Shown: positions 1 to 64,000 of the stretch, piece by piece
Position numbering within the stretch: the stretch's first letter is position 1
How the letters are laid out: each line of letters begins with the position of its first letter
Virus record (IMG/VR): IMGVR_UViG_3300035670_000026
Coordinates: 62,001 to 126,000 of that record
DNA length: 64,000 nt
Source of the DNA: a virus
Reading direction: 5' to 3' (one strand)
Notes under the pieces: generated by a model
The model's input: the letters and a program-made list of their open reading frames with translations, nothing else
Databases searched by the model: none
Told to the model about the DNA's origin: nothing
Translations under genes and position numbers: made by a program

Positions 1-2
1 TT

Positions 3-245
3 CAAATTGCAGATGAGGATGTAAATGTAATTGCTCACTTCACAAATTCACAAAACGATACATTTGCTCAAAATGAAAGATTTTCTTTAATAAGATGGGG
101 GTCGCAAGTCGATCTAGTACTCCCGTTAGATGAACGATTCGATTTTGACCTTGTTTTAGATAACCACATGCATGTAAATGCTGGATTAGACAAACTAGTT
201 AAAATTAATTTTAAAGACCATGAACCAACAAAATCACGAAGATGA
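3..245 (+). CDS. psd: Phosphatidylserine decarboxylase-like protein, C-terminal part (5' end outside window)
   Basis: The open frame enters from the left edge and ends at TGA 243-245. The visible part contains ERFSLIRWGSQVDLVLP, which matches the end of short phosphatidylserine decarboxylases (family pattern roughly ERxGLIRFGSRVDxYLP). In that family the Gly-Ser bond in this motif is cut autocatalytically to make the pyruvoyl cofactor; the GS pair is present here. The last codons overlap phoH by 26 bases in another frame, so the two are probably co-transcribed. The role would be conversion of phosphatidylserine to phosphatidylethanolamine. The N-terminal part is missing, so integrity cannot be judged. 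The tail after the motif is longer and more divergent than in bacterial enzymes. Confidence 0.65.
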   Translation, partial: QIADEDVNVIAHFTNSQNDTFAQNERFSLIRWGSQVDLVLPLDERFDFDLVLDNHMHVNAGLDKLVKINFKDHEPTKSRR

Positions 246-954
246 GATCTTCAAAGAAAAAAGAAAACCAAAAAATCCAATTAGATTTAAAATACAACTA
301 AACGAAGAGCAAAAAGAAGCAAAAGCAAAAATTTTAGATAATACAGTTACATTGTTAGCTGGAGCAGCGGGTTCTGGTAAAACATTGTTAGCATGTCAAA
401 TAGGTCTTGAAAGATTATTTATGAGAGAAGTTGACAAAGTAATTATTACTCGCCCAACTGTTTCAAAAGAAGAAATTGGATTTCTACCAGGTGATTTAAG
501 AGAAAAAATGGATCCTTGGGTACAACCAATTTATCAAAACATGTATCTTCTTTATGATAAAGATAAAATAGAAAAACATATTCAAGCTGGTGATATAGAA
601 ATTGTACCTGTATCATTTATGCGAGGAAGAACATTTGTAAATTCTATTGTAATTGTTGACGAGGCACAAAACGTTACACACGAACAAATGGAAATGATTG
701 TAACTCGTATTGGTAAAGGATCTAAAATGATTATTTGTGGTGATGACCATCAAGTAGATTTAAAACAAAAACGTGATTCTGGATTTAAATTCTTATATAC
801 GGCAGCTAAAAAAATTAAAGGATTAGCAGGTATTACTTTAAAACAAAATCACAGAGACGATATTGTAGAATCCTTAATTGATCTTTATAACGAAGAATAC
901 GAATACAGACAAAACATAGGAACATCAGGTAGCTCAGGAAATTCTCGTAAATAG
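220..954 (+). CDS. phoH: PhoH-like P-loop ATPase
   Basis: A 244-residue PhoH-family protein. Walker A is GAAGSGKT at about residues 48-55 and Walker B is IVIVDEAQN at about 143-151, as in the PhoH C-terminal ATPase domain and helicase-like relatives. PhoH-like genes are very common in marine phages; their biochemical role is unsettled (ATPase, possibly RNA-related). The start is ATG 220, inside the end of the psd-like gene. The last 13 residues read NIGTSGSSGNSRK, which does not look like PhoH but is almost identical to the repeat unit of the giant fibre genes 3 kb downstream. Confidence 0.9.
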   Translation: MNQQNHEDEIFKEKRKPKNPIRFKIQLNEEQKEAKAKILDNTVTLLAGAAGSGKTLLACQIGLERLFMREVDKVIITRPTVSKEEIGFLPGDLREKMDPWVQPIYQNMYLLYDKDKIEKHIQAGDIEIVPVSFMRGRTFVNSIVIVDEAQNVTHEQMEMIVTRIGKGSKMIICGDDHQVDLKQKRDSGFKFLYTAAKKIKGLAGITLKQNHRDDIVESLIDLYNEEYEYRQNIGTSGSSGNSRK

Positions 955-975
955 TAAGGAACCCTAGCTTTTTAA

Positions 976-983
976 TATTTATA
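976..983 (+). promoter_or_regulatory. Putative late promoter box TATTTATA
   Basis: TATTTATA lies 12 bases before the ATG at 996, in the only gap between phoH and the structural genes. The same octamer in the same orientation precedes most structural transcription units here. Promoter function is inferred from position. Confidence 0.5.
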
Positions 984-995
984 TCCAAAAAGCGA

Positions 996-1421
996 ATGGC
1001 AACTCTTACTACACAAATTTACGAAATTTTAACGCTTGATGGAAACGATGTTGGATCATCCCAAATCCAAACTATTAACGGCATAAACTATGTAGATAAT
1101 AGAGTTTTAAGCGTACCTACAGGGTCGGTAACTACTATATTTTCAATGGATGCTACTCCAGGTGCTGGTACTTTTGTAACCAGCAGTATTAAATACATTA
1201 GAGTATCTAATATTAGTACAGTTAATGCCCCAATTCAACTTGTTGTATCCTCTTCAACTGAAGCAATGAGCTATTTTGTAACAACAGGTAGTTCATATAT
1301 GTTATCAACAAGTAAAATGACAGGTAGTGTAGGAGGATTATTATTTGACGATATTAAATCAGTTAAAGTTGAACCTTCTGGTAGTGCAGCAACTTTAGAA
1401 TATTATATAGCAACAACTTAA
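996..1421 (+). CDS. Small putative virion protein, all-beta
   Basis: 141 residues, rich in Ser, Thr, Val and Ile, with alternating hydrophobic stretches typical of beta-sandwich virion proteins. No cysteine, no signal peptide and no recognisable motif. It opens the neck gene run (six bases before the next gene) and has a TATTTATA box in front, so expression with the late structural genes is likely. A decoration, neck or fibre-attachment protein would fit; nothing in the sequence chooses between them. Confidence 0.6.
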   Translation: MATLTTQIYEILTLDGNDVGSSQIQTINGINYVDNRVLSVPTGSVTTIFSMDATPGAGTFVTSSIKYIRVSNISTVNAPIQLVVSSSTEAMSYFVTTGSSYMLSTSKMTGSVGGLLFDDIKSVKVEPSGSAATLEYYIATT

Positions 1422-1427
1422 TAAATT

Positions 1428-2660
1428 ATGGCATCTACAGTAATTCCAATTTGGCCCGGTTCAGCATCTTTTGCTCAAGTATCTGCTTCTTATTATGGAA
1501 CAGGTACGTGGCCACCTCCTACTCCATTTGGGTTTTATGATAGCGATCCTGAATTTAAAACCGATGCCAATAAAGTATCTAATTTTTGTGCTTTACACTT
1601 AGGTTATCCTATTGAAAATGTAGAATTACAAGAAATTAACTTCTTTGCTGCTTTTGAAGAAGCAGTAACTGTATATGGAAACGAATTATATGCTTTTCAA
1701 TTAAGAGATAACTACTTATCTTTAGAAGGAGCTTCTGATAGAATTGATGTTAATAATTCAATTTTCACTCCTTCAATGGATACTATTGTTAGATTGTCTC
1801 AACAGTATGGTGAAGAAGCAGGAGTTGGTGGTAATGTAACTTGGTATAAAGGCCAATTAACTTTAGTCCCCGGTCAACAAAGATACGATTTAACTAAATG
1901 GGCTGAAGATTTAGGAATTACAGGTGGTATTGAAATTAAAAACGTTTGGTATCAACCACCCCCTGCTGTTTCTCAAATGTATTCTTCTTATTTAATAGGA
2001 CAAGGAGGACTAGGAGGGGTACCAGCAGCAGGTATGTTTGGACTTGGTATGGGTGGATATGCGGGGTATTTAATGATGCCTACAAGTTTTGCTATGCAAA
2101 ATATTCAAGCTATTGAAATGCAAAACCAGGTAATGCTTTCAAATTATACCTTTAATGTTATAAACAATATATTATCTGTATTTCCAATTCCCGGAACTGG
2201 TGATTTTGAATGGGGTATAGATGATGATGGTGGATTAGGATATGGACATTATTTAGTATTTGACTTTATTAAAATCCAAGATAGAATTGATGCTTCTTTT
2301 GCTGACGGTACTAATAAAATTACCAATACCTCAGATGCTCCTTATTTAAATCCTACTTATGCTAAAATTAATTCAATAGGTAGAAGTTGGATTTTCGAAT
2401 ATACTTTAGCTAAAGCTAAAGAAATGTTAGGTTTAACTCGTAACAAATATTCTCAAATACCAATCCCTGGAGCTGAAGTAACTTTAAATGGTGATTCGTT
2501 AGCTACGCAAGGTATTGATGAACAAGAAAAATTAATTACAAGATTAAGAGAATATTTTGATCAAACTTCTCGCCAAGCTTTACTTGAAAGAAGACAAGCA
2601 GAATCAGTAGCTCGAGTAGCTGAAATTAGTCAAGTACCAATGACAATTTTTATAGGATAA
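1428..2660 (+). CDS. Neck-region structural protein (gp13-position)
   Basis: 410 residues. The segment at about 37-80 (FYDSDPEFKTDANKV onward, then QEINFFAAFEEAVTVYGNEL) resembles the N-terminal region of head-tail connector proteins in marine T4-like phages, where a short acidic start leads into a helical pair. A Gly/Met-rich insert lies near residues 190-225. It directly precedes the gp14-like gene with one base between them, the place held by gene 13 in T4. The assignment rests on position and weak resemblance; a general virion structural protein is the safe reading. Confidence 0.5.
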   Translation: MASTVIPIWPGSASFAQVSASYYGTGTWPPPTPFGFYDSDPEFKTDANKVSNFCALHLGYPIENVELQEINFFAAFEEAVTVYGNELYAFQLRDNYLSLEGASDRIDVNNSIFTPSMDTIVRLSQQYGEEAGVGGNVTWYKGQLTLVPGQQRYDLTKWAEDLGITGGIEIKNVWYQPPPAVSQMYSSYLIGQGGLGGVPAAGMFGLGMGGYAGYLMMPTSFAMQNIQAIEMQNQVMLSNYTFNVINNILSVFPIPGTGDFEWGIDDDGGLGYGHYLVFDFIKIQDRIDASFADGTNKITNTSDAPYLNPTYAKINSIGRSWIFEYTLAKAKEMLGLTRNKYSQIPIPGAEVTLNGDSLATQGIDEQEKLITRLREYFDQTSRQALLERRQAESVARVAEISQVPMTIFIG

Positions 2661-2661
2661 T

Positions 2662-3183
2662 ATGGCACTATATGGACAAATGAGAGATATTAGTATGTTT
2701 CGATTCATTAATCGTGAATTGATGCAAAATATTATTTCTCAACAAGTAGTATTTTACAAATACAATGTTACTACAACTAAAGTAAACATGTATGGTGAAT
2801 CTGTTGAAGGTAGAAATTTTGCAGATCCGGTAATATTATTTGCTTTAATTGAAACAACAAATTTTGAATATCCTGTAAGTGATTTTGGTGCTGATTTTAA
2901 TTGGCAGGTAACTTACAAATTTTTACGAGATGATTTAGTTGATGCTAATGTTTACCCAGAAATAGGAGATGTAGTTATGTTCCAAAATGGCTACTGGGAA
3001 ATAGATAATGTAAATACAACTCAATTCTTTGTTGGTAAAGATCCAGAATACCCGTATTTAGATGCAGCAGGAGATAACCCATATGAAGAGGATTTAGGAC
3101 AATTTGGATATAGTGTATCCGTAATTTGCACTTGTCACTATGTTCCTTCAGATAGAATTAATATTGAATTATCACGACTATAA
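2662..3183 (+). CDS. 14: Neck protein, gp14-like
   Basis: 173 residues. The pattern VVFYKYNVTTTKVNMYGES, then FADPVILFALIE, DFGADFNWQV, LVDANVYPEIGDVV and YWEIDNV follows the gp14 neck proteins of cyanophage-type T4 relatives (tKvNlYGES, nvYPelGDii, yYEi). gp14 with gp13 closes the filled head and joins the tail. It ends in TAA that overlaps the next ATG, giving tight coupling to the gp15-like gene. Confidence 0.7.
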   Translation: MALYGQMRDISMFRFINRELMQNIISQQVVFYKYNVTTTKVNMYGESVEGRNFADPVILFALIETTNFEYPVSDFGADFNWQVTYKFLRDDLVDANVYPEIGDVVMFQNGYWEIDNVNTTQFFVGKDPEYPYLDAAGDNPYEEDLGQFGYSVSVICTCHYVPSDRINIELSRL

Positions 3184-4136
3184 TGGCTCAAAATAGACTA
3201 AATAAACCAACGCCAAAAACACAACGTGAGATAAGTGTAGAACAACACAAATCAACGTATTCACCCTCGGGTAATCCTAATTATGCGGATCCTGATGTTC
3301 CTGGTATTAATCGTGCATTACAAACATCATTTAAGGGGGATAATGTAAAACCTTTTAGTGTTGGTATTAAAGATATTGATGAAGCTGTATATTACTACTT
3401 TGAAAATGTAATCCAACCCTCAGTAATACAAAATGGATCTCGTTTACCTGTTCCTATTATATATGGTTCTCCTGAAAAATGGAAATCATACCAAAAAGAC
3501 GGGTATTACAGAGACCAAAAAGGTAAAATTATGGCTCCTTTGATTATGTTTAAAAGAGAGTCAATGGAAAAAAATAGGACTATTGGTAATAAATTAGATG
3601 CTAATAATCCTCATAACTATGGAGTTTCTCAGAAAAAATATGATGCTAGAAATTCATATGATAACTTTAAAGTATTAACTAATAGAATTCCTGAAAAGCA
3701 ATTTTATGCTACAGTAATTCCTGATTATGTAACTATAACTTATAGTTGTGCGATATTTACGTATTATGTAGAACAACTAAATAAAATAGTTGAATCTATT
3801 GAATATGCTTCTGATGCTTATTGGGGTGATCCTCAAAGATATAAATTTAAAACAATGATTGATTCGTTTGGTTTTCAAACAGAATTAACTCAAAATGATG
3901 AACGTATTGTAAGAAGTACATTTACTATAAGATTAAATGGATACATAGTACCTGAAATATTACAAAAAGATTTGAACTCAATTAAAAAATTCTCTGATAA
4001 AACTAAAATTATATTTTCAATTGAAGCTTCTTCAATAGATGCTCTATATACTGGCCAAGAAAATGCTAATGGAACAATTACAACCCCAGAAACAATTAAA
4101 GCACTAGAAATTAAGAAAAAAGTGAACGCAATATAA
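3183..4136 (+). CDS. 15: Tail sheath stabiliser / tail completion protein, gp15-like
   Basis: 317 residues. The region RLPVPIIYGSPEKWKSY and the later DYVTITYSCAIFTYYVEQ, plus RYKFKTMIDSFGFQTE, match the general build of T4-like gp15, the terminator that caps the sheath and contacts the neck. It follows the gp14-like gene in the T4 order 13-14-15. The first 60 residues are polar and Pro-rich and look like an extension. It is the last gene before the fibre block; a TATTTATA box follows it. Confidence 0.6.
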   Translation: MAQNRLNKPTPKTQREISVEQHKSTYSPSGNPNYADPDVPGINRALQTSFKGDNVKPFSVGIKDIDEAVYYYFENVIQPSVIQNGSRLPVPIIYGSPEKWKSYQKDGYYRDQKGKIMAPLIMFKRESMEKNRTIGNKLDANNPHNYGVSQKKYDARNSYDNFKVLTNRIPEKQFYATVIPDYVTITYSCAIFTYYVEQLNKIVESIEYASDAYWGDPQRYKFKTMIDSFGFQTELTQNDERIVRSTFTIRLNGYIVPEILQKDLNSIKKFSDKTKIIFSIEASSIDALYTGQENANGTITTPETIKALEIKKKVNAI

Positions 4137-4144
4137 TCTTACCA

Positions 4145-4152
4145 TATTTATA
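4145..4152 (+). promoter_or_regulatory. Putative late promoter box TATTTATA
   Basis: The octamer lies 18 bases upstream of the first giant fibre gene. Same orientation and similar spacing as the other late boxes. Confidence 0.5.
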
Positions 4153-4170
4153 TGAGATAAATCCTAAAGA

Positions 4171-7100
4171 ATGGCTCAAGTAAGATTCCTAGACCAAGTT
4201 CCAGTTGGCGTATATAATGTAGATCCTACGGGTACCGGTGCTGGTACCATTGATATATACCAAAATGGTACACTAGTAAGCGCTAGTGTTCCATATATTA
4301 ATATCAGCGGTTCAGCTGAGGTTTTAGGATTTGCACCATTCGGTACAAATAATGGTGTTACAATATACGTTTCTGGAGTAGGATTTCCATTTTCAGGTTC
4401 AGCCGAAATTACAGGATCTTTAGTAATCTCAGGTTCTGAGACTTATCCTATTATAATTCAAACCCTTCCGGTTCAAGATATTGAGTACGTAGTAACGTAC
4501 AACCCAATAACAGGTACTTTAGGATATGTAAATGCTACTTCTGGAACAAGCGGTATTTCAGGAACATCAGGAGCTTCAGGACAATCAGGCACTTCAGGAA
4601 CAAGTGGTACAGCAGGTACTACAGGAACTGCGGGTAACTCAGGTAATTCTCAAACTTCAGGTACAAGCGGTACCTCAGGTACAAATGGTTCAAGTGGTAC
4701 AGAAGGTATCTCAGGAATAAGTGCAACTTCTGGCACTAGTGGTACTAGTGGTTCAACAGGTACTTCAGGAAATAGTGAAAATTCAGGAACTAGTGGAACG
4801 AGTGGTACAAGTGGTACTAATGGTTCTGCTGGTACTTCTGGTATAAGTGAAAATAGTGGTACTTCAGGTACTTCCGGTACAAGTGGAACTAATGGTTCAT
4901 TAGGTACATCAGGAGAAAGCCAAACATCAGGTACTTCAGGTACTTCTGGGACAGCAGGTTCTTCAGGAACTGCGGGTGAATCAGGAAATAGTAAAACATC
5001 AGGAACTAGCGGTACTAGCGGTACTAGCGGTACTAGCGGTACTAGTGGTACAAGTGGTACAAACGGTAGCGCAGGTACAGCTGGTATAAGTGAAACCTCA
5101 GGTACAAGTGGTACCTCAGGAACAAGCGGTACAAATGGTTCTTCAGGAACTGCGGGTGAATCAAGCATAAGTGAAACTTCAGGCACTTCAGGCACTTCAG
5201 GTACCTCAGGAACAGCAGGTTCATCTGGAACCGCTGGTGAATCAGGTATAAGTGAAACCTCAGGTACAAGTGGTACTTCAGGTACTAATGGTAGTGCAGG
5301 TACAGCAGGTGCTTCACAAACAAGTGGTACAAGTGGTACTTCAGGTACCTCAGGTACAAATGGTAGTTCAGGTACTTCAGGAGAAAGTAATGTAAGTGGT
5401 ACTTCAGGAACATCTGGAACCTCAGGTAGTACTGGTACTTCTGGTACTTCAGGTAATGATGGTACTTCTGGCATATCTAGTACTTCAGGTACTAGTGGAA
5501 CTTCAGGTACTAGTGGTACAAGTGGTACAACAGGTACTGCTGGTTTAGATGGATTTGATGGTGTAAGTGGTGCTAGTGGTTCTTCAGGTTCTTCAGGTAC
5601 TAGTGGAACTTCAGGTTCTGTAGGTACAGCAGGTACTTCAGGAGTATCACAAACAGCAGGTACATCTGGTACTTCAGGTACATCTGGTACCAATGGTACA
5701 GCCGGTACATCAGGAAATAGTCAAACTTCAGGTACAAGCGGAACATCAGGTTCTTCAGGTACTTCTGGAGAAGATGGTACAAGTGGTACATCTGGTATTT
5801 CAGCTACAAGTGGAACTTCAGGTACCAACGGTTCAAACGGTACAGCAGGAGCTGCTGGACAATCAGGAGCAAGCGCTACTTCAGGTACTAGTGGAACTTC
5901 AGGTAGTACAGGTACTTCAGGGTTAAGTGGAAATTCAGATTCTTCAGGTACTAGTGGTACATCAGGTACTTCTGGTACATCTGGTACTGCAGGTTCTGCT
6001 GGTACTGCAGGTACAGCAGGAAATAGTGAAACAGCAGGTACATCAGGTACTTCAGGTACAAGCGGAACTAACGGTTCAGCTGGTACATCAGGTAATAGTG
6101 AAACCTCAGGTACTTCAGGAACTAGTGGTACTTCAGGAACAAATGGTTCTGCAGGTACAGCAGGTGCTACTGGACAGTCAGGTGCAAGTGCAACAAGTGG
6201 TACATCAGGAACTAGCGGTTCTACAGGTACTTCTGGTTTAAGTGGAAATAGTGAAACCTCTGGTACAAGTGGTACATCAGGTACTTCTGGTACGAGTGGT
6301 ACAACAGGTTCATCAGGAACCGCTGGTGAGTCAGGTACTAGTGAAACCTCAGGTACTAGCGGTACTAGTGGTACTAGCGGAACAAATGGTTCTTCTGGTA
6401 CAGCTGGTATTTCTGGTAATAGTGAAACTTCAGGTACATCTGGTACTTCAGGTACAAGTGGAACCAACGGTTCAGCAGGTACAGCTGGAGTTGCAGGTCA
6501 ATCAGGTGCAAGCGCTACTTCAGGTACAAGTGGAACAAGTGGTTCTACAGGTACATCAGGTTTAGCAGGAGTTAGTGAAACTTCAGGCACTTCGGGTACA
6601 AGTGGAACTTCAGGTACATCAGGAACAACAGGTTCATCTGGAACAGTTGGTGAATCAGGTACAAGTGGCACTTCAGGTACTTCAGGTACTTCAGGCACTT
6701 CAGGCACTTCAGGCACTTCAGGTACAAACGGTTCATCAGGAACATCAGGCGAATCAGGTACTAGTGCAACTTCAGGTACATCAGGTACAAGCGGAACTAA
6801 TGGTTCATCAGGAACTGCCGGAGCTGCAGGTCAATCAGGTGCAAGTGCAACTAGTGGTACCTCAGGTACTTCAGGTAGTACTGGTACTTCAGGTTTAGCA
6901 GGCGAAAGCAAAACATCAGGTACATCAGGTACTTCAGGTACTTCAGGTACAAACGGTTCATCAGGAACAGCAGGCGAATCAGGAAATAGTGAAACTTCTG
7001 GTACAAGTGGTACTAGTGGTACTAGTGGTACTAGTGGTACAAACGGTTCTTCAGGAACGGCAGGTGCTTCTGGTAATAGTGAAACATCAGGAACAAGTGG

Positions 7101-10100
7101 CACTTCAGGTACTTCAGGTACTAATGGTAGTACGGGTACAGCAGGTGCTGCTGGTCAGTCAGGTGCTAGTGCAACCTCAGGTACAAGTGGAACAAGTGGT
7201 TCTACAGGTACATCAGGTTTAGCAGGTGAAAGTAAAACTTCAGGTACAAGTGGAACTAGCGGTACTAATGGTAGCGCTGGAACAGCCGGTGCTTCTCAAA
7301 CAAGTGGTACTAGCGGTACATCAGGTACTAATGGTAGTGTAGGTACAGCTGGAGTTGCAGGTATTTCTGAAACAAGTGGTACTTCTGGTACAAGCGGTAC
7401 TAATGGTAGTGCTGGAACAACCGGTACTTCTCAAACAAGCGGAACTTCAGGTACTAGTGGTACTAACGGTTCAGCAGGTACTGCTGGAGCCGCTGGACAA
7501 TCAGGAGCTAGTGCAACAAGTGGTACAAGCGGAACAAGTGGTTCTACAGGTACTTCAGGATTAAGTAGCGACTCAGGTTCTGCAGGTACAAGTGGTACTA
7601 GTGGTACTTCCGGAACGAGCGGAACAAATGGTTCTTCTGGTACAGCAGGTGCTTCGGGCAATTCAAGAACTTCAGGAACTAGTGGTACAAGCGGTACAAA
7701 TGGTAGCGCAGGTACTTCTGGTATAAGTGATATATCAGGTACAAGTGGTACTTCAGGCACTTCAGGTACTTCAGGAACAAATGGTTCAAATGGTACAGCA
7801 GGTGCTGCTGGACAATCAGGAGCTAGTGCAACAAGTGGCACTTCAGGCACTTCAGGTTCTACAGGTACTTCAGGATTAGCAGGTGAAAGCAAAACATCAG
7901 GTACTAGCGGTACTTCAGGTACAAATGGTAGTGCAGGTACAGCAGGCGCTTCACAAACAAGTGGAACTTCTGGTACAAGCGGTACAAACGGTAGCGCAGG
8001 TACAGCAGGTGCTGCTGGATTAAGCAGAACATCAGGTACCTCAGGTACAAGCGGAACTAACGGTTCAGCAGGTACTGCCGGTAACTCAGGAAATAGTCAA
8101 ACTTCAGGTACAAGCGGTACCTCAGGAACAAATGGTAGCACGGGTACAGCCGGAGCTGCAGGACAATCAGGTGCAAGTGCTACAAGTGGTACTAGTGGTA
8201 CCTCAGGTAGTACAGGTACTTCAGGTTTAGCAGGCGCTTCTCAAACATCAGGTACAAGTGGTACTTCTGGTACTTCTGGTACTTCAGGCACAAATGGTAG
8301 CGTTGGAACAGCAGGCATTTCAGGTGATAGTAAAACATCAGGTACAAGTGGTACAAGCGGTACTAATGGTTCATCAGGTACTAACGGTAACGCAGGTGTT
8401 TCAGGTTTAAGTTCAACTTCAGGCACTAGCGGAACTTCAGGTTCATCAGGTACCTCAGGTTTAGCACGTACATCAGGTACTAGTTCAACAAGTGGAACTA
8501 GTGGTACAAGTGGAACAAATGGTTCTTCTGGTACAGCAGGTGCTTCAGGAAATAGTCAAACATCTGGAACTTCAGGTACTAGCGGTACAACAGGCAGTGC
8601 AGGTACAGCAGGCCAATCAGGTAATTCTCAAACAAGTGGCACCTCAGGTACAAGCGGTACAAGTGGAACAAATGGTTCTTCTGGTACAGCAGGTGCTGCT
8701 GGATTAAGTAGAACATCCGGTACAAGTGGTACTAGCGGAACTAATGGTTCAAATGGCACTTCAGGAAATGCAGGTACAGCAGGTGCAAGTGCGACTTCAG
8801 GTACAAGTGGTACAAGCGGTACTAATGGTTCATCAGGTACTAACGGTAACGCAGGTGTTTCAGGATTAAGTTCAACTTCAGGCACTAGTGGCACTTCAGG
8901 TTCATCAGGTACCTCAGGTTTAGCCCAAAATTCAGGAACATCAGGCACAAGTGGTACTAGCGGAACAAATGGCTCTGCAGGTACAAACGGTGCCTCAGGA
9001 AATAGTAGAACTTCTGGTACTAGTGGTACTAGTGGTACAGCTGGTACCTCAGGTACAGCAGGAGCTTCAGGAAATAGTCAAACATCAGGTACTAGTGGTA
9101 CAAGTGGCACAGCAGGTTCTGCTGGTACTGCAGGTACAGCAGGTGCTTCAGGTGATAGTAAAACATCAGGTACTAGCGGTACATCAGGAACTAATGGTTC
9201 AGCAGGTACAGCAGGAGCTGCTGGATTAAGTCAGACATCAGGTACTAGTGGTACTAGCGGAACTAATGGCTCAACAGGTACAGCGGGAGTTTCAGGTAAT
9301 AGTAGAACAGCGGGTACATCCGGTACAAGCGGTACAAGTGGTACTAACGGTTCAAACGGAACTTCAGGTAATGCAGGTGTTTCAGGATTAAGCTCTACAA
9401 GTGGCACTTCAGGAACAAGTGGTTCAAGTGGTACTTCAGGTTTAGCTCAAACAGCTGGTTCAAGTTCAGCTTCTCAAACAAGCGGCACCTCAGGTACTAG
9501 TGGTACATCAGGAGCTACTCAAACAGCAGGTTCAAGTTCATCATCACAAACTAGTGGTACAAGCGGTACTTCAGGAACTAATGGTTCATCAGGTACGGCA
9601 GGTGCATCCGGTAATAGTAGAACATCAGGAACATCAGGAACTAGCGGAACAAACGGTTCAGCTGGTACAGCAGGTTCTTCACAAACTTCTGGCACTTCAG
9701 GTACAAGCGGTACAGCTGGTTCAAATGGTACAGCCGGTGTAGCAGGTGCTTCTCAAACAAGTGGTACAAGCGGTACAAGTGGTACAAACGGTAGTGCTGG
9801 TACAGCAGGTGCTTCTGGATTAAGTAGAACATCAGGCACAAGTGGTACTTCAGGTACAAACGGTTCATCAGGTACTAATGGAAACGCAGGTGTTTCAGGA
9901 TTAAGCTCTACAAGTGGCACTTCAGGCACTTCAGGTTCATCAGGTACTTCAGGTTTAGCCCAAAATTCAGGCACTTCAGGTACTTCAGGTACAAGCGGAA
10001 CAAATGGTTCATCTGGTACAAATGGTGCTGCTGGAAACAGCAGAACTTCAGGAACAAGTGGTACTAGCGGTACAGCAGGTTCTGCAGGTACAAATGGTAC

Positions 10101-11877
10101 AGCAGGTGCTTCTGGATTAAGCCGGACATCAGGTACAAGTGGTACTAGTGGTACTAATGGTAGTTCAGGTACTGCCGGTACAGCAGGAGCTTCAGGTAAT
10201 AGTAGAACATCAGGAACATCAGGTACTAGTGGAACAAATGGTTCTTCAGGTACAGCAGGTGTTGCAGGTATATCACAAACTTCAGGAACAAGTGGTACTA
10301 GCGGAACTAATGGTTCAGCAGGTACAGCTGGTAACTCAGGTCAATCAAGTACATCAGGAACTAGTGGTACTTCAGGTACTAATGGTTCAGCAGGTACAAA
10401 CGGTAACGCAGGTGTTTCAGGTTTAAGTTCAACTTCAGGCACTTCAGGAACAAGTGGTTCATCAGGAACTTCAGGTTTAGCTCGTACAGCAGGTTCAAGT
10501 TCAGCTTCTCAAACAAGTGGTACATCAGGTACAAGCGGTACTTCAGGTGCAACACAAACAGCCGGTTCTAGTTCTGCGTCACAAACTAGCGGAACAAGTG
10601 GTACTAGCGGAACTTCAGGTTCAACAGGAACTGCAGGACAAGCAGGTGCTTCACGGACCTCAGGTACAAGCGGTACAAGCGGAACTAACGGTTCTTCAGG
10701 TACTAATGGTGCTTCAGGAAATAGTAGAACTTCAGGTACTAGCGGTACAAGTGGTAGTACAGGTACAGGAGGTAATGCAGGTGCATCTCAAACAAGTGGT
10801 ACTAGTGGAACAAATGGTTCTTCTGGTACAAATGGAGCTTCAGGTAATAGTAGAACTTCAGGTACAAGCGGTACTTCAGGTACTAATGGTTCAGCAGGTA
10901 CAAACGGTAACGCAGGTGTTTCAGGTTTAAGTTCAACTTCAGGCACTTCAGGAACAAGTGGTTCAAGTGGTACCTCAGGTTTAGCACGTACTTCAGGAAC
11001 AAGTGGTACTAGTGGTACAGCAGGTTCTTCAGGTACAAATGGTGCCTCAGGAAATAGTAGAACATCAGGCACAAGTGGTACTTCAGGTACAAGTGGTTCA
11101 TTAGGTACTTCAGGTAACGCTGGAGGTAGTGGTGTAAGTAATACTTCAGGTACAAGTGGTACCTCAGGTTCAAGTGGTACTGGTGGTGCATCAGGTGCAA
11201 GTAGAACATCTGGTACTTCAGGTACTAGTGGTACAAGCGGTATTTCAGGTAATGTTGGTACAGCTGGTACTTACGTGTCTATAATCGCAGGAAATGGTTT
11301 AACTGGAGGTGGTCAATTAACTACAGATAGAACATTAGATGTAGGAGCAGGTATTGGTATAACAGTTAATGCAAATGATGTTGCTTTAGCATTAGTATCA
11401 AATAGCCCCCCAGAATTATTATATTGGGATGGTTCTCAATTTATAGAATTTACAAGTGGTCCTTTAAGTGCTGGTCCTAATTTCTTAGATGGTAACGGAC
11501 TAATCGATTTAAATAATTTCAATAACTTCTCAGCTAATAGTAAATCGTTTGATATTGTTCACCCAACAAAAGGCGAACCTTGGAGATTAAGATATGGTGT
11601 TTTAGAAGGTCCTGAACATGGTGTTTACTTTAGAGGTTATACAACTGAAAAAGTAATCGAATTACCTGATTACTGGACTGGATTAGTACACGATAATAGC
11701 TACACAGTACAATTAACTCCTGTAGGGAATTGTATGCACTACGTAGTAGAAATTAAAGATAATAAAGTACACATTGATTCAGCTTGTGGAGAAGTAACAT
11801 GTTATTACTTGATTCAAGCAGAAAGAAAAGATGTTGAAAAAGTACTTCTCGAATATAAAAGAGATACAAAAGGATAA
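4171..11877 (+). CDS. Giant collagen-like (Gly-X-Y) Thr/Ser-rich fibre protein
   Basis: 2568 residues. Residues 1 to about 120 are a non-repetitive beta-type head. About 120-2365 is an uninterrupted Gly-X-Y array built from GTS, GTN, GSS, GSA, GTA, GAS and similar triplets, almost without Pro. Every 5-8 triplets one Gly is replaced by Q, E, K, R, A, S or D (for example NSETSGTSG, NSRTSGTSG), defining modules. The C-terminal 200 residues begin with GNGLTGGGQLTTDRTL, a common phage-fibre element, then KSFDIVHPTKGEPWRLRYG and YFRGYTTEKVIELPDYWTG, a tip/chaperone-like domain seen in cyanophage and T4-like tail fibres. It is thus probably a trimeric virion fibre with a very long flexible shaft. 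It lies between neck and sheath genes, followed by a second repeat fibre and sugar-transfer genes. Whether it binds host, glycan or mucus is not shown by sequence. Confidence 0.85.
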   Translation: MAQVRFLDQVPVGVYNVDPTGTGAGTIDIYQNGTLVSASVPYINISGSAEVLGFAPFGTNNGVTIYVSGVGFPFSGSAEITGSLVISGSETYPIIIQTLPVQDIEYVVTYNPITGTLGYVNATSGTSGISGTSGASGQSGTSGTSGTAGTTGTAGNSGNSQTSGTSGTSGTNGSSGTEGISGISATSGTSGTSGSTGTSGNSENSGTSGTSGTSGTNGSAGTSGISENSGTSGTSGTSGTNGSLGTSGESQTSGTSGTSGTAGSSGTAGESGNSKTSGTSGTSGTSGTSGTSGTSGTNGSAGTAGISETSGTSGTSGTSGTNGSSGTAGESSISETSGTSGTSGTSGTAGSSGTAGESGISETSGTSGTSGTNGSAGTAGASQTSGTSGTSGTSGTNGSSGTSGESNVSGTSGTSGTSGSTGTSGTSGNDGTSGISSTSGTSGTSGTSGTSGTTGTAGLDGFDGVSGASGSSGSSGTSGTSGSVGTAGTSGVSQTAGTSGTSGTSGTNGTAGTSGNSQTSGTSGTSGSSGTSGEDGTSGTSGISATSGTSGTNGSNGTAGAAGQSGASATSGTSGTSGSTGTSGLSGNSDSSGTSGTSGTSGTSGTAGSAGTAGTAGNSETAGTSGTSGTSGTNGSAGTSGNSETSGTSGTSGTSGTNGSAGTAGATGQSGASATSGTSGTSGSTGTSGLSGNSETSGTSGTSGTSGTSGTTGSSGTAGESGTSETSGTSGTSGTSGTNGSSGTAGISGNSETSGTSGTSGTSGTNGSAGTAGVAGQSGASATSGTSGTSGSTGTSGLAGVSETSGTSGTSGTSGTSGTTGSSGTVGESGTSGTSGTSGTSGTSGTSGTSGTNGSSGTSGESGTSATSGTSGTSGTNGSSGTAGAAGQSGASATSGTSGTSGSTGTSGLAGESKTSGTSGTSGTSGTNGSSGTAGESGNSETSGTSGTSGTSGTSGTNGSSGTAGASGNSETSGTSGTSGTSGTNGSTGTAGAAGQSGASATSGTSGTSGSTGTSGLAGESKTSGTSGTSGTNGSAGTAGASQTSGTSGTSGTNGSVGTAGVAGISETSGTSGTSGTNGSAGTTGTSQTSGTSGTSGTNGSAGTAGAAGQSGASATSGTSGTSGSTGTSGLSSDSGSAGTSGTSGTSGTSGTNGSSGTAGASGNSRTSGTSGTSGTNGSAGTSGISDISGTSGTSGTSGTSGTNGSNGTAGAAGQSGASATSGTSGTSGSTGTSGLAGESKTSGTSGTSGTNGSAGTAGASQTSGTSGTSGTNGSAGTAGAAGLSRTSGTSGTSGTNGSAGTAGNSGNSQTSGTSGTSGTNGSTGTAGAAGQSGASATSGTSGTSGSTGTSGLAGASQTSGTSGTSGTSGTSGTNGSVGTAGISGDSKTSGTSGTSGTNGSSGTNGNAGVSGLSSTSGTSGTSGSSGTSGLARTSGTSSTSGTSGTSGTNGSSGTAGASGNSQTSGTSGTSGTTGSAGTAGQSGNSQTSGTSGTSGTSGTNGSSGTAGAAGLSRTSGTSGTSGTNGSNGTSGNAGTAGASATSGTSGTSGTNGSSGTNGNAGVSGLSSTSGTSGTSGSSGTSGLAQNSGTSGTSGTSGTNGSAGTNGASGNSRTSGTSGTSGTAGTSGTAGASGNSQTSGTSGTSGTAGSAGTAGTAGASGDSKTSGTSGTSGTNGSAGTAGAAGLSQTSGTSGTSGTNGSTGTAGVSGNSRTAGTSGTSGTSGTNGSNGTSGNAGVSGLSSTSGTSGTSGSSGTSGLAQTAGSSSASQTSGTSGTSGTSGATQTAGSSSSSQTSGTSGTSGTNGSSGTAGASGNSRTSGTSGTSGTNGSAGTAGSSQTSGTSGTSGTAGSNGTAGVAGASQTSGTSGTSGTNGSAGTAGASGLSRTSGTSGTSGTNGSSGTNGNAGVSGLSSTSGTSGTSGSSGTSGLAQNSGTSGTSGTSGTNGSSGTNGAAGNSRTSGTSGTSGTAGSAGTNGTAGASGLSRTSGTSGTSGTNGSSGTAGTAGASGNSRTSGTSGTSGTNGSSGTAGVAGISQTSGTSGTSGTNGSAGTAGNSGQSSTSGTSGTSGTNGSAGTNGNAGVSGLSSTSGTSGTSGSSGTSGLARTAGSSSASQTSGTSGTSGTSGATQTAGSSSASQTSGTSGTSGTSGSTGTAGQAGASRTSGTSGTSGTNGSSGTNGASGNSRTSGTSGTSGSTGTGGNAGASQTSGTSGTNGSSGTNGASGNSRTSGTSGTSGTNGSAGTNGNAGVSGLSSTSGTSGTSGSSGTSGLARTSGTSGTSGTAGSSGTNGASGNSRTSGTSGTSGTSGSLGTSGNAGGSGVSNTSGTSGTSGSSGTGGASGASRTSGTSGTSGTSGISGNVGTAGTYVSIIAGNGLTGGGQLTTDRTLDVGAGIGITVNANDVALALVSNSPPELLYWDGSQFIEFTSGPLSAGPNFLDGNGLIDLNNFNNFSANSKSFDIVHPTKGEPWRLRYGVLEGPEHGVYFRGYTTEKVIELPDYWTGLVHDNSYTVQLTPVGNCMHYVVEIKDNKVHIDSACGEVTCYYLIQAERKDVEKVLLEYKRDTKG
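4530..11265 (+). repeat. Coding tandem repeat array (Gly-X-Y modules), fibre 1
   Basis: About 6.7 kb of 9-nt-periodic coding repeat (GGN ACN TCN/AGY). The peptide repeats are strict, but codons are mixed: GGT/GGA/GGC, ACT/ACA/ACC, and TCA/TCT/AGT/AGC all alternate. Exact DNA identity is therefore mostly short. Exceptions are local runs such as 5005-5040 (four copies of ACTAGCGGT) and longer near-identical blocks around 8375, 8835, 9880, 10395 and 10900 that encode GNAGVSGLSSTSG. Confidence 0.9.
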
Positions 11878-11879
11878 AA

Positions 11880-11887
11880 TATTTATA
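11880..11887 (+). promoter_or_regulatory. Putative late promoter box TATTTATA
   Basis: The octamer sits in the 22-base gap between the two giant fibre genes, 12 bases before the ATG of the second. Confidence 0.5.
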
Positions 11888-11899
11888 TAAAAACATTAA

Positions 11900-14800
11900 A
11901 TGGCTAAAAATGTAACCATAATACCAGGTTCGGGTTCGTTAGAATTTACAGATTCTAATGGCAAGTCAATTAAAATGGTTCTTACCGGATCATTAAATGA
12001 CACTTTAATGTTTGTAAGTGGTAGTGTTCCTATTATGGAAATAAATCCCACTAATGGTTTGGATACAAATAAACCTCCTAAATTTAATGAGGTACCAGAA
12101 GACAATAATTTACCAAATTACCTTGTATACAACGTAAATAATGGGTCTATAGGTTATAGATCAATAGCAAATGGTTCATCTGGTACAGCAGGTACTACAG
12201 GCACTAGTGGACCAAGTAGAACATCAGGCACATCAGGCACATCAGGAACAAACGGTTCTGCTGGTACAAATGGAGCATCAGGAGCAAGCCGTACTTCAGG
12301 TACATCAGGAACAAGTGGTACAGCAGGTAGTGCGGGTACTAGTGGTGCTGCACGGACAGCAGGTTCAAGCTCAGCATCACAAACTTCAGGTACAAGTGGT
12401 ACAAGCGGTACTTCAGGAGCTACTCAAAACGCTGGTTCTAGTTCTGCATCACGGACTTCAGGTACATCCGGTACTAGTGGAACAAATGGTTCTACAGGTA
12501 CAAATGGAGCCGCAGGTGCTTCAGGTACTTCTAGAACCTCAGGTACTAGTGGTACAAATGGTAGTGCTGGTACAAATGGTAATGCCGGTGTCTCAGGGGC
12601 TAGTTCAACCTCAGGTACTTCAGGGACTAGTGGTTCCTCAGGCACTTCAGGTTTAGCACAGACCGCAGGTTCAAGCTCAAACAGCCGGACTTCAGGTACA
12701 AGTGGTACAAGCGGTACTTCAGGTGCTGCACGGAATGCTGGTACAAGCTCTGCATCTCAAACCTCAGGAACCTCAGGTACAAGCGGTACAAATGGTAGTA
12801 TAGGTACAGGAGGTGCAGCTGGAGCATCAGGACAATCACGGACTTCTGGTACAAGCGGAACTTCAGGTACAGCAGGTAGCGCAGGTACTTCAGGTGCTTC
12901 ACGTACTGCCGGTTCAAGCTCATCTTCACAAACCTCAGGAACTAGTGGTACAAGTGGTACCTCAGGAGCAACCCAATCTGCAGGTTCAAGCTCAGCATCA
13001 CAAACTTCAGGTACAAGCGGCACAAGCGGTACTAATGGTAGTGCTGGTACAAACGGAATAGCAGGAGCATCAGGTGTAAGCCGAACTTCAGGAACGTCAG
13101 GAACAAATGGCTCAAATGGTACTTCAGGTGCTAATGGGGCTTCAGGAAATAGTAGAACCTCAGGAACTAGTGGTACAAGCGGTACTAATGGTTCATCAGG
13201 TACAAATGGTAACGCAGGTGTTTCAGGAGTTTCTCCAACCTCAGGTACAAGTGGAACTAGTGGTTCTTCAGGAACAAGTGGTTTAGCACAGACCGCAGGT
13301 TCAAGCTCAAACAGCCGGACTTCAGGTACAAGTGGTACCTCAGGTACATCAGGAGCTGCACGGAATGCAGGTTCAAGTTCTGCAAGCTTTACTTCAGGTA
13401 CAAGTGGTACCTCAGGAACAAATGGTAGTGCAGGTACAGGAGGTGCAGCTGGAGCATCAGGACAATCACGAACTTCTGGTACTTCAGGAACAAACGGTTC
13501 AGCAGGTACAAACGGAGCTTCAGGAGCTTCACGAACTTCAGGCACTAGTGGTACTTCAGGTACAGCAGGTAGCGCAGGTACTTCAGGTGCTGCACGGACA
13601 GCAGGTTCAAGTTCATCATCTCAAACCTCAGGTACAACAGGTACAAGTGGTACCTCAGGAGCAACCCAATCTGCAGGTTCAAGTTCTGCATCACGGACTT
13701 CAGGTACTTCCGGTACCTCAGGTACAAATGGTTCAGCTGGTACTAATGGCAACGCCGGTGCTTCAGGCGTAAGCCGGACTTCAGGTACTTCAGGTACAAA
13801 TGGTTCAAGTGGTACTTCAGGAGCAAATGGTGCCTCTGGAGTATCAAGAACTTCCGGAACTAGTGGTACTAATGGCTCTTCAGGTACAAGTGGTAATGCT
13901 GGAGCTTCAGGAGTTGCTTCAACTTCAGGCACAAGTGGTACTTCAGGTTCTTCAGGTACTTCAGGTTTAGCACGAACAGCAGGACAAAGTACCTCATCTC
14001 AAACCTCAGGTACAAGTGGTACAAATGGTTCAAGTGGTGCTGGTAGAACAGCTGGTACAAGTTCAGCATCACAAACTTCAGGTACAAGCGGCACAAGCGG
14101 TACTTCAGGTGCTGTACAAACAGCAGGTTCAAGCTCAAACAGTCGGACTTCAGGTACAACAGGTACTTCAGGAACATCAGGTGCAAACCAAAATGCTGGT
14201 TCAAGCTCAGCATCACGGACTTCAGGTACATCAGGTACTTCAGGTACAAATGGTAGTTCGGGTACTTCAGGTATTTCAGGTGCTGCTGGTGTAAGTGGAG
14301 CAAGCCAAACCTCAGGTACAACAGGTACAAGTGGTACCTCAGGAGCAACCCAATCTGCAGGTTCAAGTTCTGCATCACGGACTTCAGGAACAAGTGGCAC
14401 TTCAGGAACGTCAGGAGCTACACGGACATCAGGTTCAAGTTCATTATCACAAACCTCAGGTACAAGTGGTACAAATGGTTCAAGTGGTGCTGGTAGAACA
14501 GCTGGTACAAGTACCGCCTCTCAAACTAGTGGTACAAGTGGTACAAGTGGTACAGGAGGTGCAACTACAAACGCAGGTGCTAGTTCAGCATCACGGACTT
14601 CAGGCACAAGTGGTACTAGCGGTACTTCTGGACAAGGACGGAGTGCAGGTACAAGTACAGCAAGTTTTACCTCAGGCACATCAGGTACAAGTGGTTCAAC
14701 AGGTGCTGCACGTACTGCAGGACAAAGTACAGCATCACAAACCTCAGGTACTTCAGGTTCAAGTGGAACATCAGGTGCGGCCACAGTCGCAGGTTCAAGT

Positions 14801-15328
14801 TCAAACAGCCGAACTTCAGGTACAACAGGTACTTCAGGAACATCAGGTGCTGCTAGAACAGCTGGACAAAGTTCAGCAAGCCGGACTTCAGGAACCAATG
14901 GTACATCAGGTACTTCAGGTGCTGCAAGAACTTCAGGTACAAGTTCAGCTTCTGGAACTTCAGGAACAAGTGGCGTATCAGGTACCTCAGGTTTATCATT
15001 TAATGGTACTAGTGGTATTAGTGGTGGTGTATTTACTAACCAACCAGATTATTTAGTTAAAACTACAGGAACAACTACAATACAAAGTGTATCATTTTTA
15101 TCAGTTTCAGGTGCTACTTTAAATGTAACAGGTACTGTTGCTACTAGTTTTTTACAAGTAGATAATGCAGGTGGGTTTTTTAATTTTCAACCCCCAGGTG
15201 GTCCTAACGGAGTAGATCAAGTTTATACAAATATAAACCCAAATTTTGTATTAGGTGAACCAGATGTTTGGTTGATAGTAAACGTAAATGGAATTGATTA
15301 TGTATTTCCGGGATATGCAGCTCCGTAA
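11900..15328 (+). CDS. Second collagen-like (Gly-X-Y) fibre protein
   Basis: 1142 residues. A short head (1 to about 92) shares with fibre 1 the pattern YN-x3-G-x2-GY just before the repeats start. The Gly-X-Y array spans about 93-1035. Its modules differ from fibre 1: AGSSSASQTSG, GAARTAGSSS and ASRTSGTSG dominate, the substituted Gly is mostly R or Q, and acidic residues are nearly absent. The C-terminal 100 residues end in LGEPDVWLIVNVNGIDYVFPGY, a compact element like those closing other phage fibre or whisker proteins. It probably forms a separate shorter fibre or a distal partner of fibre 1. It is the last gene before the glycosyltransferase cassette. Confidence 0.8.
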   Translation: MAKNVTIIPGSGSLEFTDSNGKSIKMVLTGSLNDTLMFVSGSVPIMEINPTNGLDTNKPPKFNEVPEDNNLPNYLVYNVNNGSIGYRSIANGSSGTAGTTGTSGPSRTSGTSGTSGTNGSAGTNGASGASRTSGTSGTSGTAGSAGTSGAARTAGSSSASQTSGTSGTSGTSGATQNAGSSSASRTSGTSGTSGTNGSTGTNGAAGASGTSRTSGTSGTNGSAGTNGNAGVSGASSTSGTSGTSGSSGTSGLAQTAGSSSNSRTSGTSGTSGTSGAARNAGTSSASQTSGTSGTSGTNGSIGTGGAAGASGQSRTSGTSGTSGTAGSAGTSGASRTAGSSSSSQTSGTSGTSGTSGATQSAGSSSASQTSGTSGTSGTNGSAGTNGIAGASGVSRTSGTSGTNGSNGTSGANGASGNSRTSGTSGTSGTNGSSGTNGNAGVSGVSPTSGTSGTSGSSGTSGLAQTAGSSSNSRTSGTSGTSGTSGAARNAGSSSASFTSGTSGTSGTNGSAGTGGAAGASGQSRTSGTSGTNGSAGTNGASGASRTSGTSGTSGTAGSAGTSGAARTAGSSSSSQTSGTTGTSGTSGATQSAGSSSASRTSGTSGTSGTNGSAGTNGNAGASGVSRTSGTSGTNGSSGTSGANGASGVSRTSGTSGTNGSSGTSGNAGASGVASTSGTSGTSGSSGTSGLARTAGQSTSSQTSGTSGTNGSSGAGRTAGTSSASQTSGTSGTSGTSGAVQTAGSSSNSRTSGTTGTSGTSGANQNAGSSSASRTSGTSGTSGTNGSSGTSGISGAAGVSGASQTSGTTGTSGTSGATQSAGSSSASRTSGTSGTSGTSGATRTSGSSSLSQTSGTSGTNGSSGAGRTAGTSTASQTSGTSGTSGTGGATTNAGASSASRTSGTSGTSGTSGQGRSAGTSTASFTSGTSGTSGSTGAARTAGQSTASQTSGTSGSSGTSGAATVAGSSSNSRTSGTTGTSGTSGAARTAGQSSASRTSGTNGTSGTSGAARTSGTSSASGTSGTSGVSGTSGLSFNGTSGISGGVFTNQPDYLVKTTGTTTIQSVSFLSVSGATLNVTGTVATSFLQVDNAGGFFNFQPPGGPNGVDQVYTNINPNFVLGEPDVWLIVNVNGIDYVFPGYAAP
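12165..15005 (+). repeat. Coding tandem repeat array (Gly-X-Y modules), fibre 2
   Basis: About 2.8 kb of the same 9-nt-periodic coding repeat. Longer units recur here, such as a block encoding AQTAGSSSNSRTSG (near 12657 and 13288) and one encoding AGSSSASRTSG. CGG arginine codons are notably frequent at the substituted-Gly position, unlike the rest of the window, where AGA/CGT dominate. Confidence 0.85.
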
Positions 15329-15334
15329 TTAAAC

Positions 15335-15363
15335 TTGGATATTTAAATATTTTTATTTATATT
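15335..15363 (+). promoter_or_regulatory. Host-sigma-like promoter TTGG-N19-TATATT (hybrid with late box)
   Basis: TTGG at 15335 and TATATT at 15358 have exactly 19 bases between them, as in seven other leaders here. The pattern fits the Bacteroidota -33 TTTG / -7 TAnnTTTG promoter. A TATTTATA octamer overlaps at 15354-15361. The spacer holds the palindrome ATATTTAAATAT. ATG follows 18 bases after TATATT. Confidence 0.6.
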
Positions 15364-15381
15364 TATTGGAAATATTCTGTT

Positions 15382-17373
15382 ATGAAAAAATTGTTATATA
15401 TTGCTCCACATTTATCTACAGGTGGACTACCTCAATATTTAACTAAAAAAATTGAATTACTTAAAGATGAATTCGACATCTACCTTGTAGAATGGGCAGA
15501 TGTTACGGGTGGTGTTTTAGTAGTAACACGAAATAAAATTCTTAAATTAGTTAAACCTGATAATTTTTTTACATTAGGTGAAAATAAAATAGAATTAATT
15601 GATATAATTAATCGTGTTCAACCCGATATTGTTCATACTGAAGAAATTCCTGAGTTTTATATGGATTTTGATGTAGCATCTAAATTATATAAAACAGACC
15701 GCAAATATATTATTGTAGAAACCTCACACGATTCATCATTTGATACAACCCAGAAAAAATTTTACCCAGATAAATTTATGTTTGTATCAAATTGGCAAAT
15801 TGAACAATATAAAGATATTGATATTCCACGCGTATTAGTCGAATATCCTATCGAATATATTGAACGCCCTAACCGCGAAGAGGCACTGCGTAAATTACAA
15901 TTAGACCCCGCTAAAAAACACATTTTACACGTTGGGTTATATACCTCTCGCAAAAATCAAGCTGAATTTTTTGAATATGCTCGTTCAATGCCTGAATATG
16001 AATTTCATAGTTTAGGTAATAGAGCTGATAATTTTAAATGGTATTGGGAACCATTATCTAATGATACTCCTCCAAATTTAACCTGGTGGAATGAACGCAC
16101 AGATGTAGATGCTTTTTATCAAGCAATGGATTTATTTTTATTTACATCTCGTGGTTCAGCAAATGATAAAGAAACAATGCCTTTAGTTATTCGTGAAGCA
16201 ATTTCATACCAAACTCCAGTTTTGATTTATAATTTAGGTGTTTATCAAAATTATTTTGATAAATTTAAAGGAGTAAAATATCTTGAATTTGATAATTTTG
16301 AAAAAAATTGTGAATTAATTAAAGAAGTTGTAGAAACAAAAGAAACAATCGATATTGAACAAGAAGCAATTATTATTTCTACATATCCTATTCAACAAAG
16401 TGTAATAGATTCTACAAAAGAATGCATTGAATCTTTTAAACAAACAGGAAGAAAAATTATATTAACTTCTCACGTTCCTATTCCTGAAGAATTACAAGAA
16501 TTAGTTGATTATTGTGTTTATGATAAAAATAATTTATTAACTAAACACGATTTTTATTATCATTGCTGGGTTGATTATGGACATTTTAAAGTAAATACAA
16601 TTTTACAAGGTGAAGACAATGATGTTTATCATGGTCCTGCTGTTTATACAAATTATTATAACGCAGCTTCATTAGCAAAAAATATAGGAACTAAAAAATT
16701 ATTTTTTATTAATTACGACTATATCCTTACTAACCCAGAATTTATAAATGAAATTTCTTTTAAATTAAATAAGAAAAAAGCATTTGTTGATGAAAGAAAA
16801 TATTCAGAGGGTGAAGTAAGTAGTACTTTCTTTATAGGTATTCAAACAGATTTATTCTTTAAAACTCACGAATTTATTTCTACAGCTGCTGGATATGATA
16901 ATTTAAAACATAAAGTAGGTAGTTTATCTAATGGTTATGAAAATATATTCTATTTTGCTTTACAACCTTTTAGAAATCAAATTCATATAGAATCAGCTGA
17001 AAATTGGGATAAATTAATTAGTGAAAATTTTAAACACAATAATTTTTCTCGTATAGAATATACTACTGTTTTACCAACTAATGTTGAAAATCATTTTGCT
17101 ATTTACTATCAAAATTCAAATGAAGTAGATAGTAGAAATTTAGTTGTAAGCGCTATAGAAGAAGGACAAGAAATTTTTAATGAAACTATTAACATTACTA
17201 GTAAATTTGCTTGGTATAGACTTCATCAAATCAATGATAAAGAACTTATAATTAATTTTGAGTTTTATGATGCTCATAATAATAAGTTTTTAAGTAAAAA
17301 AACTATTGTTGTAAATAAAGATTACATTGATAATAAATTACAAACAAACGGACTTTTAGAAAAAGTATTATGA
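15382..17373 (+). CDS. GT4-type glycosyltransferase with long C-terminal extension
   Basis: 663 residues. It starts MKKLLYIAPHLSTGGLPQYL, the N-terminal strand and glycine loop of GT-B glycosyltransferases. ILHVGLYTSRKNQAEFF and DLFLFTSRGSANDKETMPLVIREAISY (donor-binding region, EAIS in place of EAMA) lie at about 175-290. Residues beyond about 330 form an extra domain of unknown function, possibly a second glycosyltransferase-like fold. It heads the cassette 15382-20192 behind its own promoter, right after two Ser/Thr-rich fibres, so transfer of sugar to the fibres is a reasonable inference. The next gene overlaps by 4 bases. Confidence 0.75.
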   Translation: MKKLLYIAPHLSTGGLPQYLTKKIELLKDEFDIYLVEWADVTGGVLVVTRNKILKLVKPDNFFTLGENKIELIDIINRVQPDIVHTEEIPEFYMDFDVASKLYKTDRKYIIVETSHDSSFDTTQKKFYPDKFMFVSNWQIEQYKDIDIPRVLVEYPIEYIERPNREEALRKLQLDPAKKHILHVGLYTSRKNQAEFFEYARSMPEYEFHSLGNRADNFKWYWEPLSNDTPPNLTWWNERTDVDAFYQAMDLFLFTSRGSANDKETMPLVIREAISYQTPVLIYNLGVYQNYFDKFKGVKYLEFDNFEKNCELIKEVVETKETIDIEQEAIIISTYPIQQSVIDSTKECIESFKQTGRKIILTSHVPIPEELQELVDYCVYDKNNLLTKHDFYYHCWVDYGHFKVNTILQGEDNDVYHGPAVYTNYYNAASLAKNIGTKKLFFINYDYILTNPEFINEISFKLNKKKAFVDERKYSEGEVSSTFFIGIQTDLFFKTHEFISTAAGYDNLKHKVGSLSNGYENIFYFALQPFRNQIHIESAENWDKLISENFKHNNFSRIEYTTVLPTNVENHFAIYYQNSNEVDSRNLVVSAIEEGQEIFNETINITSKFAWYRLHQINDKELIINFEFYDAHNNKFLSKKTIVVNKDYIDNKLQTNGLLEKVL

Positions 17374-18317
17374 AAATATGCCAAGTAAATCCAGGTTGTG
17401 GTATTCCTATTCCTCCTCCAGCATGGGGAGCAATTGAAAAAATTGTATGGGAATTTATGTGCAATCTAAAAAAATTAGGACACGAAGTAGATTTAAAATG
17501 GGCCAATGAAGTACAACCAGGTGAATATGATGTTGTGATGGTTCACGTTGCTAATTTAGCAATTGAATTAGCTAACAGAGGTATTCCCTATGTATTTCAA
17601 CATCACGACCACCATGCATATCATTACGGAAAAGATTCATTTATTTATAAAGAAAATAGAGAAGCAATGGAACGCTCTGTTTTTTCTTTAGTTCCTGCTC
17701 GTTATTTAGTTGAATATTTTGATTTACCTAATGTGTATTATTTTTCACACGGGGCGGATACAAAAAGTTTTTATCCAAATCAAACACCTCCATTAATGCA
17801 TAATTTATTAATGGTTGCAAATAATGGTTTAGGTGGTTATGGAGCATATGATAGAAAAGGATTTGGATTAGGAGTCCAAATAGCAATGTCTCGTAATTTA
17901 CCTATTACAATTGCTGGTCCTAAAAATAATGAAAAATGGCTTAAAGATAATCCTTGGGTATTAGGTTATCCTAAATTAACAATGGCTTGGGATATTCCAA
18001 ATGAGGAATTAAGACAACTTTATACATCACATACAATATTTTTACATCCAAGTGAATTAGAAGCTGGACATCCTAATTTAACCTTACTAGAGGCAGCAGC
18101 TTGTGGTTTACCTATTTTAGGATGGATTGAGATGGAAACTACATTTCATGGATTATGGAGAGCACCTCGTGATTTAAACTTGCTTCTTAAAGGATTAGAT
18201 GTTATTATTAATGAATATGGAGACTATAGACAACGTTCACTTAATACAGCAAAAGAATTATCATGGTTAAATCGCTCAAAAGAATTAATAGAATTATTTA
18301 AAAAACATGCGCACTAA
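17370..18317 (+). CDS. Glycosyltransferase family 4-like
   Basis: 315 residues. The N-terminal MKICQVNPGCGIPIPPPAWGAIEKIVWEF is a GT-B start like those of polysaccharide glycosyltransferases. The C-terminal half has HTIFLHPSELEAGHPNLTLLEAAACGLPILG, the donor-binding E-x7-E type motif of family 4. Start ATG 17370 overlaps the upstream stop (ATGA), so it is translationally coupled. Predicted retaining, nucleotide-sugar dependent; the sugar cannot be read from sequence. Confidence 0.85.
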   Translation: MKICQVNPGCGIPIPPPAWGAIEKIVWEFMCNLKKLGHEVDLKWANEVQPGEYDVVMVHVANLAIELANRGIPYVFQHHDHHAYHYGKDSFIYKENREAMERSVFSLVPARYLVEYFDLPNVYYFSHGADTKSFYPNQTPPLMHNLLMVANNGLGGYGAYDRKGFGLGVQIAMSRNLPITIAGPKNNEKWLKDNPWVLGYPKLTMAWDIPNEELRQLYTSHTIFLHPSELEAGHPNLTLLEAAACGLPILGWIEMETTFHGLWRAPRDLNLLLKGLDVIINEYGDYRQRSLNTAKELSWLNRSKELIELFKKHAH

Positions 18318-18993
18318 ATTTTATACAAAAAACGACCAAATAATTGATATTTCAACTTGGGATACATCCTTAAGCCAAAATGAAATGGGAGATAAATATG
18401 GTTGGGAAGGATCTATGGCTTTTGGAAATTTAATTCACGATGAATTAAATCAATGGGGTCCTGGTATGCAATATGGAGATATTTATCTTGATTTAGGAGC
18501 AAATATTGGTATGTCTGCTCTTAGAGCAGAATCAAAAGGTTGCTCAAAAATATACTGTGTAGAACCAGACCCAGGAGTATTTGAAGCTTTAAATAAAAAT
18601 AAAAACTATAATTGGATTGTTGATAATATAGCTATTGGTTCCGAAAGAGGATACATTGACATTCCAAAATGGCCTAACTGGTGGGATACTCAACCTATCC
18701 AATGTATTACTTTAGATGAATTTTTTGCAAAACATAATCTTACAAAAGTAGATTACATGAAAGTTGATATTGAAGGACATGAAAAATATGTTTTTAATAA
18801 TGTTAGTCAAATTACATGGGATAAAATTAATAAAATATTTTTTGAATTTCATGAAGATGTAGATACATTAAGCACTGAACAACGAAATGAAGAAAGAATA
18901 AAATTCTGCCAATTCTATTCAGATAAAGGTTTTAATAATCATCATGTCGATTTAGGATACTATCAAAGTTTTATTTATTTTTGGAAATCATGA
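18307..18993 (+). CDS. FkbM-family methyltransferase
   Basis: 228 residues. YLDLGANIGMSALRA is the SAM-binding motif I, IYCVEPDPGVFEAL is the acidic loop, and DYMKVDIEGHEKYVF is the FkbM signature. FkbM enzymes O-methylate sugars or small molecules. It sits between two sugar-transfer genes, overlapping the previous one by 11 bases and the next by 4, so it probably caps or tailors the glycan made by this cassette. Confidence 0.85.
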   Translation: MRTKFYTKNDQIIDISTWDTSLSQNEMGDKYGWEGSMAFGNLIHDELNQWGPGMQYGDIYLDLGANIGMSALRAESKGCSKIYCVEPDPGVFEALNKNKNYNWIVDNIAIGSERGYIDIPKWPNWWDTQPIQCITLDEFFAKHNLTKVDYMKVDIEGHEKYVFNNVSQITWDKINKIFFEFHEDVDTLSTEQRNEERIKFCQFYSDKGFNNHHVDLGYYQSFIYFWKS

Positions 18994-20192
18994 AAGAAGT
19001 TTTAATAAACGAATATAACAATACTGAAATTTTAAGGATATCTCATAGAGAACCTGAAAATACTTTTAATATTAATTTTTTAGATGGACCTTTTGTAGAA
19101 GTTTTAGGTCCTTTACAAAAAGAATATCTTATTAAATTTGTTAATACTAAAACTAATCGTGTTTTATTCGAGAATACTATTACTAATAATATGTGGACTC
19201 GTTCTAATATAAAATACTTAGTTAAATGGCGTATTGAAATTTATGATAAAAAAACAGGTGAAAAAATTATTGAACATACATTTAATCCTCAAGGAAAACG
19301 AGTTTATATTCATTTAGATTCATCTGCTGTAGGTGATACATTAGCATGGTTTCCTCTTATTGAAGAATTTAGAAAAGAAAATAATTGTGAAGTAGCTTGT
19401 TCAACTTTTCATAATGAATGGTTTGAAAAAAACTACCCTAAATTAGAATTTATAAAACCAGGTACTGAAGTACGTGATTTATATGCTATGTTTACTATTG
19501 GGTGGTTTTATGATAATAAAAAAGTTGTATTTGATAGAACACCAATTGATTTTAAAAAATATCCTTTACAACAAACCGCTACAGAAATTTTAGGATTAAA
19601 ATATAAAGAAGTTAAACCTCAATTAGTAACTCCTGAACGAAAAACAGATATTGAAGGAAAATATGTTGTAATTGCTCCCCATGCTTCAGCACATGCTAAG
19701 TATTGGATGTATCCAGGAGGATGGCAAACAGTTATTGATTATTTAAACGAAAAAGGATATAAAGTAGCAATGATTACTGGTGAACCTTTAAATGATGATT
19801 GGCACGATTCAAAACTTGGAGGTACATTAACTGGAGTAATCGATAAAACAGGATTTCACATTGATTTAGAAGATAGAATGATAGACATTCGTGATGCTTC
19901 TGCTTTTATTGGTTTAGGAAGTGGATTAAGTTGGTTATCTTGGGCATTAAATACTCCTACAGTTTTAATTTCCGGATTTAGTTATCCATATACTGAATTT
20001 CAGGATTGTGAAAGAATTTACCCTAAAGATCCTAAAACATGTAGAGGATGTTTTAACCGCCATTGGTTAAACCCAGGAGATTGGGAATGGTGTCCTGATC
20101 ATAAAAATACTCCTCGTCAATTTGAATGTACAAAAGTTATTGAACCTTCTCAAATAATAGAATCTCTTAATAAACTTCTTAATATTTATTAA
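18990..20192 (+). CDS. Heptosyltransferase-like protein of the BAHT (AAH/TibC) type
   Basis: 400 residues from ATG 18990 (the upstream in-frame TTG at 18981 is less likely). KRVYIHLDSSAVGDTLAWFP and VVIAPHASAHAKYWMYPGGW are the GT9 heptosyltransferase hallmarks (glycine loop and donor-binding region). The C-terminal cysteines C351, C354, C368 and C380 match the four-cysteine iron site of the autotransporter heptosyltransferases AAH and TibC, which glycosylate protein Ser residues. Residues 1-100 form a separate N-terminal domain. By family knowledge this is a protein-O-heptosyltransferase rather than an LPS enzyme. Its position after giant Ser/Thr fibres makes them the obvious candidate substrate; that is inference. 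Confidence 0.7.
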   Translation: MKEVLINEYNNTEILRISHREPENTFNINFLDGPFVEVLGPLQKEYLIKFVNTKTNRVLFENTITNNMWTRSNIKYLVKWRIEIYDKKTGEKIIEHTFNPQGKRVYIHLDSSAVGDTLAWFPLIEEFRKENNCEVACSTFHNEWFEKNYPKLEFIKPGTEVRDLYAMFTIGWFYDNKKVVFDRTPIDFKKYPLQQTATEILGLKYKEVKPQLVTPERKTDIEGKYVVIAPHASAHAKYWMYPGGWQTVIDYLNEKGYKVAMITGEPLNDDWHDSKLGGTLTGVIDKTGFHIDLEDRMIDIRDASAFIGLGSGLSWLSWALNTPTVLISGFSYPYTEFQDCERIYPKDPKTCRGCFNRHWLNPGDWEWCPDHKNTPRQFECTKVIEPSQIIESLNKLLNIY

Positions 20193-20193
20193 C

Positions 20194-20442
20194 ATGGAAA
20201 ATAAAGTTTTAACACCAGAAGAGTTATCTAAATTACAAGAACTAAATAATAAAAGAGGAGATTTAGTTGAACGTTTTGGAGTTATCGAAATCAATATTCA
20301 AGATTTAGAACTTCAAAAAGAACAATTAATCGAAGAGTTATCACAAATTAAAAAAGCCGAGTTAGAAATTGGAGCTTTGTTACAACAAAAATATGGTGAT
20401 TCAAACATAAATTTATCCACCGGAGAAATAACTCCAAGATAA
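20194..20442 (+). CDS. Small coiled-coil protein
   Basis: 82 residues. About 8-65 is a predicted coiled coil with heptad Leu/Ile (LQEL, LELQKEQLIEELSQI). It ends in a short polar tail. No family is recognised. It begins one base after the heptosyltransferase-like gene and is followed by the late promoter of the sheath gene. A virion assembly factor or trimerisation helper is possible, but nothing proves it. Confidence 0.7.
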   Translation: MENKVLTPEELSKLQELNNKRGDLVERFGVIEINIQDLELQKEQLIEELSQIKKAELEIGALLQQKYGDSNINLSTGEITPR

Positions 20443-20462
20443 TATTTTGAAAAGACTTAACA

Positions 20463-20470
20463 TATTTATA
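20463..20470 (+). promoter_or_regulatory. Putative late promoter box TATTTATA
   Basis: The octamer lies 24 bases upstream of the tail sheath ATG. Confidence 0.55.
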
Positions 20471-20494
20471 ACAAAACATTAACATAATCTAACA

Positions 20495-22225
20495 ATGGCA
20501 GAAACATTAATATCTCCTGGTGTATTAGCGTTAGAAAACGACAATTCATTTGTATCGTCTCAACCTGTAACCGTAGGAGCAGCTATTATCGGTCCTACTG
20601 TAAAAGGTCCTGTAAACGTACCAACAATTGTTACATCTTATAGCGATTACCAAAATAAATTTGGTACTACTTTTTTAAGTGCAAGCCAAGTTTACAGCTA
20701 CTTTACTTCAATTGCTGCTTACAACTATTTCAACAATGGTGGTCAAACCTTATTAGTTTCAAGAGTAGTAACTGGTTCATTTACTAGCGCAACTACAGCT
20801 ACTGGTTCAGGTACTCCCATAATAGAATCAACTAATATTGAAGCTTTAGTATTAAAAACTATTTCTCAAGGTGAAATTATGAATAACACTGGATCTATGG
20901 ATATCAGTGGTTCTTTAGTTTCTGGTTCAGTCGATAATATTAGATGGCAAGTTACTAACAGAGATACATCATCTGGTACATTTAGTTTATTAGTTAGACA
21001 AGGTGATGATAATGCAAATACTCCAATTGTACTAGAAACTTGGACTAATTTATCAATGGACCCAACAGCTCCTAACTATGTATCTAGAATAATTGGTGAC
21101 CAATACAGACAATATAATTCAACAGATAACCAAATTGAAGTAATTGGAACTTATCCTAACAACTCAAGATATGTCTATGTATCTAGTGTTAATACTCCTA
21201 CACCATTATATTTTGATAACAATGGTTTAGCTAAAGCAGCATTTACCGGTTCAATTCCTATAAATGGTAGTGGTTCATTTGGAGCAGCTACCGGTGCTTT
21301 ATTTGTAGGAGTTGCTGATTATTACAATGCTATTGATTTAGCTACAACAACTCCACAAGGTATTTCAGCAAGTGCTTACACTAATATGGTTAATTTATTA
21401 GGTAATGCTGATGATTATAGATATAATGTATTATTAACCCCTGGTTTATTCTCTTCAACAGCTAATTTAGGTGCTTCTCAAGTAACTACAGCAATCAATA
21501 ATACTCAAAATAGAGGAGATGCAATTTACGTAACCGATTTAGTACCATTTAGTTCAAGTATCTCAGAAGTAACTACTCAAGCAAATGCTAAAAATACTTC
21601 ATATGCTGCTGCTTACTGGCCTTGGTTACAAACCATCGATCCAGATTCAGCTCAATTAGTATGGGTACCAGCTTCAACAATGATTGGTGGTGTTTATGCT
21701 TACAACGATAACGTAAGTGAGCCATGGTTTGCACCAGCAGGTATTAACAGAGGTGGATTAGGTAACGTAGTAAGAGCTGAAAAGAAATTGTCTCAAGCTA
21801 ACCGCGATACTTTATATACAAATAAAGTTAACCCAATTGCAACATTCCCTGGAACAGGAGTTGTAGTATACGGACAGAAAACATTACAAACTAAAGCATC
21901 TGCACTTGACCGTGTAAACGTTCGTAGATTGTTAATCCAACTTAAGTCTTATATTTCTCAAGTAGCTCAAAACTTAGTGTTCGAACAAAACACAATCGCT
22001 ACAAGAAACCAATTCTTAAGCCAAGTTAACCCATACTTAGAATCAGTACAACAACGTCAAGGTTTGTACGCGTTTAAGGTGATCATGGACGATAGCAATA
22101 ATACAGCTGATGTAATTGATAGAAACCAGATGGTAGGTCAAATTTATATTCAACCTACTAAAACAGCAGAATTTATTTACTTGGATTTCAACATCTTACC
22201 TACAGGTGCTACTTTCCCAGCGTAA
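20495..22225 (+). CDS. 18: Contractile tail sheath protein
   Basis: 576 residues. The N-terminal MAETLISPGVLALENDNS and TVGAAIIGPTVKGPVNVP are the sheath signature, and the C-terminal domain has NVRRLLIQLKSYISQVAQN and FNILPTGATFPA. It forms the outer contractile cylinder around the tube. The middle (about 100-330) is a variable surface domain. The tube gene follows after 39 bases with its own late box, as in T4 18-19. Codons here look optimised (many AAC, GTA, CTT), as expected for an abundant protein. Confidence 0.95.
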   Translation: MAETLISPGVLALENDNSFVSSQPVTVGAAIIGPTVKGPVNVPTIVTSYSDYQNKFGTTFLSASQVYSYFTSIAAYNYFNNGGQTLLVSRVVTGSFTSATTATGSGTPIIESTNIEALVLKTISQGEIMNNTGSMDISGSLVSGSVDNIRWQVTNRDTSSGTFSLLVRQGDDNANTPIVLETWTNLSMDPTAPNYVSRIIGDQYRQYNSTDNQIEVIGTYPNNSRYVYVSSVNTPTPLYFDNNGLAKAAFTGSIPINGSGSFGAATGALFVGVADYYNAIDLATTTPQGISASAYTNMVNLLGNADDYRYNVLLTPGLFSSTANLGASQVTTAINNTQNRGDAIYVTDLVPFSSSISEVTTQANAKNTSYAAAYWPWLQTIDPDSAQLVWVPASTMIGGVYAYNDNVSEPWFAPAGINRGGLGNVVRAEKKLSQANRDTLYTNKVNPIATFPGTGVVVYGQKTLQTKASALDRVNVRRLLIQLKSYISQVAQNLVFEQNTIATRNQFLSQVNPYLESVQQRQGLYAFKVIMDDSNNTADVIDRNQMVGQIYIQPTKTAEFIYLDFNILPTGATFPA

Positions 22226-22241
22226 TTTTTTAAAAGTTGAA

Positions 22242-22249
22242 TATTTATA
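22242..22249 (+). promoter_or_regulatory. Putative late promoter box TATTTATA
   Basis: The octamer lies 15 bases upstream of the tail tube ATG, in the 39-base gap after the sheath gene. Confidence 0.55.
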
Positions 22250-22264
22250 ATAAAATAAAATAAA

Positions 22265-22753
22265 ATGGCAGTATTAGATCCAAACGAAATATTTTTCACA
22301 GCTTTTGAACCAAAGCAAACCAATCGATTTATTATGTATATCGATGGTATTCCTGCTTACGAAATCAAAGGTGTGGGTGCTGTAAACTTAACTCAAAGCA
22401 CAGTACCTCTTAATCACATTAACGTACAACGTTTCGTTAAAGGTAAAACAACTTGGGGTACTATCCAGTTTACACTATTTGATCCAATTACTCCTTCAGG
22501 TGCTCAAGCTGTAATGGAATGGGTTCGTTTACATCACGAATCTGTAACTGGTAGAGATGGTTACAGTGATTTCTATAAGAAAGATTTAACTTTCAACGTA
22601 TTAGGACCTGTAGGTGATATCGTATCAGAATGGATTATTAAAGGTGCATTAATTACTGAATCAAATTTTGGTGATTATAACTGGGATGATGATGGTACTG
22701 CCGTAAACATCACAATGACAGTTCAACCAGATTACTGTATCTTGAACTTCTAA
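22265..22753 (+). CDS. 19: Tail tube protein
   Basis: 162 residues, the usual size for T4-like gp19. It starts MAVLDPNEIFFTAFEPKQTN, then FIMYIDGIPAYEIKG and GPVGDIVSEWIIKGALI, the tube-fold pattern shared with cyanophage gp19. It forms stacked hexameric rings inside the sheath. It is placed directly after the sheath gene and closed by a strong terminator. Confidence 0.93.
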   Translation: MAVLDPNEIFFTAFEPKQTNRFIMYIDGIPAYEIKGVGAVNLTQSTVPLNHINVQRFVKGKTTWGTIQFTLFDPITPSGAQAVMEWVRLHHESVTGRDGYSDFYKKDLTFNVLGPVGDIVSEWIIKGALITESNFGDYNWDDDGTAVNITMTVQPDYCILNF

Positions 22754-22775
22754 TTAATAAAAATAAATTTAAAAG

Positions 22776-22807
22776 AGCTCGCGATTTTTCGCGAGCTTCT
22801 TTTTTTC
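22776..22807 (+). terminator. Rho-independent terminator after tail tube gene
   Basis: A perfect 9-bp stem AGCTCGCGA / TCGCGAGCT (22776-22784 and 22789-22797) with a TTTT loop is followed by a T-rich run to 22806. It lies 23 bases after the tube stop and just before the next late box. Confidence 0.92.
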
Positions 22808-22812
22808 TCATA

Positions 22813-22820
22813 TATTTATA
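22813..22820 (+). promoter_or_regulatory. Putative late promoter box TATTTATA
   Basis: The octamer lies directly downstream of the terminator and 32 bases before the gp26-like ATG, the arrangement expected for a new transcription unit. Confidence 0.6.
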
Positions 22821-22852
22821 TACGACAACAAAGTTATTAATAAAAACAATTT

Positions 22853-23611
22853 ATGACCGAATTTAAGTTCCCAACCGAAACAATCGATTTACCTTCAAAA
22901 GGTTTATTATATCCTGAAGGTTCACCTCTAGCAGAAGGTAAAATCGAAATGAAATACATGACTGCTAGAGAAGAAGATATTTTAAGCAATACAAACTATC
23001 TTAAGCAAGGTATTTGGTTAGACAAATTACTCCAATCAATGATTATAAGTAAAATTAATTATGATGATTTGTTACTTGGTGATAAAGATGCTATTATATT
23101 AGCAGCTCGTATTTTAGGTTATGGTAAAGATTATAGTTTTAGATATACTTTCCCATTATCAGATGTAGAAGAAACTGTTACTGTAGATTTAAGTTCTTTG
23201 AAAGAAAAAGAATTTGATACTTCTTTAATAAAAGAATCTAGAAAAAATGAATTTACTTTTGAATTTCCAACTACAGGTAATGTAATTACATTTAAATTGT
23301 TAACAGTTGGTGATGAAAAAGCTATAGAAAAAGAAATTCTTGGTTTGAAAAAAATTGATCCTAAAGGTTCATTTGAAATTTCAACTCGATTAAAAAATAT
23401 GATTATTTCTGTTAATGGTGATTATGAAAAGAAAACCATTAGAGAATTTGTAGATTATGGGTTATTAGCTCGCGACGCTAAAGCACTTAGAGAATACATT
23501 GGTAATATAAACCCAGGTGTAGATATGTCTTATACTCACATAACTGAAAACGGTGTAGAGGAGGACATCGTTATACCAGTAGGGCTTAACTTTTTTTGGC
23601 CTGACGCCTGA
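22853..23611 (+). CDS. 26: Baseplate hub protein, gp26-like
   Basis: 252 residues. The start FPTETIDLPSKGLLYPEGSPL and EMKYMTAREEDIL match the T4 baseplate family containing gp26. The protein ends NFFWPDA. Just before the stop lies a run of seven T (23591-23597); a +1 or -2 shift there joins the frame encoding a gp51-like protein. In T4, 26 and 51 act in hub assembly. It is followed by the tape measure gene, consistent with a hub/chaperone role. Confidence 0.8.
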   Translation: MTEFKFPTETIDLPSKGLLYPEGSPLAEGKIEMKYMTAREEDILSNTNYLKQGIWLDKLLQSMIISKINYDDLLLGDKDAIILAARILGYGKDYSFRYTFPLSDVEETVTVDLSSLKEKEFDTSLIKESRKNEFTFEFPTTGNVITFKLLTVGDEKAIEKEILGLKKIDPKGSFEISTRLKNMIISVNGDYEKKTIREFVDYGLLARDAKALREYIGNINPGVDMSYTHITENGVEEDIVIPVGLNFFWPDA

Positions 23612-23867
23612 GTATAGAGCTTCACTCTTTATCCAAATACATGAAATTGTATTTCATGGACAAGGAGGATACAGCTGGGATATAATTTATGACATGCCTA
23701 TTTGGTTGCGAAATTTTACATACAATAAAATAAAAGAATTTCACGAAAAGAAAAACACACCAAAAGACACAGTTCAAGAATCAATCAAAAATATGAAATC
23801 AGCTGGAGCTACAGCTAGTACAAAAATACAAGTTCCAACCTATGTTACAAAGGCATCTAAAAAATGA
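23592..23867 (+). CDS. 51: gp51-like hub assembly protein, no ATG near its start (frameshift extension of gp26?)
   Basis: The open frame from stop codon 23580 to TGA 23865-23867 encodes GLTPEYRASLFIQIHEIVFH, then GYSWDIIYDMPIWLRNFTYN and a charged tail. This resembles the gp51/baseplate-assembly proteins that follow gp26 in T4-like phages. The conserved part starts upstream of the first in-frame ATG (23694), so a conventional start would lose it. It overlaps the gp26 end, and the T7 run at 23591-23597 is the natural junction. Either a programmed +1/-2 frameshift makes a fusion, a non-ATG start is used, or the T7 is an assembly error for T6. Confidence 0.6.
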   Translation, partial: FFGLTPEYRASLFIQIHEIVFHGQGGYSWDIIYDMPIWLRNFTYNKIKEFHEKKNTPKDTVQESIKNMKSAGATASTKIQVPTYVTKASKK

Positions 23868-23877
23868 TGCCTTTTAA

Positions 23878-23885
23878 TATTTATA
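23878..23885 (+). promoter_or_regulatory. Putative late promoter box TATTTATA
   Basis: The octamer lies 11 bases before the tape measure ATG. Confidence 0.5.
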
Positions 23886-23896
23886 ACAAAAACTAA

Positions 23897-26497
23897 ATGG
23901 CTAAACAAAATTCTACTCAAAGACTTAATGAAGAATTAGGATTTCTGAGAGACCAAATTACATCAATTGGTGCTCAGATTGGTGAAGCTATTAATGAAAG
24001 ATTAGAAGAAACAGGAAATATTGTTGATAGAGTATCATCAACTATTAATAAAACAACTGCAAAAGCAGCTGTAAAATCTGTTACTGATTTAACTAAAGGT
24101 TTAGATAGTGCCCTTCAAAATCAATTAAAAATAAATCAAGGTGCTCTTAAGTTATCTGATATAACTAAAGCACAACAAGGTTTAGAATCTAGAAGATTAA
24201 CTTTAAAACAAAATCTTCAAAACCTAGAAAATTTAGGTTTAATTACAGCTAAGGAAAGAGCAAAACAAGAACAAGAATTATCAGAAGCTTTAAATAACGA
24301 AGCTAAAATTCTTAACAATCAAGCAAAAGAATATGACACTATTAACCAAAAATTAGGTGTTACTGGTAAATTAATAGGTGGTATTTCTAAAATTCCTGTC
24401 TTAGGAAATTTAATAGATGCTGAAGAAGCTTTAGGAGCGGCTCAATTAGAAGCAGCTAAAAAAGGTTCTACATCAGCAACTGTAATGAAAAAAGCATTCA
24501 GTTCATTAGGAAGTAGTTTAAAAACTAGTTTAATGGACCCTTTAACTGGTATAACATTAGTATTAGCTGGTGTTAAACAGTTATATAACATATTTAAAAA
24601 AGTTGATACCGAAACTGGTAACTTTGCTAAAGAAATGGGTATATCCTATAATGAAGCAAGAGCTACCAGAAAAGAATTTGAAGATATAGCAGCTAGCTCA
24701 GGTGATGTTAATATAACAGCATCTAAATTACTTCAATCTCAATTAGAAATTAATAAAGCATTAGGAGCTAATGCTAAGGTATCAGAAGAAGATTTAAAAA
24801 CATATACTCAATTAAGAGATGTTGCTGGAGTTGAACCAGAACTTTTAAATGAATCTCTTAAATTAAGTAAACTCCGTAATGTATCTTTAAAACAAGCTAC
24901 AACTTCTTTATTAGGTCAATTAAAAGTTACTAAAGCACAATTAGGTATTAACTTTAGTAATAAAGAAATAATGTCTGAAGTTGCTAAAACTTCAAATGTT
25001 ACTAAAATAGCATTAGGAGGTAGCACAGAAGCATTAGTAAAAGGTGTAGCACAAGCAAAAGCATTAGGTACAAGTTTAGATAAATTAGATAATTTAGCCG
25101 GTTCTTTACTTAATTTTGAAGAATCAATCTCAGCAGAATTAGAAGCTGAATTATTAACTGGTAGAGATTTAAATTTAGAAGGAGCTAGAAGAGCTGCTTT
25201 AAATAATGATTTAGTAGGATTAGGTCGTGAATTAAAAGCTCAGGGAGTTGATGCTGTTAAATTCGGTAAAATGAATAGACTTCAACAAGAGTCTATTGCT
25301 AAAGCTATGGGTATGAGCCGTGAAGAAATGGCTGACATGCTTATGGAACAACAAGCCCTTCAAACACTTGGTAAACAAAATATGGACCAAGTAAAAGAAG
25401 AGTATGAATTAGCACGTAAACAAGGTAAAGAAGCAGAATTTTTAGCTAAATTAGGTAATGATGAATTAGCATCCCAACTAAAAAATCAGTCTGTACAAGA
25501 AAGGATGGCCGTTGCTCAAGAAAAAATGCTTGCTGCTTTTGAAAAGTTATCTCCAATTATCGAATCTATTGTAACTCCAATTGCAAATGTTGCTGGAGCA
25601 TTAGCATCTTCAAAACCATTAATGGATGCTATTGTAAAAGGTGCTCTTATATTAGCTGGTATTAAATTTGCGAACTTCCTTAGTTTAGGAAAATCATTAG
25701 GAGGTATGAGTAGTATGTTTGGTGGAGGTGGTGCCGCGGGAGGTGCTGCTAAATCTTTAAGTGAAAAACAAATTGCTGCTGGTTTTGGGGGTAAAGCTGC
25801 TAAAGAAGCTCTTAAAACAGGAGGAATGGAAGCCGCACAAGCTGCTATGAAAGGTGGTGGTGGTGGATTATTTGGTAAGATTGGAGGATTTTTTAGCAAT
25901 ATGAATCCTTTAAAAGCCGTTAAAGGTAAAATAGGAAAAATAGCACCAAAATTATTAAAAATTCCTTTAATAAGTACTGTATTAGAAGGTATATTTGCTG
26001 GTCAAGATATTGCTAACCTAATTTCTGGGGGTGGTTCACTTAACGAAATATACAAAGGTATAGGTGTAAGAGGTGGTGAAGCTATTGGTGGTATTGGTGG
26101 GGCAGCTTTAGGAGCCGTAGTAGGATCACTAATCCCAGGTCCTGGTACTCTTATAGGTGGTATTTTAGGAGATGCTTTAGGAAGATGGGTAGGTGGTAGC
26201 TTAACAGAAGCATTAGGTGCTGAAGGATTTGGTAAAACAATTGCTTCAACTTTTGGATATGATAAAGACATTGAATCTGGAATTAAAGGGGGTGCGATAC
26301 AAGCTGAAGATTATGTAATTAAAACTTTACCTAAAGATACAGTAGTAGGTGCCGGTGGTACTAAATTAGGTAGAACAGATGAAATGGTAGCGTTGCTACA
26401 AGAACTTATAACTGCTGTTAAAACAGGTGGTAATGTTTATCTTGATGGTAATAAGGTTGGTACCGCAATGGGTATTAGTGCTTATAAAACTCAATAA
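23897..26497 (+). CDS. 29: Tail tape measure protein
   Basis: 866 residues. The first 200 are helical and coiled-coil (QRLNEELGFLRDQITSIGAQ). The middle is helical with many Ala/Lys. The region from about 590 contains hydrophobic and Gly-rich stretches (GGGGAAGGAA, then IGGIGGAALGAVVGSLIPGPG), as in tape measures that reach the host membrane. It lies between the gp26/51 pair and baseplate genes, like gene 29. Length against tail length was not evaluated. Minus-strand open frames inside it are shadows. Confidence 0.85.
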   Translation: MAKQNSTQRLNEELGFLRDQITSIGAQIGEAINERLEETGNIVDRVSSTINKTTAKAAVKSVTDLTKGLDSALQNQLKINQGALKLSDITKAQQGLESRRLTLKQNLQNLENLGLITAKERAKQEQELSEALNNEAKILNNQAKEYDTINQKLGVTGKLIGGISKIPVLGNLIDAEEALGAAQLEAAKKGSTSATVMKKAFSSLGSSLKTSLMDPLTGITLVLAGVKQLYNIFKKVDTETGNFAKEMGISYNEARATRKEFEDIAASSGDVNITASKLLQSQLEINKALGANAKVSEEDLKTYTQLRDVAGVEPELLNESLKLSKLRNVSLKQATTSLLGQLKVTKAQLGINFSNKEIMSEVAKTSNVTKIALGGSTEALVKGVAQAKALGTSLDKLDNLAGSLLNFEESISAELEAELLTGRDLNLEGARRAALNNDLVGLGRELKAQGVDAVKFGKMNRLQQESIAKAMGMSREEMADMLMEQQALQTLGKQNMDQVKEEYELARKQGKEAEFLAKLGNDELASQLKNQSVQERMAVAQEKMLAAFEKLSPIIESIVTPIANVAGALASSKPLMDAIVKGALILAGIKFANFLSLGKSLGGMSSMFGGGGAAGGAAKSLSEKQIAAGFGGKAAKEALKTGGMEAAQAAMKGGGGGLFGKIGGFFSNMNPLKAVKGKIGKIAPKLLKIPLISTVLEGIFAGQDIANLISGGGSLNEIYKGIGVRGGEAIGGIGGAALGAVVGSLIPGPGTLIGGILGDALGRWVGGSLTEALGAEGFGKTIASTFGYDKDIESGIKGGAIQAEDYVIKTLPKDTVVGAGGTKLGRTDEMVALLQELITAVKTGGNVYLDGNKVGTAMGISAYKTQ

Positions 26498-26503
26498 TTT
26501 TAA

Positions 26504-26511
26504 TATTTATA
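26504..26511 (+). promoter_or_regulatory. Putative late promoter box TATTTATA
   Basis: The octamer lies 15 bases upstream of the ATG at 26527. Confidence 0.5.
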
Positions 26512-26526
26512 ATAAAAAATACAACT

Positions 26527-26769
26527 ATGGGACTATTAGATTTACTTAAAAAAGGATCTGTATTAACTGATTTAGATGGTAAAACCCCAAAATCATATGA
26601 TGGTGTAACTCAATATGAAAAAGGTTTAGCAACATCTCAATTAGATTTAGATGGTAAAACACCTCTTGCATACGACAGACTCACTCAATACCAGAAAAGT
26701 TTAGCTGCATCTCAATTAGATTTAGACGGTACAACTCCTGAAAAATATTTGGATAACTTACCTGGGTAA
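26527..26769 (+). CDS. Small protein with 25-residue tandem repeats
   Basis: 80 residues. After 14 residues, a 25-residue unit with consensus DLDGKTPxxYDxxTQYxKxL plus AxSQL is present twice (15-39 and 40-64) and a third time as a truncated start (65-80). No family is recognised. The stop overlaps the next ATG (TAATG), so it is coupled to the large baseplate-region gene. A small structural or linker protein of the baseplate is likely by position. Confidence 0.7.
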   Translation: MGLLDLLKKGSVLTDLDGKTPKSYDGVTQYEKGLATSQLDLDGKTPLAYDRLTQYQKSLAASQLDLDGTTPEKYLDNLPG

Positions 26770-28733
26770 TGCCTTTAATCGATTTAAAGACTGACTTAAA
26801 GTCCCTGCGATATGGGAAGGATACTCTTGGAGGAGGGTATAGTGGACAACCCTATATTCAAACTCCAATTCCTGATGGCTTTAATGATTTAGGACCACGT
26901 GAAGATTTTATTTTAAGGGGAGGTGTAAACGCAATAGAAGATTCTCTTACTGACGTTAAACGCTTAACTAAAATGTTTATAGACACTAAATCACCAAATG
27001 GTTTATTGTTTATAGCAAAGCAACAGCTATTATCTCGTACAGCAGTTCGTACTCAAACAAGTGGTATTTTAAATGAAGGTATTTATTCCCCATTAAATAC
27101 ATTAGCTCAAGCCGGTGTTATAGCGTTTGGTACACATTTAAATAAACAAGGTATAAATCCGTTTGCCCAAACGGGAGCATATGCTAACAACAATTCTTTA
27201 TACGGTACTAGAGTTAAATCTACTCAACCTAATATTGAAAACAGATTAGTTAAATTATATAATGCTGTATCTGGTTCTACAATAGGTAATGACAATGGTA
27301 TAAAACTAAATGATGGTCAAAATGTTATAGTTTATACAGGAGGCCCTGGTTCTATTTTAGGAATAGGAAATACTGGTATAAGATATGTTGATAATATTAA
27401 CAGAACAGGTTTAAATAATTATCAAGCTAAATCCCCTACATTAAAACCTTATTTTGAAGGTAAAGCTCCAAAAATTGTAACTCCTGGAGATTATTTAAAA
27501 ACTATAGGAGATGCTATAAGTGATAAAGGTGTTTCTGGAAAATATTTAAGATTAACAGGAGATCGTTTAATTAATGCTTTTAATAGTGAAGGTAAACCTG
27601 TAGATGACTATTTTCATAATGTATATGAACCTGCTACTGAAGGTAATACATGGCCTGTAAATACTCCTTTAATTTACGCTAATAATACCTTTACTTATAA
27701 TCAAGAAGATATTATATCTACTGAAAATAATGTAGGTAAATTAGACGGTAGTCCAAGAACTCAAGATTTTAGAGCTATTTTAAGAACTAAATTACAAGGT
27801 ACTCAAAAGACTAAAGCAGAACAAACAGGCGCTACACCCGATGCTCCTAATTACAATACAAAAAACATAGAAAATAGAGTATTATTAGGAGACCCAGGTC
27901 AACGCTCAGGAAAAAGCTATGTTAATTATGAAAAAGGAGTTCAAACAATAAATGGATCTTCTATTTATTCTTCAATAGACATTGCTGGAATAGGATCATA
28001 CCAACCAGGATTAGATAAAATTACATCTATTCCTGTATATAGAAGTGAAAATGTAGCTTCTGAAAAATATGTAAATGATTTAGTTAAATTTAGAATTGCT
28101 ATTATAGATAATGATTCTCCTAATTTTAAAACATTCATACATTTTAGAGCATTTTTAGATTCAATGTCAGATTCTTACTCATCTACATGGAATGGATTTA
28201 ATTATTTAGGAAGAGGTGAACAATTTTACACTTATGGTGGGTTTACTCGACAAATGTCATTATCTTGGACAGTTGTTGCTCAGTCAAAGCAAGAACTTAT
28301 TCCAATGTATAAAAAATTAAATTATCTTGCCTCATCACTTACCCCAGATTATAGTCCAAATGGGTATATGAGAGGTAATTTAGTACAATTAACAATAGGT
28401 GGTTATGTTTATGAACAACCTGGTTTTATAACTGCTTTAACATATGATGTACCAAGTGAATCACCTTGGGAAATTGGTTTAGGTTCTAGTGAAGCTGGAA
28501 ATGAGGATTCCTCAGTTAAGGAATTACCACACATGATTAAAGTAACAGGATTTAGCTTTACCCCAATCCAAAGATTTATCCCAAGACTTCAAAATAATAC
28601 TTACGCATTTAATAATAACACAACAGGAAGTGTTGAAGATGATTTTGGATTTGTAAGTACCTATGGTCCTGAAAGATATATTGCTCTAGCTAATGGTGCA
28701 AATACTGTAAATAATAATTATGATAGTAATTAA
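26769..28733 (+). CDS. Large baseplate-region structural protein
   Basis: 654 residues. The N-terminal 60 residues are Gly/Pro-rich, followed by helical and mixed regions. The C-terminal third (about 450-600: HFRAFLDSMSDSYSSTWNGF, YTYGGFTRQMSLSWTVVA) looks like a beta-rich domain of the kind seen in baseplate or tube-like proteins. It sits between tape measure and LysM wedge genes, where T4 has tube-initiator genes 48/54. The exact T4 counterpart cannot be named from the sequence. Confidence 0.6.
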   Translation: MPLIDLKTDLKSLRYGKDTLGGGYSGQPYIQTPIPDGFNDLGPREDFILRGGVNAIEDSLTDVKRLTKMFIDTKSPNGLLFIAKQQLLSRTAVRTQTSGILNEGIYSPLNTLAQAGVIAFGTHLNKQGINPFAQTGAYANNNSLYGTRVKSTQPNIENRLVKLYNAVSGSTIGNDNGIKLNDGQNVIVYTGGPGSILGIGNTGIRYVDNINRTGLNNYQAKSPTLKPYFEGKAPKIVTPGDYLKTIGDAISDKGVSGKYLRLTGDRLINAFNSEGKPVDDYFHNVYEPATEGNTWPVNTPLIYANNTFTYNQEDIISTENNVGKLDGSPRTQDFRAILRTKLQGTQKTKAEQTGATPDAPNYNTKNIENRVLLGDPGQRSGKSYVNYEKGVQTINGSSIYSSIDIAGIGSYQPGLDKITSIPVYRSENVASEKYVNDLVKFRIAIIDNDSPNFKTFIHFRAFLDSMSDSYSSTWNGFNYLGRGEQFYTYGGFTRQMSLSWTVVAQSKQELIPMYKKLNYLASSLTPDYSPNGYMRGNLVQLTIGGYVYEQPGFITALTYDVPSESPWEIGLGSSEAGNEDSSVKELPHMIKVTGFSFTPIQRFIPRLQNNTYAFNNNTTGSVEDDFGFVSTYGPERYIALANGANTVNNNYDSN

Positions 28734-29032
28734 TGAACAGATATCAAAACATACCGAAAACAAAAATTGAAGGAAATTTAGTATATCAAACATCAAGATA
28801 TCCTGAGGTACCTTTATCATCAAATGATATCTATGTTTATACTACTATAGGTGATAGGTTTGATACTTTATCTCAACAATATTATGGTAATAGTTCTTTG
28901 TGGTGGGTTATTTCAATTGCTAATACTGATAAAGTAAACCAAAGTACTTTAATAATTCCTGAAGGATTACAAATACGAATCCCAGCAAATTATTCTATCA
29001 TTGTTCAAGATTTTAATATAATAAACGCTTAA
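28733..29032 (+). CDS. 53: LysM-domain baseplate wedge protein, gp53-like
   Basis: 99 residues. IYVYTTIGDRFDTLSQQYYG then SSLWWVISIANTD and IPEGLQIRIP follow the LysM-like core found in T4 gp53 and in small LysM baseplate proteins of other contractile tails. Its role is joining wedges or contacting the hub. It is coupled to its neighbours with almost no spacing. Confidence 0.75.
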   Translation: MNRYQNIPKTKIEGNLVYQTSRYPEVPLSSNDIYVYTTIGDRFDTLSQQYYGNSSLWWVISIANTDKVNQSTLIIPEGLQIRIPANYSIIVQDFNIINA

Positions 29033-29033
29033 T

Positions 29034-31883
29034 ATGGCTAACATAGTAGGGGAAGGTTTTAATCCAATAATTATAAGTCAAATAAAACAACGACAAAAAA
29101 TCTATGGTGCTAGTGATAGAGATAATCAAATATTATCTTTTTTACAAGCTCGAACAGGTTGGTGTAAGATGGTTTCATCTGTTGATGTAACATCTCCAGT
29201 TAGAGGAATACCTTATAGTGGAACTGAATTAGCTTCAAGATTTGTTTTATTTAATGGAACTACAAATGAATCACCTACTAGAGGAGCCCAAGAAACTTAT
29301 CAAAGAGGTGGTATATGGCCTGGTGTAGGAGATTTTAATAATTATGCTTATGGTATGGGAGGTACAGCATTTGGTTTAAATCCAATGCCTGGTATTACTC
29401 AAGCTACTATCAAAACCGAAACTAGAGGTTCATTAAAAACAGCTACTATTAATATTAGAGCAAATAATAGAAATCAATTTGATATTATTGATGTTTTATA
29501 TTTGCGTTTAGGATATTCAATGTTATTAGAATGGGGTAATAGTTCATATTATGATAATAATAATGTTTATATAACTGATAATCCTCATAGTTTAGCAGAT
29601 GATTTTTTAACTGGTAAAGTAAAATACAATAATTATTATTCTAAAATATCTTCTAAAATAGAAGCATCTTGTGGAAACTACGATGCTATTATAGGAAAAG
29701 TAGTTAATTTTACTTGGACATTTACAAAAGAAGGAACTTATGATATTACTGTAACTTTAAGAAGTTTAGGTGATGTTATAGAATCATTAAAAACAAATGC
29801 TCTTTTACCTGGTGGCACCTCAGAAAATACATCAGGCACCTCAGGTACAGCAGGTACATCAGGTACTGCGGGGGTTGCCGGTCCTCCACCTGAACCAACC
29901 CCAGAAGATGTAATTAAATCTTTTGCAAATGTACATCAAATAGGAAAAAAACTTTACAACTTACAACAAAAACTTCAACCTTTAGGAGCAACTGAAGCTG
30001 GTATTTCTAGATTAACAGGAACTAATTCTTCGGATACTATTGCTTTTAGACAACAATATGAAGGAAGCCCAGCTCAATATTATGTTAGATTAGGATATTT
30101 CTTAGAATATATTCAAAATACTATCCTTCCATATATTGATACTCCTGATGTTCCTATTCAAAAAATAGATACTAATGTAGAGTCTAATATTATTTATTTA
30201 ATGGCTCGCCAAATTAGTACTAATCCTGGAATTTGTATTTTTAATAAAGTTTTTGATACTCCTAATGGATTTATAGAGTTTGCAGCAGGAACAAATAATT
30301 TTATAGTTTCAGCACCCAACGGTAAAAATCAATATGGTAAGATAATGAATGCATATTTTAATATGCAATATATTCTTACTCAAATGGATTCATTAAAAAA
30401 TGAAGATGGTAAAGTTCCATTGTATGATTTATTAAATTGTTTATGTCAAGGATGGAATAATGCAACTGGTAATTTTAATAAATTAGAACCTACTGTTGAT
30501 GCAGACGAAAGTATTATTAGATTTACAGATGAAGTTGTCCTCCCAGATAGAGATTCATGGTTAGGAAAACAAGGAAAATCAACAGAATTAGCTTCATTTG
30601 ATGTTTATGGATATTATTATGGGAAAGGTGATGATGGATATCTTAAAGGCCAATCCCATGCTGGTTTTATTAGAGATTTAAGTTTTAATACTACAATTCC
30701 ACCTAATTTAGCAACTATGATTACTATAGGTGCTACCTCAAATGGATATGTAGTAGGACAAGATTCAACAGCTTTATCTCGTATGAATGCTGGTTTAGAT
30801 GATAGATTTAAAAAAACTATTAAAACACACCAAGATACTAATACAACTGGAAGTGGTTCAATTAATGAAAATTATAAAGGTGCCCTAGAAGCATTTCAAG
30901 TATTTGCTCGTGATTTAGGTTCTTATAAAGGTACTGTAAAACCAAAATGGAACCAAGAAGCAATTACTAATTTTACTAATACTGCCGTTACATTTTACGA
31001 ATATGATCAAGCTAAACAATCATTAGAAGCTGCTGGATTAACTTCTGAAGAAGCTTCAGTATCAGCTCAGAAAAATGATTTTTCAATTTTGTCTACAAAA
31101 CCTGCTTCTCCAAACATTGGATTTTTACCATTTGATTTACAATTAACAATGGATGGACTTTCAGGAATGAAAGTTTACCAAAAATATGTAGCAGATTCTA
31201 GTTTTTTACCTTCAAACTATCCCACATCATTAGAATTTTTAATTAAAGGTATAACTAATAATATTCAAAATAATGAATGGACTACTACTTTAGAATCAAT
31301 TGCTGTACCTAAAAATCCATTTGGTTCTTCAATTGCTAAAGGTACTGTAGCAGCCGGTTCTGCAAGAGATACAAGTAGAGGTGCTGCTCCTACACCAACC
31401 GAATCTACACCAAACGCTGATAGATTAAGAACAATCTTAGCAAGTTTAGGGTACCGTGAAAAAGGTAGAGAATTATCTAACGGTGGAGATATTTCAAATG
31501 ATCTAGTAAATTATGCTGCTTCAGTATTTAGAGAAATTAAAAAACAATTTCCAAGTTTAATAATTACAGTAACTGGAGGTAATGATGCTTATCACCAAAG
31601 ATTATCTTATAAATCATCTCATACCTTAGGCCAAGGATTAGATTTTGTAATTTCTCCCCTAACAACAGCTAATAAAAATGCTGTTGATAAAATATTAGGT
31701 GGATTTGCAGCCGGTAACCAAAATAAAGTTGTTAGCTTTATTAATGAGTACGATTATCCATCATCAGCTGCAACTGCCGGTCATTTCCATATTAGAATAG
31801 GTGGTAAAATTGAAAGTAAAAGAATTGCTACATTTATAGCTCAAGCCGATAAAGGTCAATTAACAACATATCCAATAGTATAA
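29034..31883 (+). CDS. Baseplate hub protein with C-terminal M15-type peptidase domain
   Basis: 949 residues. The N-terminal part includes GSLKTATINIRANNRNQFDI and YLRLGYSMLLEWGNS, typical of gp27-type hub proteins of marine T4-like phages. A linker at about 260-290 contains TSGTSGTAGTSGTAG plus a Pro-rich stretch, the fibre repeat motif. Residues about 800-949 carry SSHTLGQGLDF (H863, D870) and GHFHI (H917, H919), the zinc motif SxHxxGxAxD ... HxH of M15/LAS peptidases that cut peptidoglycan stem peptides or their crosslinks. This would be the tail-tip wall-degrading activity, taking the place of the T4 gp5 lysozyme. Overlaps nothing; the next gene starts one base after the stop. Confidence 0.75.
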   Translation: MANIVGEGFNPIIISQIKQRQKIYGASDRDNQILSFLQARTGWCKMVSSVDVTSPVRGIPYSGTELASRFVLFNGTTNESPTRGAQETYQRGGIWPGVGDFNNYAYGMGGTAFGLNPMPGITQATIKTETRGSLKTATINIRANNRNQFDIIDVLYLRLGYSMLLEWGNSSYYDNNNVYITDNPHSLADDFLTGKVKYNNYYSKISSKIEASCGNYDAIIGKVVNFTWTFTKEGTYDITVTLRSLGDVIESLKTNALLPGGTSENTSGTSGTAGTSGTAGVAGPPPEPTPEDVIKSFANVHQIGKKLYNLQQKLQPLGATEAGISRLTGTNSSDTIAFRQQYEGSPAQYYVRLGYFLEYIQNTILPYIDTPDVPIQKIDTNVESNIIYLMARQISTNPGICIFNKVFDTPNGFIEFAAGTNNFIVSAPNGKNQYGKIMNAYFNMQYILTQMDSLKNEDGKVPLYDLLNCLCQGWNNATGNFNKLEPTVDADESIIRFTDEVVLPDRDSWLGKQGKSTELASFDVYGYYYGKGDDGYLKGQSHAGFIRDLSFNTTIPPNLATMITIGATSNGYVVGQDSTALSRMNAGLDDRFKKTIKTHQDTNTTGSGSINENYKGALEAFQVFARDLGSYKGTVKPKWNQEAITNFTNTAVTFYEYDQAKQSLEAAGLTSEEASVSAQKNDFSILSTKPASPNIGFLPFDLQLTMDGLSGMKVYQKYVADSSFLPSNYPTSLEFLIKGITNNIQNNEWTTTLESIAVPKNPFGSSIAKGTVAAGSARDTSRGAAPTPTESTPNADRLRTILASLGYREKGRELSNGGDISNDLVNYAASVFREIKKQFPSLIITVTGGNDAYHQRLSYKSSHTLGQGLDFVISPLTTANKNAVDKILGGFAAGNQNKVVSFINEYDYPSSAATAGHFHIRIGGKIESKRIATFIAQADKGQLTTYPIV

Positions 31884-31884
31884 A

Positions 31885-32547
31885 ATGTATTATCCTAAAT
31901 CTCAAATAAAGACTAATTTATACACTAATGGGGATGAGTATGTTATTGAATTAACCCAAACCCCCTATACAGGATATTATTACTTAACAAGTACAGGAAG
32001 AGCATTTACTGGAAGAACACCTGATGATAGACCAAATCAAGAATTAATTAAAGTTGAACCGGTAACAAAAGATGAAGGTGATTCTTCAACAGTAATAAGA
32101 CCCTCAACAGCTACTATTTTTTCATCTCATAATCCGGGAGCAATAGATGCAGTTACTTCTTTAGATTATAATTCGGCTTTAAATTATGCCCAATTAAAAA
32201 ATATAAACGTATATAATCCTCCAATTAAAATTTTACCTTATTATTCTCCAACCCAACCAACCCAACAAGATTATCAAAATGGAGAATTTCAAAGATATTT
32301 TTGTAAACAAACAAATCAAATTTCATATATTGAGATTAATCAAGAACAATTTGACAAATTAGTTGCTCAAGATCCTCAAATTGAATTTTCTCTTTATCAA
32401 CCATTTACTATAACTTGGATATTAACTGGAGATAAAGAACAAGTTACTCGTAATAATAAAAATATAGTTGAGTTAGCTATTTTTAGACAAAAACTACCTA
32501 AATTTGGAGATTACCTAAAATTTGATTATATTAAATACTATCAATAA
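31885..32547 (+). CDS. Putative baseplate/tail protein
   Basis: 220 residues, polar, rich in Tyr, Pro, Gln and Thr, with a central NPPIKILPYYSPTQPTQQDY and a C-terminal region FSLYQPFTITWILTGDKEQV. No known motif is recognised. It is the last gene of the tail block, one base after the hub gene. A minor baseplate component is the best guess from context. Confidence 0.55.
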   Translation: MYYPKSQIKTNLYTNGDEYVIELTQTPYTGYYYLTSTGRAFTGRTPDDRPNQELIKVEPVTKDEGDSSTVIRPSTATIFSSHNPGAIDAVTSLDYNSALNYAQLKNINVYNPPIKILPYYSPTQPTQQDYQNGEFQRYFCKQTNQISYIEINQEQFDKLVAQDPQIEFSLYQPFTITWILTGDKEQVTRNNKNIVELAIFRQKLPKFGDYLKFDYIKYYQ

Positions 32548-32560
32548 ATGGTTATAATAA

Positions 32561-33841
32561 ATGTTTTGGTTAATCGAGACTCAATCTCAAATTGAGTATT
32601 TAATAAATAGGCAATACAAAGAGGTATTTATAGAAATAGTACCTCATCATGATAAAGTACATCCTGCTTTAAATGATGTATCCTTAGTGTATTTTAGACC
32701 GTCTATAGAAACAAAAGGGTTTATGTTATGTATTGACCATAGCGAGACTTTAAGTATTAATAAGACACTAGTAAACACACTATTACAAGAAATAGAACAA
32801 TTATGGGTGCGTGATAAGAAAAATGCATTATACTATTTTCAAATTAAGAGCTTGCTCGATATAAACATACTTACGAATCCGTATATACCAGAACAAACTC
32901 CAACTCATACATATTTTTATAACAAATACCCGGATAACAAAGAAATTAACAAAATTATTCCGGTAGTTAAACATTATGAGGTATGTGAGAATATTTATAA
33001 TAAAGTAAAACCTCATTTTACAACGGATTTACCCTCGTATTTTGATTTTTACAACAACAAAACCACACTCGCATTCTTTGGAATCGAAAAAAATGGAGTA
33101 AATATAGATGAAACAATTTTTGAACAACATTTTAAACCTACAAAAGATTTCTACTCTATTAGTAACGGACGGGTTTATACAAATTACAACCTTTCTACAA
33201 CTACACGTAGACCAAGTAACTCTTTTAATGGCATTAATTTTGCCGCACTAAATAAGGATAATGGCGCAAGGGGGAGCTTCATATCGAGTCATGAGTTTGT
33301 GGAGCTTGATATTAGTGCATATCATCCTCATCTCGCTAGTCGCTTGGTTGCCTATGATTTTGGCGGTGTCGATGTCCACCAAGCGTTCGCAGATCTCTAC
33401 GGTACGAGCTACAAAGAAGCCAAAGAACTCACGTTTAAGCAACTATACGGAGGCGTATTTAAAGAGTATGAGCACCTTGAATTTTTTCAACAAATAAAGA
33501 AATTTATTGATAATAACTGGAAAGAGTTTAATAACTCGGGTCAAGTTATCGTGCCGAACTCAAGTTATTGCTTTAAAAAAAGCGAGCTGGATAATATGAA
33601 TCCACAAAAGCTATTTAATTATATTTTACAAAACTTGGAGACATCAACAAACGTTTGTATCTTAATGGAAATACATAAATTGTTAAGAGGTAAAAATACT
33701 AAGTTAGTATTATATACGTATGATAGTTTTTTATTCGATTACGATGCAGAAGAAAATTTAATGAATGATATAGAAAATGTATTTAAAAATAAAGGTTTAC
33801 AAATAAAGGTTAAAAATGGAAACAGTTACGATTTTGAATAG
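32561..33841 (+). CDS. Divergent family A DNA polymerase-like protein
   Basis: 426 residues, about half a typical PolA. About 1-150 could be a remnant 3'-5' exonuclease-like region without clear Asp motifs. GRVYTNYNLSTTTRRPS resembles the template-binding region. Motif A is VELDISAYHPHLASRL with Asp250; the Pol I Gln and Glu that follow are replaced by Ala and His. Motif B is AKELTFKQLYGG (K, F, YG kept). Motif C is LYTYDSFLF with Asp388 in place of the usual HDE. The two metal-binding Asp are present, so activity is possible. The phage also has a full family B polymerase at 51534, so this one is probably auxiliary. It overlaps the next gene by 26 bases. GC content rises over motifs A and B. 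Confidence 0.65.
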   Translation: MFWLIETQSQIEYLINRQYKEVFIEIVPHHDKVHPALNDVSLVYFRPSIETKGFMLCIDHSETLSINKTLVNTLLQEIEQLWVRDKKNALYYFQIKSLLDINILTNPYIPEQTPTHTYFYNKYPDNKEINKIIPVVKHYEVCENIYNKVKPHFTTDLPSYFDFYNNKTTLAFFGIEKNGVNIDETIFEQHFKPTKDFYSISNGRVYTNYNLSTTTRRPSNSFNGINFAALNKDNGARGSFISSHEFVELDISAYHPHLASRLVAYDFGGVDVHQAFADLYGTSYKEAKELTFKQLYGGVFKEYEHLEFFQQIKKFIDNNWKEFNNSGQVIVPNSSYCFKKSELDNMNPQKLFNYILQNLETSTNVCILMEIHKLLRGKNTKLVLYTYDSFLFDYDAEENLMNDIENVFKNKGLQIKVKNGNSYDFE

Positions 33842-34274
33842 TTATTATGATATTTATTGGGAGAAAACCCAACTAAATATTAAAGATTTGAACAACAAGT
33901 TATTTTGTACGTTTGTAGACGAAGAGTCACTTGACAGTATGGTTTCGAGCATATCGAAAACATATTCTATTATGTACAATAAAATGTTTGTGTTATTTGT
34001 TAAAAGTACGGGTGAATATGTAATTACTTACAATGTTGAACAAGTTAATGTAAACAACATTCCTGTAAATACGATTTTAGTACATCGTAAAAAAGAAACA
34101 AATACACTATATACAATTAATGCCCTAAATGATTTAATTAAAAAATTAAATGGTGGAGTAGTTGATACTTCATATCGTGTAAATTGGCAACACTATAAAA
34201 ATTGTATCCTTCTCACCCAGAATGGAGACCTAAAGCAATTAAATACAAAAGTTTACCAAATTATTGAACTTTAG
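33816..34274 (+). CDS. Hypothetical protein downstream of PolA-like gene
   Basis: 152 residues, mixed alpha/beta, no recognised motif. It starts inside the end of the PolA-like gene (26-base overlap), so it is probably co-translated and may act with it. It ends just before the promoter of the SSB gene. Confidence 0.6.
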   Translation: METVTILNSYYDIYWEKTQLNIKDLNNKLFCTFVDEESLDSMVSSISKTYSIMYNKMFVLFVKSTGEYVITYNVEQVNVNNIPVNTILVHRKKETNTLYTINALNDLIKKLNGGVVDTSYRVNWQHYKNCILLTQNGDLKQLNTKVYQIIEL

Positions 34275-34275
34275 T

Positions 34276-34304
34276 TTGGTAATTGAATAAATAGTTATTA
34301 TATT
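34276..34304 (+). promoter_or_regulatory. Host-sigma-like promoter TTGG-N19-TATATT
   Basis: TTGG 34276 and TATATT 34299 are 19 bases apart; ATG of the SSB gene follows 27 bases later. Reading it as the start of the replication transcription unit is inference. Confidence 0.65.
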
Positions 34305-34331
34305 AATGTTACAAACAAAATTTGATTAGTT

Positions 34332-35159
34332 ATGGATTTAAATGAAATGAGAAATCGACTGTCTTCAATGCAGTCAAAGCAATCTGGTAAAGGCAGCGGA
34401 GAAAAAAAATCTGTCTTTTGGAAACCCTCAGTAGGTAAGCAAGTAGTTCGAGTTGTACCCTCTAAGTACAACAAGAAAAACCCATTCACTGAAATGTATT
34501 TCCATTATGGTATTGGAAAAAATACTATGGTATCTCCAATTAACTGGGGTGAAAAAGACCCAATCGTAGAATTTGCAAAACAATTGCGTAGTACTAGTGA
34601 CAAGGAAAATTGGCGTATGGCTAAAAAGCTTGATCCTAAAATGCGTATTTTTGTTCCTGTTGTGGTTCGCGGTGAAGAAAGCGAAGGAGTAAAATTGTGG
34701 CAGTTTGGTAAAGAATTATATATGGATTTCTTGAACCTTGCTGACAACGAAGATGTTGGTGATTTTACCGACGTAATGAATGGTCGTGATATTACATTGA
34801 CCACTGTAGGTCCTGAGGTAACAGGCACAAACTACAACAAAACTACTATCATGCCTAAAGTTAAAGAAACTTTATTGGCCGATGATAAAGCAACTATTGA
34901 AGCATTGCTTTCAAATCAACCTAATCCTATGGAAGTATTTAAAAAATACCCATATGATGAAATGAAGACAGCTCTCCAAGAATGGTTGTCTCCTGAAGAC
35001 GAATATTCCGAAGGTGATATTATCGATGATGAAAAGGAAGAAGTTGTAGAAAAACCTGCTAAAGCTTATTCACTTAAGACCCCTGCGTCTGAAAAAGTAA
35101 GTAAGGCAGATAAGTTTGATGCTTTGTTTGACGAAGAAGATAACGACTTACCTTTTTAA
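34332..35159 (+). CDS. 32: Single-stranded DNA-binding protein, gp32-like
   Basis: 275 residues. The N-terminal basic segment (NRLSSMQSKQSGKGSGEKK) precedes FWKPSVGKQVVRVVPSKYN and the MYFHYGIGK core seen in marine T4-like gp32. The tail is strongly acidic and ends FDALFDEEDNDLPF, the protein-recruiting tip typical of SSBs. It binds ssDNA during replication and recombination and recruits partners. It leads a unit with uvsX, rnh and helicase. Confidence 0.88.
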   Translation: MDLNEMRNRLSSMQSKQSGKGSGEKKSVFWKPSVGKQVVRVVPSKYNKKNPFTEMYFHYGIGKNTMVSPINWGEKDPIVEFAKQLRSTSDKENWRMAKKLDPKMRIFVPVVVRGEESEGVKLWQFGKELYMDFLNLADNEDVGDFTDVMNGRDITLTTVGPEVTGTNYNKTTIMPKVKETLLADDKATIEALLSNQPNPMEVFKKYPYDEMKTALQEWLSPEDEYSEGDIIDDEKEEVVEKPAKAYSLKTPASEKVSKADKFDALFDEEDNDLPF

Positions 35160-35170
35160 TTTAAACATAC

Positions 35171-36253
35171 ATGGCAAGAAGTAAAAAAAGCGAATCGCTA
35201 ACGGCTGCTCTATCCTCTGAACTTAGATCTAAATTTGATTTGACTAAGTTTAAGGAGAAAAAAATGCTTAACTCAAATGTAAAGTTTAAAGAGCAAAAAT
35301 GGATTCCACTAAGTACAGCATTTCAAGATGTAACATCAGTACCAGGGATTCCAATGGGTCACATTGTACTTCTTCGTGGACACAGTGATACAGGTAAAAC
35401 AACCGCTATGATTGAAGCAGCAGTTTCAGCCCAAAAAATGGGCGTTTTACCTGTGTTTATTGTAACTGAGATGAAATGGAATTGGGAACATGCTGTCCAA
35501 ATGGGTCTTCATGTAAACGAAATTGTAGATGAAGAAACAGGTGAAATTTCAAATTACGAAGGCAATTTTATTTATGTTGACCGTGAAACTCTACACACTA
35601 TTGAAGACGTAGCAGCATTTGTTTTAGATTTATTAGACGAACAGAAAAAAGGTAATCTACCTTATGACTTATTATTCCTTTGGGATTCAATTGGTTCAAT
35701 TCCTTGTGAAATGTCTGTTAAATCAAACAAAAACAACAACGAATGGAATGCGGGAGCAATGTCAACCCAATTTGGTAACAATGTTAACCAGAAAATTACA
35801 CTATCACGTAAAGAATCATCACCATACACTAATACACTAGTATGTGTTAATAAAGTATGGACTGCAAAAGCAGAAGTACCAATGGGTCAACCAAAGTTGA
35901 TGAACAAAGGTGGATTTGCAATGTGGTTTGATGCTACATTCGTAGTAACATTTGGTAATATTTCAAATGCAGGTACATCTAAAATCAAAGCAATTAAAGA
36001 TGGTAAGCAAGTTGAATTTGCTAAACGTACAAACATCCAAATTGATAAAAACCACATTAATGGGGTTCAATCAAGAGGAAAAATTATCATGACTCCACAC
36101 GGATTCATTAATGATACTGACAAGGAACTTAAATCGTATAAAGATGCACACGCATCTGAGTGGATGAAAATACTTGGAGGTATGGACTTTGATATTTTTG
36201 AGGAACAAGATTTATTTGAACCCGAAACTATCTTTACACAAGAACCAGATTAA
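35171..36253 (+). CDS. uvsX: RecA-like recombinase UvsX
   Basis: 360 residues. Walker A is GHSDTGKT at 70-77 after PMGHIVLLR; Walker B is DLLFLWDSIGSIP near 165. VNKVWTAKAEVPMGQPKLMNKGGFAM corresponds to the DNA-binding loop region of UvsX. It drives strand exchange in recombination-dependent replication with the gp32-like SSB. ATG 35171 is 11 bases after the SSB stop. Confidence 0.9.
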   Translation: MARSKKSESLTAALSSELRSKFDLTKFKEKKMLNSNVKFKEQKWIPLSTAFQDVTSVPGIPMGHIVLLRGHSDTGKTTAMIEAAVSAQKMGVLPVFIVTEMKWNWEHAVQMGLHVNEIVDEETGEISNYEGNFIYVDRETLHTIEDVAAFVLDLLDEQKKGNLPYDLLFLWDSIGSIPCEMSVKSNKNNNEWNAGAMSTQFGNNVNQKITLSRKESSPYTNTLVCVNKVWTAKAEVPMGQPKLMNKGGFAMWFDATFVVTFGNISNAGTSKIKAIKDGKQVEFAKRTNIQIDKNHINGVQSRGKIIMTPHGFINDTDKELKSYKDAHASEWMKILGGMDFDIFEEQDLFEPETIFTQEPD

Positions 36254-36254
36254 T

Positions 36255-37292
36255 ATGAAAAGAAAAGAATTACTTAAACTCCTTGATAATCTTGAGGAGC
36301 AGGAAACAGTCTCCTCAAATCGTTACGATCGTGTGCTTTTAATTGATGGTTTAAATTTGTTTTTTAGAAATTTTGCCATGATGAATATAGTAAACTCTCA
36401 AGGAGTACACGTAGGTGGTTTAGGTGGTTTTATTCGCTCATTAGGATCTTTAATTAATCAAATTCAACCTACATCTGTGTTTGTAGTATTCGACGGGATT
36501 GGTTCTTCCACAAATAGGAAGAACCTACTCCCCGAGTACAAATCAGGTCGTAATCAACACAGAATTACAAACTGGGAAGTATTTGAAGATTTAGAAGATG
36601 AAGATGATGCTAAAATTAATCAAATAGTTCGTATTGCTCACTATTTAAAATGTTTGCCTGTTAAAACGGTTGCAATTGATAAAGCAGAAGCAGACGATAT
36701 TATAGCGTATTATAGTGATTATCTTCCTTCAACACACGGTTCCAAGGTTTTTATAGTATCATCAGATAAAGACTTTATACAACTGGTAAATGACGATGTT
36801 ATTGTATATCGTCCAATCGAAAAAGAATATTATACTAAAGATACAGTTAAAGAAAAATTTGGTGTATTAGCCGAAAATTTTATTTTGTATAAAATGTTAC
36901 TTGGAGATAATTCGGATAAAGTAGCAGGTGTAAAAGGATTAGGTGAAAAAGGTTTATTCAAGAAATTCCCTGAATTATCTACTGATATATTAACATTAGA
37001 TGACATTTTTAACCTATCAGAAGCTAAGTATAAAGAACATGTTATTTATTCTCGCATTGCTTTTGAACGCGATAGATTAGAACAGAATTATAAAATTATG
37101 AACTTAAAAAAACCTTTATTAGATGATGGCGATAAAGAGTTTTTAAGGGAATTTGCTGAAGATGATACTTTAGTTTTGAATATTGAAGCTTTTTTACGAT
37201 TTTACCACGATGATGGTTTAGGTCATTTAATTAAGAACGTTGAGTTTTGGGTTAATGACACATTTAAAGTATTAAACAGTTTTAGAAAATAA
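36255..37292 (+). CDS. rnh: RNase H / 5'-3' exonuclease (FEN-like)
   Basis: 345 residues from ATG 36255, one base after the uvsX stop (an upstream in-frame ATG at 36174 lies inside uvsX and is rejected). RVLLIDGLNLFFRNF, FDGIGSSTNRKNLLPEYKSG, DKAEADDIIAYYS and IVSSDKDFIQL carry the Asp/Glu metal ligands of the 5'-3' exonuclease family; the H3TH region is GDNSDKVAGVKGLGEKG. It removes RNA primers during lagging-strand synthesis. A perfect 9-bp hairpin lies in its coding sequence at 36501-36525. Confidence 0.88.
   Translation: MKRKELLKLLDNLEEQETVSSNRYDRVLLIDGLNLFFRNFAMMNIVNSQGVHVGGLGGFIRSLGSLINQIQPTSVFVVFDGIGSSTNRKNLLPEYKSGRNQHRITNWEVFEDLEDEDDAKINQIVRIAHYLKCLPVKTVAIDKAEADDIIAYYSDYLPSTHGSKVFIVSSDKDFIQLVNDDVIVYRPIEKEYYTKDTVKEKFGVLAENFILYKMLLGDNSDKVAGVKGLGEKGLFKKFPELSTDILTLDDIFNLSEAKYKEHVIYSRIAFERDRLEQNYKIMNLKKPLLDDGDKEFLREFAEDDTLVLNIEAFLRFYHDDGLGHLIKNVEFWVNDTFKVLNSFRK
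36501..36525 (+). other. Perfect hairpin inside rnh coding sequence
   Basis: GGTTCTTCC (36501-36509), loop ACAAATA, GGAAGAACC (36517-36525). It encodes part of the conserved GSSTNRKN motif. No U-run follows, so it is not a terminator. Confidence 0.6.
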
Positions 37293-37297
37293 GTTAT

Positions 37298-38668
37298 ATG
37301 ACATTAAGTAATCTTTCGCAGTACGGTATTGGCTTTCAAATTAAAGTCTTATCTTCACTTTTAACACATAAAGAGTTTTTGCTTAACATCCATGATGTTA
37401 TTAGTGAAGAATATTTTGACAACCAGGCACACCGTTGGGTTATTAAAGAAATTTTAAAGTATTATCAAAAATACCACACTACACCTTCAATGGATGTTTT
37501 GAAGGTAGAATTGAAAAAAATTGACAACGAAGTACTTCAAGTATCTATTAAAGAACAACTTCGCGAAGCTTATAAAGCATCAGATGAAGATCTTAAATAT
37601 GTTGAAGAAGAATTTTCTAATTTTTGTAAAAACCAACAACTTAAGAAAGCGTTGTTAACAAGCGTAGATTTTTTGAATGCGGGAGACTATGATTCAATTC
37701 GTTCATTAATTGATAACGCACTTAAATCAGGTCAAGACAAAAATGTAGGTCATGAATATAATAAAGATGTTGAATCTCGCTATAGAGAAGACCACAGAGT
37801 TGTAGTACCTTGTCCTTGGGAATCATTTAATATGCTACTTCAAGGTGGTTTAGGAAATGGTGATTTTGGTTTAATTTTTGGTAATCCTGGTGGTGGCAAA
37901 TCTTGGACACTCATTGCACTAGGTGGTTATGCTGTTAAGATGGGTTATAATGTTCTTCACTATACACTTGAATTAGGTGAAGATTATGTTGGACGTCGTT
38001 ATGATGCTTTTTTTACTAATATTCCTGTAAATAAAATTACTGAACAAAAGAATAGAGGTAAAGTAGAAGAAACAGTAGAAACTTTGCAAGGTCAATTGAT
38101 TATTAAAGAATATTCTCCTGGAAAGGCATCAATGTCAACTATTGAATCCCATATTAAAAAATGTATTGACCAAGATTTCAAACCAGATTTGGTTATTATC
38201 GACTATGTAGATCTTCTTCGCTCTAAAAAGACAAATCGTGAGCGTAAAGACGAAATAGATGATATTTATGTAAGCACAAAAGCTTTGGCTCGCGAGTTAA
38301 ATATTCCTGTATGGTCTGTTTCACAAGTAAACCGAGCTGGTGCAAAAGATGATGTAATTGAAGGCGATAAAGCAGCAGGATCATATGATAAAATTATGAT
38401 TACTGATGTAGCTATATCCCTTTCACGTAAACGTCAAGATAAAATTAACGGCACAGGAAGATTTCACATTATGAAAAATAGATATGGTATGGATGGTATG
38501 ACTTTTAATGTTAAGGCAGATACATCTACTGGCCATTTTGAAGTCTCAGAACGTATTGAAGATGATGAAGAAGAAACAACAACAACTTCTAAATCATCCG
38601 TTTTTTCTACTATAGATGCTGTAGACAAAAAAGAGTTGCGAAATAAATTTTTTGAACTTAACTCCTAA
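37298..38668 (+). CDS. 41: Replicative DNA helicase, gp41/DnaB-like
   Basis: 456 residues. The helical N-terminal domain is followed by the RecA core: Walker A GNPGGGKS at about 194-201, Walker B LVIIDYVDLLRS, then VWSVSQVNRAGAKDD (sensor glutamine) and HIMKNRYGMDG (Arg-finger region). Replicates with the polymerase and primase as a hexamer on the lagging strand. No separate primase gene is visible in the window. Confidence 0.9.
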   Translation: MTLSNLSQYGIGFQIKVLSSLLTHKEFLLNIHDVISEEYFDNQAHRWVIKEILKYYQKYHTTPSMDVLKVELKKIDNEVLQVSIKEQLREAYKASDEDLKYVEEEFSNFCKNQQLKKALLTSVDFLNAGDYDSIRSLIDNALKSGQDKNVGHEYNKDVESRYREDHRVVVPCPWESFNMLLQGGLGNGDFGLIFGNPGGGKSWTLIALGGYAVKMGYNVLHYTLELGEDYVGRRYDAFFTNIPVNKITEQKNRGKVEETVETLQGQLIIKEYSPGKASMSTIESHIKKCIDQDFKPDLVIIDYVDLLRSKKTNRERKDEIDDIYVSTKALARELNIPVWSVSQVNRAGAKDDVIEGDKAAGSYDKIMITDVAISLSRKRQDKINGTGRFHIMKNRYGMDGMTFNVKADTSTGHFEVSERIEDDEEETTTTSKSSVFSTIDAVDKKELRNKFFELNS

Positions 38669-38677
38669 TTAAAAATT

Positions 38678-39655
38678 ATGACAAATATTATACAACCCAG
38701 ATTAGTGTACAAACCATTTGAATACCAAGAAGCAGCCGATTATTGGCTCAAGCAACAACAAGCCCATTGGCTTCATACAGAAGTACCTATGATGTCGGAT
38801 TTAACAGATTGGAGTTCAAATTTAAACGCAACTGAAAAAAATATTATTGGTTCTATTTTAAAAGGTTTTGCTCAAACAGAAACAGTAGTAAATGATTATT
38901 GGTCAGGATTAGTAACAAAATGGTTTCGCAAACCAGAAATTATTATGATGGCTACAACTTTTGGTGCTTTTGAAACAATCCATGCTGAAGCTTATTCGTT
39001 GTTAAATGAAACTTTAGGTCTTGATAATTTTGATGAATTTTTAGAAGATGAAGCTACAATGGCTAAAATTGAAAATTTAATGAATGTGAGAGATAGTTTC
39101 CAAGGTGAAACAGATTGGCATGAAGTAGCAAAATCACTAGCAATATTTTCAGCATTTACTGAAGGCGTTAATTTATTTTCTTCGTTCGCAGTGTTGTTAA
39201 GTTTTAAAATGCGTAATAAACTTAAAGGTGTAGGTCAAATCGTTGAATGGTCTATTAGAGACGAATCATTGCATTCAGAAGCTGGATGTTGGTTATTTAG
39301 AACATTAGTTCAAGAAAATCCTAAACTTAAAACCCAAGAACTTGAAGCCGCTATTAATGAAGCAGCATTACTTTCTCTTAAACTTGAGCTTGATTTTATC
39401 AATAAGGTTTATGAACTTGGAGATTTAGAAGGTTGTTCACAATATGATTTAGAACATTTTATTAAAAATAGAGTAAATACTAAATTAGGTGATTTAGGAT
39501 ATAAACCAATCATTTCGAATGTAGATATGACCGCAGTAGAAAGAATGAAATGGTTTGACCACTTATCCGCAGGTAAACAACATACTGATTTCTTTGCAAA
39601 TCGTGTAACTAATTATTCAAAAGGTCATTTAACTTGGGACGAATCAATTTTTTAA
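38678..39655 (+). CDS. nrdB: Class I ribonucleotide reductase beta subunit
   Basis: 325 residues. The carboxylate-bridged diiron ligands are visible in ETEVVNDYW (helix), GAFETIHAEAYS, FTEGVNLFSSF and IRDESLHSEAG. It makes the radical used by the alpha subunit, encoded 6 bases downstream. With thioredoxin (47634) it supplies dNTPs. Confidence 0.92.
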   Translation: MTNIIQPRLVYKPFEYQEAADYWLKQQQAHWLHTEVPMMSDLTDWSSNLNATEKNIIGSILKGFAQTETVVNDYWSGLVTKWFRKPEIIMMATTFGAFETIHAEAYSLLNETLGLDNFDEFLEDEATMAKIENLMNVRDSFQGETDWHEVAKSLAIFSAFTEGVNLFSSFAVLLSFKMRNKLKGVGQIVEWSIRDESLHSEAGCWLFRTLVQENPKLKTQELEAAINEAALLSLKLELDFINKVYELGDLEGCSQYDLEHFIKNRVNTKLGDLGYKPIISNVDMTAVERMKWFDHLSAGKQHTDFFANRVTNYSKGHLTWDESIF

Positions 39656-39661
39656 TAAATA

Positions 39662-41371
39662 ATGGACAATAATTTATCAGTAGACTATACACAGTGGGAG
39701 CGTGGAAAAGACTATCCCGAATATTTTGATGAAGTAGCTCTTAGTACTATTTCTAAAGGTTATTTACTTCCAGGTGAAAATCCAAAAAAAGCATATAGAA
39801 GAGTAGCACACGCTGTAGCGATGCGTTTAAATCGCCCTGACTTAGAAAATAAATTTTTTAAATATATTTGGAATGGCTGGATTGGATTGGCTAGCCCTGT
39901 ACTCTCAAACACAGGGACAGACCGCGGATTGCCGATTAGCTGCTTTGGTATCGATACTCCAGATTCAATCAGAGGTATTGGCCTTACAAACGCTGAACTC
40001 ATGCGACTTACCTCTTACGGAGGTGGAGTTGGAATCTCCCTCTCAAGAATTAGAGGTAGAGGATCAAATATTACCGGAAACGGAAAATCTGAAGGAGTAG
40101 TTCCTTGGGCTAAAATTTATGATTCTACTATTATTGCAACTAATCAAGGTTCAGTACGTAGAGGAGCAGCTTCAGTAAATCTTGATATTAACCACGTTGA
40201 TATTAAAGAATTTTTACAAATTCGTAGACCTAAAGGCGATCCTAATAGACAGTGTCTTAATTTACACCAGTGTGTGGTTGTTGATGATGCGTTTATGAAG
40301 CGCTTAAATGATCGCGACAGCGAAGCTATGTCATTATGGCTTGAAATACTTAAATCACGTGTAGAAACGGGTGAACCATATATTATGTTTAAGGATAACG
40401 TCAATAAAGATAATCCTTTAGCATATAGAATGAATAACTTAGATGTTTCTATGACTAATATTTGTACTGAAATTACTCTACACACAGACGAGGAACATTC
40501 ATTTATTTGTTGTTTAAGTTCACTTAATTTAGCTAAATATGATGAATGGAAAAATACAGATGTAGTTGAAACTGCAATCTATTTTCTTGATGGTGTAATG
40601 GAAGAATTTATTGTTAAAACAAACGGTAAAGAATCTATGATTCGTTCACACCGTCACGCTAAAAAAGGTCGTGCACTTGGTTTAGGTGTAATGGGTTGGC
40701 ATACATTTCTACAACAAAAGAATTTACCATTTAATTCTATTGCTTCAACAGCTTGGACACATACTATCTTTAGTCAAATTAAAACACAAGCTGAGGCCGC
40801 ATCTCGTAAATTAGCAGTTGAATATGGTGAACCACTTTGGTGTAAAGGTACAGGTATGAGAAATACTCATTTATTAGCTATTGCTCCTACAGTATCAAAT
40901 TCACGTATTAATGCTTGTTCAGCAGGTATTGAACCTCAACCAGCAAACGTTTATGTTTTTAATGGTGCTAAAGGAACATTTATTGTTAAAAACCCAGAAT
41001 TAGAGGCATTACTTGAATCTAAAGGTAAAAATAATAATAGAGTTTGGGATCAAATCCTAGCAGATAATGGTTCAGTACAAAATTTATCTCATGAAATTTT
41101 AACTGATAATGAAAAAGAAATTTTCTTAACATTCCCAGAAATTAACCAGTTGGCACTAGTTCAACAAGCAGCAGTTCGTCAACGTTATATTGACCAAACT
41201 CAATCACTAAACCTTTCATTTGACCCAACTGATTCACCAAAATGGATTAATCAAGTACATATGGAAAGTTGGAAATTAGGAATTAAAACATTATATTACT
41301 TACGCACAGACTCAGTTATCAAAGGTGATTTAGGTTCACGAACTGTAGACTGTGTTGCCTGTGATGGATAA
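39662..41371 (+). CDS. nrdA: Class I ribonucleotide reductase alpha subunit, short form
   Basis: 569 residues, shorter than the roughly 750 of T4 or E. coli NrdA. The protein begins directly with the catalytic-domain lead (YTQWERGKDYPEYFDEVALS), so the ATP-cone is absent. Active-site residues are present: ISCFGID (redox Cys), MTNICTEI (Asn, Cys, Glu), GRALGLGVMGWH and the C-terminal CVACDG pair for re-reduction. Without the ATP-cone the usual dATP overall-activity inhibition is expected to be lost. Codon use is richer in GC at 39870-40070. Confidence 0.92.
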   Translation: MDNNLSVDYTQWERGKDYPEYFDEVALSTISKGYLLPGENPKKAYRRVAHAVAMRLNRPDLENKFFKYIWNGWIGLASPVLSNTGTDRGLPISCFGIDTPDSIRGIGLTNAELMRLTSYGGGVGISLSRIRGRGSNITGNGKSEGVVPWAKIYDSTIIATNQGSVRRGAASVNLDINHVDIKEFLQIRRPKGDPNRQCLNLHQCVVVDDAFMKRLNDRDSEAMSLWLEILKSRVETGEPYIMFKDNVNKDNPLAYRMNNLDVSMTNICTEITLHTDEEHSFICCLSSLNLAKYDEWKNTDVVETAIYFLDGVMEEFIVKTNGKESMIRSHRHAKKGRALGLGVMGWHTFLQQKNLPFNSIASTAWTHTIFSQIKTQAEAASRKLAVEYGEPLWCKGTGMRNTHLLAIAPTVSNSRINACSAGIEPQPANVYVFNGAKGTFIVKNPELEALLESKGKNNNRVWDQILADNGSVQNLSHEILTDNEKEIFLTFPEINQLALVQQAAVRQRYIDQTQSLNLSFDPTDSPKWINQVHMESWKLGIKTLYYLRTDSVIKGDLGSRTVDCVACDG

Positions 41372-41373
41372 AA

Positions 41374-41381
41374 TATTTATA
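41374..41381 (+). promoter_or_regulatory. Putative late promoter box TATTTATA (unusually close to ATG)
   Basis: The octamer overlaps the nrdA end region and lies only 3 bases before ATG 41385. If it is a -10 box for this gene, the transcript would be leaderless or nearly so. Confidence 0.35.
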
Positions 41382-41384
41382 ACT

Positions 41385-42746
41385 ATGAAAAAGTACTTAT
41401 TACCCTTAGTAATAGCACTCTCCGCCCTGTCAGTGTCAGCTTCAGCTGCATTTTATTCAGTGACTGGCCTCAGCATGTTGTTTGCTGGGGCTAGTTTTGC
41501 TGTATTAATAATGGCTTCTTCATTAGAAGTAGCTAAATTGGTGATTGCTTCTTTATTATACCAATATTGGGAAAATTTAAATAAAATTTTAAGAATATAT
41601 CTTACCATAGCAGCTTGTGTATTAGTATTAATTACATCAGCTGGTATTTATGGTTTTTTATCTGCTGCTTACCAAGAAACAGCAACTAAATCAGAAATCG
41701 TTGATAAACAAATTGCTGCCTTAGAAACTAAAAAGAAATTATACGAAGATAATAGAGATAATATTTTACAAGAAAAACAATCACTTGCAGATTTAAGAGG
41801 AACCTTATCTAAAGGTTCAACTACTCAATATACTGATAAAAATGGTAATTTAGTAGTTAGAACAAATAATGCTGCTATTCGTAATATTGAATCTGCATCT
41901 AAATCAGATGAAAAATTATCAAGTAAAATTGATATTGTAAATGATTCTATTTTTAGTTTAGAAAATCAAATATTAGAAATTAAAGTAAATAGTGAAGCAA
42001 CAAGTGAGCTAGGACCTCTTAAATATATTTCTAAGTTAACAGGTCAACCAATGGATAAAATTATCAACTGGTTCTTACTTGTTATTATTTTTGTGTTTGA
42101 TCCATTAGCTATTTCTTTAGTAATTGCTGCTAATTTTGCTTTTGCTCAAATCCGTCCTAAAAAAGAACCTTCATTAGAAGAAAATGTTGATGGAATGAGA
42201 AAAGTAGTAGAAGCATATGATGATTTAGAAGATGAAATAAAAGAATGGGATGTAACTTTAGAAGATGGATTAGAAGATTTTGAATGGGATGAATATGGTA
42301 ATCCTCTTCCCATTACAGATAAAGAACCAAATGATGTCTTAAAACAAGCTGCTGAAAAATATAAAACCCAAATTGGTATCCCAGTAATGGTTGACCCTAA
42401 AACAGGAAAACTCTTTTATGAAGAACCAGATTCCGATCCTTTAGATTTAGATAGTGATAGAATAATTGAAGAAGAAGAAATTCAACAAGTATTTGAACAA
42501 GCTGATATTGATAATGATGGTGTTATAGACGAAAAAGAAGCTAATTTATCTAATTTATCAGAAGAACAAACACAAGAACTTAATGATTTAAAACAATCTT
42601 TAGATGTTTTAGAAAATATTAATCAGAATACTAATTATGAATTTCAGTGGAAAAAAGATAAAATCACCGAAGAAATTAAAAAAATAAAAGAAAAATTATT
42701 AAAGAAATTTAATAAAGATGATGATACTACAATAACGTATTTTTAA
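41385..42746 (+). CDS. Multi-pass membrane protein with coiled coil and EF-hand-like loop
   Basis: 453 residues from ATG 41385 (an upstream in-frame start at 41352 lies in the end of nrdA). Hydrophobic segments at about 3-22, 28-50 and 68-93, then a periplasmic or cytoplasmic coiled coil (100-215), a fourth segment near 228-255 (WFLLVIIFVFDPLAISLVIA), and a long acidic tail. Near residue 375 the tail has DIDNDGVIDEKE, a canonical calcium-binding EF-hand/dockerin-type loop. No known family is recognised; such proteins occur in other Bacteroidota phages in my recollection. A terminator hairpin follows. Confidence 0.7.
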   Translation: MKKYLLPLVIALSALSVSASAAFYSVTGLSMLFAGASFAVLIMASSLEVAKLVIASLLYQYWENLNKILRIYLTIAACVLVLITSAGIYGFLSAAYQETATKSEIVDKQIAALETKKKLYEDNRDNILQEKQSLADLRGTLSKGSTTQYTDKNGNLVVRTNNAAIRNIESASKSDEKLSSKIDIVNDSIFSLENQILEIKVNSEATSELGPLKYISKLTGQPMDKIINWFLLVIIFVFDPLAISLVIAANFAFAQIRPKKEPSLEENVDGMRKVVEAYDDLEDEIKEWDVTLEDGLEDFEWDEYGNPLPITDKEPNDVLKQAAEKYKTQIGIPVMVDPKTGKLFYEEPDSDPLDLDSDRIIEEEEIQQVFEQADIDNDGVIDEKEANLSNLSEEQTQELNDLKQSLDVLENINQNTNYEFQWKKDKITEEIKKIKEKLLKKFNKDDDTTITYF

Positions 42747-42770
42747 AAAAGGAGCGCTTAATTGCGCTCC
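42745..42770 (-). terminator. Terminator hairpin between convergent genes
   Basis: GGAGCGC (42751-42757) TTAATT GCGCTCC (42764-42770), preceded on the + strand by six A (42745-42750), which read as T6 on the minus strand. It therefore ends the minus-strand lipoprotein gene, whose stop codon lies in the loop. It may also stop transcripts from the left, with a weaker T-tract on that side. Confidence 0.85.
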
Positions 42771-42973
42771 TCTCTATTTGTTATTGATACGGCTATAATT
42801 TTATTATATTCATCTAATGTTAATCTAGTTCGAGTAACTATAATAACGTGGTCCTCATAAATTAATGCTTGTCTGGTTATTTTAGGAGTTTCACTTACTT
42901 TATGAGCTACAAAATTAGTTGAAGAACAAGCAGTCATAACTAACACAACCCCAATTAATAATAGTTTTTTCAT
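42758..42973 (-). CDS. Small lipoprotein, the only minus-strand gene
   Basis: 71 residues from the ATG at 42973. MKKLLLIGVVLVMTACSS is a lipoprotein signal peptide with lipobox MTAC and Cys at 16. The mature part is about 55 residues with no known motif. A longer frame starting at 43027 would hide the signal behind 18 extra residues and would place the TATTTATA box inside the gene, so it is rejected. Likely anchored in a host envelope membrane; superinfection exclusion or lysis control are possible roles, unproven. Confidence 0.75.
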   Translation of the reverse strand: MKKLLLIGVVLVMTACSSTNFVAHKVSETPKITRQALIYEDHVIIVTRTRLTLDEYNKIIAVSITNREERN

Positions 42974-43011
42974 TTTGTTTTTTGGTTTTAGGGTTAAACT
43001 AATATTACGTG

Positions 43012-43019
43012 TATAAATA
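43012..43019 (-). promoter_or_regulatory. Putative late promoter box, minus strand
   Basis: The + strand reads TATAAATA, i.e. TATTTATA on the minus strand, 38 bases upstream of the lipoprotein ATG. The motif thus follows gene orientation. Confidence 0.5.
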
Positions 43020-43070
43020 TTAGTCATTTTAACGTCATTTCAAATTCATAAAAAACGTCATATTAAAAAT

Positions 43071-43099
43071 TTGGCTTTCCGAAATTTCGTTCGTATATT
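43071..43099 (+). promoter_or_regulatory. Host-sigma-like promoter TTGG-N19-TATATT
   Basis: TTGG 43071, TATATT 43094; TTCG precedes TATATT as in two other copies (43382 and 55812). ATG 43124 follows 24 bases later. Confidence 0.7.
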
Positions 43100-43123
43100 T
43101 ACCCCATAATAGAAATAAAGGTT

Positions 43124-43354
43124 ATGATAAGTCAAGAAGAAATTTACCAAGCAGAACAAGAATTAGCTCGTTTTAATGAGTTGATGAGCAAAGAGATTCT
43201 TAATCAAGAAGAGTATGAATTTTGTAAAGCATGGGATGCTGAAGAAGCTAAAAATTTATTCTATAATGCTTGGAATAATACCTATCTCAACTTAAATGTT
43301 TATTCTGAGGTTGAACATGAGTGTCGCCAATTTGAAATGGAAAGAGGTTTTTAA
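43124..43354 (+). CDS. Small acidic hypothetical protein
   Basis: 76 residues, helical, rich in Glu and aromatic residues (EFCKAWDAEEAKNLFYNAWN). No known motif. It has its own strong promoter and the GTTATG start context, so early expression is likely; small acidic early proteins in phages are often host-takeover factors, which is inference only. Confidence 0.7.
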   Translation: MISQEEIYQAEQELARFNELMSKEILNQEEYEFCKAWDAEEAKNLFYNAWNNTYLNLNVYSEVEHECRQFEMERGF

Positions 43355-43358
43355 AAAT

Positions 43359-43387
43359 TTGGTTTCCTAAAAAATATTTCGTATATT
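43359..43387 (+). promoter_or_regulatory. Host-sigma-like promoter TTGG-N19-TATATT
   Basis: TTGG 43359, TATATT 43382; the downstream sequence CCCATAATA is shared with the promoter at 43071, suggesting duplication of the leader. ATG 43413. Confidence 0.7.
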
Positions 43388-43412
43388 CATCCCATAATAA
43401 AAAATAAAGGTT

Positions 43413-43619
43413 ATGACAAGAGTAAGTTTATTAATCCAAAGTCACTTAAGTGATGTGTTAATTGAAATGAATATTCCACAACTTCAAGAACAAGCTCAAG
43501 AACGTTTAGAGTTCGTAAAATGGTTAGTCCATATGTTTCCTGAAACCGATGTACGTGTTGATGCTGATGTGGTTTACAAACAATTTAGATTAAAACAACA
43601 AGTAAGTTTGGAAAATTAA
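43413..43619 (+). CDS. Small hypothetical protein
   Basis: 68 residues, mainly helical (VLIEMNIPQLQEQAQERLEFVKWLV). No family recognised. Separate promoter, GTTATG start. Confidence 0.65.
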   Translation: MTRVSLLIQSHLSDVLIEMNIPQLQEQAQERLEFVKWLVHMFPETDVRVDADVVYKQFRLKQQVSLEN

Positions 43620-43636
43620 AAAATTATTATTATATT
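43608..43636 (+). promoter_or_regulatory. Host-sigma-like promoter TTGG-N19-TATATT
   Basis: TTGG 43608 overlaps the last codons of the previous gene; TATATT 43631; ATG 43651 follows 14 bases later. Confidence 0.6.
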
Positions 43637-43650
43637 TAAATAAAAAAGTT

Positions 43651-43857
43651 ATGACACAAGAAGAATTCGACTACAAACACACAGACATGATTAATTATTT
43701 GATTGATTTGAATCATGAAGCTGCAGAAGTATGGAAATTTCATCCTAAGAATCCCAATCGCATTGATCCTGTTCAGTACCATGAAATTTTGGTAGCAAAA
43801 ATTGCTCAAGTAGAAGCAGAAGAAGCAGAATTCGTTGCACAATATGGGAACCTATAG
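43651..43857 (+). CDS. Small hypothetical protein
   Basis: 68 residues, helical, Glu-rich C-terminus (KIAQVEAEEAEFVAQYGNL). No family recognised. The next gene begins within its last 14 bases. Confidence 0.65.
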   Translation: MTQEEFDYKHTDMINYLIDLNHEAAEVWKFHPKNPNRIDPVQYHEILVAKIAQVEAEEAEFVAQYGNL

Positions 43858-44440
43858 TTTTATTAAAGCTAGTTGCATAAAACATAGTCGAGAGGTAGTT
43901 ACGGAGCGTATTAAAAAGCTCCAACCTCTCAACTATAATAAATTTATGTGGTGGCGTCAATTTACTGATAATGTTAAGCCATTAGGTAAACGTGCTACTC
44001 TTAAAGATCGAATCGCAAACCGTGAATTTGAACCATCAACTTATTTATGGCAGGCGCAATATGCTTTGTATCAAGCATTAGACAAAATCAATCTTCAAAC
44101 TGATGATCATCAAAAGCAAATGGAAAATCTTGCTGTTGATTTGGCTCGTTATAAACGTTTGATGGAAGATTATGAAAAAGAAGAATCACAACGCATGGAA
44201 GCATTATATGATGCTTTTATATCTGCTTTCAAAATTACTAGAGAAGAATTAGAAGAAAAATTTCTTAATTGGCCCGGTGATATTGCTTCATTTTATAATC
44301 ATGCTGAAAACTTTCTTTATACAACCCCAGCTGAAAATCGTAAAAATATGAGAGGTCGTCCTAAAAAAATACAACCTATACAAGTTCAAAACAAACTAAA
44401 ACGTGGGAGAGGACGTCCTCGTAAAAATGAAATGTTTTAA
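43844..44440 (+). CDS. Protein with two C-terminal AT-hook-like motifs
   Basis: 198 residues from ATG 43844 (TTG 43835 also in frame). The body is helical and charged with a coiled-coil stretch (KQMENLAVDLARYKRLMEDY). The tail carries RGRPKK and GRGRPRK, two copies of the GRP-core AT-hook that binds the minor groove of AT-rich DNA. In an AT-rich genome this suggests a DNA- or chromatin-associated role. No known family otherwise. Confidence 0.65.
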   Translation: MGTYSFIKASCIKHSREVVTERIKKLQPLNYNKFMWWRQFTDNVKPLGKRATLKDRIANREFEPSTYLWQAQYALYQALDKINLQTDDHQKQMENLAVDLARYKRLMEDYEKEESQRMEALYDAFISAFKITREELEEKFLNWPGDIASFYNHAENFLYTTPAENRKNMRGRPKKIQPIQVQNKLKRGRGRPRKNEMF

Positions 44441-44442
44441 AA

Positions 44443-44592
44443 ATGATAGAAATTATTAGACATAGTTTAGGATTTTGTGGTGATCATTACCATCCAAATC
44501 TTTTTACAATTTTAGCTAGTGGGCTTGGAGTCCTCCCAGCTTTTAATTATATTTATTTCAAATATATTAAGCGTTATGACAAAAAGAATTAA
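44443..44592 (+). CDS. Small membrane-associated protein
   Basis: 49 residues, ATG 44443 to TAA 44590-44592. RHSLGFCGDHYHPNLF is followed by a hydrophobic segment (TILASGLGVLPAFNYIYF) and a basic tail KYIKRYDKKN, the positive-inside pattern. It overlaps the next gene start by 17 bases. Similar tiny proteins with an LGFCG-H start are, from memory, common in Bacteroidota phages. Function unknown. Confidence 0.55.
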   Translation: MIEIIRHSLGFCGDHYHPNLFTILASGLGVLPAFNYIYFKYIKRYDKKN

Positions 44593-45373
44593 GGTTTCAC
44601 ATGAAGTTCCTTTTAGTTTATTGAATTATAGTCGTGAATTTAATGATTACGATTATTGTCTTCCTCATTTGTTAGACCAAAATGAAGAATATTTGGCTTA
44701 TTTTAAACAAGCTAAGACAGAAGGTCGTTATATTATAATGGATAATTCGCTTCACGAGTTGGGTGAAGCTTATGATTCAAATCGTTTATGGCACTGGATA
44801 AACGAATTACAACCAAATGAATTTATTGTACCTGATGTTTGGGAAAATAAAACACAGAGTGTTGTAAACGCTCGTCAGTGGATTAAATATGAATATCCCG
44901 AAAATACTATCCCAGTAGCAGTAGTTCAAGCCCAAACACTTCATGAAGCATTTGAATGCACTCAAACTTATAAAGATTTGGGATACCAGAAAATTGCTTA
45001 TTCATATGGTGCTTCTTATTATAACGATGTTTGTGTTCATCCTAATAAACATTTAGGTAAAGCACTTGGTCGTGTATATGTAATTTCTACTTTGTATAAG
45101 CAAGGAGTTTTAACTCCAAATGACCGAGTACATCTATTAGGTTGCCAAGTACCTCAAGAATTTGGTTGGTATCAAGGTATTGAATGTATTGAATCAATTG
45201 ATACATCAAACCCAATCATGGCCGCACTAGATGGTAATACTATTAATTTCTTTGGTTTAACAGAAAAACCAGAAGCCAACATGAATAATTTTCAAGAATT
45301 ACCTTCAGAAGATATTGATTTGGATATTATTGATAATAATGTTGAAATGTTTCGTTTAATTAATAATTTATAA
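44576..45373 (+). CDS. tRNA-guanine-transglycosylase-like protein, DpdA candidate
   Basis: 265 residues from ATG 44576. RYIIMDNSLHELGEAYDS and EFIVPDVWENKTQSVVNARQ, then IPVAVVQAQTLHEAFECTQT and KIAYSYGA, suggest a TIM-barrel of the TGT type with Asp/Asn in the base-binding sites. Phage DpdA proteins are TGT relatives that exchange guanine in DNA for 7-deazaguanines. QueC, QueD, QueE and FolE lie within 7 kb on the same strand, which strengthens the call. The classical TGT zinc site is not evident, as expected for the divergent phage types. A structure search would decide. Confidence 0.5.
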   Translation: MTKRIKVSHEVPFSLLNYSREFNDYDYCLPHLLDQNEEYLAYFKQAKTEGRYIIMDNSLHELGEAYDSNRLWHWINELQPNEFIVPDVWENKTQSVVNARQWIKYEYPENTIPVAVVQAQTLHEAFECTQTYKDLGYQKIAYSYGASYYNDVCVHPNKHLGKALGRVYVISTLYKQGVLTPNDRVHLLGCQVPQEFGWYQGIECIESIDTSNPIMAALDGNTINFFGLTEKPEANMNNFQELPSEDIDLDIIDNNVEMFRLINNL

Positions 45374-45376
45374 GTT

Positions 45377-45580
45377 ATGGACACACAAACCGAATATAAA
45401 TCATTGTTTGATTATCTAGGTCACGCCGCTGGTAGTGATCTGGGAAAACAAGTAGCTGCAGCTGCATCAGCAGAAAAAGTAAGAATTTCTGCCAAGTACG
45501 TTCAAAATTCAAAATATAAAGGAGAAATTTTGATGTATCCTATTGATTGGTTAGACTATTACTTTTCAAATAAAAAATAA
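45377..45580 (+). CDS. Small hypothetical protein
   Basis: 67 residues, with an Ala-rich helix (KQVAAAASAEKVRISAKYV). No family recognised. GTTATG start three bases after the TGT-like gene. Confidence 0.65.
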   Translation: MDTQTEYKSLFDYLGHAAGSDLGKQVAAAASAEKVRISAKYVQNSKYKGEILMYPIDWLDYYFSNKK

Positions 45581-45581
45581 T

Positions 45582-45716
45582 ATGAACCAACAACAAATAA
45601 ACCCAGCTTGGGAAGCTGAAATTAAGAAAGTTTTAGACGAACTTTGGAAAAATCGTTTTAATTTAAGTTTGCGTAATGTAGAAACTTTACGTAGATTCGC
45701 TAATAAAAAATCGTAA
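45582..45716 (+). CDS. Very small hypothetical protein
   Basis: 44 residues (MNQQQINPAWEAEIKKVLD start, basic C-terminus RRFANKKS). The frame fills the gap between two coupled genes exactly, with one base on each side, which argues that it is real. Function unknown. Confidence 0.5.
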   Translation: MNQQQINPAWEAEIKKVLDELWKNRFNLSLRNVETLRRFANKKS

Positions 45717-45717
45717 T

Positions 45718-46593
45718 ATGGCAAAACATGTAGTAGTTAGTCTTAGCGGAGGGATGGACTCCTCAACATTGTTACTTCGTTGCTTAAAAGAGTACGATAC
45801 AGTAACAGCACTTTCATTTGATTATGGACAAAAACATAGAGTTGAACTTGAACGTGCTCAATCGTTAGTAGATTATTTGAATTCTAATTGTGAAGAAAAT
45901 AATTGTTATGGGGGTTGTAAAGTAAACTACCGAGTTATTAAGCTCGATGGTTTAGTTGATTTACTTAATTCAGCACTCGTAACAGGTGGAGATGAAGTAC
46001 CTGAAGGACATTATGCTGAAGAAAATATGAAAGCAACAGTTGTTCCTAATCGTAACAAAATCTTTGCTTCAATTACTCAAGCAGTTGCACTTTCAATTGC
46101 TGATAAAACAGGTGAACCATGTGACATTGCAATGGGTATTCACGCGGGTGATCATGCAATTTATCCTGATTGTCGCCAAGAATTCCGTGATGCAGATGAT
46201 GCAGCATTTAGAATTGGTAACTGGGGTTCTGAGAAAGTAGGTTACTTTACACCATATCTTGAAGGTGATAAATTTACCATTTTACAAGATGGAGAAGTAT
46301 TGTGTAGTGAATTAGGACTTGATTTTGATGAAGTATATTCTCGTACAAACACTTCATATAAACCAATTTATATTCCTTATCCTGAAAGTAAATCAAGAGT
46401 AGAAGAAACACTTAGAACTAAATTTGGTGAATGGTATTCTGATTACAAATCAGCATCGTCAGTTGAACGTGTAGAAGCGTTTATTAAATTAGGTCGCCCT
46501 GATCCAGTAGAATATGCTGACGAGACCGGTCCTGTAACTTGGGAACATGTAGTAACAGAAGTATTTAAAGTACTAGAAAGTTATGAAAAATAA
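45718..46593 (+). CDS. queC: 7-cyano-7-deazaguanine synthase QueC (zinc site atypical)
   Basis: 291 residues. SLSGGMDSSTLLLRC is the PP-loop ATP site, with ALSFDYGQKHRVELE and VVPNRNKIFASI as in QueC, which converts CDG to preQ0. AMGIHAGDHAIYPDCR matches the conserved GxxxxDxxxYPDCR core. The usual C-terminal CxxxxxxCxxCxxC zinc ribbon before the ERAxAF region is absent: the corresponding stretch reads TNTSYKPIYIP then SSVERVEAF without Cys. Three cysteines occur in an insert near residue 59-67 instead. Part of the preQ0 set; overlaps the next gene by 11 bases. Confidence 0.85.
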   Translation: MAKHVVVSLSGGMDSSTLLLRCLKEYDTVTALSFDYGQKHRVELERAQSLVDYLNSNCEENNCYGGCKVNYRVIKLDGLVDLLNSALVTGGDEVPEGHYAEENMKATVVPNRNKIFASITQAVALSIADKTGEPCDIAMGIHAGDHAIYPDCRQEFRDADDAAFRIGNWGSEKVGYFTPYLEGDKFTILQDGEVLCSELGLDFDEVYSRTNTSYKPIYIPYPESKSRVEETLRTKFGEWYSDYKSASSVERVEAFIKLGRPDPVEYADETGPVTWEHVVTEVFKVLESYEK

Positions 46594-47146
46594 TCCTTTT
46601 AAACGTCTTCAAGAATTAGCAGGAATTATTACCGAAGAAAAACAAACATACGATTATGGTTGTGCTATGTTGTATTTTAATCTTCCAGAAATGAATAAAA
46701 TCCATGATGCTATTAATCCTAATGATGTTTATATTCAAGAGGGTGATCGCTCATTTGGATTTGAGACTGAACCACATTGTACTTTGCTTTATGGTTTACA
46801 CGAGGGAGTAACAACAGAAGATATTGAAAAAGTATTAGATAAGTATACTTATTATACTTGTAAAGCACATAACGCCTCTTTGTTTGAGAATCCTGAGTTT
46901 GATGTTTTAAAATTTGATGTTAAGGGGGATAATTTAAATGAGACAAATGCTGATTTACAACAATATCCATTTACTTCTAATTTCCCTGATTATCACCCAC
47001 ACATGACTATTGCTTATTTGAAATCAGGTAGTGGAAAAAGATATGTTCAAATGCTTAAAGGTGTGGAATTTGATTTGGCACCTCAGTATGCTGTGTATTC
47101 AAAACCAAATGGTGATAAAGATAAAATCAATATTAAAATAGATTAG
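46583..47146 (+). CDS. 2H phosphoesterase superfamily protein
   Basis: 187 residues. Two HxT motifs typical of the 2H fold: EPHCTLLYG (about residue 72) and HPHMTIAYL (about 147). Family members act on 2',5'- or cyclic phosphodiesters (2'-5' RNA ligase-like, CPDases); phage relatives include Acb1, which cleaves cyclic oligonucleotide signals. N-terminal NPFKRLQELAGI is an added short helix. Substrate cannot be read from the sequence. It lies between queC and queD. Confidence 0.7.
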   Translation: MKNNPFKRLQELAGIITEEKQTYDYGCAMLYFNLPEMNKIHDAINPNDVYIQEGDRSFGFETEPHCTLLYGLHEGVTTEDIEKVLDKYTYYTCKAHNASLFENPEFDVLKFDVKGDNLNETNADLQQYPFTSNFPDYHPHMTIAYLKSGSGKRYVQMLKGVEFDLAPQYAVYSKPNGDKDKINIKID

Positions 47147-47149
47147 ACT

Positions 47150-47434
47150 ATGAGTGATGGAATTACAGAAGCTCGTAGAGGTACTTATTGGAAAAACGAC
47201 AAATACGACAAAAGTATAATTAATTGGGAATTACATCAACAATTAAATAGTAAAAAATCAAAAATAGATAAAGATTTTAAACATATGCCTAACCAAAAAT
47301 GGCATAAAATTATAAGCTTTATCAAATCAGGAGTGCGTATCTTAGGATACGCTCTTCTCCCATTTAATTTGGTAGTTGCAACAATTGTACTTATATTTAG
47401 CGAAGTTATTGGAATTATAGAAGAATTAGTATGA
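47150..47434 (+). CDS. Small protein with C-terminal membrane segment
   Basis: 94 residues. A basic, polar N-terminal half is followed by hydrophobic ILGYALLPFNLVVATIVLIF at about 64-83, probably one membrane helix. The last bases overlap the next start. No family recognised. Confidence 0.65.
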   Translation: MSDGITEARRGTYWKNDKYDKSIINWELHQQLNSKKSKIDKDFKHMPNQKWHKIISFIKSGVRILGYALLPFNLVVATIVLIFSEVIGIIEELV

Positions 47435-47637
47435 TAAAAAGACACTACCGAAAATCACTTCCCCAACCTGAAATGTACATTATAGTAAATCAGGATGGAA
47501 AAGTATTTATTGGTTTAAAAGGTGGTTACCCTGAATATTCTTCAGATTGGTCTCAAGCCAAACCACTATTTATAGAGAACACAAAACATCTTTTAAGAGA
47601 AAAAGGAACAGAATTAATTAAAGAATCAGAATTATGA
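47431..47637 (+). CDS. Small hypothetical protein
   Basis: 68 residues, mixed, basic N-terminus, YIIVNQDGKVFIGLKGG resembling a short beta hairpin region. Overlaps both neighbours by 4 bases. No function assigned. Confidence 0.6.
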   Translation: MIKRHYRKSLPQPEMYIIVNQDGKVFIGLKGGYPEYSSDWSQAKPLFIENTKHLLREKGTELIKESEL

Positions 47638-47882
47638 AACAACTATGGTATTTTTCGGCTCCCTGGTGTGGACCGTGTAAACAATTTGGTCCTACTATGG
47701 ACCGTGTATCCAACCAAGGTATCCCCGTTAATAAAGTAAATGTAGATTATGAACCAGATGCTACTACTAAATTTGGAATTAAAAGTGTCCCTACAGTTAT
47801 TTTAGTAGAAAACGGACAAGAAATAAAACGCTTTACAGGTGTAAAATCAGAACAAGACGTAATTAATTTTTATAATGGGTAG
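47634..47882 (+). CDS. Thioredoxin/glutaredoxin-like protein
   Basis: 82 residues. WCGPC at 11-15 is the thioredoxin active site, and GIKSVPTVIL carries the cis-Pro. It is shorter than bacterial thioredoxin, as in T4 NrdC. The natural partner is the phage ribonucleotide reductase at 38678-41371, whose alpha subunit has the CxxC tail. Confidence 0.9.
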   Translation: MKQLWYFSAPWCGPCKQFGPTMDRVSNQGIPVNKVNVDYEPDATTKFGIKSVPTVILVENGQEIKRFTGVKSEQDVINFYNG

Positions 47883-48339
47883 TTTTAGATCAACAAAAAT
47901 ATTTGATGGTTATTCAACAGTATTTCGTCAATGGAAAGCTACAGATACCCATTGTCGTTTTTTACATGGTTACGGAGTAAGTTTAAAAGTATGGTTTGAA
48001 GGCGATCTTGATCACCGCAATTGGGTTTGGGACTTTGGGGGTATGAAACGTACTAAAGGTACCATTGATGGTATGAATCCTAAAGAATGGATGGATTATA
48101 TGCTTGATCATACTACAATTATAGCAGAAGACGATCCATATCTTTCTTATTTTCGTAACATGGATTCCGAAGGTATAATTCAATTACGAGTAATACCCAA
48201 TACAGGAGCAGAATGTTTTGCTCAATATTTTTATTACAAACTAAATACATTTATTCAAAAAGAAACAAATAAGCGTGTAAAAGTAGTTCAAGTTGAATTC
48301 CGTGAACACGAGAAAAATACAGCATTTTATAAAGGTTAA
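47875..48339 (+). CDS. queD: QueD-like 6-carboxy-tetrahydropterin synthase (divergent)
   Basis: 154 residues, the usual size. THCRFLHGYGVSLKVWFEGD corresponds to the CxxxHGHxYxxxV zinc/active region but with HGY in place of HGH; NWVWDFGGMK matches the DFxxLK region; PNTGAECFAQYFYYKL matches the PTxENLAxY motif. It turns the FolE product into 6-carboxytetrahydropterin, the second step of preQ0 synthesis. The zinc ligand set is therefore not the standard three His. Overlaps thioredoxin by 8 bases. Confidence 0.75.
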   Translation: MGSFRSTKIFDGYSTVFRQWKATDTHCRFLHGYGVSLKVWFEGDLDHRNWVWDFGGMKRTKGTIDGMNPKEWMDYMLDHTTIIAEDDPYLSYFRNMDSEGIIQLRVIPNTGAECFAQYFYYKLNTFIQKETNKRVKVVQVEFREHEKNTAFYKG

Positions 48340-48340
48340 T

Positions 48341-49123
48341 ATGGCATTAAAAAGAATTGAAGATTATAGTAAAAAGCTTCCAATTGTAGAGCTTTATACT
48401 TGCGTACAATCAGAAGGCAGTAGAGCAGGTCGTCCTACTGTTGCTGTACGCACAACAGGATGTACTCACCGTTGTTATTTCGGTGAAGGAGGATGGTGTG
48501 ACTCTTGGTACACTAGTATCCACCCAGAAAAAGGTAAATATTCATTTCAGGATATTGTAGACATTTATGATGCTCATCCTGAAATTACTGAAATGATGCT
48601 TACTGGAGGTTCTCCTACTATGCATCCAGCACTAGTAAATGAATTGACTCATTTTGCTCACGAAAGAGGAATTATTATTACTATTGAAACTGAAGGATCT
48701 CATTTCCTAGAAACTGATCATCCTATTGGTCTTATTAGTTTTAGTCCTAAATTTAACAATTCAGTTCCTGTTTTAGGAGTACTTACACCTCAAGGTTCAG
48801 TTACTGATCAAAAGATGATTGACAAACACAATAGTTTACGTTTAAATAAAGTAGCTATTAAACAATCAATGGAATATCATGCTGATTACCATATGAAAGT
48901 TGTAGTTAATCCTGTTGAAGACCCTGAAACTTGGAATGAAATCAAAACATTCTTGGATGAATTGGAAGTACCTAAAAATAAAATTTGGATTATGCCTCCT
49001 GGAGATAACCGACAAGAATTGATTCGAGTTTATCCTATGGTAATTCAATGGTGTACAGACAACTATTATAATTTTACAGGTCGTGAACACATCATTGCCT
49101 TTGATACAAAGCGTGAAGTTTAA
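48341..49123 (+). CDS. queE: 7-carboxy-7-deazaguanine synthase QueE (radical SAM)
   Basis: 260 residues from ATG 48341 (an earlier in-frame start at 48293 lies within queD). VQSEGSRAGRPTVAVRTTGC resembles the QueE start; the cluster cysteines are in GCTHRCYFGEGGWCDSW, spacing C-x3-C-x7-C rather than the usual C-x3-C-x2-C. MMLTGGSPTMHP corresponds to the TGGEP SAM-binding motif. It makes CDG from 6-carboxytetrahydropterin for QueC. Confidence 0.85.
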   Translation: MALKRIEDYSKKLPIVELYTCVQSEGSRAGRPTVAVRTTGCTHRCYFGEGGWCDSWYTSIHPEKGKYSFQDIVDIYDAHPEITEMMLTGGSPTMHPALVNELTHFAHERGIIITIETEGSHFLETDHPIGLISFSPKFNNSVPVLGVLTPQGSVTDQKMIDKHNSLRLNKVAIKQSMEYHADYHMKVVVNPVEDPETWNEIKTFLDELEVPKNKIWIMPPGDNRQELIRVYPMVIQWCTDNYYNFTGREHIIAFDTKREV

Positions 49124-49134
49124 TATTTATTTTT

Positions 49135-49647
49135 ATGGGTAGTAAACAAGTATTATTTACTGAATTAGAATTACAAAACAAAGTAGGCGAACTTGCTTAT
49201 AACATTAAAAAACAAAAACATGATTTTCCTCCCGTGTTTATATGCGTTTTAAACGGCGCATTTATGTTTTTTACGGATTTAGTGAAGCGAATGGATGAAT
49301 GCGAAATAGACTTTATACGCGCGAAATCATACGAGGGAATTACACAGAGTACAGTCAAAATTACTAAATCTATTGAAATTGATATTTCAAGAAAAGATGT
49401 TTATCTTGTAGATGATATTTACGATACAGGAGAAACAATGAAAGAACTTACTAACCACCTTAAATTATATAATCCTCGATCAATCACTCCAGTTACTTTA
49501 TTTAAACGTTGGAGTGCAAAACATCCCGATTTAATTTATGGATTTGAATTGTATGATGAGGCCTGGCTTGTAGGTTATGGTTTAGACAATGAAAAAGGTC
49601 TCCAACGAAATCTTAAACATATCCTTGGAATCCCAAGAGAAGATTAG
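49135..49647 (+). CDS. hpt: Hypoxanthine/guanine phosphoribosyltransferase-like
   Basis: 170 residues. VYLVDDIYDTGETMK is the PRPP-binding signature of type I phosphoribosyltransferases; FICVLNGAFMFFTDLVKR and FIRAKSYEG fit hypoxanthine-guanine PRTs. It salvages guanine or hypoxanthine to nucleotides. Between queE and folE, it could recycle the guanine released when a DpdA-type enzyme swaps bases; that link is inference. Confidence 0.85.
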   Translation: MGSKQVLFTELELQNKVGELAYNIKKQKHDFPPVFICVLNGAFMFFTDLVKRMDECEIDFIRAKSYEGITQSTVKITKSIEIDISRKDVYLVDDIYDTGETMKELTNHLKLYNPRSITPVTLFKRWSAKHPDLIYGFELYDEAWLVGYGLDNEKGLQRNLKHILGIPRED

Positions 49648-49653
49648 TATATT
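49625..49653 (+). promoter_or_regulatory. Host-sigma-like promoter TTGG-N19-TATATT
   Basis: TTGG 49625 lies within the last codons of the HPRT gene; TATATT 49648; ATG 49671 follows 17 bases later. Confidence 0.6.
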
Positions 49654-49670
49654 ATATAAAAATAAAAGTC

Positions 49671-50099
49671 ATGAATGTATCTCAAGCATTAAAGCAAAAA
49701 AACAAATTAACTGTTGAATTAAAAAAACAGTACCAAATTGCACAAAAATTTAATTCCCAAGAAGAAGGGAATATTAGACGTTATTCAGTGCAGGACGCAT
49801 TGGATAAAGCTGCCGAGTTAACTATGGAGTTAACTGACCTAAAAACCAAGATCCACTTGGCAAACGCTCCTGTATACGATAAGATCTTTCGTATGGCTGA
49901 GTTAAAAGGCCGTATCAAGGAATTAAGAAAAATTCCAACGGAAGAAGGAAAAGCTGAATCACGATACAGTTCAGTAGTATCTGTAAAAGAAGTGGAAATT
50001 AATATTACCCAACTTGATGAAATGGTCCAAACACTAGAAGCAAGAATTGAAGAAATTCAAGCTGAGTTGGACGTTCATAACGCAACAACCCAAATTTAA
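49671..50099 (+). CDS. Coiled-coil protein
   Basis: 142 residues, almost entirely helical with heptads (SQALKQKNKLTVELKKQYQI, TQLDEMVQTLEARIEEIQAE). The start and overall build recall the DIP1984-like family of small bacterial coiled-coil proteins, but this is only a resemblance. It has its own promoter and is followed by the structured RNA candidate. Confidence 0.65.
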   Translation: MNVSQALKQKNKLTVELKKQYQIAQKFNSQEEGNIRRYSVQDALDKAAELTMELTDLKTKIHLANAPVYDKIFRMAELKGRIKELRKIPTEEGKAESRYSSVVSVKEVEINITQLDEMVQTLEARIEEIQAELDVHNATTQI

Positions 50100-50102
50100 T
50101 TT

Positions 50103-50295
50103 GAGTAGGGAGTGATGATGAATTAATTTTTGATGTCTTACAATTCTACTATGAGCCACATAGCGGATAAGTGATGATGATAAGGTTTATCCAACATCAA
50201 AATTTAAAAACTCAAAACATCAATCCTCGCGCACTTCAATAAATTTAAACCTCTTTGAACAGGACTAAAATTATTGATTCTGACTCGCTCCCCTC
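50103..50295 (+). ncRNA. Candidate structured non-coding RNA, about 190 nt, class unknown
   Basis: The 255-base gap between the coiled-coil gene and folE has no ORF but pairs end to end. P1a: 50103-50105 with 50293-50295 and 50108-50115 with 50285-50292, with a UA bulge and one G-U. A 4x4 internal loop UGAU/UGAC can form tandem G-A pairs. P1b: 50120-50127 with 50273-50280 (8 bp, one G-U). P2: 50128-50136 with 50194-50202 (9 bp perfect); an alternative partner is 50217-50223. Hairpins inside P2: 50149-50153/50159-50163 and 50165-50170/50187-50192. A further arm: 50224-50227/50261-50264 and 50235-50239/50255-50259. AGTGATGATGA occurs twice (50111 and 50170). The folE promoter starts after it, so it is not a simple folE leader. 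Confidence 0.6.
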
Positions 50296-50303
50296 ATTTT
50301 AAT

Positions 50304-50332
50304 TTGGATATTTTAAATATCCTTTATATATT
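50304..50332 (+). promoter_or_regulatory. Host-sigma-like promoter TTGG-N19-TATATT with spacer palindrome
   Basis: TTGG 50304, TATATT 50327. The spacer has GGATATT-TTA-AATATCC (50306-50322), closely like the spacer of the promoter at 15335. ATG of folE at 50355. Confidence 0.65.
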
Positions 50333-50354
50333 AAAAACATAAAATAAATAAGTT

Positions 50355-51059
50355 ATGGAAAATATCGAAAATAAACGTCGTAAAAAACACGAAGACATTG
50401 AGTGTGTTCCTGTAGGTTATGCTAATGGAGTAGCAGCAGGTTTTCCTTTTACTGATAAAGAAAAGGAATCAATGATTGAAGAAGCAGCCGAAGCATTTGG
50501 CCAGTTTCTTGATGCACTAAAATGTGATTGGCGAAAGGATCCTAATTCAATGGAAACTCCTCGTCGCGTAGCCAAAGCATATGTAAATGATTTGTGGAAA
50601 GGTCGTTATAATAATTTTACTGAAATTACTTCATTTCCTTCAGATGGTTATGATGGAATTATTATTGAACGTAATATTCAACTTACGTCAATGTGTTCTC
50701 ACCATCACCAAACAATTCGTGGTGTAGTACATATTGGTTATGTAGCTGGAAACGAAGGTCAAGTAATTGGTTTGTCTAAATTAAATCGTATTGTAGAACA
50801 TTTTGGTCGTAGAGGTGCTATTCAAGAACAACTTACATCCGCTATTCACCAAGCAGTAGATAAAGTGTGTGAAGCTAATCGTGGTGTAATTGTAACTGTA
50901 GTTGCTACTCATAATTGTGTAAGTTGCAGAGGTATTAATCACCAAGGTGCTGCAATGGTAACTACTAAAGCATCAGGTGTGTTTATGGATAATAATAATC
51001 AAGCACGTAAAGAATTTTTTGATTCACTTAAAATTAATAATGGTCATGTCTCAATCTAA
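50355..51059 (+). CDS. folE: GTP cyclohydrolase I FolE
   Basis: 234 residues. TSMCSHHHQTIRGVVHIGY has the Cys and His zinc ligands, VIGLSKLNRIVEHFGRR is the conserved helix region, and THNCVSCRGINHQGAAMVTT carries the third zinc Cys. It converts GTP to dihydroneopterin triphosphate, the first step of both folate and preQ0 synthesis; with QueD, QueE and QueC here, preQ0 is the likely purpose. The start overlaps no gene, and a host-type promoter precedes it. Confidence 0.93.
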   Translation: MENIENKRRKKHEDIECVPVGYANGVAAGFPFTDKEKESMIEEAAEAFGQFLDALKCDWRKDPNSMETPRRVAKAYVNDLWKGRYNNFTEITSFPSDGYDGIIIERNIQLTSMCSHHHQTIRGVVHIGYVAGNEGQVIGLSKLNRIVEHFGRRGAIQEQLTSAIHQAVDKVCEANRGVIVTVVATHNCVSCRGINHQGAAMVTTKASGVFMDNNNQARKEFFDSLKINNGHVSI

Positions 51060-51534
51060 GGAAAATTATGTCCCGTTTGTAAGCGAAGTTGAAGAATTTA
51101 ACGCTTTAATGAATAAACCCAATAACTATGAACCAACAATTCCAGAAAATAGAGCTGAATGGGAATTTGTTTATAACTTCATTCTCGAAGAACTTGAAGA
51201 ATATAAACAAGCTTGCGAACGTGGGGACATCGTGGAAGTTTTGGATGCGTTGTGTGATATTACTTATGTATCCCTTGGGAACGGTGCTATGCTTCATGGT
51301 CTTAAGGATAAAGTTTGGCCCGCTTATATGGAAGTACAGGCATCAAATTTATCAAAAGCTTGTTCTACACAAGAAGAGGCACAAGCGACTGTTGACTTAC
51401 GTTCCCGAGAGCAAGGCGAAGGATGTCACTATGAACAGGTTGCTGACAAGTATGTTGTATATCGTACTAGAGACCGTAAAGTAATGAAGTCTATCAATTA
51501 CTTTAAACCTAATCTTAAGCAGTTTTTTAAATAA
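51046..51534 (+). CDS. MazG-like nucleotide pyrophosphohydrolase
   Basis: 162 residues from ATG 51046, which overlaps the folE end by 14 bases (ATG 51040 is also in frame). FILEELEEYKQACERGD then VLDALCDITYVSLGN is the ExxE ... DxxxD helix pattern of the all-alpha NTP pyrophosphatases, here of the MazG/phosphoribosyl-ATP pyrophosphohydrolase type. It hydrolyses NTPs or dNTPs to monophosphates; in phages thought to adjust nucleotide pools or ppGpp. It precedes the DNA polymerase with a one-base overlap. Confidence 0.8.
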   Translation: MSQSKENYVPFVSEVEEFNALMNKPNNYEPTIPENRAEWEFVYNFILEELEEYKQACERGDIVEVLDALCDITYVSLGNGAMLHGLKDKVWPAYMEVQASNLSKACSTQEEAQATVDLRSREQGEGCHYEQVADKYVVYRTRDRKVMKSINYFKPNLKQFFK

Positions 51535-54137
51535 TGTATCAATCCATCTATTACGATAGAGAGGAATACCAGTACTACTTAAGAGATGATAAGCGAGGTT
51601 GGAAGGTATTTAATTACCAGCCAACCTGCTATGTTGCTGATCCAGATGGTGAATTGGAAACTCTTGATGGTATTCGTGTATCACCAATCAAAAAGATTGA
51701 TTGGAAAGATTCTAGATTTTATGAAAAAGATGTAGATAAGAACACTCGTGTGTTAGTAGATTTATATCACGAGTCTGATGAAACACCTTCATACCATAAT
51801 TTAGTTTATCTCGATATTGAGTGTGAGATTGCTGGAGCACTTACACCTGAAAATATTAAAGACCCTAAAGGTAAAATTACATCTGTTGCTTTGTACGATA
51901 ATAATAGTAAAAAATATTACTGTTTATTATTAGATGAAGTAGGTAAAATGTCTGAAGCCAAATCTGAAGGTAAAGAGGTGATTCCTTACCCTACAGAAAA
52001 AGATTTGCTCAATGGATTTCTTGATTTATGGATTAAATTAGATCCTACTATCATTTCAGGATGGAATAGTGAATTCTTTGATATTCCTTATTTGTATTAT
52101 CGTATTTCTAAAGTATTAAGTGAAGATATTGCTCAGTATTTATCTCCTATTCGTAAGGTAAAATCTACAGCAATGTTTGATGCGGGGGTAATGACTGATT
52201 TTGTAGTTGTAGGTGGTATTAATCACTTAGATTACATGAATTTGTTTAAAAAGTTTATTACTAAACAAGAATCAAGTTATGCTTTAGGTAATATCGGAGA
52301 AAAATATGTTAAATTAGGTAAAATTGATTACAAAGGTTCACTCGATAGACTATTCCAGGAAGATATAGAAAAATTTATTGAATATAACCTTCGAGACGTT
52401 GAAATTATTGTTGAATTAGAAAAATCACTTAAATTCATTGAATTAACAGTTACAATTGCTCATTTGTGTCATACAACTTATGAATCAATCTATTATTCAA
52501 CTGTGTTAAATGATGGAGCTATTTTAACTTATCTAAAACGTAAAGGTATTGTATCTCCTAATAAACCAACCACATATAATCCTGCACTTAAAGAAATTAA
52601 GGAAGAATATGCTGGGGGTTATTTAAAAGATCCAGTACCTGGTTTGTATGAATGGGTTATTGACCTCGATTTTACTTCGTTGTATCCCTCAATCATTCGC
52701 TCACTTAATATGGGTATTGAAACACTAGTAGGACGCGTTGTAAACCGAGATAAATTTGATAATCAATGGTCTTTACGTGAACTTAAGGCAATGGATCCTA
52801 ATAAAATTATCGAAATTGAAAAAGTTAAAAAAGATAGATCATTGGTTCGTTCTGAAGTAAAAGTAAAAGACATTATAGAACTTATTAAAGAAGGAAATTT
52901 ACTAATTTCAGCTCCTGGAGTAATATTCCGTAAAGATAAATCAAGTGTTGTGTGTGAAATTCTAGCAGACTGGTTTGCTAAACGTCAAGAATATAAGGCG
53001 TTGATGAAAAAAGCATATAAAATCGACAACGACCCTGTTATGGGAGAGTTTTATAATAAACGTCAACACGCGTATAAGATTAAATTAAATGATGTTTACG
53101 GGGTATTTGCTATCAATGGTTGGAGATACACTGATGGACATAAATTTATTAGTAAAGCTATTACTCTTACTGGTCAAAGATTAACTCAAGAGTCTATTAA
53201 GTTTGTTAATAAATGGATGAATGAAGAATTAGGTACTAAAGATAAAGATTACATTGTTACATCAGATACCGATTCACTGTTTATTCAAACTAAAGAACTA
53301 ATATTACAACGTAATCCTGAATTAGCAGATGGTACACAAGATGAAATTGTAAAAGCAGTACTTAAAGTTGCTACCGAAATTCAAAAATTAGCAAATGATC
53401 ATTTACATGTTTTAGTACAAGAGTTATTTAATGTTAAATATCCTGATGAACCACATTATTTTGAGTTAAAACAGGAGGTTGTACTTGATAGAGGTTATTT
53501 TGCGGGTAAACGTAGATATGCAATGCATATTGTAAATAAAGAAGGTGTACCAACAGATGAACTAGATATGAAGGGTTTAGATTTGATGAAATCAAATTTT
53601 CCTCCACTATTTAGAAAGTTTGGTGAACATATTTTAAATGAAATTATGTTCGGTACTTCTAAAGCTAGTATTGATAAGCAAGTCCTTGAATTTAGAGAAT
53701 CACTTAGAACAGTAGGTTGGGAACAAATTTTAAAACCTACAGGATTAAAGAAAATGAGTGAATATATCGCTTCAGGTCCTACAGCTGGTGAAATATTTAG
53801 TAAATTAGGTTTAAAATGTCCTATTAATACTAAAGCAGCAATTTATTACAATGATTTATTGCGTTTTAAAGGATTAGATAAAAAACATCCAACTTTTCAA
53901 ATAGGAGATAAAATGTATATTGGATACCTGAAAGAAAATCCGTATCGTATCGATGTGATTGGTTTTAACGGATATAATGATCCTCCAGAAATTATGGAAT
54001 TCATAGAAAAATATATTGACAGAGATGGATTATTTGATTCAGTTATGAAAAATAAATTAGAAGGCATTTATAAAGATCTTAAATGGGGTATGCCTGTACT
54101 TAATAAAAAAGTTAATAAATTCTTTACATTCGAATAA
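51534..54137 (+). CDS. 43: Family B replicative DNA polymerase, gp43-like
   Basis: 867 residues. Exonuclease motifs: VYLDIECEIAG (Exo I), ISGWNSEFFDIPYL (Exo II), YNLRDVEIIVELE (Exo III). Polymerase motifs: DLDFTSLYPSIIRS at about 376-390 (motif A), KIKLNDVYGVFAINGW (motif B) and TSDTDSLF near 575-582 (motif C). All catalytic Asp are present, so proofreading and synthesis are expected. The clamp gene follows three bases later. No intron or intein interruption is seen. Confidence 0.95.
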   Translation: MYQSIYYDREEYQYYLRDDKRGWKVFNYQPTCYVADPDGELETLDGIRVSPIKKIDWKDSRFYEKDVDKNTRVLVDLYHESDETPSYHNLVYLDIECEIAGALTPENIKDPKGKITSVALYDNNSKKYYCLLLDEVGKMSEAKSEGKEVIPYPTEKDLLNGFLDLWIKLDPTIISGWNSEFFDIPYLYYRISKVLSEDIAQYLSPIRKVKSTAMFDAGVMTDFVVVGGINHLDYMNLFKKFITKQESSYALGNIGEKYVKLGKIDYKGSLDRLFQEDIEKFIEYNLRDVEIIVELEKSLKFIELTVTIAHLCHTTYESIYYSTVLNDGAILTYLKRKGIVSPNKPTTYNPALKEIKEEYAGGYLKDPVPGLYEWVIDLDFTSLYPSIIRSLNMGIETLVGRVVNRDKFDNQWSLRELKAMDPNKIIEIEKVKKDRSLVRSEVKVKDIIELIKEGNLLISAPGVIFRKDKSSVVCEILADWFAKRQEYKALMKKAYKIDNDPVMGEFYNKRQHAYKIKLNDVYGVFAINGWRYTDGHKFISKAITLTGQRLTQESIKFVNKWMNEELGTKDKDYIVTSDTDSLFIQTKELILQRNPELADGTQDEIVKAVLKVATEIQKLANDHLHVLVQELFNVKYPDEPHYFELKQEVVLDRGYFAGKRRYAMHIVNKEGVPTDELDMKGLDLMKSNFPPLFRKFGEHILNEIMFGTSKASIDKQVLEFRESLRTVGWEQILKPTGLKKMSEYIASGPTAGEIFSKLGLKCPINTKAAIYYNDLLRFKGLDKKHPTFQIGDKMYIGYLKENPYRIDVIGFNGYNDPPEIMEFIEKYIDRDGLFDSVMKNKLEGIYKDLKWGMPVLNKKVNKFFTFE

Positions 54138-54140
54138 GTT

Positions 54141-54881
54141 ATGATTAATAAATTAGACCTTACATCAGTTATTTCAAAATATTACCTAAATGGTATGGTT
54201 GAAGCTGTTAAATGGGATATTCAAGATGAAAATATGGTTATTAAATTTAATGCACCAACTAAAGAAATGATTGGTCGTGTTGAATTTAAAGGTATGCCTC
54301 TTGAAGATTCAACTATTGCAATCAGCAATACTACTCAATTGAATAAATTAATTGGTATTACAAATGGTTATTTAGACTTAAAATATGAAAAAATTAATAA
54401 GTATATTACCAAATTAATCATTGCTGATAATCAGTTTACACTTAATTATGCTCTAGCAGATGCTATGATTATTCCTAAAGCTGGAGAAATAACAGGTGAA
54501 ATGTCCTGGAATATTGAAGCTCCACTTGATAATGAAAGTATTAATGCTATTGTAAAAGCTAAAGGAGCATTAGCTGAAAGCGAAACCGTAGTTATTAAAC
54601 CATTTGAAAATGCAGATGGTGAATTTCAAATTGAAATGCAGTTTGGTGGTAACGTAGAACATGCTAATAAAGTTTCATTTTACATTCCAGGTGCTGAAAC
54701 AACTGATTTACCAGATGACTTTAAAGAACATTATAATTCAAATATGATTAAAGAAATCATGTATTGTAATAAAGATATGGCTGGAGGTAATATTAGTATT
54801 AACTTAGAAGGCATTATGAAGTTAGAATTTGAAAACGAGAATTTAAAAAGTACTTATTACCTTGTGTCAAAAGAAATCTAA
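54141..54881 (+). CDS. 45: Sliding clamp, gp45-like
   Basis: 246 residues, close to T4 gp45 (228). No enzymatic motifs, as expected. The order polymerase-clamp, the size, an acidic composition and the pattern of repeated beta elements (IIADNQFTLNYALADAMII, KVSFYIPGAETTDLPDD) fit the trimeric clamp. In T4-like phages the clamp also activates late transcription with gp33/gp55; neither is recognised in this window. Confidence 0.8.
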   Translation: MINKLDLTSVISKYYLNGMVEAVKWDIQDENMVIKFNAPTKEMIGRVEFKGMPLEDSTIAISNTTQLNKLIGITNGYLDLKYEKINKYITKLIIADNQFTLNYALADAMIIPKAGEITGEMSWNIEAPLDNESINAIVKAKGALAESETVVIKPFENADGEFQIEMQFGGNVEHANKVSFYIPGAETTDLPDDFKEHYNSNMIKEIMYCNKDMAGGNISINLEGIMKLEFENENLKSTYYLVSKEI

Positions 54882-55258
54882 TGAAAAAACCAGACAATGT
54901 ATCAGATAACCCAGGACTTTTACCTTATGCTAGTAATATAGGAGCACCTGCTATTCGCCCAGATAATATTGATGATTGGAAGCTTAGAGGAGTAAATAAG
55001 GTAAACAAACAACTCGAAACTAAATTTTTAGAATTAAAAGAAGAATACTTAAAATTAGTAGAAGAATATAAATGGAATGAATTAGTTTATCAAGCTAAAT
55101 TTGCATATGAACCTATAATTGGTGGAGTATATCACTTGTATGTTGGTAGAGATGGAAATCCTTTTTTATCTTTAATAGCACCAAATGAATGGAATATGGA
55201 ATATATTGGTTCTTTTAAACTAAATAGTGAACAAAAATGGATCAAAATTGAATTTTGA
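54881..55258 (+). CDS. DUF2452-like protein
   Basis: 125 residues. LPYASNIGAPAIRPDNIDDW at the start and GGVYHLYVGRDGNPFLSLIAPNEWN at the end are the two conserved blocks of DUF2452, a family known from Bacteroidota and their phages with no assigned function. Overlaps the clamp stop by one base. Confidence 0.75.
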   Translation: MKKPDNVSDNPGLLPYASNIGAPAIRPDNIDDWKLRGVNKVNKQLETKFLELKEEYLKLVEEYKWNELVYQAKFAYEPIIGGVYHLYVGRDGNPFLSLIAPNEWNMEYIGSFKLNSEQKWIKIEF

Positions 55259-55306
55259 TATATGTATAATAGACAAAACCACAACTTTAGGGAGCAAGTT
55301 TTGTTA

Positions 55307-55354
55307 ATGTTTAACCCGCTGATCTTCGGACAGCATAAATTTAAAATGATATGA
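55307..55354 (+). CDS. Possible 15-codon leader peptide before hsp20
   Basis: ATG 55307 opens MFNPLIFGQHKFKMI and stops at TGA 55352-55354, overlapping the hsp20 ATG 55351 as ATGA. A purine-rich GGGAG lies 12 bases upstream of this ATG. The exact overlap suggests translational coupling; no homologue is recognised, so it may be chance. Confidence 0.3.
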   Translation: MFNPLIFGQHKFKMI

Positions 55355-55770
55355 GTACATTATTTAGAGAAAATTACATTTCACCTTTTGATCTCTTGTT
55401 TAGAGATTTTTTCAAGTCTGAATTAGACTTCCAACCAGCTGCACAAGCTAAAATTACCCACCCCGTAGATATTTTTGAAACCCAACATGGACTTCATTTT
55501 GAAGTTGCTTGTACTGGTCTTTCTAAAGACGATGTTGAAATCAATATCGAAGGGGACATCCTTAGAATTTCTTATAATAAAGAAACTGGGGAATATGTTG
55601 AACGTAATTACATCCATAAAGGTGTAGCTAAGCGTTCATTTAATTTAGGTTATAAAATCGCTTCTAAATTTGATTTATTAAAATCAGAGGCAATGATGGA
55701 AAATGGATTACTCGCAATTCGAATCCCATTTGCTGAAGAAGCAAAACCAAAATCCCTTAAAATAAAATAA
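55351..55770 (+). CDS. hsp20: Small heat-shock protein, Hsp20/alpha-crystallin
   Basis: 139 residues. The alpha-crystallin domain spans about 35-130: THPVDIFETQHGLHFEVACT, LSKDDVEINIEGDILRISYN, then NGLLAIRIPFAEEAKPKSL with the A-x-x-x-G-L-L-x-I type signature and a C-terminal LKIK in place of IxI. It is a holdase chaperone; also known from T4-like cyanophages. It heads a chaperone group with GroES and GroEL 400 bases downstream. Leader and flanks contain inverted repeats. Confidence 0.9.
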   Translation: MSTLFRENYISPFDLLFRDFFKSELDFQPAAQAKITHPVDIFETQHGLHFEVACTGLSKDDVEINIEGDILRISYNKETGEYVERNYIHKGVAKRSFNLGYKIASKFDLLKSEAMMENGLLAIRIPFAEEAKPKSLKIK

Positions 55771-55788
55771 TAAAAAGCTCCCTAAAGC

Positions 55789-55817
55789 TTGGTTTTGTTA
55801 AAAAAAGTTCGTATATT
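55789..55817 (+). promoter_or_regulatory. Host-sigma-like promoter TTGG-N19-TATATT
   Basis: TTGG 55789, TATATT 55812, with TTCG before TATATT as at 43094. It lies directly after the right-hand inverted repeat. ATG 55837 follows 19 bases later. Confidence 0.7.
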
Positions 55818-55836
55818 AACGGAAATAAAAAAAGTT

Positions 55837-56154
55837 ATGGACAAAAAAGAAGAATTTTCATCTCTCACAGTTATTCGAGATCCCAAAATTGAACCTTATT
55901 TTATAGGCAAGGATTCCTACTGCTACACTGTTTACCAAACAATCACCCCAGACACCAAATATACTGAGGGTAATAAACCTGGTAAGGATTATACTAAAGC
56001 ATTAGGTCATTACAGTAGTTTTGGAAGTTGTCTTAAATCAATTGCTAAGAATAAAGTAGATGATAAGAAAAATTATAATTCTATTCAAGAATATATTGAA
56101 ATGTTTAATCAAGTAACAAAAGAAATTGAAAAATTAACTAACGTTGGAATTTAA
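55837..56154 (+). CDS. Hypothetical protein before groES
   Basis: 105 residues from ATG 55837 (the in-frame ATG at 55789 lies in the promoter and is rejected). DSYCYTVYQTITPDTKYTEG and DYTKALGHYSSFGSCLKSI form a compact mixed domain; the C-terminus is helical. The pattern resembles small conserved proteins of T4-like marine phages, with no known function. It precedes groES by 3 bases. Confidence 0.65.
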   Translation: MDKKEEFSSLTVIRDPKIEPYFIGKDSYCYTVYQTITPDTKYTEGNKPGKDYTKALGHYSSFGSCLKSIAKNKVDDKKNYNSIQEYIEMFNQVTKEIEKLTNVGI

Positions 56155-56157
56155 ATT

Positions 56158-56448
56158 ATGGCACTAGAAGCAATTTATAATGCGGTTATTGTAAAACCCA
56201 TTGAAGCAGAAGAAACCTCACATGGAGGTATTATCGTTCCCGATTTGGGAAATGAAAAAAACAAACTTGGAGAAGTAGTAGCAGTAGGTGCTGGTTACTG
56301 GTCAGTAACTGGAGCTTATATTGAAACTGTTCTTAAAGTTGGTGATGTAGTAGTATTACCTACTATGGGATTTAGTAAACTGGAATATGAAGGTGATGAA
56401 TACTGGATTGGTCCTGAAAATCAAGTTTTAGCAAAAGTAAATAAATAA
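56158..56448 (+). CDS. groES: Co-chaperonin GroES
   Basis: 96 residues. YNAVIVKPIEAEETSHGGII has the GroES start and the mobile loop (ETSHGGIIVPD); KVGDVVVLPTMGF and YWIGPENQVLAKV follow. It caps GroEL. In T4 the analogous gp31 works with host GroEL; here a full phage GroEL follows after 3 bases. Confidence 0.92.
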   Translation: MALEAIYNAVIVKPIEAEETSHGGIIVPDLGNEKNKLGEVVAVGAGYWSVTGAYIETVLKVGDVVVLPTMGFSKLEYEGDEYWIGPENQVLAKVNK

Positions 56449-58062
<1,614 letters not shown>

Positions 58063-58073
58063 ATTTAAGTAAA

Positions 58074-58274
58074 ATGCAAGATGCAGTATCTCTCATAGGA
58101 AAATTTATTAAAATTGGAGATGAAGTATTAGAAATAACAAATGTATATTTTGTTCCTCTAGCAATTTCTCCAAAACACTCCATATATTTTGGTCTTAAAC
58201 ACCCAGGTAAAGGTACTATAAATTATTCTTATGAGTCGATACTGCCTTACTTAAATCAACAAATTAAGTTATGA
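58074..58274 (+). CDS. Small hypothetical protein
   Basis: 66 residues, beta-rich (SLIGKFIKIGDEVLEITNVY). No family recognised. Overlaps the next start by 4 bases. Confidence 0.65.
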   Translation: MQDAVSLIGKFIKIGDEVLEITNVYFVPLAISPKHSIYFGLKHPGKGTINYSYESILPYLNQQIKL

Positions 58275-58531
58275 AAACAGAAATCCAAGAAAAATTAATT
58301 GAATTTGCTCAACGTGTTCCTCCTGGTGATCGTTGGCAAGTAATGCATGTTAAGGCTGTTCAAGATGGTTTAACAGAAGCATTAGAAGCTTATTATCAAG
58401 CCGTAGTTATAAAACCTAAAGCATTTCGTTTAGATTTGGTTGATGGAAAACTTTATGGTATCTTCAACAATGAAGTAGAAATTAAAGAACCAGAACCAAA
58501 GAAATATAACATTTATGGTGAACTCGAGTAA
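58271..58531 (+). CDS. Small hypothetical protein
   Basis: 86 residues, helical N-terminal half and polar C-terminal half (FRLDLVDGKLYGIFNNEVEI). No family recognised. GTTATG start; overlaps the clamp-loader gene by 17 bases. Confidence 0.65.
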   Translation: MKTEIQEKLIEFAQRVPPGDRWQVMHVKAVQDGLTEALEAYYQAVVIKPKAFRLDLVDGKLYGIFNNEVEIKEPEPKKYNIYGELE

Positions 58532-59453
58532 AAAACAACATACATTATGGGTTGAGAAACATCGTTCAGCAACACTGAATGATTATGTGGGGAATGAAAA
58601 TATTAAAAAAACTATTCAACAATACCTAGATCAAAATGACATTCAGCATTTTATTTTCTTTGGCCCAGCTGGCACTGGTAAAACTACTCTTGCTAAGCTC
58701 ATTGTTAATAATCTTGATTGCGATTATCTCTATATTAACGCTTCCGACGAGCGTGGTATTGAAACTATTAGAGATAAAGTACAAGGTTTCGCATCAGTGG
58801 CTTCCTTCAAATCACTCAAAGTTATTATCTTGGATGAAGCAGATTTTCTCACAATCCAAGCGCAAGCATCGCTCCGAAACATAATTGAAACGTTTTCACG
58901 CACAACACGTTTTATTTTAACTTGTAATTTTGTTGAACGTATTATTGATCCTCTTCAATCACGTTGTCAAGTACTTAAAATTGTACCTCCTTCAAAATCT
59001 GATATTGCAAAACACGTTGCTAGTATTTTAGAACAAGAAGAAGTTGAATACGAAATTGATAATTTAAAAATTGTTGTAAATCAGTTTTACCCTGATCTTC
59101 GTAAAATGCTTAACACACTTCAAATGAGTGTTAAGGATAACAAGATTGTAATTGATAAATCAATACTTGTTTCAAATAGTTATATAAATCAGGTATTGAA
59201 AGAATTACAACAAAAATCACCTAACTGGAGAAATATTCGACAAATTATTGCTGATTCAAATTCTAGCGATTTTGACGAGTTATATAAGTTTTTATACGAT
59301 TCAGCAAGTGAATTCGCCCCAGGTAATGAAGGTATGGTAGCTATTTATATAAACGAATATTCTTATCAATCACAATTTCGTATTGATAAAGAAATCAATT
59401 GTATGGCTTTGATTTCACGTTTGATTGAATTAGCTAAACCTAAATTACTATGA
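58515..59453 (+). CDS. 44: Clamp loader large subunit, gp44-like
   Basis: 312 residues (T4 gp44 is 319). TLWVEKHRSATLNDYVGNE is the clamp-loader start, Walker A is GPAGTGKT near 50-57, Walker B is VIILDEADFL, and LQSRCQVLKI carries the SRC arginine finger. With gp62 (60267) it loads the clamp. GC content rises around 58660-58900. Confidence 0.92.
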   Translation: MVNSSKKQHTLWVEKHRSATLNDYVGNENIKKTIQQYLDQNDIQHFIFFGPAGTGKTTLAKLIVNNLDCDYLYINASDERGIETIRDKVQGFASVASFKSLKVIILDEADFLTIQAQASLRNIIETFSRTTRFILTCNFVERIIDPLQSRCQVLKIVPPSKSDIAKHVASILEQEEVEYEIDNLKIVVNQFYPDLRKMLNTLQMSVKDNKIVIDKSILVSNSYINQVLKELQQKSPNWRNIRQIIADSNSSDFDELYKFLYDSASEFAPGNEGMVAIYINEYSYQSQFRIDKEINCMALISRLIELAKPKLL

Positions 59454-59854
59454 TGACTCTTCTAGCAACACATCCCGTTAAAAAATCTGACTTAGGTTTT
59501 CACGGAAATTTATTTGGAGGAAAATTAATGGCTTGGATTGATGCTGCAGCTGCTGCTTATGCAATGGAAGTTTGTCATAATCGTAGAATGGTTACAATTT
59601 CAATTGAGCAATGCATCTTTAAAAAACCAGCTAAAGAAGGATCGTTAGTTAAAATTTATGGTGAAGTAACAAAAATAGGAAACACTTCAATTGCTTTAAA
59701 TCTTGAAGCTAGATCATATAATGTATACACATCTGAAGAATTAGTAGTTTTACATACAGGAATTACATTTGTTAGAATAGATGAAGATGGATCCCCAATT
59801 CCTATTTCAGAACAAGTAAAAAATAAATATAAAATTCCAACATCAAAGTTATGA
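59450..59854 (+). CDS. Acyl-CoA thioesterase, hotdog fold (YciA-like)
   Basis: 134 residues. LGFHGNLFGGKLMAWIDAAA is the hotdog catalytic block of YciA/BACH-type acyl-CoA thioesterases (N/G...GG..M...D), followed by VTISIEQCIFKKPAKEG. It would hydrolyse acyl-CoAs. Such a gene inside the clamp loader cluster is unusual; with the psd-like gene at the window start it points to lipid manipulation. Overlaps gp44 by 4 bases. Confidence 0.85.
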   Translation: MMTLLATHPVKKSDLGFHGNLFGGKLMAWIDAAAAAYAMEVCHNRRMVTISIEQCIFKKPAKEGSLVKIYGEVTKIGNTSIALNLEARSYNVYTSEELVVLHTGITFVRIDEDGSPIPISEQVKNKYKIPTSKL

Positions 59855-60063
59855 AACATTTTATAGTATATCTTTTAACTTGGATATCCAGTAACTTGTC
59901 CGTACCTTTTTGGATGATAGGACATGTTCATTTAACTATGAATGTATACCAAGACATACATGAAATCCTTATGTCATTTGGTATGAATATTATTGTAGCA
60001 ATAGGATTTTACTTAGATTATAAAAAATATAAAAATGAGCAAACAACAACAAATGAATCTTAA
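59851..60063 (+). CDS. Small two-helix membrane protein
   Basis: 70 residues with hydrophobic segments at about 4-24 and 41-55 and a basic, polar tail (DYKKYKNEQTTT). No family recognised. Overlaps both neighbours. Confidence 0.65.
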   Translation: MKHFIVYLLTWISSNLSVPFWMIGHVHLTMNVYQDIHEILMSFGMNIIVAIGFYLDYKKYKNEQTTTNES

Positions 60064-60280
60064 TATTGATATTAAGAACACTCGCCCTGTATTGTCACCT
60101 GAAGGCAATGCTGTATTTCAAGAAGGTGTAATCCTTCGTAAAGTATCTCGTTTTGTAACTGGTACTTCTGAAGATGGAATTATCCCAGTACCATGTTTCT
60201 TTGATGTAGTTACAGGTAAAGTATTAGTAGAATTGCTTCCTAAGGAATTAAGAGAAGAATTTGAAAATGACAATATTTGA
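60035..60280 (+). CDS. Conserved small phage protein, function unknown
   Basis: 81 residues. NIDIKNTRPVLSPEGNAVFQ and GVILRKVSRFVTGTSEDG resemble small proteins beside gp62 in marine T4-like phages that often carry zinc-binding CxxC pairs; here only one Cys remains (PVPCFFDVVTG). Function unknown. Confidence 0.65.
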   Translation: MSKQQQMNLNIDIKNTRPVLSPEGNAVFQEGVILRKVSRFVTGTSEDGIIPVPCFFDVVTGKVLVELLPKELREEFENDNI

Positions 60281-60689
60281 TTGGTTAAATCAAATCACCT
60301 ACGATAAAAAATCTTGGGAAGATTTCACAGAAGATCAACAAGAATCGTTCAATTCTTACATGGTTCATAGATTTTTAAGTATGTATGAGGGATATATTGA
60401 TATAACAAATGTCGTCCAAAAATTCCCTCTTACTGAAAAAAAATTAATTTATAACACTTATCGCTCCATGATTCCCAAGAAAAAAATCTTCCTTAAGTAT
60501 GTAAAAAATCAAAAGAAAAACACTTACGATAACCTATTAAAATATGTAGCTGACTATTATCAATGTAGTCTAGGAGAAGCAGAAGAATATATTGATATTA
60601 TTCGTGAAGCTGGTGTAAGAGGTATACTTTGGGAAATGGGAATAAACGAAAAAGAAACTGAAAAATTAATTAAACAAGCAAAGTTATGA
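60267..60689 (+). CDS. 62: Clamp loader small subunit, gp62-like
   Basis: 140 residues from ATG 60267 (TTG 60261 also in frame). TIFDWLNQITYDKKSWEDF, SYMVHRFLSMYEGYI and NTYRSMIPKKKIFLKYVK match the marine gp62 pattern, where an N-terminal helix is followed by a conserved FLKYxK. It forms the 4:1 loader with gp44. The C-terminal helix pair (LGEAEEYIDIIREAGVRGIL) is typical. Confidence 0.75.
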   Translation: MTIFDWLNQITYDKKSWEDFTEDQQESFNSYMVHRFLSMYEGYIDITNVVQKFPLTEKKLIYNTYRSMIPKKKIFLKYVKNQKKNTYDNLLKYVADYYQCSLGEAEEYIDIIREAGVRGILWEMGINEKETEKLIKQAKL

Positions 60690-60910
60690 ATATGAGAAAT
60701 ACAATCCTATCAGCAGTATACAAACATGCTGAAGGACACATCGCAAAACACAAAGCGAATATTGAAGTTTATCTCCACCAACCAGTTGGAATCGGAGAAC
60801 ATTCAGATATTATTGAAGCAATAGAAATTGAACTTAAAGCTATTGCTGAATATCAAGATCAGATTGAAATTTTAAATTTATATTTTCCATTAGACAAAAA
60901 AATTATTTAA
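60686..60910 (+). CDS. Small hypothetical helical protein
   Basis: 74 residues, helical (IIEAIEIELKAIAEYQDQIE). No family recognised. GTTATG start overlapping the gp62 end. Confidence 0.65.
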   Translation: MNMRNTILSAVYKHAEGHIAKHKANIEVYLHQPVGIGEHSDIIEAIEIELKAIAEYQDQIEILNLYFPLDKKII

Positions 60911-60913
60911 GTT

Positions 60914-61288
60914 ATGACTACTAAAAAAGATCACGATCACACAGGAGGCAGTAAAGCTGTTGCTGATTTTGAAAAAACATACCCAACACTAGCACAAGCT
61001 TGGAAAGAAACCCAAGATGAACAATATATTTTGTTTGCTAGAAAAATGATGGATTATGGACTTTCAAATATTGCTTTAGGTACAAATCTAGAAGAACCAG
61101 AAGATATTGAGTTATCTCTAACAGGGATTTGGCTTCGTGTTAATGATAAAATCAATCGTTTAAAAAATTTACTAAAACGTAAAGGAAAAAATTACGTTGA
61201 AGATGAACCAATGATTGATAGCTTTCTTGATATTGCTAATTATGGTATTATTGCTATGTTAGTAATGAAAGGTAAGTGGAAAAAATAA
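60914..61288 (+). CDS. DUF1599/Nmad1-like protein
   Basis: 124 residues. KMMDYGLSNIALGTN, GIWLRVNDKINRLKNLL and DSFLDIANYGIIAMLV follow the three conserved blocks of DUF1599, also named nucleotide modification associated domain 1, an all-alpha domain related to NTP pyrophosphatases. The N-terminus HDHTGG is an extra. A role in handling modified nucleotides would suit a phage with preQ0 genes; that is inference. Confidence 0.65.
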   Translation: MTTKKDHDHTGGSKAVADFEKTYPTLAQAWKETQDEQYILFARKMMDYGLSNIALGTNLEEPEDIELSLTGIWLRVNDKINRLKNLLKRKGKNYVEDEPMIDSFLDIANYGIIAMLVMKGKWKK

Positions 61289-61292
61289 AGTT

Positions 61293-62246
61293 TTGGCTAA
61301 AAAGAAAAAAGTCCCTCAAATTGTAAAGCAGATTAAGAATCAACCTTTACGAGAAATGAATTATGCCTTTGAAAAGGCGATTTCATATAGCCAATTTTCT
61401 GTATTTCAATCGTGTCCACGTAAATGGGCTTTACAATATAGAGATGGTTTTTACACGTCTGAATCATCAATTCACATGACTTTCGGTACGGCATTACACG
61501 AAACTTTACAACATTATATAACAACTATATACGAAGTTAGTGGTGCTGCTGCTGATAGAATTGATTTAAAAGAATATTTTGAAGAACGATTTAGAGAAAC
61601 TTATCTAAAAGATTACAAATCTAATAAAAATACCCACTTTAGCAATTCAGTCGAAATGAATGAATTTTTTGAAGATGGATTAGCTATTTTAGATTTTGTA
61701 AAGAAAAAACGAAGCGGTTATTTTGGTAAAAGAGGTTGGCACTTAGTAGGATGTGAATTACCACTTGTAGTTACTCCAAATCCTAAATATTCAAATATTT
61801 TATATAAAGGTTATTTAGATGTTGTTTTATACAATGAAACTCTAAATAAAATAAAAATTCTAGATATTAAAACCTCAACTAGAGGATGGACTGATAAAGA
61901 AAAAAAAGATGAAATAAAACAATTTCAACTTGTTCTTTATAAAAAATTCTTTAGCCAACAATTTAACATTCCCATTGAAGATATTGATGTAGAGTTCTTT
62001 ATTGTACGAAGAAAAATTTGGGAAAACTCAGAATTTAATATTGGTAGGATACAAGAATTTAAACCAGCTTCAGGTAAAGTAAAATTAAACAAAGCATATA
62101 ATGCTATTAATGAGTTTATAGGAGAAGCATTTAATACAGACGGTTCTCACAATTCTAGAAACCATCAACCACAACCCTCAGCTTATAATTGTAGATTTTG
62201 TCCTTTTAAAGATAATAAAGAACTTTGTGATAAAGAAGTGTTTTAG
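61293..62246 (+). CDS. PD-(D/E)XK nuclease, Cas4/RecB-like, with iron-sulphur cysteines
   Basis: 317 residues. The start is TTG 61293: the context AAAGTT-TTG replaces the AAAGTT-ATG seen in neighbours, and the first ATG is 21 codons inside. ISYSQFSVFQSCPRKW gives the first Cys; GTALHETL carries the active-site His; GYLDVVLY and KILDIKTST are the D ... (D/E)xK motif; NCRFCPFKDNKELC gives three more Cys. This is the Cas4/AddB-type nuclease with a 4Fe-4S site. No CRISPR array or other cas gene is seen. A recombination or DNA-end processing role is likely. Confidence 0.85.
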   Translation: MAKKKKVPQIVKQIKNQPLREMNYAFEKAISYSQFSVFQSCPRKWALQYRDGFYTSESSIHMTFGTALHETLQHYITTIYEVSGAAADRIDLKEYFEERFRETYLKDYKSNKNTHFSNSVEMNEFFEDGLAILDFVKKKRSGYFGKRGWHLVGCELPLVVTPNPKYSNILYKGYLDVVLYNETLNKIKILDIKTSTRGWTDKEKKDEIKQFQLVLYKKFFSQQFNIPIEDIDVEFFIVRRKIWENSEFNIGRIQEFKPASGKVKLNKAYNAINEFIGEAFNTDGSHNSRNHQPQPSAYNCRFCPFKDNKELCDKEVF

Positions 62247-62259
62247 AAGAATCCTAATA

Positions 62260-62267
62260 TATTTATA
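62260..62267 (+). promoter_or_regulatory. Putative late promoter box TATTTATA
   Basis: The octamer lies 24 bases upstream of the ATG at 62292. Confidence 0.5.
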
Positions 62268-62291
62268 TACGATAATTAATTAATAAAAGCT

Positions 62292-62477
62292 ATGGAAAAA
62301 AAAGATATGACGTTAACAAGCGTAAAAGTTAAAAGCGACTTGTTTGACAACTTTAAAATTGCTTGTGTTAAGTATAAATTTTCTCTACAAAAACTTGCTG
62401 ATCGCACTATTCATTTGTATCTTACTGATGAAGATTTTAGAAAAAAAGTACACAACCACAACAATTTAGACATTTAA
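62292..62477 (+). CDS. Small ribbon-helix-helix-like protein
   Basis: 61 residues. MTLTSVKVKSDLFDNFKIAC resembles the strand and first helix of ribbon-helix-helix proteins, followed by FSLQKLADRTIHLYL as the second helix. The RHH class are small DNA-binding dimers, often repressors. It is preceded by a TATTTATA box. No direct evidence of its target. Confidence 0.65.
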   Translation: MEKKDMTLTSVKVKSDLFDNFKIACVKYKFSLQKLADRTIHLYLTDEDFRKKVHNHNNLDI

Positions 62478-62497
62478 TAAAAATTTAAAAAAGTTAT

Positions 62498-63943
62498 ATG
62501 AACAATAGTTTTGCTTATCTGCCACCAGAGCAGCGTAAAAAAATTTTACTTATTACAGACGATATCAGAGCACACTCAGGCGTAGCTACTGTTTCTAGGG
62601 AAATTGTAATTCACACCGCCCATCACTTTAATTGGGTAAATGTTGGAGGTTCTATTAAACATCCAGATGCTGGTAAACGATTTGATTTATCTCAATCAAC
62701 CAATGAACAACTTGGAATTACTGATTCTTCAGTAATTGTATATCCTGTTCACGAATATGGAGGACCAGATTTAATCCGTCAACTTATTGATATTGAAAAA
62801 CCAGATGCTATAATGTTGGTTACAGACCCACGTTATTTTGTTTGGTTATTCATGATGGAAAATGAAATCCGTAAAAATATTCCTATTACTTATCTTAACA
62901 TTTGGGATGATTATCCAGCACCTTTGTATAATAAAGCATTTTATGAAGCGTGTGATTTGTTGATGGGTATCTCTAAACAAACTGTAAATATTAATCAAAT
63001 TGTTTTAGGGAATAAATCGAAAAATAAAATTTTACGTTATGTTCCTCATGGTTTGAATAGTGATATTATGTCTCCCATTACTTCTGAAAATACAGAAAAA
63101 TGGAATCATTTACAGGAATTTAAGAAAAATTTGTTTGGTGGTAAAGAATATGATTTTGTTTTATTTTTTAATTCTAGAAATATTCGCCGTAAACAAATTC
63201 CTGATACAATGTTAGCTTACAAGTACTTTATTGATAAATTACCTGTTGAAAAAGCTAAAAAATGTGCTTTAGTTCTTCATACCGAATTAGTAACAGAACA
63301 TGGAACGGATTTGTTAGCCATTCAAGAATTATTCTTAAATGGAGATCAGTATAATGTAATTTTTACTAATAAAGTATTTAACACATACGAAATGAGTTTA
63401 CTTTATAATAGTACTGATTGTCAAATTCTTTTAACATCTAATGAGGGTTGGGGATTAAGCATTACAGAAGCTATTTTATGTGGTAATCCAATAATTGCTA
63501 ATGTAACAGGAGGTATGCAAGACCAAATGCGTTTTGAAGATGAAGAAGGTAATTGGTTTACTCCATCACCTGAAATTCCTTCAAACCATACTGGACGATA
63601 TAAAAAACATGGTAAATGGGCTTTCCCAGTATTCCCTACTAATCGTTCAATTCAGGGTTCTCCTCAAACACCTTATATTTGGGATGATAGATGCCGATCC
63701 GAAGATGCAGCTGAACAAATTATGAATGTTTATAATTTAGGAAGCAAAGACAGAAAAGAAGCTGGTTTGGCTGGTCGTGAATGGGCTTTAAACGAAGCCG
63801 GATTTACCATGACTAAACAAGCTGAAAGAGTTATTGAAGCATTTGATACTTTATTTGAAAATTGGACTCCAAGAGAAAAATTTGAGTTCATTAATGTAAA
63901 TGAAGTAGAAGATAGAATTGTTAAACACGAATTGTTATATTAA
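62498..63943 (+). CDS. GT4-type glycosyltransferase
   Basis: 481 residues. KILLITDDIRAHSGVATVSR is the GT-B start, FVLFFNSRNIRRKQIPDTML the donor lead, and TSNEGWGLSITEAILCGNPI the E-x7-E type motif of family 4. It starts a second sugar-related block that continues past the window end. Target may be fibre glycan, DNA glucosylation or host surface; the sequence does not say. Confidence 0.88.
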   Translation: MNNSFAYLPPEQRKKILLITDDIRAHSGVATVSREIVIHTAHHFNWVNVGGSIKHPDAGKRFDLSQSTNEQLGITDSSVIVYPVHEYGGPDLIRQLIDIEKPDAIMLVTDPRYFVWLFMMENEIRKNIPITYLNIWDDYPAPLYNKAFYEACDLLMGISKQTVNINQIVLGNKSKNKILRYVPHGLNSDIMSPITSENTEKWNHLQEFKKNLFGGKEYDFVLFFNSRNIRRKQIPDTMLAYKYFIDKLPVEKAKKCALVLHTELVTEHGTDLLAIQELFLNGDQYNVIFTNKVFNTYEMSLLYNSTDCQILLTSNEGWGLSITEAILCGNPIIANVTGGMQDQMRFEDEEGNWFTPSPEIPSNHTGRYKKHGKWAFPVFPTNRSIQGSPQTPYIWDDRCRSEDAAEQIMNVYNLGSKDRKEAGLAGREWALNEAGFTMTKQAERVIEAFDTLFENWTPREKFEFINVNEVEDRIVKHELLY

Positions 63944-63944
63944 T

Positions 63945-64000
63945 ATGAAACCGTTATTTGTAATAAGTTCTCCTTTCGACACATACAGTGGTTATGGTGC
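63945..64000 (+). CDS. Start of a further glycosyltransferase-like gene (cut by window edge)
   Basis: ATG 63945 opens MKPLFVISSPFDTYSGYGA, a GT-B-type N-terminal strand and glycine loop, one base after the previous stop. Only 18 codons are visible. Confidence 0.55.
   Translation, partial: MKPLFVISSPFDTYSGYG

Follow-up and report, generated by a model that had tools for sequence, protein, structure and literature searches.

A stretch of 64,000 nt (the window, bases 62001-126000 of a 149.8-kb virus record) encodes two adjacent giant collagen-like proteins followed by a set of glycosylation genes. The order is neck protein, collagen A, collagen B, GT1, GT2, FkbM methyltransferase, heptosyltransferase, sheath and tail tube. 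In related loci the cassette is gained and lost together with the collagen shaft while the neck and sheath genes stay. An earlier note on this DNA described the fibres correctly in outline and overlooked the cassette, which is the important part of the locus and the strongest functional clue. As judged from the genes, the best explanation, to which we assign a probability of roughly 0.6, is that A and B are trimeric virion fibres of a T4-like phage, whereby serines at the Y position would be heptosylated in place of a stabilisation by proline or hydroxyproline.

The Gly-X-Y shafts and their glycine replacements

Upstream of the fibres lie PhoH (start at 220), a 141-aa protein (996), a head-tail adaptor-like protein (1428), a conserved protein (2662) and a conserved neck-module protein (3183..4136, + strand), which has no family match in Pfam or PHROG and for which the label 'gp15' denotes position only. 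The tail sheath (20495..22225, + strand; phrog_23, 2e-75) shows 54% identity to the sheath of Flavobacterium phage immuto and is followed by the tail tube (start at 22265). Two large proteins past the tail tube region (26769-28733 and 29034-31883) have no Pfam or PHROG match. Rfam gave no match near the collagen and cassette region. The locus belongs to a group of uncultured aquatic phages, probably with Flavobacteria-like hosts. A contig with the same cassette was found inside a Winogradskyella MAG, which agrees with Flavobacteriia, a binning accident being possible.

Collagen fibre A (4171..11877, + strand; 2568 aa) and collagen fibre B (11900..15328, + strand; 1142 aa) match the Pfam family Collagen (PF01391) with E-values of 5e-204 and 1e-47, and the two ORFs lie exactly where the earlier note had placed them. 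The shaft of A (4552..11262, + strand; residues 128-2364) consists of 745 Gly-X-Y triplets with 96 replaced glycines, that of B (12173..15007, + strand; residues 92-1036) of 315 triplets with 83 replaced glycines. Each keeps a single register: 87% (A) and 74% (B) of the triplets have glycine in frame, and only 3 and 7 glycines, respectively, are out of frame. The X position is mainly Thr (64% in A, 56% in B), the Y position mainly Ser (69% and 67%). The claim that the fibres are without proline is correct for A (0 in 745 triplets) and strictly speaking wrong for B (2 in 315 triplets). With glycine at every third residue both proteins score above the curated cut-off of PF01391, yet X and Y are not rich in Pro (Hyp). 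Hence we speak of a collagen-like repeat and not of a classical collagen.

A chance or low-complexity artefact was ruled out, as the spacing in A is far above that of shuffles and the repeat is found on many independent contigs. Coding in antisense or in an alternative frame was rejected as well, since the open frames on the reverse strand (PEVPLVPEVP...) merely mirror the repeat. In the deposited annotation of Microcystis phage Mel-JY01 (PP395634.1, L208) antisense CDS run across most of a collagen ORF (region 2-3049); the mirrored repeat leaves the opposite strand open as well, which misleads gene callers.

At the collagen rise of 0.286 nm per residue, extended shafts of ~640 nm (A) and ~270 nm (B) are computed. 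A fully extended fibre of 640 nm would be several-fold above a typical T4-like virion, which counts against the best explanation.

Scans of IMG/VR anchored on the sheath (downstream), the neck protein (upstream) and GT1 led to about 190 loci. The same kind of protein occurs on many of these related contigs, almost always proline-free, which bears out the view of giant phage fibre proteins with proline-free collagen-type repeats. Collagen genes of a proline-containing GPQGPQG type are present in the same kind of phage, too (L116, 19760-20950; L183, 1225-6784); on the L116 contig this second gene comes after the proline-free one.

In A, glycine is replaced in 12.9% of the triplets (96/745) by Q (27), R (18), S (15), E (14), A (12), K (6), N (2) or D (2). 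The mean spacing is 7.7 triplets, and 64% of the spacings fall at 7-9 triplets vs 15% in shuffles (p<0.0002). An interval of 5-8 triplets, as given before, is therefore too short for A, where 6-10 is typical. Moreover, the x-T-S frame, said to be used always, is common and not universal (76 of 96 sites in A, 38 of 83 in B). The replaced sites in B amount to 26% of the triplets overall and include a second, denser module (GAT QTA GSS SAS QTS) in which ~3/5 of the triplets have no Gly. Charged residues are segregated in A (Mann-Whitney p=1.5e-8): acidic ones predominate in the N-terminal half and basic ones in the C-terminal half. In B they are exclusively basic. Only 50 of 96 replacement codons in A and 33 of 83 in B are one base away from a Gly codon. 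Since this is about half or fewer, the replacements are mostly not fresh point losses of Gly, and an origin by recent point mutation was rejected.

Replacement statistics were extended to 50 non-redundant collagen-like proteins. Among their 2447 replaced glycines the spacings peak sharply at exactly 8 triplets (979 cases), Ser immediately precedes the replaced position in about 90%, and Gly mostly gives way to Ala, Gln, Arg, Asn or Ser. Several relatives are nearly free of replacements (0 in 612 triplets in L140, 3% in L116, 0.6% in L194), hence the module is variable and not essential. As a defining or required hinge the proposed periodic module is not supported, because L140 and L116 share the N-terminal domain. 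A hinge is an optional reading. Where replacements occur, in many relatives usually one every 8 triplets, they may represent optional in-register interruptions which add flexibility or set the local charge.

Alternatively, the regular replacement could be functionless: an old duplicated unit of 72 bp, multiplied by unequal exchange, would simply contain it as a fixed element. The repeats are old and diverged at the DNA level, with tandem arrays of 63/72/81 bp that mostly match at 65-80%, and self-identity peaks at 72 bp (DNA) or 24 aa (protein). The favoured replacing residue also differs per protein (N in L139, A in L107, E in L094), and some relatives have no replacements at all. We nevertheless regard this alternative as less likely than not, as the replacing residues in A and B are nearly all small, polar or charged, A has a charge gradient and the 8-triplet spacing recurs across diverged proteins.

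Fibre ends and the linked glycosylation cassette

The N-terminal domain of A (MAQVRFLDQVPVG...; 4171..4551, + strand), the presumed virion anchor, is found with 60-91% identity at 24 related loci; its AlphaFold2 model was unusable (pLDDT 42). The C-terminal domain of A (11263..11874, + strand) is common to cyanophage hypothetical proteins and a tail-fibre-like protein of Flavobacterium phage immuto (tblastn, mostly 42-51% identity over the last ~105 residues). It has no Pfam match, and as query in IMG/VR the tip retrieved no relatives. For the C-terminal tip domain of B (15008..15325, + strand) a homologous stretch (49-72%) is present in L069, L081, L107 and L172. Related collagen fibres end in Peptidase_S74 chaperone domains, which belong to trimeric fibres. 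As in tail fibres, a conserved anchor is combined with a variable shaft and tip and, in relatives, with an intramolecular chaperone.

The shaft is subject to natural exchange. In L128 and L129, whose neck protein is 81% and whose sheath is 76-77% identical, the same N-terminal anchor is followed by YadA-head repeats, in L042 by another shaft repeat. All three loci are without any cassette gene. Since the exchange of the shaft goes along with the absence of the cassette, these loci are the strongest argument that it is the collagen shaft which the cassette serves.

The cassette starts with GT1 (15382..17373, + strand), a GT4-type glycosyltransferase (Glycos_transf_1, 6.5e-10) fused to a GT-A-fold domain. 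This C-terminal half was modelled by AlphaFold2 (pLDDT 92.5; best Z 14.6 to GT-A enzymes); a collagen galactosyltransferase, as proposed by Foldseek matches, was rejected because only the GT-A fold is shared. GT2 (17370..18317, + strand; Pfam, 5e-8) is a GT4-type glycosyltransferase, too. The subsequent FkbM-family methyltransferase (18307..18993, + strand; TIGR01444, 5.6e-22) is missing in many relatives. Some relatives carry an extra GT2-family enzyme and a 2OG-Fe(II) oxygenase; in L024 a glycosyltransferase/methyltransferase, a DUF6445 protein and the oxygenase are located directly upstream of GT1 (482-2986).

The last gene encodes a protein O-heptosyltransferase of the TibC/Aah type (18981..20192, + strand; 403 aa; TIGR04414, 4e-87), which probably starts with the ATG at 18990. 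It scores 292.6 bits vs an equivalog cut-off of 200 and matches the TibC structure PDB 4rap (8e-55). Residues important in TibC are the catalytic Asp110, the sugar-binding Lys230, Trp305, Arg286 and Thr226 and the cysteines of the iron finger (PMC4358343). The window enzyme retains Asp110 (as its residue 119), Lys230, Trp305 and the four-Cys iron finger (Cys339/342/358/370), and so do 45/45 distinct phage homologues; Arg286 is kept in 39/45 and Thr226 changed to Ser in 39/45. The autotransporter acceptor repeat TIGR04415 was found in 0 of 11 records searched, with a positive E. coli control. Hence the enzyme, although resembling BAHT by sequence and active site, probably has a different acceptor. 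To our knowledge the known BAHT acceptors are autotransporter adhesins and not collagen, which counts against the best explanation.

A search for gmhA in the phages was negative, and the RfaE-like kinase (domain I) and nucleotidyltransferase (domain II) score below their cut-offs; the domain I-like gene is missing from immuto. ADP-heptose is thus likely to be supplied mainly by the host. Parts of a heptose-type activation route may be encoded by the phage, and we make no claim of a phage heptose pathway. Beyond the window, a phage nucleotide-sugar cluster (G000, 126000-146000; L218) comprises a DegT aminotransferase, RmlC, several NAD-dependent sugar epimerases, an RfaE-domain-I-like kinase, a glycosyltransferase and a methyltransferase.

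Co-occurrence was counted on sheath-anchored loci, made non-redundant, for which 5 kb or more of upstream sequence was available. Truncated contigs set aside, collagen and cassette were both present in 29/29 and both absent in 25/25 loci with no mixed case; without the loci fetched by GT1, 15 had both and 25 had neither. The positives L032, L058 and L170, and also L078, were assigned from later evidence on the same contig. L015, L020, L024, L176, L192 and L193 were left out, having a cassette without collagen in the available stretch; mostly the contig starts shortly before GT1. L078 and L083 were rejected as exceptions, since in the former the collagen sits beyond the flank first covered and in the latter the match is located upstream of the neck anchor. 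In the best tree of the sheath, collagen and cassette each change 7 times, together, and 3/3 independent pairs on supported branches agree. Three such events do not suffice for significance, so that the tree test is consistent with the linkage, not statistically decisive alone.

Outside the group the heptosyltransferase is rare, with a homologue in only 4 of 50,697 phage records. The isolate Mel-JY01, with a named host, has a 1016-aa collagen ORF near its heptosyltransferase homologue, which is a fusion protein. The 735-kb megaphage LR756501 (LR756501.1, W03) encodes collagen ORFs of up to 3488 aa; at 103000-123000 and 400000-419500 several giant Gly-Thr-Ser collagens are accompanied by homologues of GT1, GT2 and the heptosyltransferase. 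LR756503 is a second megaphage record that agrees with LR756501, in which the collagens were searched, in length and match position. In LR756504 a heptosyltransferase and no collagen was detected, which counts against the best explanation. Searches of the open-access literature turned up no study that describes a heptosyltransferase together with collagen in a phage.

A proposed heptosylated shaft and its alternatives

According to the best explanation, A and B would form long trimeric fibres. Their N-terminal domain presumably attaches to the tail or neck, the C-terminal tip is exchangeable, and the shaft is of collagen type, built from Gly-Thr-Ser instead of Gly-Pro-Hyp. During infection, the TibC-type enzyme of the phage would, inside the cell, put heptose on serines of the shaft, most of them at Y, while GT1, GT2 and the methyltransferase may extend or cap the glycan or modify other sites. 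The sugar layer would replace the stabilising and hydrating role of proline and hydroxyproline and result in a hydrophilic fibre extending to the host or to surface glycans. Heptose at Y fits because TibC glycosylates Ser and not Thr (PMC4358343) and about two thirds of the Y positions are Ser. Glycosylation of threonine is a recognised means of collagen stabilisation (PMC3368898), and bacterial collagens, BclA among them, are believed to gain stability from glycosylation (PMC8968730). That a natural collagen fully without proline is stabilised by heptose on Y-Ser, set by a phage relative of an adhesin heptosyltransferase, falls in our view somewhat short of even odds.

Gly-Thr-Ser without proline should form an intrinsically weak triple helix, as expected from host-guest peptides, and 26% of the B triplets being without Gly is hard on such a helix and counts against the best explanation. 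Both points would suit a shaft that is a glycosylated, extended non-triple-helical brush (mucin-like) or a polyglycine-II bundle, the three-residue repeat being kept for another reason. We consider this unlikely. A register over 745 triplets with 3 out-of-frame Gly is needed neither by a disordered brush nor by a turned bundle; since it is kept across all replacements, a continuous three-residue helix is favoured over a bundle with turns. Moreover, the PF01391 score is very high, and the YadA-type shafts in sister fibres and S74 ends in related collagens are both known from trimers.

Even less probable is a cassette that acts on host LPS or on a different virion protein and leaves the collagen unglycosylated: for other phage glycosyltransferases encoded near tail-fibre genes an alteration of host LPS is assumed (PMC7029224), GT1 and GT2 are generic GT4 enzymes and further nucleotide-sugar genes exist elsewhere in the genome, but TIGR04414 is a family of protein O-heptosyltransferases, and the cassette comes and goes with the shaft, not with the constant neck and sheath genes.

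If heptosylation of the shaft is true, it would be a new answer to collagen stability and a new acceptor class for the heptosyltransferase family, suggesting that BAHT enzymes take non-autotransporter substrates. Whether sugar instead of proline can hold a triple helix becomes testable, as a short module and one enzyme make a compact genetic system for a trial in E. coli. The locus further suggests a glycosylated collagen coat or whisker in a group of uncultured aquatic phages, and long hydroxyproline-free collagens are of interest as materials.

Comparison with known systems

BclA is a spore surface protein that keeps its proline and has other sugars and enzymes. As an exosporium collagen of Bacillus it is glycosylated, and the sugar is thought to aid stability (PMC8968730), whereas A and B have Thr at X, Ser at Y and a heptosyltransferase alongside. 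The autotransporter heptosyltransferases TibC/Aah (PMC4358343) belong to the same family with conserved catalytic and iron-finger residues; in contrast, the window enzyme is phage-encoded and linked to collagen instead of an autotransporter, the TIGR04415 acceptor not being found. Mycobacteriophages have glycosylated virion proteins as well (Freeman et al. 2023, cited in PMC12619734); the targets there are C-termini of capsid and tail-tube proteins, not a collagen fibre. Similar in architecture are the E. coli prophage collagens EPclA-D, phage fibres with a Gly-X-Y shaft between N- and C-terminal fibre domains. As far as the accessible text of PMC3368898 goes, they are trimers, their shafts are unusually high in proline and far shorter than those of A and B, the recombinant protein is unglycosylated and a glycosyltransferase operon is not described. 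Taken together, A and B would represent a new variant of the phage collagen fibre, with a strong mechanistic hypothesis drawn from sequence comparison.

Follow-up and report, generated by a model that had tools for sequence, protein, structure and literature searches.

Protein O-heptosylation by enzymes of the TibC/AAH family is known from autotransporters (PMC4358343), and the described pairs are TibC/TibA and AAH/AIDA-I of Escherichia coli (BAHT family, TIGR04414). The locus described here, in a window of 64,000 nucleotides (62001-126000 in a virus record 149.8 kb long), resembles these systems in encoding an enzyme of the same family over nearly its full length, with the catalytic and ADP-heptose-binding residues and the four-Cys iron finger, and in placing the gene for this enzyme next to that of a candidate substrate that is long, repetitive and rich in Ser. 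It differs in that the enzyme is encoded by a phage, that its partner is a collagen-type fibre instead of an autotransporter, that it would act with further glycosyltransferases and decorating enzymes, and that the Phe-Val pair at the thumb tip is replaced by Asp-Asp.

Four other systems offer partial parallels. Mycobacteriophages carry glycans on virion proteins (Freeman et al. 2023, cited in PMC12619734), but those glycans are attached to capsid and tail-tube subunits at their C-termini, whereas the present case concerns collagen-like fibres of giant size and an enzyme of TibC type. Mimivirus likewise has a viral enzyme, its own hydroxylase-glycosyltransferase, that glycosylates a viral collagen-like protein (Luther et al. 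2011, cited in PMC8968730); it is, however, a virus of amoebae, the collagen lysine is modified, and the enzyme is unrelated. BclA, a glycosylated bacterial collagen-like protein (cited in PMC8968730), bears sugars on a Thr-rich collagen-like filament, but it is a Pro-rich spore protein modified by other enzymes. In pelagimyophages (PMC7029224) fibres and glycosyltransferases share a variable island in T4-like aquatic phages, but this was read there as host-surface modification, and the relevant passages mention neither a TibC-type enzyme nor a linkage to fibre repeats. No earlier report of a phage-encoded TibC/AAH-family enzyme, or of the enzyme-fibre combination and its breadth, was found in the accessible literature; subscription papers lay mostly outside it, and earlier reports cannot be excluded.

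The insertion site in the window is bordered on the left by a conserved gene (3183-4136, +) and on the right by the tail sheath gene (20495-22225, +; PHROG 23, tail sheath, E 2e-75); it holds two giant genes for fibres and four for enzymes, each of them on the + strand. The left-hand gene is kept with and without the cassette, and a neck-region role for it is inferred from position only. The first fibre (4171-11877, 2568 aa) and the second (11900-15328, 1142 aa) are followed by a two-domain glycosyltransferase (glycosyltransferase A, 15382-17373), a GT4-type glycosyltransferase (glycosyltransferase B, 17370-18317), an accessory FkbM-family methyltransferase (18307-18993) and a TibC/AAH-type protein O-heptosyltransferase (18981-20192, where the TTG start was set by a program and the first and likely start ATG is at 18990). 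Adjacent enzyme genes share overlaps of a few bases, and the gap between cassette and sheath holds a small + strand gene of unknown function (20194-20442), probably coiled-coil and present in many relatives. The initial annotation had placed overlapping enzyme genes directly after the two fibres and before the sheath; this arrangement held for all the genes, and the heptosyltransferase start that it gave, 18990, fits the first ATG.

The fibres had been annotated as Thr/Ser-rich, which also held, with the refinement that both are built of Gly-X-Y triplets and are collagen-like. The Pfam Collagen model (PF01391, cut-off 27.2) matched the first fibre at 660.7 bits and the second at 159.8 bits, and triplet analysis found Thr mostly in X and Ser mostly in Y in both, a triplet pattern that far exceeds chance. 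Together the two proteins contain about 1,680 Ser and Thr residues; each has almost no Pro, and Gly is missing at about every eighth triplet. The C-terminal 120 aa or so of the first fibre resemble phage proteins of unknown function (PHROG 17490, E 1e-34), and collagen-like models were the only NCBIfam matches of the second, the first having been outside that search. The collagen type is shown at the level of sequence, which leaves the formation of a triple helix open. The non-Gly triplet interruptions were also considered as a marker of enzyme-bearing phages and were rejected, since no such pattern was seen.

Judged by its sequence, the product of the 18981-20192 ORF belongs fully to the TibC/AAH family. 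Its match to TIGR04414 scored 292.6 bits (equivalog cut-off 200) and spanned positions 25-373 of the 374 in the model; among proteins of solved structure, TibC is its closest relative (PDB 4rap, E 8e-55). Residues were mapped using TibC residues 20-386, with site roles taken from PMC4358343, and 30 enzymes were compared. The iron-finger cysteines C354, C357, C371 and C383 of the window enzyme correspond to C339, C342, C358 and C370 of TibC and are identical in all 30 enzymes, which establishes the cysteines only and not iron content. D119 corresponds to the catalytic Asp110 of TibC, S236 to Thr226 (Ser for Thr), K240 to Lys230, R299 to Arg286 and W318 to Trp305. The positions of the catalytic Asp, Lys230 and Trp305 are invariant (30/30), that of Thr226 is Ser or Thr throughout, and the adenine-contact Arg (Arg286) is conserved in 25 of the 30. 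The family score and the conserved catalytic, ADP-heptose-contact and iron-Cys residues make the enzyme look active and true to its family, although activity is inferred from sequence, as is heptose transfer to Ser. The claim of a heptosyltransferase with the four-Cys iron site of AAH/TibC therefore held, on the equivalog score, the 4rap match and all four cysteines.

The thumb of the phage enzyme is less orthodox. In TibC the hydrophobic thumb tip, Phe265-Val266, is required for the dodecamer, and the F265D and V266D variants are inactive dimers (PMC4358343). These residues align to Asp272-Asp273 in the window enzyme, nearby gaps making the exact pairing less sure, and the first thumb-tip position is Asp in 26/30 enzymes. 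As the dodecamer-building thumb tip is not conserved, the assembly of the phage enzyme should differ from that of TibC; such an altered assembly would, by inference, suit a fibre-shaped substrate. As the partner is a collagen-type fibre and not an autotransporter passenger with strand-loop-strand repeats, it is classed with the enzyme family as a phage branch, and not as an autotransporter system. The loss of the thumb tip counts against glycosylation of the fibre, and so does the difference in partner: TibC acts on Ser in beta-helix autotransporters, a fold unlike collagen.

Two GT-B glycosyltransferases and an FkbM methyltransferase had also been annotated in the cassette. The GT-B assignment held with a refinement, in that ORF 15382-17373 (Pfam Glycos_transf_1, 39.3 bits) also has a second, GT-A-type domain and a beta-sandwich. 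In AlphaFold2 models (pLDDT 85 and 95), residues 1-322 form a GT-B/GT4 domain with a HepE-like fold (Z 21.8, rmsd 3.1, 300 residues) and residues ~325-545 a GT-A-like domain (Z 14.6, rmsd 3.0, 167 residues), after which comes the beta-sandwich. The possibility that this beta-sandwich is the N-terminal domain of TibC gained no support (profile comparison probability 7%). The GT-A domain fits many GT-A enzymes about equally well, COLGALT1 included, and therefore no subfamily is claimed; longer relatives of this ORF show a domain resembling GT25, the collagen galactosyltransferase family, which at 19.4 bits stays below the cut-off of 24 and is a lead only. The second glycosyltransferase, ORF 17370-18317 (Pfam Glycos_transf_1, 33 bits), had no match in a sequence search of the PDB. 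The FkbM methyltransferase held (TIGR01444, 78.7 bits, cut-off 37.7).

Of 34 enzyme loci left after dereplication, 33 have the one transferase gene and 33 the other, and just 11 have FkbM. Methylation is therefore optional, and the earlier claim of methylated glycans is less well supported. Elsewhere the cassette also encodes a carbamoyltransferase or a GT25-like domain that stays below cut-off. Among unrelated phages there are fusions of the heptosyltransferase with one or other of the transferases, glycosyltransferase B among them; these fusions are shown, and they tie the enzymes to one pathway, the order in which the enzymes act being inferred. Two individual loci may be recorded here. A carbamoyltransferase (Pfam 197 bits) lies within the cassette of L055 (8362-10026), in the clade with a convergent fibre gene. 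L142 (4298-6157) encodes, close to its diverged heptosyltransferase fusion, a protein that joins a glycosyltransferase-like domain to one resembling a 2-oxoglutarate oxygenase (40.2 bits, cut-off 150); this resembles the Mimivirus hydroxylase-glycosyltransferase in layout only.

The initial annotation had proposed checking the co-occurrence of enzymes and fibres across phages, and this check was run. With one query, enzyme relatives were found to be encoded by 227 stretches of viral contigs, of which 80 loci were retrieved, and 80 loci of sheath relatives were retrieved separately. Pooling both searches with the record of Flavobacterium phage immuto, whose sheath is 54% identical to that of the window phage, gave 41 contigs after dereplication, each reaching 6 kb or more upstream of the sheath. 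Enzyme and Gly-Thr-Ser fibre were both present in 27, the enzyme alone in 4, neither in 10 and the fibre alone in none (Fisher p = 9e-7). The sheath tree requires at least nine gains or losses of the enzyme. Of the phylogenetically independent pairs, 6-7 show the fibre changing in step with the enzyme and none show it changing in the other direction (median p 0.016). Enzyme and Gly-Thr-Ser fibre have been gained and lost together in this phage lineage. Sheath relatives without the enzyme carry other fibre-like genes at the site, some of them S/T-rich and none Gly-Thr-Ser.

Homologous cassettes in phages lacking such fibres would, according to the initial annotation, have refuted its reading. 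Four loci of the sheath lineage have the enzyme only. Two of them have other repeat fibres: in L037 an S/T-rich fibre of YadA-like repeats that ends in an S74 chaperone domain, and in L123 a Gly-Pro-X collagen-like fibre; the third, L025, is truncated by the contig end, and the fourth, L142, has a diverged, fused enzyme. A true exception is a 636-kb phage, in which the enzyme is present and a DNA pattern search gave zero Gly-Thr-Ser matches. YadA-like fibres with GGG/NTASG repeats adjoin the same cassette in both L037 (1-4290, with the S74 chaperone end) and L035 (2-2293), and it is possible that they represent a second fibre type sharing the enzyme.

The neighbourhood of the cassette raises the alternative that another virion protein (sheath, neck or other tail protein) is glycosylated and not the Gly-Thr-Ser fibre. 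In its favour, the sheath and other conserved structural genes adjoin the cassette in the window. Against it, the sheath and neck-region genes are retained in relatives without the cassette, and L055-L065, a 735-kb phage and others pair the cassette with a Gly-Thr-Ser fibre with no related sheath in the retrieved flanks. This alternative is regarded as very unlikely. The pairing is kept while gene order varies, the fibre gene being convergent in L055-L065 and divergent in the 735-kb phage.

The association was also approached from the fibre side, by retrieving contigs through the Gly-Thr-Ser triplet DNA pattern alone and then filtering for real triplet ORFs and length. The enzyme was found in 19/46 such contigs (18 over cut-off) and in 14/19 of those of at least 50 kb, the other 5/19 having none. 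Only 1/38 contigs with a Gly-Pro-X pattern had it (1/18; p ~2e-5 against 19/46), although this control set may differ in host make-up from the Gly-Thr-Ser set. In 13/19 contigs fibre and enzyme were no more than about 10 kb apart, compared with 7.7 expected (p = 0.005), and the same held for 9/13 contigs of at least 60 kb, compared with 3.3 expected (p = 0.0009), in a test that assumes a 5-kb fibre gene. These observations show, as an association, that the enzyme tracks Gly-Thr-Ser repeats and not collagen-like fibres in general. Just 4 of 50,697 records in the GenBank phage collection match. A cultured relative, Microcystis phage Mel-JY01, has the enzyme in fused form, preceded by a Gly-X-Y protein. 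Phages that are unrelated also have the cassette, in rearranged or fused form; one of them is the 735-kb phage, where it lies back to back with a Gly-Thr-Ser protein and where the pattern matches number 965 overall. Many of the Gly-Thr-Ser DNA matches in that phage (LR756501.1, from ~103.5 kb) are far from the cassette and represent another giant fibre.

Another alternative is that the cassette alters a host surface receptor (lipopolysaccharide or capsule) and blocks superinfection, the fibres adjoining it only through a shared, variable host-recognition island. Pelagimyophage host-recognition clusters mix fibres and glycosyltransferases, and this role was proposed for them (PMC7029224). Host-surface action is the usual proposal for phage glycosyltransferases, and GT4, FkbM and GT25-like genes are also found in surface-sugar pathways. 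However, the family of the central enzyme modifies protein in its studied members, and the iron finger is kept; moreover, the enzyme follows one kind of fibre repeat across repeated gains and losses, and not collagen-like fibres generally. Host-surface modification is considered unlikely.

The best explanation is that the window phage O-glycosylates its own collagen-like fibre with a self-contained fibre-glycosylation module. This is likely, although no protein chemistry supports it yet, and the corresponding claim of the initial annotation is supported and strengthened by the joint gain and loss in the sheath lineage and the association in unrelated phages. The fibre as substrate is inferred. 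In the proposed scheme, the TibC/AAH-type enzyme would start the glycan, most likely with a heptose taken from ADP-heptose, on many Ser residues (perhaps also Thr) of the collagen-type Gly-Thr-Ser fibres, in the host cytoplasm and ahead of virion assembly. The GT4 and GT-A enzymes would then lengthen this sugar, and the optional genes would methylate (FkbM) or otherwise decorate the glycan. The predicted product is a long, heavily glycosylated virion fibre, perhaps at the neck or tail given the gene positions.

The identity of the first sugar is not settled; heptose is likely as a best guess by inference and is not a result, the host of the window phage being unknown. A variant of the same explanation, which remains possible, is that the fibre is O-glycosylated with a non-heptose sugar, the donor preference having shifted to the host supply. 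In its favour, a canonical heptose adenylyltransferase over cut-off was found in 0/60 genomes from the family of the sole bacterial bin with the cassette (Winogradskyella), so that donor supply is unclear if such flavobacteria are hosts, and the stereoselectivity residue of the family (Pro300 in TibC, Ser in AAH) is mostly Gly among the phage enzymes compared. Against it, the other ADP-heptose contact residues are conserved, and two phage records bring their own heptose-pathway genes over curated cut-offs. The 636-kb phage encodes the sedoheptulose-7-phosphate isomerase GmhA (251.5 bits, cut-off 209.45), and record G015 encodes an HldE-type heptose adenylyltransferase (L468 8607-9095) at 183.2 bits, just above the cut-off of 181.5. 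In the other records (23/24) neither search brought up a heptose-pathway gene above its cut-off. A fragment resembling a heptose adenylyltransferase, right at the beginning of the virus record, was discounted as too short and too weak (35.4 bits, cut-off 181.5). The GmhA gene of the 636-kb phage (L467 6084-6653; LR756504.1, ~430.1 kb) lies about 27 kb from its TibC-type enzyme. Flavobacteriaceae-like genomes were considered as a bacterial source of the cassette and rejected, as only 1/299 exceeded the cut-off, namely the bin holding L156. L156 itself, binned as a Winogradskyella genome, has a phage sheath and the whole cassette and is a phage contig in a bacterial bin.

If the fibre is indeed the substrate, a family of protein-glycosylating enzymes from bacterial adhesins extends to a large set of environmental phages, and a concrete substrate is available for phage glycosyltransferases, which are usually read as modifying the host surface or DNA. 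A natural, proline-poor glycosylated collagen would also become available for study. The proposal makes it testable how environmental phages coat their virions, and may bear on surface attachment and escape from recognition. Any role of the glycans in stiffening, shielding or adhesion is inferred: the adhesion or shielding role suggested in the initial annotation is less well supported, and its comparison with a phage mucin, less supported for a collagen-like fibre, stands as an analogy only. A bolder reading, no more than possible at present, is that Gly-Thr-Ser collagen fibres of very great length and with almost no proline are stabilised by dense TibC-type O-glycosylation. The glycans might then replace the role of proline and hydroxyproline in animal collagen, and a widespread class of sugar-stiffened viral collagen might exist.

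Two further observations were made. One ORF in the enzyme-bearing phage contig L187 has 429 Gly-X-Y triplets in a single unbroken run and contains 1.7% Pro. A QueC-like gene elsewhere in the window (45718-46593, Pfam 123 bits) points to a possible 7-deazaguanine DNA-modification pathway in the window phage.

What the first reader, a model, noticed from the sequence alone, without database searches (positions are those of the whole stretch)
50103..50295. Unclassified structured RNA of about 190 nt between a coiled-coil gene and folE
This non-coding gap closes on itself: long P1 (11 + 8 bp) with a tandem G-A internal loop containing GUGAUGA and CUGA, like C/D boxes or a kink-turn; a perfect 9-bp P2; two inner hairpins; and another arm. 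P2 has an alternative partner (50217-50223), allowing two states. The 11-nt AGTGATGATGA occurs twice. A promoter for folE follows, so it is probably a free RNA or a 3' RNA.
Basis: partly seen in the sequence, partly recalled or inferred. Interest (0 to 1): 0.8.

Follow-up and report, generated by a model that had tools for sequence, protein, structure and literature searches.

The report
Phage RNA paired with DIP1984-like protein
A roughly 200-nucleotide structured RNA in this large phage belongs to a new RNA family that is always found directly after the gene for one small helical protein, in about a hundred phage sequences checked, which suggests an uncharacterised protein-RNA pair that phages carry as a unit.

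Summary
50100-50301 is a structured non-coding RNA (MFE z -2.9), but it has nothing to do with folE. It belongs to an RNA family absent from Rfam. I found it directly downstream of the upstream coiled-coil gene (49671-50099) in 86 of 91 distinct loci encoding that protein and in 12 of 12 held-out viral loci. Sixty-one folE loci without that gene gave no match below E 0.8. A scan for the RNA core alone landed on 22 contigs, all carrying the protein gene. The closing stem and one hairpin covary in all 29 modelled pairs (score 0.50, shuffled 0.19, slid at most 0.13). The P2 "switch" and the C/D-box or kink-turn reading are not conserved. The interior holds a GAU core and UCAA motifs at 7-9 nt spacing (lag 8: 28 observed, 1.2 expected). 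The protein is a remote DIP1984-fold relative (3KDQ, TM 0.84) with branch-specific invariant K/N/R/Y residues. Neighbours differ between phages, and in nine loci the next gene is convergent, so the RNA is no leader. Best reading: the RNA is made from the 3' end of the protein's transcript and works with it as a ribonucleoprotein. That partnership is inferred; no expression data exist.

The parts
49671..50099 (+). Coiled-coil gene, 142 aa; phage branch of the DIP1984 (DUF6847) fold; invariable upstream partner of the RNA
   Evidence: NCBIfam DIP1984 matched by 32 of 42 members, best 2.6e-9, all below the curated cut-off for the window protein; AlphaFold pLDDT 92.8; Foldseek 3kdq_C TM 0.84/0.78
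50100..50301 (+). The structured RNA, starting at the stop codon of the coiled-coil gene
   Evidence: R2 match 50100-50303, 185.8 bits; covariation
50102..50105 (+). P0 5' strand (UGAG), pairs with 50293-50296 (CUCA)
   Evidence: pairs change on both sides across the family
50108..50115 (+). P1a 5' strand (GGGAGUGA), pairs with 50285-50292 (UCGCUCCC)
   Evidence: 8 of 8 pairs with double changes, 89% of cells paired
50116..50119 (+). Internal loop UGAU opposite 50281-50284 UGAC; candidate tandem G.A loop
   Evidence: read directly from sequence; alignments
50120..50127 (+). P1b 5' strand (GAAUUAAU), pairs with 50273-50280 (AUUGAUUC)
   Evidence: 12 of 12 modelled pairs with double changes; the modelled helix runs 4 pairs further inward than the 8 perfect pairs listed here
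50135..50137 (+). P1c 5' strand (GUC), pairs with 50263-50265 (GAC); GUCC/GGAC or GAUUC/GGAUC in relatives
   Evidence: read by eye from the alignments; not counted by a tool
50149..50163 (+). Hairpin H1 CUAUG-AGCCA-CAUAG
   Evidence: 5 of 5 pairs with double changes, 79% of cells paired
50166..50181 (+). Conserved GAU core: GAU-AAGU-GAU-GAU-GAU
   Evidence: GAU(N3-6)GAU(N3)GAU in 26 of 57 non-redundant members, 0.0 in shuffles
50197..50253 (+). UCAA repeat array, about 7-9 nt per unit, largely unpaired in the consensus
   Evidence: UCAA 183 vs 75 expected; lag 8: 28 vs 1.2, z 25; lags 14-16 also high
50273..50296 (+). 3' strands of P1b, P1a and P0 and the 3' side of the internal loop
50298..50332 (+). 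Promoter-like stretch for folE (TTTG...TATATT), with one copy upstream of folE in relatives that lack the module
   Evidence: read from sequence
50355..51059 (+). folE, an incidental neighbour in this phage clade
   Evidence: Pfam PF01227 4.3e-43; 61 folE loci without the coiled-coil gene lack the RNA

Best explanation
The RNA and the gene before it form one portable module of large, mostly uncultured phages whose relatives point to Bacteroidota hosts. The protein is a helical DIP1984-fold protein. The RNA is transcribed as the 3' part of the same transcript, beginning at the stop codon, folds on the long P0-P1 stem and hairpin H1, and presents a GAU core and an array of UCAA units at about 8-nt spacing. 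I propose that the DIP1984-like protein, probably as an oligomer, binds this array, and that the RNA, probably cut free of the coding part, acts with the protein as a stable ribonucleoprotein during infection. Shown: the structure by covariation, the exclusive linkage, the repeat register, the protein fold. Inferred: binding, processing, oligomer and biological role; the role most compatible with a roaming accessory cassette is host take-over or counter-defence.
For: Linkage both ways against a folE control without matches; in 148 Bacteroidota genomes the only match lies next to the protein gene. Covariation in all 29 pairs and better reach of the structured model than of the sequence-only model built from the same alignment: R1 finds 55 on-target matches at E <= 1 in 73 sources, R3 finds 30 in 63. 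Repeat register and GAU core. Neighbours vary, and in nine loci the next recurrent gene is convergent. A small gene sits between protein gene and RNA in L176, L182, L183, so the RNA is not simply an extension of that reading frame. The module lies within 3 kb of tRNA genes in 17 of 53 loci, in one case also of a GOLLD RNA, settings in which stable RNAs are made. Residues K8, N11, K12, N28, R36, Y38, K58, H62 are near-invariant in the phage branch and absent from two cellular DIP1984 proteins, none of which has the RNA. Intrinsic-terminator-like hairpins follow in 18 of 68 loci against 35 of 381 control stretches.
Against: No transcript, binding or genetic evidence. A 3' untranslated element acting in cis on the protein's own mRNA would show the same linkage. 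Proteins of the branch are not basic overall (mean pI about 7). Repeat units are irregular (median run of 3 by a strict count). Cellular DIP1984 comparison rests on two loci.
Confidence: 0.5

Rival explanations
1. Cis-acting 3' untranslated element of the coiled-coil mRNA: it stabilises or regulates its own message, for example by feedback binding of the protein, and has no separate life.
For: Starts at the stop codon in nearly all loci, same strand, always co-oriented; no synonymous constraint near the end of the reading frame that would hint at a promoter of its own; terminator-like hairpins after it.
Against: A small gene separates the two in three loci; an architecture of about 200 nt with core and repeat array is large for a stability element; location among tRNA arrays in many phages.
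Confidence: 0.25
2. Independent trans-acting small RNA (sponge, antisense or decoy) that merely shares a transcript with the protein; the protein does not bind it.
For: Conserved unpaired repeats could titrate a host RNA-binding protein; the adjacent gene could be processed apart.
Against: Strict pairing with one protein family while all other neighbours change.
Confidence: 0.13
3. Toxin-antitoxin or other addiction-like RNA-protein pair in which the RNA restrains the protein.
For: Two-gene portable cassette with a repeat-bearing RNA.
Against: Type III systems place the RNA repeats before the toxin and use much longer units; the protein is a coiled-coil bundle without a recognisable endoribonuclease domain.
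Confidence: 0.05
4. Leader or riboswitch of folE.
For: It precedes folE in this clade.
Against: folE homologues without the coiled-coil gene lack the RNA; relatives precede unrelated genes, including convergent ones; no Rfam riboswitch match.
Confidence: 0.02

Closest known systems
DIP1984 / DUF6847 protein family (PDB 3KDQ)
   Same: Same fold (TM 0.84) and remote sequence similarity in most members
   Different: Phage branch scores below the curated cut-off for the window protein, carries its own invariant K/N/R/Y residues and is paired with the RNA; two cellular members tested lack it
GOLLD and other large phage RNAs found in tRNA arrays
   Same: Structured RNA of phages, sometimes in the same tRNA array; L116 holds both
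   Different: About 200 nt, not over 400; tied to one protein gene; no sequence or model match
Ro protein and Y RNAs (from general knowledge)
   Same: Small RNA closed by a long stem with an internal loop, encoded beside a dedicated protein in some bacteria and phages
   Different: Protein fold unrelated to Ro; no Rfam match; repeat array not known from Y RNAs
TRAP and its repeat-bearing RNA targets (from general knowledge)
   Same: Regularly spaced short motifs in unpaired RNA, suggesting an oligomeric protein
   Different: Unit is UCAA at 7-9 nt, not G/UAG at about 5 nt; protein fold differs; binding here is inferred only
Type III toxin-antitoxin RNAs (from general knowledge)
   Same: Protein-RNA pair with repeats
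   Different: Gene order, unit length and protein class differ

Membership tests
Any described Rfam 15 family | Match at the curated gathering score | tested here: not met
   None in the window; in 20 related loci only tRNA and one GOLLD, outside the element; sub-threshold only
C/D-box RNA or kink-turn | Conserved RUGAUGA and CUGA boxes beside a terminal stem | tested here: not met
   CUGA becomes UUGA or AGAU, and both boxes are lost in L133
C/D-box RNA or kink-turn | Tandem sheared G.A pairs | tested here: inconclusive
   UGAU opposite UGAY/AGAU recurs in several groups; geometry needs a structure
folE riboswitch or leader | Stays with the regulated gene | tested here: not met
   Absent from folE loci without the coiled-coil gene; present before unrelated genes
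folE riboswitch or leader | Ligand binding | not testable with these tools
   -
DIP1984 protein family | Score above the NCBIfam cut-off of 70 bits | tested here: not met
   Window protein 22.1 bits, E 1.4e-4
DIP1984 protein family | Same fold | tested here: met
   3kdq_C TM 0.84 / 0.78, rmsd 2.9
GOLLD RNA | Match to RF02032 | tested here: not met
Type III toxin-antitoxin | RNA repeats upstream of an endoribonuclease toxin | tested here: not met
   RNA lies downstream; protein is a helical bundle
Protein-RNA partnership (ribonucleoprotein) | Genes co-occur in changing contexts | tested here: met
Protein-RNA partnership (ribonucleoprotein) | Specific binding | not testable with these tools

The most novel reading that the evidence does not exclude
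A dedicated phage ribonucleoprotein in which an oligomeric DIP1984-fold protein is laid out on an array of UCAA units at about 8-nt spacing in an RNA made from its own transcript; this would give the first function to the DIP1984 fold and a new kind of protein-RNA machine in large phages.
Probability: 0.4. Interest if true: 0.85.

Novelty: categorically new. Interest (0 to 1): 0.74.

Why it matters
It turns one odd gap into a defined RNA family with a protein partner: 228 related protein loci in IMG/VR, yet among 50,697 deposited phage records only two uncultured huge phages encode the protein. The DIP1984 fold has a solved structure (3KDQ) described by its depositors as functionally unknown; a tightly linked RNA makes its function directly testable. 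The searches of the open-access library found no description of the pair.

Tried and rejected
folE leader or riboswitch: rejected by folE relatives without the RNA and by changing or convergent neighbours. P2 and the two-state switch: no covariation. C/D box or kink-turn: boxes not conserved; the snoRNA models that appear at E 0.25-10 are far below their gathering scores. Small protein: the longest frames inside the RNA differ in frame, place and sequence between relatives. Inserted element flanked by TTTAATTTG repeats: dropped, since other groups lack the repeat and the promoter motif explains it. Host counterpart of the repeats: the pattern TTCAAAATTCAAAATTYAAAA found 8 places in 5 of 118 Bacteroidota genomes; the four contexts I could read look like short inserts in coding or unrelated stretches, not this RNA. 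Plasmid relatives of the protein: none with one query. PF20935 was not found in four genomes or 14 controls, an uninformative search. Folding energy is a weak witness across the family (mean z -1.8), so the case rests on covariation and linkage.

Full report
Setting. The window is part of a 149,817-base virus record with a T4-type family B polymerase (closest deposited relative 34% identical) and a 7-deazaguanine-type gene set; its FolE is closest to Flavobacterium and Cellulophaga phages, so a Bacteroidota host is likely but not shown.

The observation. The gap between the coiled-coil gene (49671-50099) and folE (50355-51059) folds better than all 200 shuffles (z -2.88). The opposite strand does as well (z -2.83), so strand had to be decided otherwise. 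No Rfam family matches.

It is not about folE. Of 67 folE relatives in viral contigs, those with an ordinary upstream gap of 0-130 bases lack the element, and the one with it (L053) has a 257-base gap. A pattern from the 5' end found five further contigs or copies (L069, L080, L092, L098, L100), again with the coiled-coil gene before it. Searching with the coiled-coil protein instead gave loci in unrelated contexts, and in each of those read the stop codon is followed by a similar gap of about 190 bases.

Structure and homology. A covariance model from 14 close relatives (A4, R1) recovered far relatives at the same place, down to E values of 1e-17 to 1e-3. A second model from 43 of these (A6, R2) gave 87 matches at E up to 1 in 92 sources, all on the same strand just downstream of the protein gene (after an inserted small gene in L176, L182 and L183) and none elsewhere in 596 kb. 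L197 repeats L126, so this is 86 of 91 distinct loci. Of the five without a match, L188 ends at the stop codon; L165 resembles L163, which scores weakly; L121, L122 and L198 are the most diverged, and show closing stems and repeats by eye, with L198/L228 scoring E 0.23 at the expected place. Some loci are near-identical copies of one another. Twelve viral loci found later and not used for the model all match at the expected place, E 1e-16 to 0.017; two of these pairs are near copies. In the folE control set only L053, the locus with the gene, matches; the next hit is E 0.8.

Covariation. On A6 all 29 pairs show changes on both sides, score 0.503 against 0.188 +/- 0.011 for shuffles and at most 0.127 for slid partners; on the tighter A4, which MAFFT aligned without structure, 0.270 against 0.179 and at most 0.096. 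A6 was fitted to the model, so A4 and the held-out loci are the cleaner evidence. A sequence-only model from the same alignment reaches fewer relatives. Separate groups folded on their own alignments give the same closing stem.

Interior. UCAA occurs 183 times where 75 are expected, at spacings of 7, 8 and 9 (17, 28, 17 against about 1.2), with echoes at 14-16. A core GAU(N3-6)GAU(N3)GAU is found in 26 of 57 non-redundant members and practically never in shuffles. Reading frames inside the RNA are not conserved.

The partner. NCBIfam's DIP1984 model matches 32 of 42 members (best 2.6e-9), Pfam's DUF6847 15. The predicted structure (pLDDT 92.8) resembles 3KDQ at TM 0.84. Sequence similarity to that family is weak for the window protein (22 bits, cut-off 70), so I call it a phage branch of the fold. 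Invariant or near-invariant K8, N11, K12, N28, R36, Y38, K58 and H62 are absent in two cellular proteins, neither of which has a detectable RNA. Two is a small sample.

Distribution. The protein was found in 2 of 396 Bacteroidota genomes, the RNA in 1 of 148, beside the protein gene (stricter filters applied). Viral contigs hold at least 228 relatives. Deposited phages: only LR756500 and LR756511.

Context. Neighbouring genes vary; in L161, L164, L166, L169, L171, L172, L182, L183 and L185 the next recurrent gene is convergent. Terminator-like hairpins follow the RNA about three times more often than in control stretches. tRNA genes lie within the fetched flanks in 17 of 53 loci. No synonymous constraint marks the end of the coding frame, so I see no sign of a promoter there; the RNA is most simply the 3' part of the message.

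Mechanism. Shown: a conserved RNA structure, its strand, its tie to one protein family, the repeat register. Inferred: release from the message, binding by the protein, an oligomer on the repeats, and a role in infection. I give the ribonucleoprotein 0.5, a cis-acting 3' element 0.25, an unrelated small RNA 0.13. Function in the phage life cycle is open; a roaming accessory cassette fits host take-over or counter-defence, without direct evidence.

Novelty. No Rfam, PHROGs or literature match (open-access papers only). I rate the pair categorically new as a described entity, on the understanding that RNA-protein pairs as such are known.

Noticed in passing
L116:363-780: A GOLLD RNA (RF02032, 295.9 bits) in the same phage tRNA array as the protein-RNA pair (24 tRNA genes in 6.4 kb).
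   Followed up: no
L137:4404-4749 and L139:4408-4782: ARAGORN calls phage tmRNA genes downstream of the pair; the tag GVNNYALAA in L137 looks canonical, the one in L139 is longer and less certain.
   Followed up: no
L176, L182, L183, between the coiled-coil stop and the RNA: An inserted small gene (about 61 aa, cysteine-bearing in L176) separates protein gene and RNA; L122 has a lysine-rich short frame in a similar place.
   Followed up: partly
L228:1296-1495 (-) and flank: A Bacteroidota genome carries a diverged copy of the pair near a tyrosine-recombinase-like reading frame, suggesting an integrated element.
   Followed up: partly
window 45718-51059: Gene set for 7-deazaguanine synthesis (QueC-like, QueD-like, QueE-like, FolE) with a phosphoribosyltransferase; in Flavobacterium phage immuto a similar set stands beside a DNA guanine transglycosylase.
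   Followed up: no
upstream of folE in many loci: TTTGG followed after about 18-20 bases by TATATT recurs before folE, a likely phage promoter of the Bacteroidota type.
   Followed up: no
L217, L219, L220, L223: Short TTCAAAAT repeats inserted inside coding or other stretches of Bacteroidota genomes, apparently unrelated to this RNA.
   Followed up: no
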